Source: Loktanella sp.
GTDB taxonomy: Bacteria > Pseudomonadota > Alphaproteobacteria > Rhodobacterales > Rhodobacteraceae
Direction: 5' to 3'
Length of the DNA stretch: 36,827 nt
NCBI GenBank assembly: GCA_024686085.1
Contig: JAIBDT010000024.1
Span: 1-36,827 of the forward strand
Shown here: positions 1 through 36,827 of the stretch, piece after piece
Position numbering within the stretch: the first letter of the stretch is position 1
Layout of the letters: each line of letters begins with the position of its first letter
Translations under genes and position numbers: made by a program
Notes under the pieces: generated by a model
What the model was told of the DNA's origin: nothing
What the model saw: only the letters and a program-made list of their open reading frames with translations
Database searches by the model: none

Positions 1-1515
1 CAAAATGCAAAATGGCTATCCAAGAGGATTCGCCATTTCCAACGTGCCGAAGATGGCGCGGTGATTGTTATGACACTGATGTTCCTCATGATTATGTTGA
101 TCGTGGGCGGAATGGGCGTAGATTTTATGCGCTTTGAAGCCCGTCGCGCGATGTTGCAGAGCACCGCAGACCGTGCCGTTCTGGCCGCTGCGGACCTGAC
201 CCAGCAACAAGACGCCAAAGCGGTTGTGATCGACTACTTTGAAAAGGCCGGTTTTGGCGGCACCATCATTGGTGAACCAAGCGTGATTGATACGGGCGAG
301 TTCAACTCGGTAGGTGTGCAGGCCAAGCTGCCCATGCGCACGTTCTTTCTCAAAGCGCTTGGCATTGATACGCTGGAGGCACCGGCTGCGGCGACCGCGA
401 TTGAGGGCATTGCAAACGTCGAGGTGTCGCTTGTTGTCGATATTTCCGGTTCAATGGAAGACCCCGTCGTCCCTGCGGATGGGTCAGCGTCTACGCTATC
501 AAAAATTCAAGCGCTGCGCGACGCTTCGGTCGAGTTTGCCACTGTTATGTTGACTGACGCTTATAAAGACAAAATCTCGATCTCGTTGATCCCTTATTCC
601 GAACAAGTGAATGCGGGACCGTTGATATTGGATGAAATGGGCGTTGTGCGGCAGCATGAGTTTTCGCATTGCATCGACTTTGCTGACGCTGATTACGACG
701 ATCTCGATCTCGACTTGACCTTTGCCTACAAGCAGGAGCAGCATTACCAGTGGAACTCTTCTAGCGGAAACTCAATCACGGAACCAATTTGCCCGTTTTA
801 TGACTATGAGCGTATCCAGCCATGGAGCCAGAGCTTGTCCAAGCTGACAACCCAGATCAATTCACTGCAACCGCGCGCTGGTACAGCAACATTCCTTGGG
901 CTGAAGTGGGGCGTTGCCTTGCTGGACGCTTCAACCAATGACATCGCAAATGCATTGACCACAACTTACAACTCTGACGGCAATGCAATTGTTGACCCTG
1001 TTTTTCATGACCGTCCTGCCGCCTATCCCGTGCAAGGCGAGGCAATTCTAACCCAAAAGGTCATCGTGTTGATGACAGATGGTCAGAATTCGAATTCCGA
1101 GCGCCTGCTACCACAGTATTATGACTCTCCCAACGACGTCGCGCATTGGGCTGCATACAACTTTTGGTATTCAGCCCGCGAGCATTTTGATGTGAGCTAT
1201 CCGAACCAATTGGGTTCCTTGGCCAATCCAGATGAAGCTGGAAAGCTAACATATCGCCGCTTTATCAAAAACGGCAATAATGATGGCAAAGGTGGGTCGG
1301 ATGGCGATGCCTTGATGCAAAAGCTTTGCGATGCCGCCAAGGCAAAAGACGTCATCATCTACACTGTTGCGGTGGAAGCCGGGACACATGGTGCCTCTGA
1401 GATGGCCAAATGCGCCTCGAGTGCGGCACATGCCTTTGACGTGACAGGTGACCAGATGAAAGCGACATTTGGCAATATCGTCCGCCAGATTACAGAATTG
1501 AGACTTTCGCTATGA
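1..1515 (+). CDS. Tad pilus TadG-like protein with VWA domain (5' end outside window)
   Basis: The reading frame is open from base 1, so the gene starts left of the window; the first visible ATG/GTG codons are internal. The segment before the membrane helix carries R-A-E-D-G-A, the usual lead-in of TadE/TadG pseudopilin-like proteins, followed by a single hydrophobic helix (V-I-V-M-T-L-M-F-L-M-I-M). A von Willebrand A domain follows, with the metal-ion site D-I-S-G-S (about residue 128 of the 484-residue stretch from base 61) and a later V-L-M-T-D-G-Q-N strand. TadG proteins are anchored in the inner membrane and take part in Flp/Tad pilus assembly and surface attachment. Its stop overlaps the start of the next gene by ATGA, indicating one operon with the two TadE-like genes behind it. 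Family assignment is firm; the exact role within the machine is inferred. Confidence 0.85.
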   Translation, partial: QNAKWLSKRIRHFQRAEDGAVIVMTLMFLMIMLIVGGMGVDFMRFEARRAMLQSTADRAVLAAADLTQQQDAKAVVIDYFEKAGFGGTIIGEPSVIDTGEFNSVGVQAKLPMRTFFLKALGIDTLEAPAAATAIEGIANVEVSLVVDISGSMEDPVVPADGSASTLSKIQALRDASVEFATVMLTDAYKDKISISLIPYSEQVNAGPLILDEMGVVRQHEFSHCIDFADADYDDLDLDLTFAYKQEQHYQWNSSSGNSITEPICPFYDYERIQPWSQSLSKLTTQINSLQPRAGTATFLGLKWGVALLDASTNDIANALTTTYNSDGNAIVDPVFHDRPAAYPVQGEAILTQKVIVLMTDGQNSNSERLLPQYYDSPNDVAHWAAYNFWYSAREHFDVSYPNQLGSLANPDEAGKLTYRRFIKNGNNDGKGGSDGDALMQKLCDAAKAKDVIIYTVAVEAGTHGASEMAKCASSAAHAFDVTGDQMKATFGNIVRQITELRLSL

Positions 1516-2063
1516 TGAGATTTTTAAAATCGCCAAAGCGTCGCATCGCTCAGTTTTTGGGTCGCGAAGACGGTATGGCATCCATCGAAATCGTGATTGT
1601 TTTGCCGGTCTTCATGATGATGTTCATGTCTGCATACGAGGGCGGCATGATTTCAATGCGCCATATGATGATGGAACGCGGACTTGATCTGGCTGTACGT
1701 GATGTGCGTATCGGCCGCATGCCTGATCCGACACATAAAGAACTAAAGAAAAGAATTTGTGACAATGCCGGGATCATCCCAGATTGCATTAACCAATTGC
1801 AGTTGGAAATGGTGAACATGGATGTCCGCGCTTGGACCGATGAACTTGATGGTCCAATTAAGTGCATTGACCGCACCTTGGATGTCCAACCCGCAGTGTC
1901 TTTTACCCACGGTGACAATAATGAGCTGATGGTTTTGCAGGTCTGCACATTGTTTGATCCCGTCGTGCCGACGTCCGGTTTGGGCAAGTATATCCCCAAG
2001 AAAAGCGGTGGCGCCTATGCACTTGTCGCGAGCTCTGCATTTGTCATGGAGCCATACAAATGA
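1512..2063 (+). CDS. TadE-like pilus assembly protein
   Basis: 183 residues. A short basic N-terminus leads to R-E-D-G-M-A-S-I-E-I-V-I-V-L-P, which is the conserved TadE signature: glycine, small residues, a glutamate five residues into the hydrophobic helix, and a proline. Four later cysteines (in ICDNAG, PDCI, KCID and VCTL) probably form periplasmic disulfides. TadE proteins are minor pseudopilins processed by the TadV prepilin peptidase and needed for Flp pilus assembly. The gene starts inside the stop codon of the VWA/TadG gene and its own stop overlaps the next start, so the three are translationally coupled. Confidence 0.85.
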   Translation: MMRFLKSPKRRIAQFLGREDGMASIEIVIVLPVFMMMFMSAYEGGMISMRHMMMERGLDLAVRDVRIGRMPDPTHKELKKRICDNAGIIPDCINQLQLEMVNMDVRAWTDELDGPIKCIDRTLDVQPAVSFTHGDNNELMVLQVCTLFDPVVPTSGLGKYIPKKSGGAYALVASSAFVMEPYK

Positions 2064-2671
2064 TGGGATTTGATCGCTTAAAGCGCAAATGGCTTCGATT
2101 TATGCATGAAGAAACTGCGACGGTCTCTGTCGAGTTTGTTATGATGGCCCCCTTGATGGCGTGGGCTTTTGTTACCACGTTACAGTTCTTTGACGCCTAC
2201 CGTGCCGAGTTGATCAGCACGAAAGCGGCGGTCACGATCGCCGATATGTATAGCCGCGAAGACGGGCTGATTAATGCAGAGTATCTGAACGGCACGCGCG
2301 ATCTGCTGAAGTTCTTGACCTTGGCAGAAGCAAGCCCCGATTATCGGGTAACCGTTTTTTTCTGGCGTGAAACCCAGAAAGATTACCGCATTGCGTGGGG
2401 CAAGAATCGCGGTAGCCGCCTGAATATGAGCAACACGCAGTTGAACGAAAAAGCAGGTCGTTTGCCAAAGCTATCGGACGGCGAGCGCGCTATTCTGATC
2501 GAAACATGGACCGATTACACGCCAAAATATGGCAACCGGGTCGCCTTGTTCTTGCCAGGTACAAGTTTGGAGCCATTGGAGTTCAGCACGTTCATTGTGA
2601 CCAGCCCACGCTTTGCACCGTCGCTGTGCTGGAACAACACACCTGATGATCCAAGCGGCCTGCGCTGCTAG
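2060..2671 (+). CDS. TadE/TadG-like pilus assembly protein
   Basis: 203 residues. The N-terminus repeats the TadE pattern: H-E-E-T-A-T-V-S-V-E-F-V-M-M-A-P-L, with a glutamate in the hydrophobic helix followed by proline. The rest is predicted periplasmic and I recognise no other domain. It overlaps the previous gene by four bases and is the last gene of the Tad operon. Its last four bases overlap the stop of the convergent gene at 2668, so there is no room for a conventional intergenic terminator. Confidence 0.8.
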   Translation: MMGFDRLKRKWLRFMHEETATVSVEFVMMAPLMAWAFVTTLQFFDAYRAELISTKAAVTIADMYSREDGLINAEYLNGTRDLLKFLTLAEASPDYRVTVFFWRETQKDYRIAWGKNRGSRLNMSNTQLNEKAGRLPKLSDGERAILIETWTDYTPKYGNRVALFLPGTSLEPLEFSTFIVTSPRFAPSLCWNNTPDDPSGLRC

Positions 2672-3153
2672 TTTGATTTAGATTGCGCGATCCGAAACGC
2701 GATTTGTTCGGCCATGAATTTGGCCGGACCAGCACCGGTTGTCCCACCGACCCCAACACGTCGCCCCATTCGCCACCACATTCCAGGCACCCAAGCCCGA
2801 GGCGCTTTTTCACGTAAAACCATGGTGAACCCGTTGGACGGTTTCAGGGCAAAGGCGCCCCGCTCGACGCTGACGATGTCGCTCATCTTTGCAAGCACCC
2901 GCCCTGTTGTGTCGCGCACCTCGGTGTCGGTCAACTCGATCGTCAACCGCGTAGCGTGGCGCAGTTTGTCGGCCAGCAAAAGCACGGCTATCCCAAGTCC
3001 AATCAAGAAAATGACCCACAGCCCGTTTGGCCGTACAACGGCCACATAGATCAGCAATGCACCCAAACCATAGAGCACAGCACAGGCAAATCCGCGGCGC
3101 ATGCCAGAAGATGATACCGTCGCATAAACGCCGTTTTCGTCAGGGTTGAACAT
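2668..3153 (-). CDS. Two-helix membrane protein of unknown function
   Basis: 161 residues, not recognised as a named family. Two hydrophobic stretches lie close together (about residues 24-44 and 47-64), followed by a soluble C-terminal region rich in beta-type sequence (T-I-E-L-T-D-T-E-V-R-D). That region could be a PH-like domain of the kind found in small bacterial membrane proteins; this is a guess from layout. It is convergent with and overlaps the Tad operon, and is separated by 61 bp from the dehydrogenase gene upstream. Confidence 0.6.
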   Translation of the reverse strand: MFNPDENGVYATVSSSGMRRGFACAVLYGLGALLIYVAVVRPNGLWVIFLIGLGIAVLLLADKLRHATRLTIELTDTEVRDTTGRVLAKMSDIVSVERGAFALKPSNGFTMVLREKAPRAWVPGMWWRMGRRVGVGGTTGAGPAKFMAEQIAFRIAQSKSN

Positions 3154-3214
3154 GGGGTTGTCTCCTAGCCTTGTCGCAACATTGCGTAGCGGGCAAAGTC
3201 AGACAAGACCAGCC

Positions 3215-4159
3215 CTAACGCGGTGGGACGACCTCGTAACCTGCTTCTTCAGGCTCATCATCGATCATTTCAGACGGAAATCCGGGTGCGGTGATGTCGA
3301 GCCCTGTTGGTTCCTCTAGTCTTCGGATGATGTCATCAGATTGTGCCCGTGGTCCGTAACGCTTGATTCCATCTTCAAAGATCGCAACCATAAGCGGTGA
3401 TATCTCTAACGGCACACCGTTGTCCTCGGCGATTTGCTGGAACAATCCGATGTCCTTTTTGACCAAATCCATTGTGAAATTGATATCCCGACACCCGTTC
3501 AGGATCATTTGGCTTTCGGTTTCGTGCACAAAGCTGGTGCCAGAGCTGATTTTGATCGCCTCGTAGGTCGTCGCGAGATCTAGCCCAGCAGCCTTCATTG
3601 TTACCAAGGCTTCGCAAACGGTGAGCAGGTTCGCCGTTGCCAGATAGTTGGTCATCACTTTGAGCGTCGAAGCAGACCCAACAGGCCCTGTGTGCAAAAC
3701 ACGCCGTCCCAAGGTCGTCAGCAACGGCAAAACCCGCTCGAAGGTGGCCCGCTCGCAGCCCGCAAAGATTGAAATGTTGCCTGTCGCTGCCCGATGGCAC
3801 CCGCCCGACACAGGACAATCGACCGCAGCCCCGCCTTTTGCGATCACAGCATCGGCCAAACGCGCCACTTCGTTTGCATCCGTTGTCGACATTTCAAGCC
3901 AGATTTTCCCAGCTGTGACCTCTGGCAACATCGCTTTGACGACAAGCTCGCAGGCTTGCGGGCTAGGCAGGCAAGTAATGACGACCTCGCAGACTCGCAT
4001 CAAATCAGCAGGACTTTTACCGGCCTTTGCGCCCCGATTAACAAAATCGGATACAAAGTCTGCATTTAGGTCATGCACATGAAGATCGTGCCCGTTGCGT
4101 AGAAGGCTGCCTGCCAGCTTTGCCCCAACATTTCCTAACCCAACAAAACCGATTTTCAT
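3215..4159 (-). CDS. NAD(P)-dependent beta-hydroxyacid dehydrogenase (3-hydroxyisobutyrate dehydrogenase family)
   Basis: 314 residues, the usual size for the family. It begins with the Rossmann motif G-F-V-G-L-G-N-V-G. It has D-C-P-V-S-G-G (substrate-binding loop) near residue 117 and the conserved catalytic lysine region in L-K-V-M-T-N-Y-L. Enzymes of this family oxidise 3-hydroxyisobutyrate or reduce tartronate semialdehyde; the sulfolactaldehyde reductases also belong here, so the substrate cannot be set from sequence alone. The C-terminus has an acidic tail of about 25 residues that is longer than usual. The gene stands alone, divergent from the small lipoprotein gene at 4312. A paralogue of the same family sits at 9548. 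Confidence 0.8.
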   Translation of the reverse strand: MKIGFVGLGNVGAKLAGSLLRNGHDLHVHDLNADFVSDFVNRGAKAGKSPADLMRVCEVVITCLPSPQACELVVKAMLPEVTAGKIWLEMSTTDANEVARLADAVIAKGGAAVDCPVSGGCHRAATGNISIFAGCERATFERVLPLLTTLGRRVLHTGPVGSASTLKVMTNYLATANLLTVCEALVTMKAAGLDLATTYEAIKISSGTSFVHETESQMILNGCRDINFTMDLVKKDIGLFQQIAEDNGVPLEISPLMVAIFEDGIKRYGPRAQSDDIIRRLEEPTGLDITAPGFPSEMIDDEPEEAGYEVVPPR

Positions 4160-4311
4160 GTGCGCCTCCCAAGCGTGAATTTGAGGTGATCGTGGAAGGC
4201 GACGCGGCGTACGTCTGGCCTATTTGCGACAGTTTAGGCATCGGCATTGCTTGCCCTTCCTGCCGCTGCGGGGGTAAACTGCTCGAAACGACTGAAAGCA
4301 CCCTGCCCGCT

Positions 4312-4620
4312 ATGCGCCTGCCAATTATTATCGCTCTTGCTGGCCTCGTGGCTTGTGCGGAATTTCCGCAGCTTGACGGCACAATCGACGCTGCGGCACG
4401 GACTGCGAACTATCCAACCTTGCAACCGCTTGCTCCGCTGCTGGCGAATGCCGCGGCAATGCAAACCACGGGGCAGTTCAGTGATGCGGCGAATGCCAGT
4501 TTTGATGCGCGTGTTGCGCAGCTGCAAAACCGCGCCGCCCGCTTGCGCGGCCCGGTCATTGATGCCGCAACGCGTGCGAAAATGCGCCGCGGCGTTGCGG
4601 TGCCCGCCGCAATTCGGTAA
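4312..4620 (+). CDS. Small lipoprotein of unknown function
   Basis: 102 residues. The ATG at 4312 is chosen because it places a signal peptide directly at the N-terminus: M-R-L-P-I-I-I-A-L-A-G-L-V-A-C, with a lipobox L-V-A-C and Cys15 as the lipidated residue. An upstream in-frame ATG would add 64 residues that do not look like a protein start. The mature part is rich in alanine, with predicted helices (A-R-V-A-Q-L-Q-N-R-A-A-R-L-R). It ends 33 bp before hom, so it may share its transcript. I do not recognise a family beyond small alphaproteobacterial lipoproteins. Confidence 0.65.
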   Translation: MRLPIIIALAGLVACAEFPQLDGTIDAAARTANYPTLQPLAPLLANAAAMQTTGQFSDAANASFDARVAQLQNRAARLRGPVIDAATRAKMRRGVAVPAAIR

Positions 4621-4653
4621 CACCGCGCACAACAACACTTAGCATCGGATTCT

Positions 4654-5946
4654 ATGACAATGACCAATCCCCTTCGCCTTGGAATTGCTGGCCTTGGAAC
4701 TGTGGGCGTGGGCATTGTGCGCATCGTCCAAAAACATGCAGACCTTTTGGAAAAACGCGCAGGTCGCCCTGTCGTGATTACCGCAGTCTCTGCCCGATCC
4801 AAAACCAAGAACCGCGATGTCGACCTGTCTGACTACGCATGGGAAGACGATCCTGTTCATTTGGCCAAACGGACCGACATCGACGTGTTTATTGAAGTCA
4901 TGGGCGGGTCTGAAGGCCCAGCCAAGGACGCGACGGAGGCTGCAATTGCTGCAGGCCATGACGTTGTGTCGGCAAACAAAGCCTTACTTGCGATCCACGG
5001 CCAAGCCCTTGCAGAGGCTGCGGAAGCCGCGGGCTGTGTGATCCGCTTTGAAGCCGCGGTTGCGGGTGGCATCCCTGTTGTCAAAGCTTTGACAGAGGGC
5101 CTTGCAGGTAACGAGATCACCCGTGTTATGGGTGTGATGAACGGATCGTGTAACTACATCCTGACCCGTATGGAAAACGACGGTATGACCTACGAAGAGG
5201 TCTTTGATGCTGCCAACCAGCTGGGGTATCTAGAGGCCGATCCAGAGCTGGACGTCGGCGGGATTGATGCAGGCCATAAGCTGGCGCTATTGGCGTCGAT
5301 TGCCTTTGGCACGCAGGTCAACTTTGATGCTGTCGTCTTGGAAGGCATCGGTGCTGTCAGCATTGAAGACATCCGCCAAGCCGCGGATATGGGATACAAA
5401 ATCAAGCTGTTGGGCGTCGCACAGATGACAGGTCGCGGGTTGGAACAGCGCATGACGCCGTGCCTTGTGCCTGACACGTCTCCGCTGGGTCAGTTGCAGG
5501 GCGGCACCAATATGGTGGTGCTTGAAGGTGATAGCGTCGAGCAGATTGTACTGCGTGGCGCAGGTGCGGGCATGGGTCCAACGGCAAGTGCTGTGATGGG
5601 TGATGTGATGGATATCGCACGCGGATCGCGCATGACCACATTTGGCCAACCTGCCCTGACATTGCGCAAGGTTCGTGCGGCCACTGCAGCCGTTTCAGCG
5701 CCTTACTATTTGCGCCTACAACTGCTGGACAAGCCCGGTGCGTTGGCAAAAGTTGCCGCTGTATTAGGCGATGCGGGCATTTCGATCGACCGGATGCGCC
5801 AATATGATCACGATGACACCTCTGCCCCTGTACTGATCGTGACCCATAAGACGACAAAATCTGCGTTAGACGAGGCCTTGGGTGCGTTTGAGACCACGGC
5901 CGTTGTCACAGGAACCCCCGTCGCGATCCGTATCGAGGCTGTTTAG
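4654..5946 (+). CDS. hom: Homoserine dehydrogenase
   Basis: 430 residues, the typical length of the monofunctional ACT-containing enzyme. It reduces aspartate semialdehyde to homoserine with NAD(P)H, the branch point to threonine, methionine and isoleucine. The N-terminal Rossmann motif is G-L-G-T-V-G-V-G. The family signature appears around residue 160-170 (G-V-M-N-G-S-C-N-Y-I-L-T), and the catalytic region has G-Y-L-E-A-D-P near residue 190. The C-terminal 80 residues form an ACT regulatory domain (L-L-D-K-P-G-A-L-A-K-V), so feedback control by threonine is likely. It is followed by glpX 72 bp downstream, an arrangement I recall from other Rhodobacteraceae. Confidence 0.95.
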   Translation: MTMTNPLRLGIAGLGTVGVGIVRIVQKHADLLEKRAGRPVVITAVSARSKTKNRDVDLSDYAWEDDPVHLAKRTDIDVFIEVMGGSEGPAKDATEAAIAAGHDVVSANKALLAIHGQALAEAAEAAGCVIRFEAAVAGGIPVVKALTEGLAGNEITRVMGVMNGSCNYILTRMENDGMTYEEVFDAANQLGYLEADPELDVGGIDAGHKLALLASIAFGTQVNFDAVVLEGIGAVSIEDIRQAADMGYKIKLLGVAQMTGRGLEQRMTPCLVPDTSPLGQLQGGTNMVVLEGDSVEQIVLRGAGAGMGPTASAVMGDVMDIARGSRMTTFGQPALTLRKVRAATAAVSAPYYLRLQLLDKPGALAKVAAVLGDAGISIDRMRQYDHDDTSAPVLIVTHKTTKSALDEALGAFETTAVVTGTPVAIRIEAV

Positions 5947-5956
5947 CGCTAACAAA

Positions 5957-5996
5957 CTTGCACCCCTCCCACGCTGCCCGTTAGGGGTGGTTCAAG
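5957..5996 (+). other. Stem-loop between hom and glpX
   Basis: CACCCCT at 5961-5967 pairs with AGGGGTG at 5983-5989. The outer CTTG (5957-5960) and CAAG (5993-5996) can extend the stem across a small bulge. There is no T-run after it, so it may be an mRNA-stabilising or partial termination structure rather than a strong terminator. Confidence 0.45.
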
Positions 5997-6018
5997 TAGT
6001 ATCGCAAGGACAGATTCC

Positions 6019-6978
6019 ATGACCAAAATCGACTTTAACGACCGCGCGCTGTCACTGGGCCTTGCCCGTGTTTCTGAGGCCGCCGCAATTGCCTGCGCCC
6101 CGCTGATCGGGCGCGGTGATGAAAAGGCCGCCGACCAAGCCGCCGTGGACGCAATGCGCACCCAGTTGAACAAGCTTGATATTTCAGGCGTTGTTGTGAT
6201 CGGCGAAGGCGAACGCGACGAAGCGCCAATGCTTTACATCGGCGAAGAGGTCGGCAACGGCACGGGTCCTGGTGTGGACATCGCGCTTGATCCGCTGGAA
6301 GGCACGACACTGACTGCCAAGGATATGCCAAACGCGCTGGCCGTGATTGCGATGGGCCCGCGTGGGTCTATGTTACACGCGCCTGACACCTATATGGACA
6401 AACTTGCGATTGGTCCGGGGTATGCAGCGGGCGTCGTCTCGCTGGATATGACCCCAACCGAGCGTGTTCAGGCACTGGCAAAAGCCAAAGGTTGCACCAC
6501 AGCCAACATCACCGTTTGCGTCCTAGAGCGTCCGCGCCATGAGGACATCATCGCAGAAATCCGTGCCACAGGTGCTGCGATCCGCCTGATCACTGACGGC
6601 GACGTCGCAGGCGTCATGCATTGCGCCGAGGCCGCGAAAACAGGCATCGACATGTATATGGGCAGCGGTGGCGCGCCTGAAGGCGTGCTTGCAGCAGCTG
6701 CATTGAAGTGCATGGGTGGCCAGATTATGGGTCGTCTGTTGTTCCGCAACGAGGACGAAAAGGCTCGCGCCCGCAAAGCCGGAATCACTGACTTTGATCG
6801 CGTTTACTTGCGTGACGATATGGTCACCGCGGATGTTATTTTTGCAGCAACTGGCGTGACAGACGGATCGCTCGTCTCTGGGATCAAACGCGAAGTCGGT
6901 TTTGTCACCGCTGAGACCATCTTGATGCGGTCCAAAACAGGCTCTGTGCGTCGGATGATTTACCGCAACCCTGTTTAA
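6019..6978 (+). CDS. glpX: Class II fructose-1,6-bisphosphatase
   Basis: 319 residues. GlpX-type enzymes hydrolyse fructose-1,6-bisphosphate to fructose-6-phosphate in gluconeogenesis; some also act on sedoheptulose bisphosphate. The metal and phosphate site motifs are all present: V-I-G-E-G-E-R-D-E-A-P-M-L near residue 60, A-L-D-P-L-E-G-T-T near residue 93, and the late T-D-G-D-V-A-G and G-S-G-G-A-P-E-G-V-L-A-A-A segments. A GGACAGATTCC leader gives a Shine-Dalgarno at the chosen ATG. It sits between hom and recJ in the same direction. A cytosolic, housekeeping role is expected. Confidence 0.95.
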   Translation: MTKIDFNDRALSLGLARVSEAAAIACAPLIGRGDEKAADQAAVDAMRTQLNKLDISGVVVIGEGERDEAPMLYIGEEVGNGTGPGVDIALDPLEGTTLTAKDMPNALAVIAMGPRGSMLHAPDTYMDKLAIGPGYAAGVVSLDMTPTERVQALAKAKGCTTANITVCVLERPRHEDIIAEIRATGAAIRLITDGDVAGVMHCAEAAKTGIDMYMGSGGAPEGVLAAAALKCMGGQIMGRLLFRNEDEKARARKAGITDFDRVYLRDDMVTADVIFAATGVTDGSLVSGIKREVGFVTAETILMRSKTGSVRRMIYRNPV

Positions 6979-6986
6979 ACCAATTT

Positions 6987-7009
6987 GGGGCGTGGCAATG
7001 CCGCGCCCC
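6987..7009 (+). terminator. GC-rich hairpin after glpX
   Basis: GGGGCGTGGC (6987-6996) and GCCGCGCCCC (7000-7009) form a ten-pair stem with one G-U pair and a three-base AAT loop, starting eight bases after the glpX stop. The following bases (TCATATATGG) are AT-rich but not a T-run. The hairpin lies about 20 bp before the recJ start, so read-through into recJ is likely. Confidence 0.5.
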
Positions 7010-7028
7010 TCATATATGGTGTTCCGTG

Positions 7029-8795
7029 ATGACACAGACACCAGATAAACCCGCTTTCCTCAATGTTTCCACTTCCGCGACAGGGCGGCGCTGGGTTGGT
7101 CCTTCGGTTGAAGAGGACCGCTTGGCCGAAGCTATGGCGCAGACCACTGGCCTGCCTGCCCCGCTGTGCCGCACCCTTGTGAAACGTGGTGTTGCCGCCC
7201 AAGATGCGCAGGCATTTCTTGCACCAACCCTGCGGGATTTATTACCTGATCCGCGTGAATTGCATGATATGGAACAGGCGGCTCAACGGTTCTTGCAAGC
7301 GGTAAAAACCAAACAACGCATCGCTATTTTCGCGGATTATGACGTGGATGGCGGCACCTCTGCGGCCCTTTTGATTTGTTGGCTGCGCGATATGGGCCTG
7401 AAATCCACACTCTACATTCCCGACCGTATCGACGAGGGGTATGGCCCGAACGACGAAGCAATGGCCGCGCTGGCAAAAGACCACGACCTGATTATCTGTG
7501 TCGATTGTGGCACGCTGTCCCACGGCCCGATCGCGGCCGCAGTCGGTGCCGATGTCATTGTACTAGACCACCATTTAGGCGGTGAAACTCTGCCCGATGC
7601 GGTTGCGGTTGTGAACCCGAACCGCCAAGATGAGTCTGGTGATTTAGGTCACCTTTGCGCGGCAGGCGTCGTGTTTCTTATGCTCGTTGAGGCGAACCGC
7701 CAGATGAAAGCGGACGGGGCAAGTGGCCCTGAGCTGATGCCTATGCTCGACCTTGTCGCGCTTGGCACTGTTGCCGATGTCGCGCCACTAATCGGGGTGA
7801 ATCGCGCTTTGGTGCGGCAAGGACTGACCGTTATGGGGCGCAGGCAACGGATTGGAATCACGGCCCTTTCTGATATTGCAGGCATGAACGAAGCGCCCAA
7901 TAGCTATCACCTTGGGTTTCTTTTGGGGCCGCGTGTTAACGCAGGAGGACGTATCGGCAAGGCTGACCTGGGTGCGCGCCTGCTTGCCACGGACGACCGC
8001 CACGAAGCCATTGCACTGGCCGAACGCCTTGACCAATTGAATACAGAACGGCGCGAGGTTGAGGCCGCAGTGCGCGATCTTGCAATTGAGCAAGCAGAGG
8101 CGCGCGGCTACGATGCCCCCTTGGTTTGGGCTGCGGGCAAAAACTGGCATCCGGGCGTTGTTGGCATCGTAGCATCGCGCCTGAAGGAGGCCAGCAACCG
8201 CCCCTCGGTTGTGATTGGCATTGACGAAGATGGCATGGGCAAAGGATCAGGACGGTCGGTCTCTGGTATCGACTTGGGGGCTGCGATCCAGCGACTTGCC
8301 TCAGAGGGCCTACTGATCAAGGGCGGTGGTCACAAGATGGCGGCGGGCCTTTCTGTTGAGGCGGATAAAATCGATGCGGCGATGGCGCGTTTGGGCGAGT
8401 TGCTGGCTAAACAAGGGTCAGACAAGATTGGGCCAGCTGATTTGCGGCTCGACAGTGTGTTGATGCCTGCGGCGGCGACGGTGGAACTGGTACAGCAGAT
8501 TGAGCAAGCTGGGCCCTTTGGCGCAGGTGCGCCCGCGCCTCGGTTCGTTTTTCCTGACGTGCAGATTTTGTTCGCAAAGACTGTTGGTGCAAATCACCTC
8601 AAACTGACTTTTGGCGACGGGTTGGGTGCGCGCATTGATTCCATAAGCTTTGGCGCGATGGACGGGCCTTTGGGGCCGATGCTGTCAAATCACAACGGTG
8701 CGCGATTCCATTTGGCTGGGCGGCTGGAAATAAATACGTGGCAAGGCCGTCAGTCCGTCCAGTTGCGGCTAGAGGACGCCAGTCCCGCATCCTGA
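7029..8795 (+). CDS. recJ: Single-stranded-DNA-specific exonuclease RecJ
   Basis: 588 residues from the ATG at 7029 (a GTG three bases earlier is an alternative). RecJ degrades single-stranded DNA 5' to 3' in RecF-pathway recombination and mismatch repair. DHH-superfamily motifs are in order: A-D-Y-D-V-D-G near residue 103, V-D-C-G near 161, and L-D-H-H near 180. The DHHA1 domain carries S-G-R-S-V-S-G-I-D-L and G-G-G-H-K-M-A-A-G near residue 430. A C-terminal OB-fold follows. The length matches the alphaproteobacterial family and no key residue is missing. Confidence 0.95.
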   Translation: MTQTPDKPAFLNVSTSATGRRWVGPSVEEDRLAEAMAQTTGLPAPLCRTLVKRGVAAQDAQAFLAPTLRDLLPDPRELHDMEQAAQRFLQAVKTKQRIAIFADYDVDGGTSAALLICWLRDMGLKSTLYIPDRIDEGYGPNDEAMAALAKDHDLIICVDCGTLSHGPIAAAVGADVIVLDHHLGGETLPDAVAVVNPNRQDESGDLGHLCAAGVVFLMLVEANRQMKADGASGPELMPMLDLVALGTVADVAPLIGVNRALVRQGLTVMGRRQRIGITALSDIAGMNEAPNSYHLGFLLGPRVNAGGRIGKADLGARLLATDDRHEAIALAERLDQLNTERREVEAAVRDLAIEQAEARGYDAPLVWAAGKNWHPGVVGIVASRLKEASNRPSVVIGIDEDGMGKGSGRSVSGIDLGAAIQRLASEGLLIKGGGHKMAAGLSVEADKIDAAMARLGELLAKQGSDKIGPADLRLDSVLMPAAATVELVQQIEQAGPFGAGAPAPRFVFPDVQILFAKTVGANHLKLTFGDGLGARIDSISFGAMDGPLGPMLSNHNGARFHLAGRLEINTWQGRQSVQLRLEDASPAS

Positions 8796-8914
8796 AAACC
8801 CTTTTTTTCATGCCTGAAATGCCACTTGGCTCTTCAACTCAAAATCATACCATAATTTTCAAAAAAACCTCTTGCCCTTACCCGCGCCATTTCCTAAAAG
8901 CCCCCTACCAGCGC

Positions 8915-8989
8915 GGTCCGTTCGTCTATCGGTTAGGACGTCAGGTTTTCAACCTGAAAAGACGGGTTCGACTCCCGTACGGACTGCCA
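8915..8989 (+). tRNA. tRNA-Glu (anticodon UUC)
   Basis: A full cloverleaf can be drawn. The acceptor stem GGTCCGT pairs with ACGGACT (first pair G-U), and the D arm lies in GTCTATCGGTTAGGAC. The anticodon stem TCAGG/CCTGA closes the seven-base loop TTTTCAA, giving anticodon TTC. The T arm is CGGG-TTCGACT-CCCG. Discriminator G is followed by an encoded CCA. It is a free-standing tRNA gene between recJ and aroQ. Confidence 0.95.
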
Positions 8990-9116
8990 GGTAGCTACCC
9001 TAACTTTCGCGACGCTGCATTTTTGCCAAACCGGCAAAGCGATTTCGTTTGACCCATTGATTGGGATAGTCGTTCTGCCCTATCACTTTGACAAATATGA
9101 CAAAGGGACCGCCCCC

Positions 9117-9551
9117 ATGACTAAATTGATTACCGTCCTGAACGGGCCAAACCTGAATCTGTTGGGACAGCGCGAGCCCGAGAAATACGGATCAAAGACT
9201 CTGGCCGATGTGGAGGTCGAGGTTTCCGAACTGGCGCTGGAATTCGGCCTTAAGGTGTTGTTTCAGCAATCAAACTTTGAAGGTGGTCTTGTTGAGATGA
9301 TCCATGCCGCGCGCGAAACATCGGCAGGTATTATCATCAACCCAGCTGCGTATTCGCACACCTCTGTCGCTGTGCTGGATGCGCTGAACACTTTTGACGG
9401 TGCAGTGATCGAAGTTCATATTTCGAACATTCATCGGCGTGAAGAGTTCCGCCACCATTCCTTTGTCTCGGCCCGTGCAGACGGGGTGATCGCAGGATGC
9501 GGAACGCAGGGCTATAGCCTTGCACTCCGCCACATCGCGACGCTAGTTTAA
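9117..9551 (+). CDS. aroQ: Type II 3-dehydroquinate dehydratase
   Basis: 144 residues from the ATG at 9117, which begins directly with the family N-terminus ([10 protein letters not shown]). Earlier in-frame codons would add unconserved residues. It dehydrates 3-dehydroquinate to 3-dehydroshikimate in the shikimate pathway, as a dodecamer. Active-site features visible are the flexible loop with the catalytic tyrosine (Q-R-E-P-E-K-Y-G), [15 protein letters not shown], and [11 protein letters not shown] with the catalytic histidine. Its stop overlaps the convergent dehydrogenase gene by four bases. Confidence 0.95.
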
Positions 9552-10420
9552 CCCATTGCTTGCAAACGCTTAAGCAACGCAGAGGTGTCCCAACGCCCGC
9601 CGCCAAGTTTCTGCACATCTTTATAGAACTGGTCCACAAGTGCAGTCAGCGGCAAGCTGGCGCCGCAATCGTCGGCTGCGTCCAAGCAGATACCGAGATC
9701 TTTACGCATCCAGTCCACTGCGAACCCGTGATCAAAGTGATCATCCAGCATCGTCTTGTATCTATTGGACATTTGCCAACTGCCCGCAGCACCTTGACTG
9801 ATGACTTCGACGACAGCGTCACAATCAAGCCCTGCTTTTTGGGCGAAGTGCAATGCCTCGGACAACCCTTGAACGACGCCAGCAATGGCAATCTGGTTGC
9901 ACATTTTAGTCATTTGTCCAGCACCGCTATCCCCGATGCGACGGCACATTTTGGAATAAGCCGCGATCACGGCCTCGGCTTGGTCATAAGCTGCTTGATC
10001 GCCACCACACATGACGGAGAGTTGTCCGTTTTCGGCCCCCGCCTGCCCGCCAGAAATCGGCGCATCGACGAAGGAAACCCCTGCTGCCTTTGCCGCTGAG
10101 TATAGTTCGCGTGTGACCGCAGCAGACACTGTCGTGTGGTCCACGAAGATGGCCCCTGCCGACATACTGCTGAACGCCCCATCCTCGCCAATGCAAACGC
10201 CGCGTAGGTCGTCGTCGTTGCCCACACAGGCGAAAACAAAATCAGCGTCTTTGGCTGCGGCTTTGGGCGTGAGCGCCGATTTACCACCGTGTTGTGCAAC
10301 CCATGCTTCGGCCTTGGCGGAGGTCCGGTTGTAGACAGTCACATCGTGACCCGCCGCAACCAAATGTCCCGCCATCGGGTACCCCATGACACCCAAGCCT
10401 AAAAACGCAATTTTCGCCAT
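9548..10420 (-). CDS. NAD(P)-dependent beta-hydroxyacid dehydrogenase (GarR/HIBADH family)
   Basis: 290 residues from the ATG at 10420. A second ATG six bases upstream is only two bases from the AGAGG ribosome site, while the chosen one is eight bases away. Family motifs: Rossmann [11 protein letters not shown], substrate loop F-V-D-A-P-I-S-G-G, and the catalytic lysine in M-T-K-M-C-N-Q. The family includes tartronate semialdehyde reductase and 3-hydroxyisobutyrate dehydrogenase. The C-terminal [11 protein letters not shown] segment is typical. It is downstream of the sorbitol-dehydrogenase-like SDR (75 bp gap), so a joint role in polyol or hydroxyacid use is possible but unproven. Confidence 0.82.
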
Positions 10421-10495
10421 ATCCATATCCTCTGGTAAACTTCTGTAGGACTTTGTTCCAAAACATCTGACAAGGGCAAGCCTATAGCGCTTGAT

Positions 10496-11269
10496 TTAGC
10501 TCATCCATTGCCCGCCATCGACATTGTAGGTTTGAGATACGATGTAGTCTGCCTCGGTCGAGGCGAGGAAAACCGCCATACCAGTCAAGTCTTCTGGAAC
10601 CGCAAAGCGCCCAGCGGGCACACCTGCAGCGACTTCGGCCTTTTTCTGACCCAGCGGTTTGCCTTCCAGTTTTGCAAACATGGAATCGACATGGTCCCAG
10701 TGGACACCATCAACAACGCCCGGAGCAATTGCATTCACATTGATCCCGTTCTTGATAAGATCCAGTCCCGCCGATTGGGTCAACGAGATGACCGCCGCTT
10801 TGGTCGAGCAGTAAACGGCCACTAAAGCTTCGCCGCGCCGTCCTGCTTGTGAGGCCATGTTGATAATTTTCCCGCCGTGCCCCTGCTTGATCATTTGACG
10901 CGCGGCAGCTTGCATTGTGAACAACGTTCCCGCGACGTTCACAGCGTAAAGCTTGTCATAGCTTTCACGGGTGATATCGACCGTGCGCGACGCGTCAAAC
11001 AAAGCTGCGTTATTGATGAGGATATCTAGCTTTCCTGCCTTTTGAACAACAGCTTGCATAGCAGCATCAATGCTGTCTTGCGCGCAAACGTCAATGTGAA
11101 TTGCATAAGCCGCCGGACCAATTTCCCGCGCCGTTTCTTGCGCCGCTTCAAAGTCAATATCCGCAATCGCAACGGTTGCCCCCTCGGCGACAAACCTTTC
11201 CGCAAACCCGCGCCCAATGCCGCGTGCAGCGCCTGTGACAAGTGCTGATTTTTGATTTAGCCGTTTCAT
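10496..11269 (-). CDS. Short-chain dehydrogenase, sorbitol/galactitol (SmoS/PolS-like) type
   Basis: 257 residues. Classical SDR features: T-G-A-A-R-G-I-G cofactor loop, D-I-D after the second strand (NAD preference), N-N-A, catalytic serine in N-M-A-S-Q-A-G-R-R-G-E-A, and Y-C-S-T-K for the catalytic Tyr/Lys. The stretches A-G-R-R-G-E-A-L-V-A-V-Y-C and G-V-V-D-G-V-H-W-D match my memory of the Rhodobacter sorbitol (L-iditol 2-) dehydrogenase. The C-terminus Y-N-V-D-G-G-Q-W-M-S is typical of that group. The usual partner transporter and mannitol dehydrogenase genes are not nearby, so the physiological polyol is uncertain. Confidence 0.75.
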   Translation of the reverse strand: MKRLNQKSALVTGAARGIGRGFAERFVAEGATVAIADIDFEAAQETAREIGPAAYAIHIDVCAQDSIDAAMQAVVQKAGKLDILINNAALFDASRTVDITRESYDKLYAVNVAGTLFTMQAAARQMIKQGHGGKIINMASQAGRRGEALVAVYCSTKAAVISLTQSAGLDLIKNGINVNAIAPGVVDGVHWDHVDSMFAKLEGKPLGQKKAEVAAGVPAGRFAVPEDLTGMAVFLASTEADYIVSQTYNVDGGQWMS

Positions 11270-11377
11270 ATTTTCAATTCCAACCTTTGCTTACAGCCGA
11301 CGTCACAGTTCCGATGATAATAGCACGTGTCTGCGACTTCGAGATGTCCGTTATTTTATGTTAGTCATACGCACACC

Positions 11378-13027
11378 TTAGTTCGGGCGGCCAACAGGCT
11401 TGAGCGTATCAAAGGGCTTACCAACATCGGCCTCATAATCGACCGCGTCCCAATATCCGATCAAAATTCCAACATTTGATGCGTTTGATATGCCCCCCCA
11501 AACCTTTGGTGTGGCGGTGATCCGCGCATGGTGGCGTGTTGCCCACTGCAGCATCGCGGCTTCCAGACGGCTGCGTGCGTCCGCGTGATTAGGAAGGCTT
11601 GAGCGTCCGATATCGTTTAATTCCTGAGGGTCTGCATCAAGGTCAAACATAATCGGATCAAAACCTTCGCACCTTATGAATTTATAGCGCCCGTCGAAGA
11701 TCATGGTCGTATGCGCATCTTCCTGCGGGACGTTCAGCACTCTGGCCATCTCGGACCATGAATAATCGTGTTCGCTGATGGTGTAGCGCCGCGAGAACCC
11801 GTCCGTTCCGTGCAAAAGCGGTGTCAGGTCACGCCCTTCAATCACATGCGGTTTGGGCGCGCAGCCCATTGCGGTCATGAAGGTTGGCGCGAGATCGATC
11901 ATTTCGACCAATGCGTCGCATTTTGCGCCCCGCGTACCGTCAGCCAAAGGCCGCGGATCAGCGACGATTAACGGCACTTTTACAGCCATCTCGTGGTAGA
12001 AATCCTTGTCTCCCATCCAGTGGTCGCCCATGTAGTCCCCATGATCAGAAGACATCACGATGATTGTATTCTCGGACAGTCCGTTGTCATCCATCCATGC
12101 GAATAGCCGCCCAATATTGTCGTCTAACTGTTTGATAAGCCCCATATATGCGGGGATGACATGGGTACGAACTTCGTCACGCGCAAAGCTTTTGCAGACC
12201 CGCGCATTAAGGTAGGCGGACATCAGCGGATGATCGGTGTCGCGCTCTGCCGCATTGCGGATCGGGTCCACGACGTGGCTTTCGTCATACATGTCGTGAT
12301 AGGGTGCGGGCACAATATAGGGCCAGTGTGGTTTGATATAGCTCAGGTGACAGACCCACGGCGTATCACTGTCCATCTCGCTTTTCATGAACTCGATGGC
12401 GCGGTCGGTCAGATATGCCGTTTCGGAATGTTCTTCGGGCACATTTGCCTTGAGCCGCGAGTTTTTTAGCAACCACCCCGACAGCAAATCCCCGTCTTCA
12501 TCCAGACCGGAATTGGCAAAGTCCCCCCACGGATTCGCGGAAGAAAAACCGTGACTGACGAGATAGTCGTCATAGGCCGACCAATTCTGGCGCGCGCTGT
12601 CAGGGTGAAGTCCGTCATCACGCTCAAACGCCCCGAACCCACATTGTGAAACCCTGACCCCGATCTCACTATCAGGATCGATGCCCAGCCACGCAAGCCC
12701 GTGCTGATCTGCGACCATATGGGTTTTGCCGACGAGTACAGCCTTAGCCCCAACTTCGCGCAGGTGATCCCCAAGCGTTGGCTCGCCCACCCGCAGGGGT
12801 ATCCCGTTCCATGTTGATCCATGGCTGCGCGGATAGCGACCTGTGTAGGCGCTCATGCGGCTGGGACCACAGACCGGGGATTGCACGCGAGCTGATGTAA
12901 ATTGCACCCCACGCTTTGCCAGCGCGTCGATGTGAGGTGTGTGTAGGTGTGGATGGCCGTAGCAGCTAAGATAATCGAACCGCAACTGATCGGCCATGAT
13001 CCACAGGACGTTCGGGCGATTGGTCAT
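11378..13027 (-). CDS. Sulfatase / phosphonate monoester hydrolase family hydrolase
   Basis: 549 residues, alkaline phosphatase superfamily. The N-terminus has N-V-L-W-I-M-A-D-Q-L-R-F-D with the first metal-binding aspartate. Cys53 lies in C-G-P-S-R, the sulfatase signature whose cysteine is converted to formylglycine by a maturase. A second metal site is S-S-D-H-G-D-Y-M-G-D-H near residue 330, followed by a histidine in K-D-F-Y-H-E. The layout fits arylsulfatase or phosphonate monoester hydrolase subgroups, which cannot be separated by eye. No signal peptide is visible, so it probably acts in the cytoplasm. It is divergent from the BKACE gene at 13165 and lies upstream of the two dehydrogenases on the same strand. 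Confidence 0.85.
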   Translation of the reverse strand: MTNRPNVLWIMADQLRFDYLSCYGHPHLHTPHIDALAKRGVQFTSARVQSPVCGPSRMSAYTGRYPRSHGSTWNGIPLRVGEPTLGDHLREVGAKAVLVGKTHMVADQHGLAWLGIDPDSEIGVRVSQCGFGAFERDDGLHPDSARQNWSAYDDYLVSHGFSSANPWGDFANSGLDEDGDLLSGWLLKNSRLKANVPEEHSETAYLTDRAIEFMKSEMDSDTPWVCHLSYIKPHWPYIVPAPYHDMYDESHVVDPIRNAAERDTDHPLMSAYLNARVCKSFARDEVRTHVIPAYMGLIKQLDDNIGRLFAWMDDNGLSENTIIVMSSDHGDYMGDHWMGDKDFYHEMAVKVPLIVADPRPLADGTRGAKCDALVEMIDLAPTFMTAMGCAPKPHVIEGRDLTPLLHGTDGFSRRYTISEHDYSWSEMARVLNVPQEDAHTTMIFDGRYKFIRCEGFDPIMFDLDADPQELNDIGRSSLPNHADARSRLEAAMLQWATRHHARITATPKVWGGISNASNVGILIGYWDAVDYEADVGKPFDTLKPVGRPN

Positions 13028-13164
13028 GTGGCGGACTCCTTGGCGCGATTACGTTGCCCCTACCCTGCGATATCTGAACCGGACTGAAAAGGGGCTGATA
13101 AGAGGCGGCTTTATTCCGGCCAATACTCGTGCCACAGTGCAACAAAGTTAGCAAAGAGGTGCCT

Positions 13165-14004
13165 ATGTCAAAACCTTGTATTATCTGTGTCGCGATCACT
13201 GGTTCGGTGCCGACAAAGGCAAACAACCCTGCCGTTCCGATTACGATTTCCGAGCAGATTGAAAGCACGCATGAGGCCTTTGGGGCTGGCGCCGCGATTG
13301 CACATTGTCATGTGCGCGATGACGACGGGAAACCGACGCCCGACCCTGAACGCTATGGGCGCTTAAAGGAAGGCATTGAAGCCCACTGTCCAGGCATGAT
13401 TGTGCAACTTTCCACGGGCGGCAGATCGGGGTCGGGGTTGGACCGAGGCGGCATGTTGCCCCTACGTCCCGACATGGCATCCTTGGCTGTTGGGTCCAAT
13501 AACTTTCCCACGCGTGTGTATGAAAACAGCCCTGACTTAGTGGATTGGTTGGCGTCCGAAATGATCAAATATGATGTCATGCCGGAAATCGAAGCCTTTG
13601 ATTTGGGCCACATCGTGCAGGCAGCAAAAATGGCGGCAGACGGGCGACTGAAAAGCCCTCTCTATGTTCAGTTTGTTATGGGCGTGAAAAACGCGATGCC
13701 TGCGGACGAGCGGATTATGGATTTTTACATCGAGACACTTAACCGATTTGCCCCTGATGCGCACTGGTGTGCCGCGGGCGTCGGTCCTGCCCAAATTACC
13801 GTCAACGAATGGGCGATTTCCAAGGGTGGACACACGCGCACGGGGCTAGAAGACAACATGCGTCTTAATCGCGACACGCTTGCCCCCTCAAACGCAGCGT
13901 TGGTCAAACGGGCCGTCGATCTGTGCGACAAATACGAGCGCCCCGTTGCCACTTGGCAGCAAGCGCGCGACATATTGGCCCTGCGTCCGGTTCCGGTCGT
14001 TTGA
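13165..14004 (+). CDS. BKACE-family beta-keto acid cleavage enzyme
   Basis: 279 residues. The ATG at 13165 is chosen because AAGAGG lies six bases upstream and the protein then starts with the family beginning I-I-C-V-A-I-T-G-S. Enzymes of this family (formerly DUF849) are zinc-dependent and condense a beta-keto acid with acetyl-CoA to give acetoacetate and a new acyl-CoA; the lysine-fermentation enzyme acts on 3-keto-5-aminohexanoate. Visible motifs: zinc ligands H-C-H-V-R-D near residue 48, S-T-G-G-R-S-G near residue 90, and the late V-G-P-A-Q-I-T-V. The substrate cannot be read from sequence. The aminotransferase 150 bp downstream suggests an amino-acid-derived keto acid. Confidence 0.85.
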   Translation: MSKPCIICVAITGSVPTKANNPAVPITISEQIESTHEAFGAGAAIAHCHVRDDDGKPTPDPERYGRLKEGIEAHCPGMIVQLSTGGRSGSGLDRGGMLPLRPDMASLAVGSNNFPTRVYENSPDLVDWLASEMIKYDVMPEIEAFDLGHIVQAAKMAADGRLKSPLYVQFVMGVKNAMPADERIMDFYIETLNRFAPDAHWCAAGVGPAQITVNEWAISKGGHTRTGLEDNMRLNRDTLAPSNAALVKRAVDLCDKYERPVATWQQARDILALRPVPVV

Positions 14005-14155
14005 TTGCCGCGACGTTGTGAGTTTCAGGTTACAGAATTCTAGGTCAAGCCTACAGTTAGCAATTGAAAGCGCACTGTGCAGATCATAGAATCTGTGCAA
14101 CCTGCGGTCTTATCTGCCCGCTGTTTTTAAGGCTTTCGCCCACAAGGAGCACGCC

Positions 14156-15535
14156 ATGACTATCCTGAATTCTACCGCTGAAATTCGCGCAGGGGATGCG
14201 GCGCATCACATTCACCCTATGACAAACACACGCGAGCTGAACGAAAAAGGCCCGCGCGTTATAGTGTCGGGCAAAGGGTCTTATGTGACGGATAGTGACG
14301 GCAATAAGATTTTGGATGGTATGGCGGGGCTTTGGTGCAATGCCTTGGGTTTGGGGCGCACAGAGATCGTCGATGCGGTTACCAAACAGTTGCAGGATAT
14401 GTCGTTCTACAACACGTTCTTTAACACAACTCACCAACCCGTCGTTGACCTTGCGAAAGTTTTGTCCGAGGTGACCCCGCCCCAGTTCAATCGCTTTTTC
14501 TTTACGGGATCAGGGTCGGATTCCAACGATACGATTCTGAAATTTGCCGCCTATTATTGGGAACTCAAGGGTGAGCCGCAGCGCAATATCTTTATTGGTC
14601 GCCATGGTGGTTATCACGGCTCGACCGTTGCGTCAGCTGCTTTGGGCGGTTTTGAGGGAATGCACAAGATGAACGGCTTGCCCGTTGGCAATGTGTTCCA
14701 CGCCCCTTCTCCCAACTGGTGGGACTTTGGTGGTGATCTTTCGCGCGAAGAATTCGGCCTGAAGATTGCCAATGACACGCTGTCGATGATCGACGGTATC
14801 GGCGCGAACCGCGTCGCGGCCTTTATCGGCGAACCGATCATGGGTGCGGGCGGCGTGGTGATCCCCCCTGCGACCTATTGGCCGACATTGACCAAGGGCC
14901 TGAAGGAACGTGGCATTTTATTGATTTCCGACGAAGTCATTTGCGGGTTTGGACGTACGGGCAACTGGTTTGGCTGTGAAACATTCGGCATGGAGCCCGA
15001 CTTTATGACGATGGCGAAGGCGCTGACCTCAGGCTATGTGCCAATGGGTGCTGTCGCAGTGTCCGACAAAATCGTCGATCTAATCATCGAAAAGGGCGGC
15101 GAGTTTGCGCATGGCTACACCTATGCAGGTCACCCTGCGGGATGTGCTGCCGCGCTGGCAACAATGAACATATTGCGCGAAGAGGCCATTATTGAGCGCG
15201 TGCGTGATGACATTGGCCCATACCTGCAAAAGAAATGGGCAGCGCTGGCGGACCACCCGCTGGTTGGCGAGGCGCCAATGGTCGGCCTTATCGGGGCGAT
15301 ACAATTAACGGCAGACAAGGTGACGCGCAAGCCTTTCCCAAGCGATGCGGGTGTTGGCATGATTTGCCGCGAGCATAGCTTTAACAACGGGCTAATCATG
15401 CGCGCGGTTGGCGACCGTATGGTCGTGGCTCCGCCGCTTACACTTAGCCATGGTGAGGCCGACGAGATGATTGAAAAAGCAATCCTGACGCTCGACATGA
15501 CTTACGCTGATCTTCAAGCCAAAGGCCTGATGTAG
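14156..15535 (+). CDS. Class III PLP-dependent aminotransferase (omega-amino acid/diamine type)
   Basis: 459 residues, preceded by a good AAGGAG site. Family features: D-S-D-G-N-K-I-L-D-G-M-A-G-L-W-C-N near residue 45, the cofactor-phosphate region F-T-G-S-G-S-D-S-N-D, Y-H-G-S-T, the PLP-ring aspartate in I-S-D-E-V-I-C-G-F-G-R-T-G, and the Schiff-base lysine in T-M-A-K-A-L-T-S-G-Y (about residue 287). Such enzymes move an amino group from omega-amino acids, putrescine or taurine to pyruvate. The W-C-N and F-F-N-T-T-H features fit the omega-amino acid:pyruvate group. The order BKACE then aminotransferase suggests a small catabolic operon. A taurine-like role is tempting given the sulfonate genes downstream, but nothing in the sequence proves it. 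Confidence 0.85.
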   Translation: MTILNSTAEIRAGDAAHHIHPMTNTRELNEKGPRVIVSGKGSYVTDSDGNKILDGMAGLWCNALGLGRTEIVDAVTKQLQDMSFYNTFFNTTHQPVVDLAKVLSEVTPPQFNRFFFTGSGSDSNDTILKFAAYYWELKGEPQRNIFIGRHGGYHGSTVASAALGGFEGMHKMNGLPVGNVFHAPSPNWWDFGGDLSREEFGLKIANDTLSMIDGIGANRVAAFIGEPIMGAGGVVIPPATYWPTLTKGLKERGILLISDEVICGFGRTGNWFGCETFGMEPDFMTMAKALTSGYVPMGAVAVSDKIVDLIIEKGGEFAHGYTYAGHPAGCAAALATMNILREEAIIERVRDDIGPYLQKKWAALADHPLVGEAPMVGLIGAIQLTADKVTRKPFPSDAGVGMICREHSFNNGLIMRAVGDRMVVAPPLTLSHGEADEMIEKAILTLDMTYADLQAKGLM

Positions 15536-15553
15536 ATTAAATGGCAGGCGGGC

Positions 15554-15587
15554 GGACCGACTTGGCCATGCCAAGCCGGTCCTTTCT
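15554..15587 (+). terminator. Bidirectional terminator between aminotransferase and DHPS operon
   Basis: GGACCG-A-CTTGGC (15554-15566), loop CAT, GCCAAG-C-CGGTCC (15570-15582), then TTTCT. This is a 12-pair stem with one A/C mismatch in the middle. It sits in the 57-bp gap between two convergent stops, so it can serve both transcripts, although only the + strand side has a short T-run. Confidence 0.8.
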
Positions 15588-15592
15588 CGTCG

Positions 15593-16690
15593 CTATTTGA
15601 GAGTTGGCCGGAGAGACGTTTGACCAATCTGCGCGAGCGCAATGCTCGTTTCAGTTTTTAAAACGTGCCATAATTCGTGCAGCCCTTCCTCCCCCCCCGC
15701 AGCGATTGCGAATTGGAGAATGCGGCCAAGAAAGGTGAACTCTGCGCCTTGATCAAAGGCTTTGATCACGTCTTCGCCGCTGCGCAGGCCTGAATCGAAA
15801 AAGAGTGGATAGTCTGCCCCGACCGCTGCTTTGATTTCTGACAAGACTGTAATCGGAGCGGGTGCACTTTCCAATTGGCGGGACCCGTGGCTGGACACTT
15901 GGATTGCATCAACGCCTGCGGATTTCAGGGCAACTGCGTCTTCTACGTCTAGCACACCTTTGACGACAAGGTTTCCATCCCACATCTGCCGCAGCTTGGC
16001 CAATGTGTCCCAATTAGCGCGGGATCGGCTTTCCGTGCGATCGAAATCATAGCCATCCATTTCAAAGTTTGCCATTTCGGGACGCCCTTTGAACAAGGTA
16101 TTCAGCGACCAACGGGGATGAAGTGCAAAATCGACGAACTGCCGCGGGCCGATCTTGAAGGGCATGGTAAACCCATGCCGAAGCTCGCGCGGTCTACGCC
16201 CTACCTCGGGCACATCAACAGTCAAAACAAGGGTTTGATAGCCCGCGATTTTTGCCCGATCGACAAGCTTGAATGTTCCTTCACCGTTGCCGCTAAAATA
16301 GAGTTGAAACCATGCGTGGCCTTCGGCGGCCTCGATCAATGGCTCCATCGCGGTGGATGCCACGGTCGACACACCTAACGGGACGTGTTCGCGGGCCGCA
16401 AGGCGCGCCAACATCAAGTCCGCTCCAGGCGCCGATAAATTACACATCCCCATCGGGCTTATGCCGAAAGGTGCTTTTGCGGTGGCCCCGAACAGCGGAA
16501 CGGCAAGCGATCTTTCACTGACATCCCGCAAGATGCGCGGCCGCAGGGTGATGGCGTCAAAGGCTTCGCGATTGCGCGATGCCCCTGTTTCCGCCCCTGC
16601 GGCCCCGTCGATATAGTCGAACACCATCCAAGGCAGACGCTTGCGTGCAAGACGCCGCGCGTCTGCGCTGGAATGGATACCCAAGCCCAT
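15593..16690 (-). CDS. FMN-dependent 2-hydroxyacid dehydrogenase, probable sulfolactate dehydrogenase
   Basis: 365 residues, (S)-2-hydroxyacid oxidase/L-lactate dehydrogenase family. N-terminal F-D-Y-I-D-G-A-A-G (Tyr26), P-M-G-M-C at the FMN, W-F-Q-L-Y-F near 127, T-V-D-V-P near 157, Lys244 in V-V-K-G-V, and the active-site base His268 and Arg271 in S-S-H-G-S-R-Q-L-E are all visible. The usual family string is S-N-H-G-G-R-Q, so the two neighbours of the histidine are altered. It starts one base after the comE stop, as the last gene of the operon. Sulfolactate is a 2-hydroxyacid and must become sulfopyruvate before ComDE can act. I infer this is the sulfolactate-oxidising (SlcD-type) step; lactate or glycolate oxidation is the alternative. 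Confidence 0.75.
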   Translation of the reverse strand: MGLGIHSSADARRLARKRLPWMVFDYIDGAAGAETGASRNREAFDAITLRPRILRDVSERSLAVPLFGATAKAPFGISPMGMCNLSAPGADLMLARLAAREHVPLGVSTVASTAMEPLIEAAEGHAWFQLYFSGNGEGTFKLVDRAKIAGYQTLVLTVDVPEVGRRPRELRHGFTMPFKIGPRQFVDFALHPRWSLNTLFKGRPEMANFEMDGYDFDRTESRSRANWDTLAKLRQMWDGNLVVKGVLDVEDAVALKSAGVDAIQVSSHGSRQLESAPAPITVLSEIKAAVGADYPLFFDSGLRSGEDVIKAFDQGAEFTFLGRILQFAIAAGGEEGLHELWHVLKTETSIALAQIGQTSLRPTLK

Positions 16691-17245
16691 TTAGCTGGCG
16701 ACCGCCTTCATAAACCGGTCACGGATCACAACGGGATCCATTGTGATCACGGGCAATTTGATGTTGCCGCTGTCGCATTTCACGACGATGACGGTCATCT
16801 TTTTGCTGTCGATCGCCGCTTGCAGCGTCTTGCCTGTGTCCACGTCTTTGCACACGACAACGTTCTCACAACCACAGGCTTCGGCCACTTTTTCAAGCTT
16901 GGTTTTCTTACCCGCATAGGTCGGCTGATCGCCGGTGGACCCATAGGACCCATTGTCGATGATCATCAAAATGTAGTTGTCAGCGACGTTATTGGCGATT
17001 GTTGGCAGGGTGCCAAGGTTGGTCAATACAGAGCCGTCACCGTCAATGGAAATTACGGTTTTGTCTTGCGCAAGCGCAAGCCCAAGACCGATAGACGACG
17101 ACAGGCCCATTGTGCCGAGCATGTAGAAGTTTTTAGCGTTATCGTCGATCATATGCAGCTCTTGGCTAGGCAGACCGATGTTACAGACGACCAGTTGGTC
17201 ATGAAGAATTGGCGCGATTTCGCGCAGGATTTCTGAACGGATCAT
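16691..17245 (-). CDS. comE: Sulfopyruvate decarboxylase, beta subunit (TPP-binding)
   Basis: 184 residues from the ATG at 17245, which overlaps the comD stop as ATGA; a GTG further upstream would lie inside comD. ComE provides the thiamine-diphosphate-binding half of the enzyme that decarboxylates 3-sulfopyruvate to sulfoacetaldehyde. The TPP fold signature is complete: G-T-M-G-L-S-S-S-I-G near residue 44, G-D-G-S at 69-72, and N-N-V-A-D-N followed by D-N-G-S-Y-G-S-T-G at 98-106. The length fits the split two-subunit form (the phosphonopyruvate decarboxylase relatives are single chains). Position beside the HpsN homologue strongly favours sulfopyruvate over phosphonopyruvate as substrate. 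Confidence 0.88.
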   Translation of the reverse strand: MIRSEILREIAPILHDQLVVCNIGLPSQELHMIDDNAKNFYMLGTMGLSSSIGLGLALAQDKTVISIDGDGSVLTNLGTLPTIANNVADNYILMIIDNGSYGSTGDQPTYAGKKTKLEKVAEACGCENVVVCKDVDTGKTLQAAIDSKKMTVIVVKCDSGNIKLPVITMDPVVIRDRFMKAVAS

Positions 17246-17748
17246 TGGTCGCCGTAGCCTCCCCAGAAGGACGCATCTGTCAGGATGGCCACAGGTTTGT
17301 TGCACATGAATGTGTATTTCAGGATCGCGTCCAATTCGTCGGCGTCGCTTTCCTTGTGGAAGTGATAAGTCGGGATATTCAACTGGTTGAGCAGTGCCTT
17401 CGTGTGGACCGCCATTTCAACTTGGCAAGCCACAGGTTCGCGTAGTTCCCCACGGTATGAAATGATCATTGGCAAAGGCATACGGTAGTATTGCGTCAGC
17501 GTCGCAAGCGTGTTGATCGTCACACCAATCGCCGTGTTTTGCATGATGATAGCAGGACGTTTGCCACCCATAAAAGCACCGGCGCAGAGCCCCATGCCTT
17601 CGTCTTCTTTGTTTGATGGAATATGGAAAATTTCAGGGCGCGCTTCGACTTCGTCGATCACGCCTGCCAGTTGTTTACACGGAACAGTCGTCACGAATGA
17701 CACGTCATTCGCTACAAGATCGTCCACAATTTTTTTATCGATACTCAA
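17242..17748 (-). CDS. comD: Sulfopyruvate decarboxylase, alpha subunit
   Basis: 168 residues. Translation starts at TTG 17748, six bases after a strong AAGGAG; no ATG is better placed. ComD is the PYR domain subunit. It has V-P-C-K-Q-L-A-G near residue 21, the essential glutamate in N-K-E-D-E-G near 46-51, A-G-A-F-M-G-G-K-R-P-A-I-I-M-Q-N-T and S-Y-R-G-E-L-R-E-P, all hallmarks of sulfopyruvate/phosphonopyruvate decarboxylases. It pairs with ComE, coded immediately downstream with a four-base overlap. In bacteria ComDE serves sulfonate breakdown; in methanogens the same proteins make coenzyme M. There is no sign of the latter here. Confidence 0.88.
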   Translation of the reverse strand: MSIDKKIVDDLVANDVSFVTTVPCKQLAGVIDEVEARPEIFHIPSNKEDEGMGLCAGAFMGGKRPAIIMQNTAIGVTINTLATLTQYYRMPLPMIISYRGELREPVACQVEMAVHTKALLNQLNIPTYHFHKESDADELDAILKYTFMCNKPVAILTDASFWGGYGDQ

Positions 17749-17792
17749 GGGTCGCTCCTTCGGGTGGGGATGAGAGAAATGTCAGATAGATT

Positions 17793-18200
17793 TCAGGTTC
17801 GCAAGACATGCACGGCGCAAGGTGCATGCCGCACGACGCGCGCTGCCGTTGAACCCAGTAAATAGTCGATCAGCCCGGGCTTGTGCGACCCGATTACGAT
17901 GCAATCTACACCGCGATCTTTCGCAACATCAATGATACTGCGACCGCTGTGCCCTTTTACCGTCAAGGCCGTCACATTGGGCATTTCTTGAATGCGGGCA
18001 TTCATTTCGGCGGACGCACGGTCAAAAGCGGCTTGAACAACGCCTTCTTCGAGATACGCACTGACCGATCCTTGGGGCGCTTCGTAAACGTGCAAAGCAA
18101 GGATCGTGCCGCCTTGGTTCAACAGTTTTTCAGCAACTTGCAGACCGCTTGCACCAATCCCGTGATTAAGTGCCATAGGGACAAGAATTTTATCATACAT
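17793..18200 (-). CDS. UspA-type universal stress protein
   Basis: 135 residues from the ATG at 18200, which begins with the family start Y-D-K-I-L-V-P-M; an upstream ATG would run into the preceding gene. The ATP-binding loop near the end reads G-S-H-K-P-G-L-I-D-Y-L-L-G-S-T-A-A-R-V-V-R, close to the G-x2-G-x9-G-S/T pattern. UspA proteins bound to TRAP transporters are known (TeaD with TeaABC in Halomonas), where they tune transport. This one is co-transcribed with a TRAP system, starting one base after the alcohol dehydrogenase stop, so a similar role is plausible. Confidence 0.85.
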   Translation of the reverse strand: MYDKILVPMALNHGIGASGLQVAEKLLNQGGTILALHVYEAPQGSVSAYLEEGVVQAAFDRASAEMNARIQEMPNVTALTVKGHSGRSIIDVAKDRGVDCIVIGSHKPGLIDYLLGSTAARVVRHAPCAVHVLRT

Positions 18201-18201
18201 G

Positions 18202-19182
18202 TTAAGGTTCCAATATGATTTTTGGCGCGGCAACTTTTCCCGCACGGATATCTTCAAAGGCGCGTTGCCCCTGCGATAACGGGCGTCGCTCTGTCCAATC
18301 AAGCGCTCCGAGCCTGCCATCGAAGATGGCGGCCGCAGCATCGCGAAAGTCTTGGGCGGTATAGGTGTAGGTGCCGATGAACGTGATCTCTTGCAAGGTC
18401 ATGCGCCTGACGTCTAACCCACCAGCATCTTCGCCAAGCCCGATATGCATGATCACGCCGCCGGGCGTGGCAAGCGCTGAGGCGGCGGCCCGCGTTGACG
18501 CGTACCCTACCCCGTCTATGACAAGATCGGCCTGCGTAATCGTGTCGGGTGTTACCGTATCAAATCCTTCAATCGCGTCCAGTGTTGCCCGTCTGGTTGC
18601 ATTTGGTTCTGCTACGGTGATCTGGGTCGCCCCAAAGGCCCGCAACGCAAGTGCCGCACCAAGTCCAATCGCGCCACCCCCGATTACATGGCAGCGCGCG
18701 TCTGCGAGAGGCAAACTTAGCGCTTGCACCCCAAGCCGTACCGCATGCCAACCACATGCCAATGGCTCTGCGAGGGCTGCTTTACGCAAAGGCACGTTGT
18801 CTGGAACTGTGACGAGGTTTTCGTCGCTCATCACGACAAGTTCTGCAAACGCGCCCTCTCGCGGCGGCATCGAAATGATCATCCGCTCGGGGCAAAGATT
18901 GTCGCGCCCCGCCAGACAGGCCCGGCATGACCCACAGGTCACCAGCGGGTTGAGTGTGACCCGTTCCCCGTCACGGGCGCCACCGACGATGACCCCTGCT
19001 GCTTCGTGGCCAAGGATCAGGGGCGCCGGTCTGCGATTGTCATGACCGAGATAGGCGTGCATGTCCGACCCACACAGCCCAGAGGCCTTAACCCGAATGA
19101 GGCTTTGCCCCGCCCCAGCAACAGGGTCAGGCATGTCGCGATAAGTCAGTTTTTCAACAGCGTCGTAAACGAGTGCCTTCAT
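18202..19182 (-). CDS. Zinc-dependent alcohol dehydrogenase, probable DHPS 2-dehydrogenase partner
   Basis: 326 residues, medium-chain dehydrogenase family. Catalytic zinc ligands are Cys37 (G-L-C-G-S-D) and His59-Glu60 (L-G-H-E-A-A-G); the four structural-zinc cysteines are 83, 86, 89 and 97. The cofactor motif is G-G-G-A-I-G-L-G. In DHPS-degrading bacteria two 2-dehydrogenases (HpsO and HpsP) are proposed to interconvert the DHPS enantiomers so that the HpsN enzyme can use both. This gene and the SDR next to it would fit that pair, but I cannot say which corresponds to which name. It overlaps the SDR gene by four bases. Confidence 0.82.
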   Translation of the reverse strand: MKALVYDAVEKLTYRDMPDPVAGAGQSLIRVKASGLCGSDMHAYLGHDNRRPAPLILGHEAAGVIVGGARDGERVTLNPLVTCGSCRACLAGRDNLCPERMIISMPPREGAFAELVVMSDENLVTVPDNVPLRKAALAEPLACGWHAVRLGVQALSLPLADARCHVIGGGAIGLGAALALRAFGATQITVAEPNATRRATLDAIEGFDTVTPDTITQADLVIDGVGYASTRAAASALATPGGVIMHIGLGEDAGGLDVRRMTLQEITFIGTYTYTAQDFRDAAAAIFDGRLGALDWTERRPLSQGQRAFEDIRAGKVAAPKIILEP

Positions 19183-19940
19183 TTTGCTGTGTATCCTCCA
19201 TCAACCATCAAGACTTGCCCCGTCACATAGGCAGATGCATTTGAGCATAAGAACAAGAGAGGCCCGTCAATGTCTTCAAGGGCACCGTTTCGCCCAATGC
19301 AGGTTTGAGCAGCGTTGCGAGCTGCCCGTTCGGGGTCCGCAAACACAGGTCCTGTCAGGTCTGTAGGGAAAAAACCCGGACCGATTGCGTTGGCGGTAAT
19401 CCCGTCTGCCGACCAAGCCTCTGCCATAGCGCGTGTCAATTGACCGATCCCTGCTTTTGATGCGCCGTAAGCGATACCCGCCGGAAAGGCGCGTGTCGTT
19501 TGCAGGGACGCAAAATTGACGATCCGGCCCCATCCCTTTGCCTTCATCGCAGGCGCGAAGGCTTGGCTTAGGAAAAACGGAGCCGCAAGATTGAGGTTCA
19601 GCGTGATGTCCCAGCCTTCGGGTGTCACATCGTCAGCCGCTTCGCGCGTATTGATCCCCGCCGCATGGACGACGATATCGGGCGCGCCAAAAGGCTGTGA
19701 TATTTGACGGGCAATCTCATCGAGGCTATCGCGCCGGGAGAGGTCCGCGGCAACGACGGCTGCCGCGGACCCTATTTCATCGGACCAATCCGCCAATGCG
19801 TCCGCTCTTCGAGCGACGCCTACGACTTTCGCACCAGCGGCGGCTAAAACCGTCGCCGCGTGCCGGCCCAAGCCCGCACTGGCGCCCGTGACGCAAGCCA
19901 CCCGTCCGCTGAGGTCAAAAAGTGAGCGAGGGTCATTCAT
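19179..19940 (-). CDS. Short-chain dehydrogenase, probable DHPS 2-dehydrogenase partner
   Basis: 253 residues, classical SDR: T-G-A-S-A-G-L-G cofactor loop, A-R-R after the second strand (suggesting NADP use), H-A-A-G-I-N, catalytic serine in N-F-A-S-L-Q, Y-G-A-S-K, and the closing V-D-G-G-Y. Reading frames on both sides overlap it (HpsN stop upstream, alcohol dehydrogenase start downstream), so it is translated with them. Role in DHPS epimerisation through the 2-keto form is inferred from position between hpsN and the Zn enzyme. Another small hydroxy-compound substrate is possible. Confidence 0.82.
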   Translation of the reverse strand: MNDPRSLFDLSGRVACVTGASAGLGRHAATVLAAAGAKVVGVARRADALADWSDEIGSAAAVVAADLSRRDSLDEIARQISQPFGAPDIVVHAAGINTREAADDVTPEGWDITLNLNLAAPFFLSQAFAPAMKAKGWGRIVNFASLQTTRAFPAGIAYGASKAGIGQLTRAMAEAWSADGITANAIGPGFFPTDLTGPVFADPERAARNAAQTCIGRNGALEDIDGPLLFLCSNASAYVTGQVLMVDGGYTAK

Positions 19941-21240
19941 CGGAGGTCAAATCAAAGGTCTCATCGGGGAAATATTTCGCAAGACGCACATCCGCTGCCC
20001 GCGCATGGCCTTCCATTCCTTCAAGTCGCGAAATCCGTGCGGTTGCCTCTGCAACGCGCTTGGAACCTTCACGGGTGGATTTCTGCCATGTCACAATCTT
20101 CATATACTTGTGGACGGAAAGGCCACCCGTATAACCAGCTGCCCCCGATGTCGGCAGGACGTGGTTTGTGCCTGATGCCTTATCGCCATAAGACACCGTT
20201 GTTTCCTCGCCCAAGAAAAGCGAGCCGTAGCAGGACAATCGGTTAAGCCACCAATCCAAGTCCTCGGCCTGCACTGTCAGGTGCTCTGGCGCGTATTCGT
20301 CCGAGCAGGCGGCCATTTCTTCGCGGTCGGCGCAAACGATGACTTCTGCGTAATCGCGCCAAGCAGCAAAGGCGTTTTCGCGGTTTAGCTCCGGCAGGTC
20401 TGCAATCAAAACAGGTACACGGTCCATAACGTCGCGCGCCAGTGTTTCACTGTCGGTCACCAACCAAACGGGCGAATTATAGCCATGTTCAGCTTGCGAC
20501 ACCAAATCTGTTGCGACGATATGTGGATCAGCCGTTTTATCCGCAAGAACAAGACTATCAGTTGGCCCCGCGATCATGTCGATCCCGACACGCCCGAATA
20601 GAATGCGCTTGGCTTCGGCGACGAATTGGTTTCCGGGACCAACTAGGATGTTCGCCTTTGGCAACCCAAACAGTCCAAATGTCATCGCCGCAACACCCTG
20701 CACACCGCCCAGCGCCATGATCGAATCCGCGCCGCAGATATGCGCGGCATAGACGATCGCCGGCGCAATGCCGACGTCCGGACGGGGTGGCGACGTGGCC
20801 GTGATGTATTTGCAGCCCGCGACTTTCGCCGTGGTGACCGTCATGATCGCACTTGCGATGTGGCTGTACCGCCCCCCCGGCACATAGCAGCCTGCCGCAT
20901 CAACAGGGATCGCTTTTTGACCAGCCACCAGACCTGGTACCACTTCGTATTCGATATCACGCACGGTTGCCATTTGTGCTTGGGCAAAGCGTTTAACGTT
21001 ATCATGCGCAAACTGAATGTCTGCTTTCAGCTTTTCAGGTACAAGCGCGCAGGCTGCGGCGATTTCTTCCTCGGTAAGGATAATGTTGCCTTCATATTTA
21101 TCGAACTTGGCGGCGTATTCGCGCGCTTTATCATCTCCGCCAAGTTCGATGTCGGACAAGATACCTTGCACGATATCATGGACATCAGATGCGCCTGATT
21201 GCGCGGTCAAAGTTGCCTTTTTGAGGTAGTCACGAGCCAT
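19933..21240 (-). CDS. hpsN: Sulfopropanediol 3-dehydrogenase (HisD homologue)
   Basis: 435 residues, full-length histidinol dehydrogenase fold. The four zinc ligands of HisD are kept as Gln249, His252 (S-Q-A-E-H-G), Asp353 (Y-G-D-K-A-S-G-T-N-H) and His412 (M-E-G-H-A-R), and the catalytic pair as Glu319-His320 (Y-A-P-E-H-L). HpsN oxidises (R)-DHPS in two NAD+ steps to (R)-sulfolactate, just as HisD oxidises histidinol to histidine. A true HisD would be expected among his genes. Here the neighbours are a TRAP transporter, two alcohol dehydrogenases and sulfopyruvate decarboxylase, so DHPS is the likely substrate. It starts 12 bp after the large TRAP permease. Confidence 0.85.
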   Translation of the reverse strand: MARDYLKKATLTAQSGASDVHDIVQGILSDIELGGDDKAREYAAKFDKYEGNIILTEEEIAAACALVPEKLKADIQFAHDNVKRFAQAQMATVRDIEYEVVPGLVAGQKAIPVDAAGCYVPGGRYSHIASAIMTVTTAKVAGCKYITATSPPRPDVGIAPAIVYAAHICGADSIMALGGVQGVAAMTFGLFGLPKANILVGPGNQFVAEAKRILFGRVGIDMIAGPTDSLVLADKTADPHIVATDLVSQAEHGYNSPVWLVTDSETLARDVMDRVPVLIADLPELNRENAFAAWRDYAEVIVCADREEMAACSDEYAPEHLTVQAEDLDWWLNRLSCYGSLFLGEETTVSYGDKASGTNHVLPTSGAAGYTGGLSVHKYMKIVTWQKSTREGSKRVAEATARISRLEGMEGHARAADVRLAKYFPDETFDLTSDE

Positions 21241-21252
21241 GAGAAATCCGCC

Positions 21253-22581
21253 TTATTTGTAGATATCGGGAAGCAAAGTTGTCGAGATCGCGGGAACAAA
21301 AGCGATGAGCAATACGACGACCAGCATGAAAAACACGAATGGCACCGCGCGCCATGCGATTTTGAGGATGGACTCTCCGGTGATGCCTGACACGACAAAC
21401 AGGTTCAAGCCAAGTGGAGGTGTGATGAAGCCCACGCCGAGTGCTGTAATCATCATGATGCAGAACTGAATTTCATTCATGCCGATGTTATCCGCGAGCG
21501 GTTTTAGGATTGGTGCCAAAATCACAATATTCGGGGTCGTTTCCATGACGCAGCCCGCGGCAATCAAGATACCGATCATGAGCAAGATCAACAGGGTTGG
21601 GTCGTCGGTCAGTGCTGTGATAGAATAGACGAACCCTTGCGGGACCCCCATGATGGCCAGCGCTTGTGCCAATGGGAGTGAGAACGCGATGATCGGCAAA
21701 ATGATCCCGTTCACCTTTGCAGAGCTCAGCAACATCGCCGGAAAATCTGATAGCTTCAGCGTACCCAGAATAAAGCCGATGATAATCGTCACGATGACGG
21801 CTGTGGCCCCCGCCTCTGTTGGGGTTAGCCGCCCAGAGAAGATGCCGTAAAAGATGATGCCTGGCACGATGAACGCATACCAACCCGATGCAATCGCACT
21901 GCGCAAACCGCTTAGGTATTCAACCAGCGATAGGTTACCGCCACCCTCGTATCCATAAATTCGGTTCACAACGATGTTGGTGATCAGGATCGACGTTAGA
22001 ATCAACAGCCCCGGGATCAGTGCAGCCAAGAACAACGTAGACGCCGATATCCCAAGGACCAATCCGATAATGATATATGCGATGGATGGTGGGATCAAAA
22101 TGCCGGTGCAGGCCCCTGCGGCGACAAGAGCGCATGCATATGGACGCGGATAGCCTGCTTCGACTAATCGGTCGATTGTCATCCGTCCCACAGCGGCCGC
22201 CCCTGCGGCGTCTGATCCTGAGATTGCAGCAAACATGCCGCAGACAAGAACAGTCGCAGACCCGAACCCGCCTTTTGCAAATTGGGTGAGGGCCTCGGCG
22301 ACGTCGAGAAACTTGCGCGAAAGCCCTGTGCGCACCAGCACGTCACCTGTCAGGATGAATAGTGGTACGGCCGTCAACGCGAATGCATCAATACCAGAGA
22401 AAAGGCTCTCGCCCACAAGGGCCAATGGCAAGTCGCCTGACAAATAGAGCATCGCAATCGCCGAGACTCCGATAGAGGCCCAAACGGGGATCGCAAGCGC
22501 GACAAGAACCACAAAAATAATGACTGGAAGGTAGAAATCCCAGCCGAGTTCGACAGCTTGATTGAGTGTATTAAAAAGCAT
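21253..22581 (-). CDS. TRAP transporter large permease (DctM family)
   Basis: 442 residues with about 12 hydrophobic helices, the size and layout of DctM. Family sequences are visible: D-A-F-A-L-T-A-V-P-L-F-I-L-T-G-D near residue 65, G-S-D-A-A-G-A-A-A-V-G near residue 120, I-P-P-S-I-A-Y-I-I-I-G, and F-I-T-P-P-L-G-L-N-L near residue 390. The protein carries the sodium-coupled transport path in the inner membrane. It begins two bases after the small permease stop and is followed by hpsN. In roseobacters the DHPS importer is a TRAP system called HpsKLM; I assign this set to that role by context. Confidence 0.92.
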   Translation of the reverse strand: MLFNTLNQAVELGWDFYLPVIIFVVLVALAIPVWASIGVSAIAMLYLSGDLPLALVGESLFSGIDAFALTAVPLFILTGDVLVRTGLSRKFLDVAEALTQFAKGGFGSATVLVCGMFAAISGSDAAGAAAVGRMTIDRLVEAGYPRPYACALVAAGACTGILIPPSIAYIIIGLVLGISASTLFLAALIPGLLILTSILITNIVVNRIYGYEGGGNLSLVEYLSGLRSAIASGWYAFIVPGIIFYGIFSGRLTPTEAGATAVIVTIIIGFILGTLKLSDFPAMLLSSAKVNGIILPIIAFSLPLAQALAIMGVPQGFVYSITALTDDPTLLILLMIGILIAAGCVMETTPNIVILAPILKPLADNIGMNEIQFCIMMITALGVGFITPPLGLNLFVVSGITGESILKIAWRAVPFVFFMLVVVLLIAFVPAISTTLLPDIYK

Positions 22582-22583
22582 CT

Positions 22584-23105
22584 CTAGCCCGCCTCATCGA
22601 ATAGTTTGTCGCCTTCGTAGGCGGGAGACCCGTTACGCAAGCTTTTAAAGTCACGAGACAGCGATTGAATAAGGCGCACGATCATCAGGGTGAAACCAAT
22701 GGGTACCGCCATCAAAAACCACACGAGGGACACGCGCAGGCCGTGGCTGACGGACCCAAACTCCCATGACACAAGGACGGTCTCGAACGACCAGATCATC
22801 GCCCCGATTGCGACGGCCAGCATGACGACATCGCCCAAGATATAAAGCAGCGTCTTCAGCCGCGGGCTAACGTAATGCATCAGCACATCAATGCGGATGT
22901 GCGCACGTTCCTTGACCGCCGCAGAGGCCCCGATCCATGCAAGATAGATGAAAGAATAGCGAACAATTTCTTCGCCCCAGATCGACGAATATGAGAAGAC
23001 TTCGCGGCGTAACACTTCGACAGCCATTGTGATGACCAGCATCGAATAGAACACTAAAAGCGCCCATTTCTCTGCGTTTCGATCCAAAAGTTTCAGAAAT
23101 TGCAC
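22584..23105 (-). CDS. TRAP transporter small permease (DctQ family)
   Basis: 173 residues with four hydrophobic helices (about residues 14-34, 48-65, 87-108, 127-150). The W-G-E-E-I-V-R-Y-S-F-I-Y-L-A-W-I-G-A-S segment is the DctQ signature. The hydrophilic C-terminus ends with an acidic tail. The subunit partners the large permease encoded directly downstream. It is separated from the binding-protein gene by 94 bp holding a strong hairpin, so its expression is probably lower than that of the binding protein. Confidence 0.9.
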   Translation of the reverse strand: MQFLKLLDRNAEKWALLVFYSMLVITMAVEVLRREVFSYSSIWGEEIVRYSFIYLAWIGASAAVKERAHIRIDVLMHYVSPRLKTLLYILGDVVMLAVAIGAMIWSFETVLVSWEFGSVSHGLRVSLVWFLMAVPIGFTLMIVRLIQSLSRDFKSLRNGSPAYEGDKLFDEAG

Positions 23106-23165
23106 GAGATCACCTCGATTTCAGGCGAACTGATTGGTTCGCATTTGGCGGGACAAAAGGAAGGC

Positions 23166-23192
23166 TGGTGGGCACACCTTGTGTGCCCACCA
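23166..23192 (-). terminator. Intra-operon hairpin between binding protein and permease genes
   Basis: A perfect 12-bp inverted repeat: TGGTGGGCACAC (23166-23177) and GTGTGCCCACCA (23181-23192), with a three-base loop. On the transcribed (minus) strand it is followed by CCTTCCTTTT, a broken T-run. It begins eight bases after the binding-protein stop. This position suits a partial terminator or a 3' stabilising hairpin that keeps periplasmic protein mRNA in excess over permease mRNA. Confidence 0.8.
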
Positions 23193-23199
23193 AGACAAC

Positions 23200-24348
23200 T
23201 TAGGCGTCGTGGACGTAGTAGCGGCCTTGTGTACCGGCGGCTTCTTCCAGTTTCGCGAAGGTATCCATCGACCCTGCAAGCTCTGTTTTGAAGCTGTCCC
23301 ATTCTGGCAATTGGTAGCCGCCAACAGACTGCCATTCAGCAAGCTGATCATCAGACAGCGAATGGAACTCAACGCCTGCTTTGCGCAATTCAGCCATCGC
23401 GTAGTTGCGTGCTGACGGCACTTTTGCAAGGTTTTGGTGTCGCGTAATCTCAGATGCTTCCATGATCCCGTCTTGGACGTCCGCAGGCATCGAATTGAAC
23501 CACTCAAGGTTACAAGAGTAAACTTGGCTGTCAGGCACCGCTTGCGTAAACGTCACGTGGGATAAAATGTCCTTGAAGCCAAAGACGAACAATGCGCCGA
23601 CAGACGGATCAAGTGCATCAGCAACACCCTGCTTGATCGCGGAAGGTGTTTCACCCCAAGCTACGGGCGTCGGGTTCGCGCCGACCAAACGGTAGTACTG
23701 CTGTAGCATCGCAGAGCCGGGAACGCGGAACTTTACGCCGCTCAGATCGCTTGGCGAAAGTACGGCGCCTGCCCCACCTTTGCGGACGGCCACAACGCGT
23801 GGGTCGATGTTGACGTAGAACAATGGCTTGAAACCAGCAGCTTCTACTTTTGGGTTTACTTCGCTGGCCCATGTGTCCGAATGCACCAAGTTGGTGAAAC
23901 GCTGGTTTGAGCCACACAGATACGGCAGGTTGATCAAATCGGTCACTGGCGCAAAAGGCGCAAAGTTAGAGATCGAATGCTGGGCTGCTTGGATGGTGCC
24001 AGACTGTACCTTTTGGACCAGTTCGCCGCCTGCCCCCAATTGACCGCCGGGTGCAAGTTTTACATACACTTTGCCGTTGGTTGCGTTCTGAATGTTTTCT
24101 TTGAGGTCTAGCTGCATGATCGGATAGCTGCGCGTCGCCCCCAGCACATAAGCCGTGGCAATTGTCATCACGTGCTCTGCCGCAGCTTCGCGGTCGCGTT
24201 CTTCATTTGCTGTTTGCGCAGCGGCCTCTGTCGACCAAAGTGAGCCTGCAGCCCCAGCAACAAGAGCTGCGGTAAAGCTGCCCATCCCTGCAAGTTTCAG
24301 AAAATTCCGGCGCTCTGCCGACTTGATTTCGTCGTTGTGCTTTTCCAA
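23200..24348 (-). CDS. TRAP transporter substrate-binding protein (DctP/TAXI-like), Tat-exported
   Basis: 382 residues. The start is TTG at 24348 preceded by GGAGG eight bases upstream; no ATG fits. The N-terminus has a twin-arginine signal, E-R-R-N-F-L-K-L-A-G, then a hydrophobic stretch and A-A-A-Q cleavage region, so the folded protein is sent to the periplasm by Tat. The DctP-type anion-binding arginine region is V-K-F-R-V-P-G-S near residue 190-200, followed by A-L-D-P-S-V-G. By position it should capture DHPS or a related sulfonate. It is the second gene of the operon, 33 bp after the small membrane protein gene. Confidence 0.88.
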   Translation of the reverse strand: MEKHNDEIKSAERRNFLKLAGMGSFTAALVAGAAGSLWSTEAAAQTANEERDREAAAEHVMTIATAYVLGATRSYPIMQLDLKENIQNATNGKVYVKLAPGGQLGAGGELVQKVQSGTIQAAQHSISNFAPFAPVTDLINLPYLCGSNQRFTNLVHSDTWASEVNPKVEAAGFKPLFYVNIDPRVVAVRKGGAGAVLSPSDLSGVKFRVPGSAMLQQYYRLVGANPTPVAWGETPSAIKQGVADALDPSVGALFVFGFKDILSHVTFTQAVPDSQVYSCNLEWFNSMPADVQDGIMEASEITRHQNLAKVPSARNYAMAELRKAGVEFHSLSDDQLAEWQSVGGYQLPEWDSFKTELAGSMDTFAKLEEAAGTQGRYYVHDA

Positions 24349-24381
24349 TGTAGTGTCCTCCCTGGACGGCTGGTGCCACGC

Positions 24382-24555
24382 CTATTTCTTGGCTGCGGCT
24401 TCTTTCCTTAAGATCGCAATCACAAACAAAATGGTTACTGCACCAAGAAGCAGCATCTCCCCCACATCGCTTAGAAATGCTGCATTTGCAGCAGAGCCAA
24501 GCCCTACGTTGACTGCAAAAACAACAAACAAAATGATCGCCCCATATAGCGGCAT
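24382..24555 (-). CDS. 57-residue two-helix membrane protein at the head of the DHPS operon
   Basis: Open frame from ATG 24555 to TAG 24382, preceded by GGAGGG at a good distance. The protein starts M-P-L-Y-G-A-I-I-L-F-V-V-F-A-V-N-V and ends with K-E-A-A-A-K-K. Two hydrophobic helices (about residues 4-20 and 33-48) are joined by a short loop containing an aspartate and a glutamate. It lies between the operators and the binding-protein gene, so it is the first gene of the transcript. I do not recognise a family. It could be an accessory subunit of the TRAP system or a conserved small protein of unknown role. Confidence 0.7.
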   Translation of the reverse strand: MPLYGAIILFVVFAVNVGLGSAANAAFLSDVGEMLLLGAVTILFVIAILRKEAAAKK

Positions 24556-24618
24556 GTCGCGTTCCCTCCCGATCGCTAGGCCGAATCTACCTTAGTCTAA
24601 GCTGTTACTTTTTTAAAA

Positions 24619-24632
24619 TGCAAGCGTTTACA
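24619..24632. promoter_or_regulatory. LacI-family operator 1
   Basis: TGCAAGCGTTTACA matches the general LacI-family half-palindrome pattern TGNAANCGNTNNCA at every fixed position. It lies 64-77 bp upstream of the first gene of the minus-strand operon. It overlaps a possible minus-strand -35 (TTGCAT, 24617-24622) whose -10 would be near TTAGAC about 17 bp on. Binding by the regulator coded at 24708 would block that promoter. Confidence 0.7.
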
Positions 24633-24642
24633 TATTCGATCT

Positions 24643-24656
24643 TGCAAACGCTTTGC
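24643..24656. promoter_or_regulatory. LacI-family operator 2
   Basis: TGCAAACGCTTTGC agrees with TGNAANCGNTNNCA except for the last two bases. Its centre is 24 bp from the centre of operator 1, and 51-64 bp before the lacI-type gene start, so the same dimer or tetramer could control both divergent transcripts. Confidence 0.6.
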
Positions 24657-24707
24657 CCTTTTGGTGCAAGACGGTTAGTTTGCCCATAAGTAATCTGACA
24701 GGCCCTC

Positions 24708-25733
24708 ATGAACAAAACGCGCATCACGCCAACGCTACACGACGTCGCCGCTAAGGCAGGTGTTTCGACGGCAACCGTGTCGCGGTGCCTGAACTTTCCC
24801 GACCGTGTGACAGAGCGAACGCGCAACAAGGTTATGGCTGCGGTAAAGGTGCTGGGCTATTCGCCAAATTTCGGTGCCAAAGTCATGGCCGCACGCCGCA
24901 CGAACACCATCGGCGCGATTATCCCGACAATGGAAAACGCTATATTCGCCAGAGGCTTACAGGCCTTTCAAGAAGAGTTGCGACAGCATGGCTTTACGAT
25001 GCTGGTGGCAAGCACCTCTTACAGCGCGGACATCGAAGCAGAGCAAATTCGTGCTCTTGTTGGTCGGGGTGCTGACGCGCTGCTTTTGATTGGTCACGAC
25101 CGCGATCCTGACATCTATGAGTTTCTCGAAACTCAAGGTGTGCCCTCGCTGGTTACGTGGGCCTTCGACCCGAATGAGACCCGCCCTTCCGTTGGCTTTG
25201 ACAACCGCGCGGCGATGCAATCGATGGCTACGGAAGTTTTAAGATTGGGCCATAAAAAAGTCGCCCTCATTTCTGCAATGACCGCCCGCAATGACCGTGC
25301 ACTGGAGCGTTGCAAGGGAATTCAAGACGCTATGGTACTAGCCGGACAACCTACCGAAGACCTGAAAATTATCGAGACCCCCTATGGCATTGAGGAAGGG
25401 GCAGACGCGTTTAAATTATTAATGCAGGCCCCAGAAAAGCCAACGGCTGTGTTTTGCGGCAATGATGTCTTGGCTGTCGGCGCGTTACGGCAGGCCCGCG
25501 ACATGGGAATTAGGGTGCCTGATGACGTCTCAATCATCGGCTTTGACGATATCGAGCTCGCCCAAATCGCATATCCGCCGCTGACGACCGTGCATGTGCC
25601 TCATCGTGAAATGGGGCAGCGTGCCGCGATCGCCTTGGCGGCTATGGTCACGGACGGTGTCCCGCTAAAATCAATAGAGCTTTCCACTCACCCCGTGTTT
25701 CGCGGGACGCTTGGTCCGGTTTGCGCCAAATAG
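24708..25733 (+). CDS. LacI-family transcriptional regulator, probable DHPS operon repressor
   Basis: 341 residues. The N-terminal helix-turn-helix is T-L-H-D-V-A-A-K-A-G-V-S-T-A-T-V-S-R (residues 6-23), followed by the hinge-helix region ending G-Y-S-P-N-F-G. The rest is a periplasmic-binding-protein-like sensor: G-A-I-I-P-T, P-S-V-G-F-D-N, F-C-G-N-D-V-L-A-V-G-A and S-I-I-G-F-D-D-I-E-L are family strands. It is divergent from the DHPS operon with two matching operators in the 152-bp gap. The likely effector is DHPS or a pathway intermediate, by analogy with catabolic LacI proteins; this is inferred. Confidence 0.88.
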   Translation: MNKTRITPTLHDVAAKAGVSTATVSRCLNFPDRVTERTRNKVMAAVKVLGYSPNFGAKVMAARRTNTIGAIIPTMENAIFARGLQAFQEELRQHGFTMLVASTSYSADIEAEQIRALVGRGADALLLIGHDRDPDIYEFLETQGVPSLVTWAFDPNETRPSVGFDNRAAMQSMATEVLRLGHKKVALISAMTARNDRALERCKGIQDAMVLAGQPTEDLKIIETPYGIEEGADAFKLLMQAPEKPTAVFCGNDVLAVGALRQARDMGIRVPDDVSIIGFDDIELAQIAYPPLTTVHVPHREMGQRAAIALAAMVTDGVPLKSIELSTHPVFRGTLGPVCAK

Positions 25734-25736
25734 GTT

Positions 25737-26729
25737 TTACCCCAATTTGATTGTCTGGCCTGTTTCTACAGACTTTACCGCCGCATCCGCCAGTTCCAGC
25801 GCGCGCAAACCGTCAAGGCCCGTGGTCGGAGTCGGCGTTCCGTTCGCAACCGCATCCACAAATGCGGAAATCTCGTTGGCATAGGCGGCCATGTAGCGTG
25901 ACATGAAGAAATTCAGAAGCGGAGGTCGTGTGTAGCCGTCGCTGTTTGCAATTTCGATACGGGACTCGCGATGGTTTTCGGCGGACACTGACCCCATTGA
26001 TCCGTGAACTTCGATCCTTTGGTCGTAGCCATATGTTGCGCGGCGCGTGTTGCTAATCGTGCAGTGCTTTCCGCTTGCTGTGGTCAGAATGACGTTGATG
26101 CTGTCGTAGTCGCCCAAGGCTTTGATCGCAGGATCAGTCAATACTGATGCGGCGGCCTGAACTGTTGCGACCTCTTCGCCCAACAACCAACGCGCCACAT
26201 CGAAATCGTGAATCGTCATGTCGCGGAAAATACCACCCGACCTTTTGATATATTCAGCTGGCGGCGCTCCGGGGTCGCGACTTGTGAGGGTGATCATCTC
26301 GACGTCTCCGATTGCGCCGTCGTCGATTGCCTTCTTGAGCGCAAGAAAGTCAGGGTCGAACCGACGCTGAAAGCCCAACATCAATGTCGCTTTTTCCTGC
26401 TCGACGACTTTGATGCAGTCTTTAACCCGACCAATATCAAGATCGACCGGCTTTTCACAAAACACAGCCTTTCCAGCCCGCGCGAATTGTTCGATCAAAT
26501 CAGCATGGGTGTCTGTGGGGGTACAAATTGCGACGGCATCGATATCAGCGCTTTGCCTGATTTCTTCGATGCTCCGAATATCGCAGCCATATTCATCTGC
26601 AACAGACTTCGCCGCCGCTTCAATTGGGTCGGCAATTGCGACCAATGTCGCAGCCCGAGTGGACGCGACAGCCCGCGCATGAACTTGGCCGATGCGCCCA
26701 GCGCCGAGAATAGCAAAACGAACAGTCAT
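25737..26729 (-). CDS. Gfo/Idh/MocA oxidoreductase, inositol 2-dehydrogenase-like
   Basis: 330 residues from the ATG at 26729, which gives the family start V-R-F-A-I-L-G-A-G-R-I-G and has GGAAGA upstream; 33 codons upstream add nothing conserved. Motifs: Rossmann G-A-G-R-I-G, C-T-P-T-D-T-H, catalytic lysine in C-E-K-P-V-D (near residue 95), G-F-Q-R-R-F-D-P, and D-M-T-I-H-D-F-D-V-A-R-W with the active-site Asp/His. The last fits IolG (myo-inositol to scyllo-inosose). No other inositol genes are near, so it may act on another polyol. It is convergent with the LacI-type gene (3-bp gap) and divergent from the CRP-family gene. Confidence 0.8.
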   Translation of the reverse strand: MTVRFAILGAGRIGQVHARAVASTRAATLVAIADPIEAAAKSVADEYGCDIRSIEEIRQSADIDAVAICTPTDTHADLIEQFARAGKAVFCEKPVDLDIGRVKDCIKVVEQEKATLMLGFQRRFDPDFLALKKAIDDGAIGDVEMITLTSRDPGAPPAEYIKRSGGIFRDMTIHDFDVARWLLGEEVATVQAAASVLTDPAIKALGDYDSINVILTTASGKHCTISNTRRATYGYDQRIEVHGSMGSVSAENHRESRIEIANSDGYTRPPLLNFFMSRYMAAYANEISAFVDAVANGTPTPTTGLDGLRALELADAAVKSVETGQTIKLG

Positions 26730-26871
26730 ATTTTTCTTCCAGTCAATCAGTGCGGGGTTTCCGGCACAGTGCCGCAGGTTTATTGATTTGCATAGCCCTA
26801 GAAACTGGATATCCAGATGCATGTCCAATCCGCGTTTTTAAGTGCAAATAAAATCGATTGGATGTTGCGCC

Positions 26872-26877
26872 TATAAT
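26872..26877 (+). promoter_or_regulatory. Candidate -10 box of the CRP/FNR-family gene
   Basis: A perfect TATAAT lies 15 bp before the chosen ATG. A transcript starting six to eight bases later would have a leader of under ten bases. No clear -35 stands 17 bp upstream (the region reads AAAAT), so an activator may be needed. Confidence 0.4.
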
Positions 26878-26892
26878 GTGCGAAATTGGTGC

Positions 26893-27615
26893 ATGAAAAC
26901 AGCGCATCGCCCTTCGTCATCAATGAGATTAGACGAAAGCCTACTGACCAACCTGCCCCCCTTTTCCAAATTGGACAAGGCCGCGATTGCCGACATTCTT
27001 CAACATGCCACAACGCGGCGTTTTGATGCGGGCGTCTCTGTGTTTGAAGAAGGCGATTATGCGGATCGCTTTTATTTGCTGTTAGATGGCTACATCCGCG
27101 TCGTGCGGATTACCCCGCATGGGGATCAGGTGATTGCCCTTCACATCCCATCAGGTCAGCTATTTGGCATTGCGCGCGCATTGGGTCGTGACACCTATCC
27201 CGCGACAGCAATTACAGCGTCCGAAACCCTTGCTTTGTCGTGGCCTGCTGAATTGTGGGGTGAGTTTGTCGCCCAACATGAAGGCTTTAGCACCGAAACC
27301 TATAAGGTCGTGGGACAGCGGATTGCAGATATGAACAATAGGATTTTCGAGATGGCGACCCAGCACGTCGAACAACGCGTTGCCTGCGCAATTTTGCGCC
27401 TGATTAATCAAACAGGTCGCAAAGTTGACGGCGGCATCGAAATCAACTTTGCGATCACGCGACAGGATCTCTCGGAGATGACGGGCACGACCCTACACAC
27501 GGTCAGCCGATTGCTCAGCGCGTGGGAAAAGGCTGGGATCGTCAAGAGCGAACGTAAAAAGGTAACTGTGTGCGACCCGCATAAACTGGTCGTGTTATCT
27601 ACGGGGACTGGCTAA
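26893..27615 (+). CDS. CRP/FNR-family transcriptional regulator (NnrR/DNR-like)
   Basis: 240 residues from the ATG at 26893. N-terminal cyclic-nucleotide-type beta-barrel (V-F-E-E-G-D-Y-A-D-R-F-Y-L-L-L-D-G), a long dimerisation helix, and a C-terminal winged HTH whose recognition helix reads T-L-H-T-V-S-R-L-L. There is no N-terminal cysteine cluster, so it is not a true oxygen-sensing FNR; only two cysteines occur in the chain. The Ser-Arg pair in the recognition helix is the FNR-type one. DNR and NnrR, which sense nitric oxide, share this architecture. The gene overlaps the convergent DUF1858 gene, upstream of which lies an NnrR-like palindrome. Confidence 0.85.
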   Translation: MKTAHRPSSSMRLDESLLTNLPPFSKLDKAAIADILQHATTRRFDAGVSVFEEGDYADRFYLLLDGYIRVVRITPHGDQVIALHIPSGQLFGIARALGRDTYPATAITASETLALSWPAELWGEFVAQHEGFSTETYKVVGQRIADMNNRIFEMATQHVEQRVACAILRLINQTGRKVDGGIEINFAITRQDLSEMTGTTLHTVSRLLSAWEKAGIVKSERKKVTVCDPHKLVVLSTGTG

Positions 27616-27814
27616 TGCTTTCAGAAAGCTCGCGGTAAAAACAGTCAACGTCGAGACCGTATTCTTTGCATGCGTCGATCACCGTATGAAACGGCCCGAT
27701 CAAACAACCTATGCAAAGCATTTTGTGGTGTGCAAATACGCCGATCGTTTCGGGCCACTGCGACATCAAATCTTGGAGTGGTAAGTCTAAAACTTTCAGG
27801 CTGAATTGCTTCAT
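27599..27814 (-). CDS. DUF1858 redox-disulfide protein
   Basis: 71 residues from the ATG at 27814 with GAGGGG upstream. The two cysteines lie as M-L-C-I-G-C-L, the pattern of the hybrid-cluster-associated redox disulfide family (DUF1858, E-T-I-G-V-F-A-x-H). Such proteins appear beside nitric-oxide and hybrid-cluster genes. Its 3' end overlaps the CRP/FNR-type gene by 17 bp in a tail-to-tail arrangement, which can couple the two antagonistically through antisense transcription. Confidence 0.8.
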   Translation of the reverse strand: MKQFSLKVLDLPLQDLMSQWPETIGVFAHHKMLCIGCLIGPFHTVIDACKEYGLDVDCFYRELSESISQSP

Positions 27815-27876
27815 TACGGACCCCTCGCACAAAAAAGTACACCGCTTCATGCTAGCCACGCCGACGCAAGTAGACG

Positions 27877-27890
27877 TTGCGCTGGCGCAA
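27877..27890. promoter_or_regulatory. NnrR/FNR-type operator palindrome
   Basis: TTGCG-CTGG-CGCAA is a perfect 5-4-5 palindrome with the FNR-family spacing. From memory it equals the NnrR consensus TTGYG-N4-CRCAA of Rhodobacter denitrification genes. It is centred 70 bp upstream of the DUF1858 start, suitable for activation. Confidence 0.6.
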
Positions 27891-27927
27891 ACTGCCCGGC
27901 GTTGGCCACGATCCGAACGCTTGCCGA

Positions 27928-28731
27928 CTAGTCCGTGGTTGCGTTGAAGACGAACAATGGCTCGCCACCGATTGAATAGCCGTTGATCAGTGCCGCAGCA
28001 CGCGCACCCGTCAGCCATTCTTCAAGAAGCATGGCCAGATCGTTACGAACATGAGAGTTTTTAACAGGGTCTACGGGCAAAAATGCGTATTGGTTGTAAA
28101 GTGCTGGGTCGCCTGAAAATAGTAAACTGAGCCCCTTCTTGTTACCAAAATTCAACCAGCTTGCACGGTCAGCGATAATGTAAGCATTCAGGCCTGCAGC
28201 TGTATTCAAAGCAGCACCCATCCCAGATCCTACGGCCTGATACCAATCGCCATGATCTTGTATGTTCAGGCCGGCGGCGGCCCATAAAGCGCGTTCCGCC
28301 TTATGTGTGCCGCTGTCATCGCCACGACTAACGAAACGTGCCTTGGCGGTCGCAATATTGGTCATCGCGTCAATCACATTCGCAGCCCCATTGATACCTG
28401 CTGGGTCCTCAACAGGTCCGATGATCACAAAATCATTGTACATGATCTCGCGCCGATGTGTCCCGTAACCTGCCGTGACAAAGGCCTCTTCTGCCTCTTT
28501 TGAATGGACCAATACTGCATCCACATCACCCGCTGCGCCTAGCTTGAGGGCTTGCCCGGTTCCCACAACCAAAAGCTGCACATCAAGATCAATGTCGGTT
28601 TTAATTGCGGGCAGCAAAACGTCTGCCAAGCCCGAATTTTCGAACGATGTTGTCACTGCCAACCGCATGTTATCTGCGGAACTGACCTGAGCCCAAAGCA
28701 GTGCTATGGCTACCAGTAAAAATCGGTTCAT
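27928..28731 (-). CDS. tupA: Tungstate ABC transporter substrate-binding protein
   Basis: 267 residues with a signal peptide (hydrophobic residues 4-18, cleavage after V-S-S-A). TupA-family anion-binding loops are seen in V-T-T-S-F-E-N-S-G-L near residue 28 and V-S-R-G-D-D-S-G-T-H-K near residue 135. The first loop of TupA normally reads T-T-T-S-T; here phenylalanine replaces the second threonine, so ligand preference between tungstate and another oxyanion needs care. Last gene of the tup operon, overlapping the ATPase gene by four bases. Tungstate would serve a tungsten enzyme such as an aldehyde or formate oxidoreductase. Confidence 0.85.
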   Translation of the reverse strand: MNRFLLVAIALLWAQVSSADNMRLAVTTSFENSGLADVLLPAIKTDIDLDVQLLVVGTGQALKLGAAGDVDAVLVHSKEAEEAFVTAGYGTHRREIMYNDFVIIGPVEDPAGINGAANVIDAMTNIATAKARFVSRGDDSGTHKAERALWAAAGLNIQDHGDWYQAVGSGMGAALNTAAGLNAYIIADRASWLNFGNKKGLSLLFSGDPALYNQYAFLPVDPVKNSHVRNDLAMLLEEWLTGARAAALINGYSIGGEPLFVFNATTD

Positions 28732-29432
28732 ACGACAATGTCTCCTTTTAAGAACGCGCTTAGTTCTTCTGTTTGTGGGCGTGCAATTACGGCTTCCGCA
28801 GCACCTGTTTCATGCACTTTGCCATTCAGCATAAATACGATGTCATCGGCAAGCCTGCGCGCCTGTCCCATGTCATGTGTTGCCATGACCAACCGTGTTC
28901 CTGCCTCGGCTGTTTCGCCTAGAATTGTTTCAATTTCGCGGGTCGCGTAGCCATCGAGATTGGCGCAAGGCTCGTCCAGGAACAGCACATCGGGCTTGCG
29001 GATCAAGGCGCGCGCAATTGCCAGCTTTTGCCTTTCGCCTCCTGATAAGCGCGTCGCTGCGGTTTCGCTTTTCCCAGACAACCCGATCCGTGTAAGCCAA
29101 TGTGCAACAGCCGCTTCAGTCTCTGCGCGAGGCACGTTCAAAAGTTGCAATGGGAATGCCAAATTTTGGGCGACAGTCCGACGTAACACAACCGGAGACT
29201 GGAAGACAAACGCGTGTTTTGCCGGATCTTCCTGCGCCCATGTGATCCGACCGCCGTTTATGCGCTCAATTCCATGCATCGCCCGCAAAAGGGTAGTTTT
29301 CCCCGACCCGTTAGGACCTAAGATGATTGTAACGCCATTTTTCTTCAACGACAGATCAAGCGGCCCAAGTAGAACCTTGCCTTTGCGTTGTACCAGTACT
29401 TGATCTAGCTCTAACGGGAATTTAGCACTCAC
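28728..29432 (-). CDS. tupC: Tungstate ABC transporter ATP-binding protein
   Basis: 234 residues with the complete ATPase set: Walker A G-P-N-G-S-G-K-T-T near residue 38, Q-loop F-V-F-Q-S-P, ABC signature L-S-G-G-E-R-Q-K-L-A-I-A-R-A-L near residue 124, Walker B D-V-L-F-L-D-E-P, and the H-loop A-T-H-D-M-G-Q. It sits between the permease and binding-protein genes, overlapping both by four bases. Assignment to tungstate rests on the partner proteins, as the ATPase itself is generic. Confidence 0.85.
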   Translation of the reverse strand: MSAKFPLELDQVLVQRKGKVLLGPLDLSLKKNGVTIILGPNGSGKTTLLRAMHGIERINGGRITWAQEDPAKHAFVFQSPVVLRRTVAQNLAFPLQLLNVPRAETEAAVAHWLTRIGLSGKSETAATRLSGGERQKLAIARALIRKPDVLFLDEPCANLDGYATREIETILGETAEAGTRLVMATHDMGQARRLADDIVFMLNGKVHETGAAEAVIARPQTEELSAFLKGDIVV

Positions 29433-30133
29433 CAGCGTCCCTCCCTTTCGGTCCGTGACAAGGTGTGAATCGCAAGGTTCACCACGATTGCAATTCCGAT
29501 CAGAACAAACCCAAGTGCGAGTGCCAAAGCAAAGTCCCCTTTGCCCGTTTCAAGTGCGATTGCTGTCGTCAGCACGCGCGTTACATGATCGATGTTGCCA
29601 CCCACAATCATGATGGCGCCGACCTCACCAATGGCCCGCCCGAACCCTGCAAGAGCAGCCGTCAGCAAATTTCGACGCCCATCACGAATAAGAGTAACAA
29701 TCCGCTGCCATTTCGTCGTGTTCAGCGAGATAAGAAGATCATGATACTCCGCCCATAGTTCGCGCATCGCCTGATGCGCGATCGATGCTATAACAGGTGT
29801 AATTATGATGACCTGCGCTATGATCATCGCTGTTGGCGTAAACAACAAATTCAACACGCCAAACGGCCCTGATCGCGACAAAGCGATATACACCAGCAGC
29901 CCAATCACGACGGGCGGCAGCCCCATAAGAGCGTTGATAAGCGAAATTGCAAACCTGCGGTATCTAAACCGCTGAACAGCAAGGTAAGTTCCCAGTGGAA
30001 TCGCAATAAGACTCGCTATGATCAAAGCGCTTAACGTGACCCTAAGAGATCGCAAACTGATTTCCCAAAGCTCGGCATCAAAGCTTATCACAAGCCAAAA
30101 CGCCGCTTTTAATCCATCAAGAATATCAATCAT
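29429..30133 (-). CDS. tupB: Tungstate ABC transporter permease
   Basis: 234 residues with five or six membrane helices. The ABC permease EAA-type loop appears as A-A-L-A-G-F-G-R-A-I-G-E-V-G-A-I-M-I-V-G-G-N-I near residue 160, the form shared by TupB/ModB-type permeases, and L-M-G-L-P-P-V-V-I-G-L-L-V-Y is diagnostic of TupB. It is the first gene of the operon. The operon order permease-ATPase-binding protein is the reverse of the usual binding protein first. Confidence 0.85.
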   Translation of the reverse strand: MIDILDGLKAAFWLVISFDAELWEISLRSLRVTLSALIIASLIAIPLGTYLAVQRFRYRRFAISLINALMGLPPVVIGLLVYIALSRSGPFGVLNLLFTPTAMIIAQVIIITPVIASIAHQAMRELWAEYHDLLISLNTTKWQRIVTLIRDGRRNLLTAALAGFGRAIGEVGAIMIVGGNIDHVTRVLTTAIALETGKGDFALALALGFVLIGIAIVVNLAIHTLSRTEREGRW

Positions 30134-30537
30134 TCGGAGCCCAAGCTGATAGCGGCGTTACAGTCCCTAGAGTTCTGTTTTTGCCCCCAAATTGCAACCG
30201 CAATAAGTCGGGTTGGATAAATTAGGCGCGTGGCATTCAGACATCGTTGACCGGTAAGTGGCGATGACGAAAGGCGTCGTCCTGCAGCTTAGGAATGACA
30301 TTTCCACAGCACTCAAAACGCAAGCCTCATCGAATTGCCTTTCAAAACGCCATTTTTGTGACCTGCTATAGCTGTTTAGTCATTGGGACACATTAAGGGG
30401 TGTATTAAACGCGCTGGTTAGTATCGCAGCGAAACCCAATGTGCCTAACTGATCTGACCGGTCGTGTTTGACGTAACAAATACGTGGCTTCAAAGTGAAA
30501 CGAGCAGTGTGTGAGCTGCGCAAGCGAGGTTGGACGC
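30134..30537. other. Intergenic region with divergent promoters of tup and photolyase genes
   Basis: 404 bp between divergent genes with no convincing open frame. Near the photolyase gene, TGATCT (30450-30455) followed 18 bp later by TAACAA (30474-30479) resembles the ECF-type RpoE promoters known to drive a photolyase gene in Rhodobacter sphaeroides, but the match is partial. No molybdate/tungstate RNA motif could be recognised upstream of tupB. Confidence 0.35.
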
Positions 30538-32070
30538 ATGAAAATCTGTTTGGTATTAGGCGATCAACTAAGTCATGGTATATCAAGTTTGGGCGACTTG
30601 GCCTCAATTGATACTGTGATGATGTGTGAGGTGCGCGCTGAAGCAACTTATGTAAAACATCACAAAAAGAAGATCACCTTTCTGTTTTCAGCCATGCGCC
30701 ATTTTGCACAAGAGTTGGCGCAAAAGGGCGTTACCGTGCGATATGTCAGATATGACGACCCCGAAAATCAAGGGTCGCTTCGCGCGGAAGTGGTTCGCGC
30801 GATTCAAGAAATCGGCGTCACTGAACTTGTCGTAACCGAACCGGGTGAGTACCGGTTGCTGGATGAAATGAAACAATGGGAAAGCAGCATTGGCATTCCG
30901 GTCGATATGCGCCCAGATGATCGGTTTTTGGCCAGTCACGAGGATTTTAAAGATTGGGCTACTGGGCGAAAGCAACTGCGGATGGAGTATTTCTACCGCG
31001 AAATGCGCCAGCGATATTCGGTTCTCATGGATCATAACGGGCCTATCGGAGGGCAATGGAACTTTGACGCTGAGAACAGGAAACCTCCTCAAAAAGGGAT
31101 GCAGGTTGACCCGACCTATGCCACAGAACCCGACGAGATAACCCTAGATGTTATGTCCCTCGTCGCGACCCACTTTACAGATCACTTTGGAGATATTGAC
31201 CCTTTCCATTATGCAGTCACACGCGAAGGCGCGTTGGATGCGCTGGCGCTTTTTGTGCGTGAGAGATTAGAGCACTTTGGAGACTATCAAGATGCGATGG
31301 TGCAAGGTGAGCCTTGGATGTTTCATAGCCACATCGGGTTATACCTGAACTGCGGTCTGCTTGTTCCGCTTGAATGTATCGAGGCGGCGGAAAGTGCCTA
31401 TCATAAGGGTCATGCGCCTTTGAATGCTGTTGAAGGCTTTATTAGGCAGATTCTTGGCTGGCGGGAATACGTCCGCGGTATCTACTGGCTAAAGATGCCT
31501 GCATACAAAGATACGAACTTCCTAGAAGCTAAGCGCGCCCTGCCCCAATTCTATTGGGATGCTCAAACCAACATGAACTGCCTGAGGCAATGCGTTTTGG
31601 AAACCAAACGAAACGCCTACGCGCATCATATCCAGCGCCTGATGGTTTTAGGTAATTTTGCTTTGCTGGCGGGCCTTGATCCGGCGGAAGTGAATGAATG
31701 GTATTTGCTTGTTTATGCGGATGCATATGAATGGGTCGAATTACCCAACGTTCACGGCATGGTTTTATTTGCAGATGGGGGGGTGTTGGCATCAAAACCC
31801 TACGCAGCAAGCGGTAGCTATATAAAGAAAATGTCGAATTACTGTGACAGTTGTTCATATAAAGTGAGCCTGAAAAATGGCCCAAAGGCATGTCCGTTTA
31901 ACTATCTCTATTGGGACTTTTTGGATCGCAATCAGACAAAGCTACGCGGCAATCCTCGCATGGGCTTTATGTTCAAAACATTAGACCGCATGGGGGATGC
32001 AAAACGGACCGCAATCCAAGAGGATGCACGTCGGTTTCTTTGTACACTGGAGAATGCCGACCAAGCATGA
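30538..32070 (+). CDS. phrB: Iron-sulfur bacterial cryptochrome / (6-4) photolyase (FeS-BCP)
   Basis: 510 residues from the ATG at 30538, giving the family start M-K-I-C-L-V-L-G-D-Q-L-S; a GTG nine codons upstream is less likely. All four cysteines that bind the [4Fe-4S] cluster in Agrobacterium PhrB are present at nearly the same positions: Cys348 (T-N-M-N-C), Cys436 and Cys439 (Y-C-D-S-C-S-Y), and Cys452 (A-C-P-F-N-Y-L-Y-W-D-F). FAD-site sequences T-K-R-N-A-Y-A-H-H-I-Q-R-L-M-V-L-G-N are also intact. PhrB repairs (6-4) photoproducts; the Rhodobacter relative CryB acts as a light regulator. Which role applies here is open. The stop overlaps the start of a 50-residue frame. Confidence 0.92.
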   Translation: MKICLVLGDQLSHGISSLGDLASIDTVMMCEVRAEATYVKHHKKKITFLFSAMRHFAQELAQKGVTVRYVRYDDPENQGSLRAEVVRAIQEIGVTELVVTEPGEYRLLDEMKQWESSIGIPVDMRPDDRFLASHEDFKDWATGRKQLRMEYFYREMRQRYSVLMDHNGPIGGQWNFDAENRKPPQKGMQVDPTYATEPDEITLDVMSLVATHFTDHFGDIDPFHYAVTREGALDALALFVRERLEHFGDYQDAMVQGEPWMFHSHIGLYLNCGLLVPLECIEAAESAYHKGHAPLNAVEGFIRQILGWREYVRGIYWLKMPAYKDTNFLEAKRALPQFYWDAQTNMNCLRQCVLETKRNAYAHHIQRLMVLGNFALLAGLDPAEVNEWYLLVYADAYEWVELPNVHGMVLFADGGVLASKPYAASGSYIKKMSNYCDSCSYKVSLKNGPKACPFNYLYWDFLDRNQTKLRGNPRMGFMFKTLDRMGDAKRTAIQEDARRFLCTLENADQA

Positions 32071-32219
32071 TTTTCTATTGGGAACGCCAGGCTGCCATTG
32101 CTGTTGTACAATCAAGTGAAGAACTTTTGGGCCATTCGCCTACCCTTGATAGTTTACGAGACGCAATGACTATGCCCAGCATGATATGCAGCAATTCTAT
32201 GTTCTACCCAACGCGCTGA
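32067..32219 (+). CDS. Small hypothetical protein coupled to the photolyase gene
   Basis: 50 residues, starting at the ATG that overlaps the photolyase stop (ATGA). The sequence begins M-I-F-Y-W-E-R-Q-A-A-I-A-V-V-Q-S and shows no motif I recognise. It may be a real translationally coupled small gene, or the surviving front of a longer gene lost in the decay seen immediately downstream. Confidence 0.35.
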   Translation: MIFYWERQAAIAVVQSSEELLGHSPTLDSLRDAMTMPSMICSNSMFYPTR

Positions 32220-32241
32220 ACGCGGACTATCGAGAGGCCCC

Positions 32242-32765
32242 GTGAAAAACGGCCCTCTTTTTGCCCCTTTTCCAGTTGCGTCACCTCACGCTGCGTAATC
32301 GTATCATAAGCGCGCCCCATGCGCCGTATTATGAGGAAGGCGGACATCCGCGGGATCGATATCGTTTGTGTCCTGAGGAGAAAGTGAAAGGCCGCACTGG
32401 GCTGACGATTATTGGTGGCTCAACCAATATTGCCCCCGATAGCCTGTTAGTATTCGGACAACTTTATGCAAGTTATCACAGCATCATCCCGCGGTTTAAA
32501 AAGCTGACAGATGGTGCGCGTGCGCATGGCGGATCCTTATCTGGTCGCTAAGCTTGTCCGTGGGGACGAAGACCGCATTCGCCATTGTGTCGGGCTTGGC
32601 TATTGCTTCGACCGCGTGAACCAAGGCAAGGCGGCGGTCTGCGGGCAGATTGCGGCGACGGGGCGCGAGGCCAAGGTGCCGCGCCTGATCGCAAAAGCAG
32701 ATAGAATCAAGAAGGTTGTCGTCGTTGGTGGTGGACCTGGGGGGTATCCATGCGGTGCTTTATGA
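32242..32765 (+). pseudogene. Remnant of an Old Yellow Enzyme-type Fe-S flavoprotein (N-methylproline demethylase-like)
   Basis: A GTG at 32242 begins L-F-A-P-F, then a frameshift near 32275 moves into Q-L-R-H-L-T-L-R-N-R-I-I-S-A-P-H-A-P. This is the N-terminal barrel of the NADH:flavin oxidoreductase family, continuing to about 32540 (G-G-S-T-N-I-A-P-D-S). A large in-frame-destroying deletion then joins it to the C-terminal part, M-A-D-P-Y-L-V-A-K-L with R-H-C-V-G-L-G-Y-C (two of the Fe-S cysteines), and K-K-V-V-V-V-G-G-G-P-G-G (FAD Rossmann start), which stops at once. Perhaps 250 residues in the middle and all of the C-terminal domain are lost. The intact enzyme type demethylates N-methylproline from stachydrine. 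Confidence 0.75.
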
Positions 32766-32810
32766 TACCTTGCGGATTTGCAAAGATATCTGAAGTGCCG
32801 GATCGCTGTC

Positions 32811-34055
32811 CTACGCGGTATATCGCGCCGGCGCGTAGGGTGACATATCCACGTTGGGTGTATTGCCGTCTATCATCTGGGCGAGCAGCCTACCGGTTTT
32901 AGGGCCAGATGTTAGACCAACATGCTGGTGGCCAAATCCAGTGTAAATGCCAGAATTTCCTAATTCTCCGATGAGGGGAAGACTATCAGGTGTTGAGGGT
33001 CGGAACCCCATCCATTCTTGGGTCCCAGAATATGACAGGTCTGGAAAGGCTTCTTTTGCATGCCTTTTTAGCAACCTGATTGGTGCCTTGCTGGGGCCTG
33101 CATGGTGGTCACCAAGCTCAACCGTGCCCGCGCAGCGCAATCCCATTTGCATTGGGTTGACGCCAAATTTCCCAGATACGACAAGCATCGGATTTCGCGG
33201 CATCTGTGACGGGTTTTCAAAGATGACATGATACCCACGCTCGGTCTCTAGTGGGACTTTCAACCCCAATTTTTTCATAAGGTCTTTTGACCATATTCCT
33301 GCGGTAACGACGGCTCGGCTACATTCAAACGTGCCTTGATCGGTTTCGATCTGAGAAATCTGCCCGTTCACTCTGACGAGGTCACGCACTTGGGCATGGA
33401 TAAAGGTGCCTCCGTTTTTGACGAAGTGTTTTGCAAGCTCTGCGATATATTGACCCGGGTTCGTGATATGCCCCTGCCCTTCCAAAACGGCCAAGCACCG
33501 AGTGTCGTGACCAAGGATTGGCTCGCACTCTTGAACCGCACCTCCGGTGACGATCTGGGGGACAAGACCTGCAAGTTTCTTCATGCTCCACGCATATGAA
33601 TCCGCCTCAAAATGCGCCTTTGACTTGTAGACAAAACTGAACTTGCTGTCACAAATCCAGCGTTCCATATCCTTGCCACGGACCAGAGATTTATGCTGAT
33701 CTACGGCGTCATTCAAAAGCGGGATCAAATTCGATACGATGCGCCGTGTCGCGGCATCATTCGCGTGCGACAAAAACTGGGCAAGCCAAGGCAACATCTT
33801 AGGGAAGTAAGCCCACTTCATGAATAGTGGGCTATTCGGATCCAGCAAGAGTTTCGGCGCGTCACGCCATAGCGCAGGCGAGGTCACGGGTGCCACCGCC
33901 CATTGCGCCAAAAGACCCGCATTGCCAAAGGACGCACCCATTCCAGGTGCGCCTTTGTCCATCAATGTAACAGAATGACCGAACCGCTGCAGCCAGGTGG
34001 CTGTCGATACGCCGCACATACCTGCGCCGATAACGATGATTGGTTTGTCTGTCAT
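32811..34055 (-). CDS. FAD-dependent D-amino acid dehydrogenase / amine oxidoreductase (DadA-like)
   Basis: 414 residues, DAO family. N-terminal FAD motif I-V-I-G-A-G-M-C-G-V-S-T-A, then G-A-S-F-G-N-A-G (typical of DadA), and the C-terminal FAD segment W-M-G-F-R-P-S-T-P-D-S-L-P-L-I-G with G-F-G-H-Q-H-V-G-L-T near residue 380. DadA-type enzymes oxidise D-amino acids or secondary amines such as proline derivatives and pass electrons to the respiratory chain. It looks intact and lies between two decayed genes. The downstream flavoprotein remnant may have belonged to the same N-methyl-proline or betaine pathway. Confidence 0.85.
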   Translation of the reverse strand: MTDKPIIVIGAGMCGVSTATWLQRFGHSVTLMDKGAPGMGASFGNAGLLAQWAVAPVTSPALWRDAPKLLLDPNSPLFMKWAYFPKMLPWLAQFLSHANDAATRRIVSNLIPLLNDAVDQHKSLVRGKDMERWICDSKFSFVYKSKAHFEADSYAWSMKKLAGLVPQIVTGGAVQECEPILGHDTRCLAVLEGQGHITNPGQYIAELAKHFVKNGGTFIHAQVRDLVRVNGQISQIETDQGTFECSRAVVTAGIWSKDLMKKLGLKVPLETERGYHVIFENPSQMPRNPMLVVSGKFGVNPMQMGLRCAGTVELGDHHAGPSKAPIRLLKRHAKEAFPDLSYSGTQEWMGFRPSTPDSLPLIGELGNSGIYTGFGHQHVGLTSGPKTGRLLAQMIDGNTPNVDMSPYAPARYTA

Positions 34056-34230
34056 TGGTCTACTCCGTTCAAAGATTACAACTTCAATCGATCATCTAAT
34101 CAAGCTCTTTTCTATCTTCGGATGCAGGTTCCTAGTGCCCTGCGGCATCGGACACCAACAGGTCGTTTATTTGCATTCGGAACGCACAATTCACGCTAGG
34201 CTACCCCCAAGCCTTACGAGGAGAACCCAA

Positions 34231-35370
34231 ATGAACACGATCGACCTTGTCGCATTGCGCCATGAGTTTCACAAAACGCCCGAGCTTGGGTTTGCGGAAG
34301 AGATCACAAAGTCGCGCGTCGCTGCGATATTAAGTGATCTTAGTATCGAGGTTAACGTCGGCGCAGGTGTCGTTGGCATCTTAAAGCGCGGGACGGGTAA
34401 TCGTGCAATCGGCTTGCGGGCCGATATGGACGCGTTGCCGATCCACGAGAAAAGCACCCATGGATACGTGTCCCAAACCTCTGGAGTGATGCACGCATGC
34501 GGTCATGACGGTCATATGACGATGCTCTTGGGCGCCGCCGCTACACTTGCTGAAGATGGCGGTTTTGACGGAACCGTTGTGTTTATTTTCCAGCCCAACG
34601 AAGAACACGGGCTGGGCGCGCAAGCCATGATCGCCGAGAGTATTCTGGACCGTTTTCCCATGGAGGAGATTTATGCCATTCACAACCTTCCAGGTGCGCC
34701 CGTGGGGCAGGTATCGACGCGCGTCGGTCAAATCTGTTCCAGCGAAAGCCTGTTCAGAATCCTGATTGAAGGCCAAGGCGGCCATGCCTCTATGCCGCAA
34801 GTGGGGCGTGATGCGATCACGATTGGTGCAGAAATTGTGCAGGCCTTGCAAACCATCGTGTCGCGCAAAATGGCCCCCGGCGCAGGCGTCGTGGTTTCCG
34901 TGACCGAGTTTTTGACCGACGGAAAGCGCAATGTCTTGCCAGGCCGCGCCACGTTAAAAGGCGACGTTCGCGCCCGCATGCCTGCAGATCGCGAAGAAGT
35001 GGCCCGCCTGATGCGTCAGATTGCACATGGGATCGGTGCAGCACATGGCGTGAAGGTTTCGGTTGAGTTCAACACAGAGTTCGTTGAGGCGATCAATGCC
35101 CCCGCGCCAACCCTTGCCGTTGTCGACGCGGCCCTAGCCATCGGCTTAGACGCCGATGGTAATCGAGAGCCCATGAGTTTCTCAGAGGACTTCGCCCATT
35201 TTTCTGCCGCTGTTCCGGGATGCTTTTTGTTGATGGGCAATGGTCAGGACGGCCCATGTGGCCAGCCGCTTCATTCGGACGACTACGATTTCAACGACGC
35301 ACTTTTGCCTATTGGCGGCGCCTTTTGGGCGAGGCTGGTACGCGACCGGTTGCCAATAGTGCAAGTTTAG
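34231..35370 (+). CDS. M20-family amidohydrolase (aminoacylase/hippurate hydrolase type)
   Basis: 379 residues from the ATG at 34231, preceded by GAGGAG; the open frame reaches further upstream without conserved sequence. Metal-site motifs: R-A-D-M-D-A-L-P near residue 68, H-A-C-G-H-D-G-H-M near 88-96, the catalytic glutamates in N-E-E-H-G-L-G, H-N-L-P-G near 149, and the late histidine in Q-P-L-H-S-D-D-Y. The dimerisation domain G-G-H-A-S-M-P lies in between. It hydrolyses an N-acyl amino acid or similar amide. The M24 peptidase remnant 11 bp downstream was probably in the same operon. Confidence 0.88.
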   Translation: MNTIDLVALRHEFHKTPELGFAEEITKSRVAAILSDLSIEVNVGAGVVGILKRGTGNRAIGLRADMDALPIHEKSTHGYVSQTSGVMHACGHDGHMTMLLGAAATLAEDGGFDGTVVFIFQPNEEHGLGAQAMIAESILDRFPMEEIYAIHNLPGAPVGQVSTRVGQICSSESLFRILIEGQGGHASMPQVGRDAITIGAEIVQALQTIVSRKMAPGAGVVVSVTEFLTDGKRNVLPGRATLKGDVRARMPADREEVARLMRQIAHGIGAAHGVKVSVEFNTEFVEAINAPAPTLAVVDAALAIGLDADGNREPMSFSEDFAHFSAAVPGCFLLMGNGQDGPCGQPLHSDDYDFNDALLPIGGAFWARLVRDRLPIVQV

Positions 35371-35381
35371 AGGTTTCAACG

Positions 35382-35630
35382 ATGTTTAAAAATCGGATGA
35401 CTGCCTTTCACGAACGCCTGAATAATGCAGGCATCGACGTTGCCCTGATCACCGACGACGACAATTCTGGTTGTTCATCGCGATGGGCCTAGCCTGCTTG
35501 TCACGCCGACGATTGACCTCAATAGCGCGCGGTCTTCGGTGCGTGTCGACAAGATTGCCGCGTGGAATGACAGCATGAGTTCGGAATGGCGCAGCGAATT
35601 GCCTACGGCCGTCAAAAACGTCAACGGGCG
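35382..35630 (+). pseudogene. Truncated M24-family peptidase/ectoine-hydrolase-like gene
   Basis: The frame opens F-K-N-R-M-T-A-F-H-E-R-L-N-N-A-G-I-D-V-A-L-I-T-D-D-D-N, the N-terminal domain start of roseobacter M24 (creatinase-fold) proteins. About 20 codons are then missing and the frame changes. It resumes as I-L-V-V-H-R-D-G-P-S-L-L-V-T-P-T-I-D-L-N and D-K-I-A-A-W-N-D, ending near 35630. The catalytic domain is absent. The end abuts, tail to tail, the aldehyde dehydrogenase remnant on the other strand, so this is a rearrangement junction. Confidence 0.7.
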
Positions 35631-36173
35631 TGCATCATCCCTTGTATGAAAGCCGACGGACTGCCCGGCGCCTTAGTGCAATTGCACTTTGCGGCTGATT
35701 GCAACGGCGTCGTCGAAATCAGTTGCGCGGTAAACGGTCAGACCGCGGCTAAGCTTTTCGCCCGAGAGCGGAAACTTTGGCCCGATCCCTTTGGTCTCGA
35801 CCGCGAGGTATTAGGTTTCAGAAGGGACCTCCTCCGTCAGCCCAACGGCATCTACCAATTCGGTTGCGTCACGCGCTACTGCGCGCGAATTTAAGTGGCC
35901 CTTGGCCCAAAGCGTACTGGTGATTTTGGTGCCATCGGTGATCAGCACACCGCCGGTCTTGGCCAGATCTCCGACAAAGACATCATAGATCACATCCACC
36001 ACTACAATCTCGATCTCCGTTAAACACCACGTTGCGTTGTCAAAAGTTTTCGATGCCGCGATCTTTTATACTGCGTCCGCAAGATCGGCAGTTTCGTCGT
36101 TGATCACCCAGACATTACCCACGTCGATAACTAAGGCGGGCGTGCCGCTGGTATCAGCGCGTTTGATGTTGTT
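35600..36173 (-). pseudogene. Remnant of a CoA-acylating aldehyde dehydrogenase
   Basis: Read on the minus strand the sequence gives A-D-T-S-G-T-P-A-L-V-I-D-V-G-N-V-W-V-I-N-D-E-T-A-D-L, then a stop, K-I-A-A-S-K-T-F-D-N-A-T-W-C (active-site cysteine region, normally S-K-T-F-D-N-A-T-S-C), V-V-D-V-I-Y-D, further stops, and G-L-T-V-Y-R-A-T-D-F-D-D-A-V and G-A-G-Q-S-V-G-F-H-T. Three in-frame stops occur, and the N-terminal cofactor domain is missing. The closest types I know are sulfoacetaldehyde dehydrogenase (acylating) and EutE-like enzymes. Given the ComDE product is sulfoacetaldehyde, a lost sulfonate step is an attractive reading. Confidence 0.7.
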
Positions 36174-36515
36174 CTAAGGGTCGGCCAGAAGTGCCTCAAG
36201 CGTCGCTTCGCACTGCGCCCACATTTCAGGAACGTCTTCGCGGTTTATGATGAGCAATGGCGATCCGCCTGCCGACAAACAACCATTTTCGAAGATGCTT
36301 GGCGCAATGCTTGCTAGGTGGTCGACGATCCAGCTGAGGCGTGCCAGCAGGCACCATAGCGCTGCGATAATTCACGAATGCATTGTAGATACAGTTGCTG
36401 CACTCAAGGTCGAACACCCCAAGAATTTTAACCGGACCCGCGTCACTTGCGCGGAATGCGCCAAACAGGTTGTTCTCACCGCCCATTTTGATCCAAGTTT
36501 TAGGCTCCTTATGTG
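36174..36515 (-). pseudogene. C-terminal remnant of a TctC-type tricarboxylate-binding protein
   Basis: The minus strand reads W-I-K-M-G-G-E-N-N-L-F-G-A-F, G-P-V-K-I-L-G-V-F-D-L-E-C-S-N, and A-M-V-P-A-G-T-P. A frameshift near 36345 continues as S-W-I-V-D-H-L-A-S-I-A-P-S-I-F-E-N and R-E-D-V-P-E-M-W-A-Q-C-E-A-T-L-E-A-L-L-A-D, ending at TAG 36174-36176. The order matches the tail of TctC solute-binding proteins (…LAVFS-ERS…VPAGTP…helix…helix). The N-terminal two thirds and its signal peptide are absent. The stop is followed directly by the aldehyde dehydrogenase remnant, so the two were probably neighbours in one operon. Confidence 0.55.
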
Positions 36516-36648
36516 GGGCTGGATCATAAAGGGTGAGCAAAATAATGAATGCCTATGCCGTAGCCGTGTAAATCCCCAGATCTTTGGCGGCCCAGAAAGC
36601 ATAGATCAACGTCACCACAAGTCCCGGTATCAGGTTGCGCATCTCCAG
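36516..36648 (-). pseudogene. Fragment encoding one or two membrane helices
   Basis: On the minus strand, M-R-N-L-I-P-G-L-V-V-T-L-I-Y-A-F-W-A-A-K-D-L-G, one stop, then A-F-I-I-L-L-T-L-Y-D. This looks like a piece of a membrane protein, possibly the small permease of the same tripartite tricarboxylate system. It overlaps the end of the transposase frame, so the insertion point lies near here. Confidence 0.35.
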
Positions 36649-36827
36649 ACCGCTTGGGCCTTGGCCCACTTTGGTGCGGCCAATGCTGCCTTTTGGCTTC
36701 GTTCCGTGTCGAAGATTGCGTCGTCGGGGGATCGTTTGTCGAGGGCTGTGTGTGGCCGTTCAGTATTGTAGAAGCTGATCCAGCCTTTGATCACGCGCTT
36801 GGCTTGGAAGCCGTCCTGCAATTCGTG
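36630..36827 (-). mobile_element. IS3-family transposase, C-terminal end (runs off right edge)
   Basis: The last 65 residues of an IS3-family integrase-core transposase. They contain G-W-I-S-F-Y-N-T-E-R-P-H-T-A-L-D-K-R-S-P-D-D-A, the conserved tail after the third catalytic acidic residue (which would be beyond the window). The final residues (P-K-W-A-K-A-Q-A-V-W-R) are unlike usual tails and may be read-through into host sequence. No terminal inverted repeat can be fixed from this one side. Confidence 0.85.

Follow-up and report, generated by a model that had tools for sequence, protein, structure and literature searches.

Loktanella sp. carries a predicted roseobacter-type DHPS operon in its Xsc-branch form, with a small membrane protein gene beside the TRAP transporter genes

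DHPS, an algal sulfonate, is a sulfur compound that is abundant worldwide and is passed from phytoplankton to bacteria (PMC11131964). In Ruegeria pomeroyi DSS-3, the hpsRKLMNOPQ-slcD genes (SPO0590–SPO0598) encode a LacI-family regulator (SPO0590, whose locus tag is next to that of hpsK), a TRAP transporter, HpsN, HpsO, HpsP, the UspA-type protein HpsQ and SlcD (PMC4334477). The growth yield of an R. pomeroyi hpsK mutant on DHPS is reduced by 78.6% (PMC10130141), and this species has been assigned the CuyA route (PMC11382572). In Jannaschia sp. CCS1, Ruegeria sp. ANG-S4 and Granulosicoccus antarcticus, HpsNOP, SlcD, ComDE and Xsc convert DHPS to sulfoacetaldehyde and then to acetyl phosphate and sulfite, and the layout hpsNOP-slcD-comDE-xsc is published for Jannaschia CCS1 and others (PMC11382572). 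Cupriavidus pinatubonensis (hpsRNOUP-suyAB) also takes DHPS to sulfolactate with HpsN, HpsO and HpsP, but relies on MFS uptake and on direct cleavage by SuyAB (PMC11382572).

We analyzed a window of 36,827 nucleotides (the whole stretch of DNA considered here) from a draft genome of Loktanella sp. Positions 15593–24555 hold eleven closely spaced ORFs, all on the minus strand (Table 1). The preliminary description had placed here eleven genes of one strand with overlaps or with gaps mostly below 50 bp, and this layout is present, hpsK-hpsL being the only gap above 50 bp. According to ORF coordinates and start codons, the gaps are 33 bp (smp-hpsK), 94 bp (hpsK-hpsL), 2 bp (hpsL-hpsM), 12 bp (hpsM-hpsN), 1 bp (hpsP-hpsQ), 44 bp (hpsQ-comD) and 0 bp (comE-slcD), while hpsN/hpsO overlap by 8 bp and hpsO/hpsP and comD/comE by 4 bp each. 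For these values the start of hpsQ was set at 18200, the ORF starting at 18341 being an in-frame extension, and that of comE at 17245 instead of 17305 in the ORF list. Profile matches agree with the families named earlier (DctP, DctQ, DctM, histidinol dehydrogenase, SDR, Zn-ADH, Usp, ComD, ComE and FMN_dh). A divergent LacI-type gene, hpsR, was missing from that description.

Judged from its sequence, the block is the roseobacter DHPS operon smp-hpsK-L-M-N-O-P-Q-comD-comE-slcD, a further example of an already published system whose pathway is known. It shares gene content and order with the R. pomeroyi cluster, but here comDE lies between hpsQ and slcD, and smp occupies the place where the R. 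pomeroyi locus tags run consecutively from SPO0590 to SPO0591 (PMC4334477). Unlike in the Jannaschia-type clusters, xsc here lies next to taurine-type genes on a different contig. Compared with C. pinatubonensis, TRAP uptake and the SlcD-ComDE-Xsc route replace MFS uptake and SuyAB.

Table 1. Features of the predicted DHPS operon and of its upstream region, in window coordinates
Feature	Coordinates	Strand	Assignment and match
hpsR	24708..25733	+	LacI-family regulator, divergent; LacI-family NCBIfam matches, none over cut-off
operator-like palindrome TGCAAGCGTTTACA	24619..24632	.	hpsR-smp intergenic region
smp	24382..24555	-	57-aa two-helix protein
hpsK	23200..24348	-	predicted DHPS TRAP substrate-binding protein; TTG start in reading used; 638 bits to 24gc
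13-pair hairpin	23165..23193	-	hpsK-hpsL gap
hpsL	22584..23105	-	TRAP small permease (DctQ); PF04290 103 bits
hpsM	21253..22581	-	TRAP large permease (DctM); PF06808 295 bits; TIGR00786 over cut-off
hpsN	19933..21240	-	predicted (R)-DHPS 3-dehydrogenase to (R)-sulfolactate; 751 bits to 8wwe
hpsO	19179..19940	-	predicted SDR (R)-DHPS dehydrogenase; 425 bits to 8wwf
hpsP	18202..19182	-	predicted Zn-dependent (S)-DHPS dehydrogenase; 459 bits to 8wwd
hpsQ	17793..18200	-	universal-stress-type protein; PF00582 81 bits
comD	17242..17748	-	predicted sulfopyruvate decarboxylase alpha; TTG start; TIGR03845 150.3 bits
comE	16691..17245	-	predicted sulfopyruvate decarboxylase beta; TIGR03846 249.8 bits
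slcD	15593..16690	-	putative FMN-dependent sulfolactate dehydrogenase, substrate inferred; PF01070 386 bits

The gene neighborhoods of comE were compared at 80 loci retrieved by a ComE query, which are the best 80 of 309 and are weighted to close relatives. Orthologs were counted if at least 45% identical across half or more of their length (at least 25 residues for smp), a threshold that misses diverged copies. The three genes hpsN, hpsO and hpsP occur together in 50 of the 72 loci with enough upstream sequence. slcD is found in 43 of the 50 hpsNOP loci with room on both sides, compared to 1/20 loci lacking hpsNOP. Given this recurrence of hpsNOP and slcD among comE loci, the grouping of these genes is not due to chance. 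A divergent hpsR is present at 55/80 loci. hpsKLM was counted in only 17 of the 62 loci with room, and TRAP genes are missing from many loci that encode the same enzymes; within the genus, 18 of 56 genomes have hpsK. We also considered the neighboring aminotransferase and BKACE genes (13129–15535) as part of the pathway and rejected them, their homologues being found at 3/80 and 2/80 loci with 28–41% and 29–30% identity, respectively.

The closest solved relatives of HpsK, HpsN, HpsO and HpsP are all named DHPS proteins (24gc, 8wwe, 8wwf and 8wwd). HpsK matches the “DHPS TRAP transporter” 24gc, with a runner-up at 77 bits, and together with the DctQ and DctM family proteins it makes up a TRAP transporter with a DHPS-type binding protein. 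A reading of the HpsN-like gene as a histidinol dehydrogenase, in a cluster for histidine or polyol metabolism, could draw on its score above the TIGR00069 hisD cut-off (442 bits vs 243.8), on the frequency of SDR and Zn-ADH genes in polyol operons and on HpsO, whose second match, 6le3, is named gluconate 5-dehydrogenase and follows 8wwf closely at 410.5 bits. HpsN, however, is matched by 8wwe, an (R)-DHPS dehydrogenase, over residues 2–407 (Table 1) and by 8v35 at 519 bits, against 261 bits for the best HisD structure, and the binding protein encoded in the same operon points to DHPS. Nor is HpsN the only histidinol dehydrogenase homologue of the genome: a second family gene, on contig C101, scores higher for the HisD family (545.5 vs 447.9 bits) and has a Tyr in place of the His with which HpsN would read the sulfonate. 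The C101 scores, the 8wwe match and this His rule out HpsN as a true HisD, and we regard the histidine or polyol reading as scarcely credible. Substrate choice is reported to be set by His127 and Asp353 in HpsN, Gln147 in HpsO and His59 in HpsP (PMC11131964, PMC11382572). HpsN keeps both of these residues as well as Glu319 and His320, HpsO keeps Gln147, and HpsP, whose next match after 8wwd falls to 105 bits, keeps His59. The SDR and Zn-ADH genes, left without a role in the preliminary description, correspond to hpsO and hpsP.

Downstream of the DHPS dehydrogenases, the adjacent genes comD and comE both exceed their NCBIfam cut-offs (147.95 and 221.5, respectively). ComE does not match the strict thiamine-diphosphate pattern GDG...N[NDH], its sequence reading GDG...IIDN, and scores 71 bits for PF02775. 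The FMN enzyme has the active-site His-Gly-x-Arg (SHGSR at residue 267), and its nearest solved relative is the (S)-mandelate dehydrogenase 6bfg. As its NCBIfam and PDB matches bear lactate, mandelate and glycolate names, it might be an ordinary L-lactate, glycolate or mandelate dehydrogenase that lies downstream by chance. Against this, all NCBIfam lactate models stay below cut-off (250.2 vs 376, 217.6 vs 550 and 138.3 vs 645.5), the gene abuts comE and travels with hpsNOP-comDE across genera at the frequencies given above, and in R. pomeroyi slcD likewise follows hpsQ (PMC4334477); we therefore find a chance neighbor highly improbable. The earlier proposal that the FMN enzyme bridges sulfolactate and sulfopyruvate matches the published gene slcD (PMC4334477). 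On gene order, our gene is assigned to slcD, with (R)-sulfolactate as its probable substrate. The substrates of SlcD and ComDE are sulfolactate and sulfopyruvate, and 11 of the 72 comE loci with room have hpsN without hpsO or hpsP, both of which would suit an operon mainly for imported sulfolactate with SlcD-ComDE-Xsc as core route. This is very unlikely here, where HpsK is by far nearest to a DHPS binding protein and hpsN, hpsO and hpsP are all present, with the residues reported for DHPS intact.

The exit branch was sought in the whole genome. The preliminary description had placed xsc and a sulfite exporter outside the operon, and both were found on contig C94. xsc (C94:33596–35338) scores 891.7 bits vs a cut-off of 676.4, and is surrounded by genes for TauE, a phosphotransacetylase-type protein, an acetate-kinase-type protein, a second TauE and a molybdopterin/FeS/DmsC-type (SoeABC-like) trio, with PF01515 and PF01925 matches. 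We took PF04295 as a proxy for SuyB and TIGR01275 as a proxy for CuyA. PF04295 had 0 matches in this genome, while 5/14 control genomes were positive, and the sole TIGR01275 match reached 27.4 bits vs a cut-off of 289.4. SuyAB and CuyA were rejected as exit routes, neither proxy having a match over cut-off in this genome, though in a draft that is 91% complete their absence is not proof. Of the desulfonating enzymes searched for, Xsc alone was found. On contig C32, a PF02615 gene (266 bits) could be ComC.

Taken together, these genes very probably serve DHPS uptake followed by oxidation via sulfolactate and sulfopyruvate to sulfoacetaldehyde, as the Xsc-branch form of the roseobacter operon. 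Gene identity, gene order and the xsc locus are observed here, and the activities of HpsN, HpsO and HpsP and uptake by HpsKLM are carried over from the literature on relatives. HpsK would bind DHPS in the periplasm and HpsLM would import it, perhaps with Smp as accessory subunit. HpsN would oxidize (R)-DHPS to (R)-sulfolactate, and HpsO and HpsP would convert (R)- and (S)-DHPS to sulfolactaldehyde; within the operon we found no gene for the sulfolactaldehyde dehydrogenase (GabD-2) needed after these two. SlcD, probably membrane-bound and passing electrons to the respiratory chain, would form sulfopyruvate, which ComDE would decarboxylate to sulfoacetaldehyde. Xsc would then release acetyl phosphate and sulfite, the phosphotransacetylase of the xsc locus would yield acetyl-CoA, and sulfite would be exported by the TauE proteins or oxidized by the SoeABC-like enzyme. 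The genes found in this genome make up a nearly complete and consistent path that leads from DHPS to acetyl-CoA and sulfite.

HpsR would repress the operon in the absence of DHPS. All 56 hpsR-hps intergenic regions examined, including our own, contain sites with at most 3 mismatches from TGTAAGCGCTTACA (97 sites). A promoter scan gave 7 sites vs 6.4 in shuffles, and the hpsR-smp gap had no minus-strand site. Some 60 bp upstream of xsc, our genome has an operator-like site with a single mismatch; genome-wide, a control pattern is commoner than the operator when one mismatch is allowed (8 vs 5, forward). The 300 bp preceding each of 54 xsc genes were scanned, in 53 genomes, one of which has two copies. 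Among the 41 regions from genomes whose comE is over cut-off, 3 had sites scoring at least 11.8, namely our own, from which the test arose, and 2 of the 40 others; the count was 0/13 for regions from genomes without comE over cut-off. The rate was 0.3% in masked background pieces and 0.06% in shuffled upstream regions. No difference between the two groups was seen (Mann–Whitney p 0.34). Control of xsc by HpsR was rejected as a general rule, the operator-like site not being conserved in the genus. One of the 13 regions comes from a genome (G027) with hpsK, hpsN and a comE fragment, and that group is therefore not clean.

The eleven closely spaced genes may form the single transcript of the preliminary description, with unequal expression suggested by the strong hairpin in the hpsK-hpsL gap. 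A stem of at least 9 pairs occurs in 16 of 19 hpsK-hpsL gaps, a count that carries no control on stem length, with z-scores from −1.2 to −4.5 that derive from base shuffles and gap ends that are tblastn alignment ends.

Among 295 genomes of the family, smp is present in 58 of the 60 with hpsK and in none of the 235 without; here scoring was limited to the 6 best first-look candidates of each genome, so that some hpsK copies may be missed, genomes without a match are given in part, and the 295 genomes of the smp and hpsK surveys are taken as the same set. smp is directly upstream of hpsK in 30/30 loci read. We put at about even chances that the roseobacter DHPS TRAP transporter has an unrecognized fourth membrane component, Smp, which may bind HpsL/HpsM or stabilize the transporter. 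Such a protein, apparently unannotated and linked to the DHPS transporter, could be relevant to the architecture of TRAP transporters. Smp matched no family in Pfam or NCBIfam, and our search found no published description of this 57-residue protein. The median pN/pS of smp is about 0.35, an uncorrected and ungapped value from 78 records that include loci counted twice from the same genome. Smp has conserved NVxLG and GEMLxL motifs, and its AlphaFold2 model is a helical hairpin (pLDDT 94.7).

The preliminary description placed eleven genes in tight succession on one strand, and all of them were recovered in this arrangement, most junctions overlapping or spanning less than 50 bp with the exception of a 94-bp gap between hpsK and hpsL. 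The closest named ComE loci belong to Yoonia, Loktanella and other Rhodobacteraceae, which points to a roseobacter, probably one similar to Yoonia. Our analysis shows that the described operon is real and was correctly interpreted, being a further case of a published system (available portions of PMC4334477; PMC11382572). The new lead that it offers is Smp.

Coordinates and surroundings of the features (window positions unless a contig or locus is named)
Feature	Location	Orientation	Remark
smp-hpsK-L-M-N-O-P-Q-comD-comE-slcD	15593-24555	minus	eleven genes
hpsK	23200-24348	minus	
hpsR	24708-25733	diverges from operon	LacI family
BKACE neighbourhood	13129-15535 and 11378-13027	convergent with operon end	
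myo-inositol 2-dehydrogenase	25737-26828		adjoins hpsR
TupA-like binding protein and permease	27928-30133		
HpsN paralogue, congener locus L241	4128-5423	minus	
HpsN paralogue, congener locus L242	3648-4952	minus	
xsc	C94:33596-35338		891.7 bits, cut-off 676.4
TauE-type exporter	C94, near xsc		family
Phosphotransacetylase type	C94, near xsc		family
Acetate-kinase type	C94, near xsc		family
Second TauE	C94, near xsc		family
Molybdopterin, iron-sulfur and DmsC-type trio	C94, near xsc		fits SoeABC
MocR-type regulator	C94, opposite side of xsc		above PdxR model cut-off
Aminotransferase	C94, opposite side of xsc		fits Tpa
tauABC-fitting genes	C94, opposite side of xsc		TauB-/TauC-like ORFs presumptive

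In the proposed route, DHPS would be imported via HpsKLM, HpsN would convert (R)-DHPS to (R)-sulfolactate, and HpsO and HpsP would bring the two DHPS enantiomers to sulfolactaldehyde. ComDE would yield sulfoacetaldehyde, with Xsc then completing the route. FMN 2-hydroxyacid dehydrogenases work on L-hydroxyacids and, by our own derivation from the priority rules, L-3-sulfolactate is the (R) form, so that a role of SlcD as (R)-sulfolactate dehydrogenase fits. SlcD is listed as such in the accessible text of PMC11131964, which also gives the HpsN, HpsO and HpsP reactions.

The preliminary description had asked whether its HisD homologue, HpsN, was the sole histidinol dehydrogenase. The genome holds two HisD-family genes, and the other one, on contig C101, scores higher as HisD (545.5 versus 447.9 bits) and carries a Tyr at the position of the sulfonate-reading His of HpsN. 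HpsN itself reached 751 bits against 8wwe, a solved (R)-DHPS dehydrogenase, and 519 bits against 8v35, a sulfopropanediol 3-dehydrogenase, versus 261 bits for the best true HisD structure; a role as the true HisD is rejected. HpsO scored 425 bits against the structure 8wwf, with 6le3 (named gluconate 5-dehydrogenase) nearly equal at 410.5, HpsP 459 bits against 8wwd (next match 105) and HpsK 638 bits against 24gc, whose description reads DHPS TRAP transporter (next match 77). Substrate-choice residues named in the accessible text of PMC11131964 and PMC11382572 are present: HpsN His127 (window numbering, sulfonate-reading) and Asp353, HpsO Gln147 and HpsP His59. ComD and ComE both exceed curated cut-offs; ComE reads GDG...IIDN, and the strict GDG...NN thiamine-diphosphate pattern gave no match. 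SlcD belongs to PF01070 (386 bits) and its nearest solved relative is 6bfg, (S)-mandelate dehydrogenase, the similarity spanning what we take to be the membrane-binding segment of that enzyme. The HpsK N-terminus, ERRNFLKLAG, resembles a twin-arginine export signal, and the 24gc chain aligns from residue 45 onward.

As predicted, xsc and a sulfite exporter candidate lie outside the operon, close together on contig C94. The Soe, Tpa and Tau names used there are presumptive, drawing on family and gene order. In the draft genome, which comprises 2.99 Mb at 91.4% completeness and contains the window as contig C107, the SuyB proxy PF04295 had no match and the CuyA proxy TIGR01275 reached at best 27.4 bits, below its cut-off of 289.4. 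Xsc is thus the sole desulfonating enzyme found among those sought in this incomplete genome.

All 56 hpsR-hps intergenic regions that were examined contain one or more TGTAAGCGCTTACA-like palindromes, often a pair with about 22 bp between copies. A one-mismatch copy stands about 60 bp before the genome's own xsc. Such sites precede xsc in 3 of 41 regions from comE genomes (ours plus 2 of the remaining 40) and in none of 13 from genomes without comE; this lack of conservation makes HpsR control of xsc at most a local trait. The hpsK-hpsL gap holds a 13-pair hairpin (folding z -4.5; other gaps -1.2 to -4.0), and stems of at least 9 pairs, a length given without a background rate, occur in 16 of 19 such gaps. 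The hairpin suggests that HpsK is more abundant than the permease, and does not exclude one primary transcript. A promoter scan returned no more sites than shuffled sequences, with none on the minus strand of the hpsR-smp gap.

Smp (57 residues) matched no Pfam or NCBIfam family, and we did not find it described in the accessible text of the open-licence papers searched. Each of the 18 TRAP-bearing loci in the first locus set has it. Among 295 family genomes, 60 encode HpsK (E 1e-60 or better) and the 58 with Smp all fall within these; hpsK lies downstream of smp in 30/30 loci read of the 58, with alignment ends 36-75 bp apart. In the two remaining genomes (G234 and G142), another small hydrophobic ORF occupies this position, that of G142 being Smp-like by eye only. 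Across 76 comparisons with the window's Smp, some of which involve duplicate genomes, the median pN/pS is 0.35, and AlphaFold2 models a confident two-helix hairpin (pLDDT 94.7). The R. pomeroyi gene list, in the accessible part of PMC4334477, passes directly from SPO0590 (hpsR) to SPO0591 (hpsK), so smp, if R. pomeroyi has one, seems unannotated.

The pathway enzymes are more widespread than the HpsKLM transporter. Among the best 80 of 309 comE loci found with the ComE query (close relatives favoured; orthologs at ≥45% identity over at least half the length), hpsN occurs in 68 and hpsN, hpsO and hpsP together in 50 of the 72 with upstream room, and hpsKLM in 17 of 62 with room. In the 70 loci roomy on both sides, slcD accompanies hpsNOP in 43/50 cases versus 1/20 without. 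Across 56 genus genomes, own included, xsc exceeds its cut-off in 53 and comE in 40; an HpsN-like protein (E 1e-150 or better) occurs in 47, 39 of them with a copy of at least 82% identity, and hpsK in only 18. Judged from ORF starts alone, no transporter gene was recognised directly beside the enzyme genes of the non-TRAP loci L019 and L029.

In eleven hpsN-bearing comE loci neither hpsO nor hpsP was detected (L023, L033, L042, L047, L052, L053, L055, L060, L081, L082 and L088), and slcD was seen in none, L042 ending too early to judge. They would represent a shorter variant needing a different sulfolactate dehydrogenase. In two congeners without above-cut-off comE, a tauABC-like operon ends with the gene for an HpsN paralogue, 67-69% identical and retaining the sulfonate-reading His; tpa-like, regulator and xsc genes lie next to this operon, the neighbours being named from likeness to locus L091. 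The paralogue might act on isethionate or sulfoacetaldehyde. By coordinates alone, a roughly 8-kb paralogue-xsc spacing recurs in six more genomes (G004, G005, G025, G028, G039 and G045).

Around the operon, a BKACE-family gene exceeds the NCBIfam 3-oxoadipate:acetyl-CoA acetyltransferase cut-off and has a class III aminotransferase alongside, with a sulfatase-family gene beyond the pair. The myo-inositol 2-dehydrogenase exceeds the iolG cut-off, and comE loci from several further genera hold a homologue at 51-53% identity. The TupA-like substrate-binding protein, which falls under the TupA cut-off, and its neighbouring binding-protein-dependent permease are perhaps a tungstate ABC transporter.
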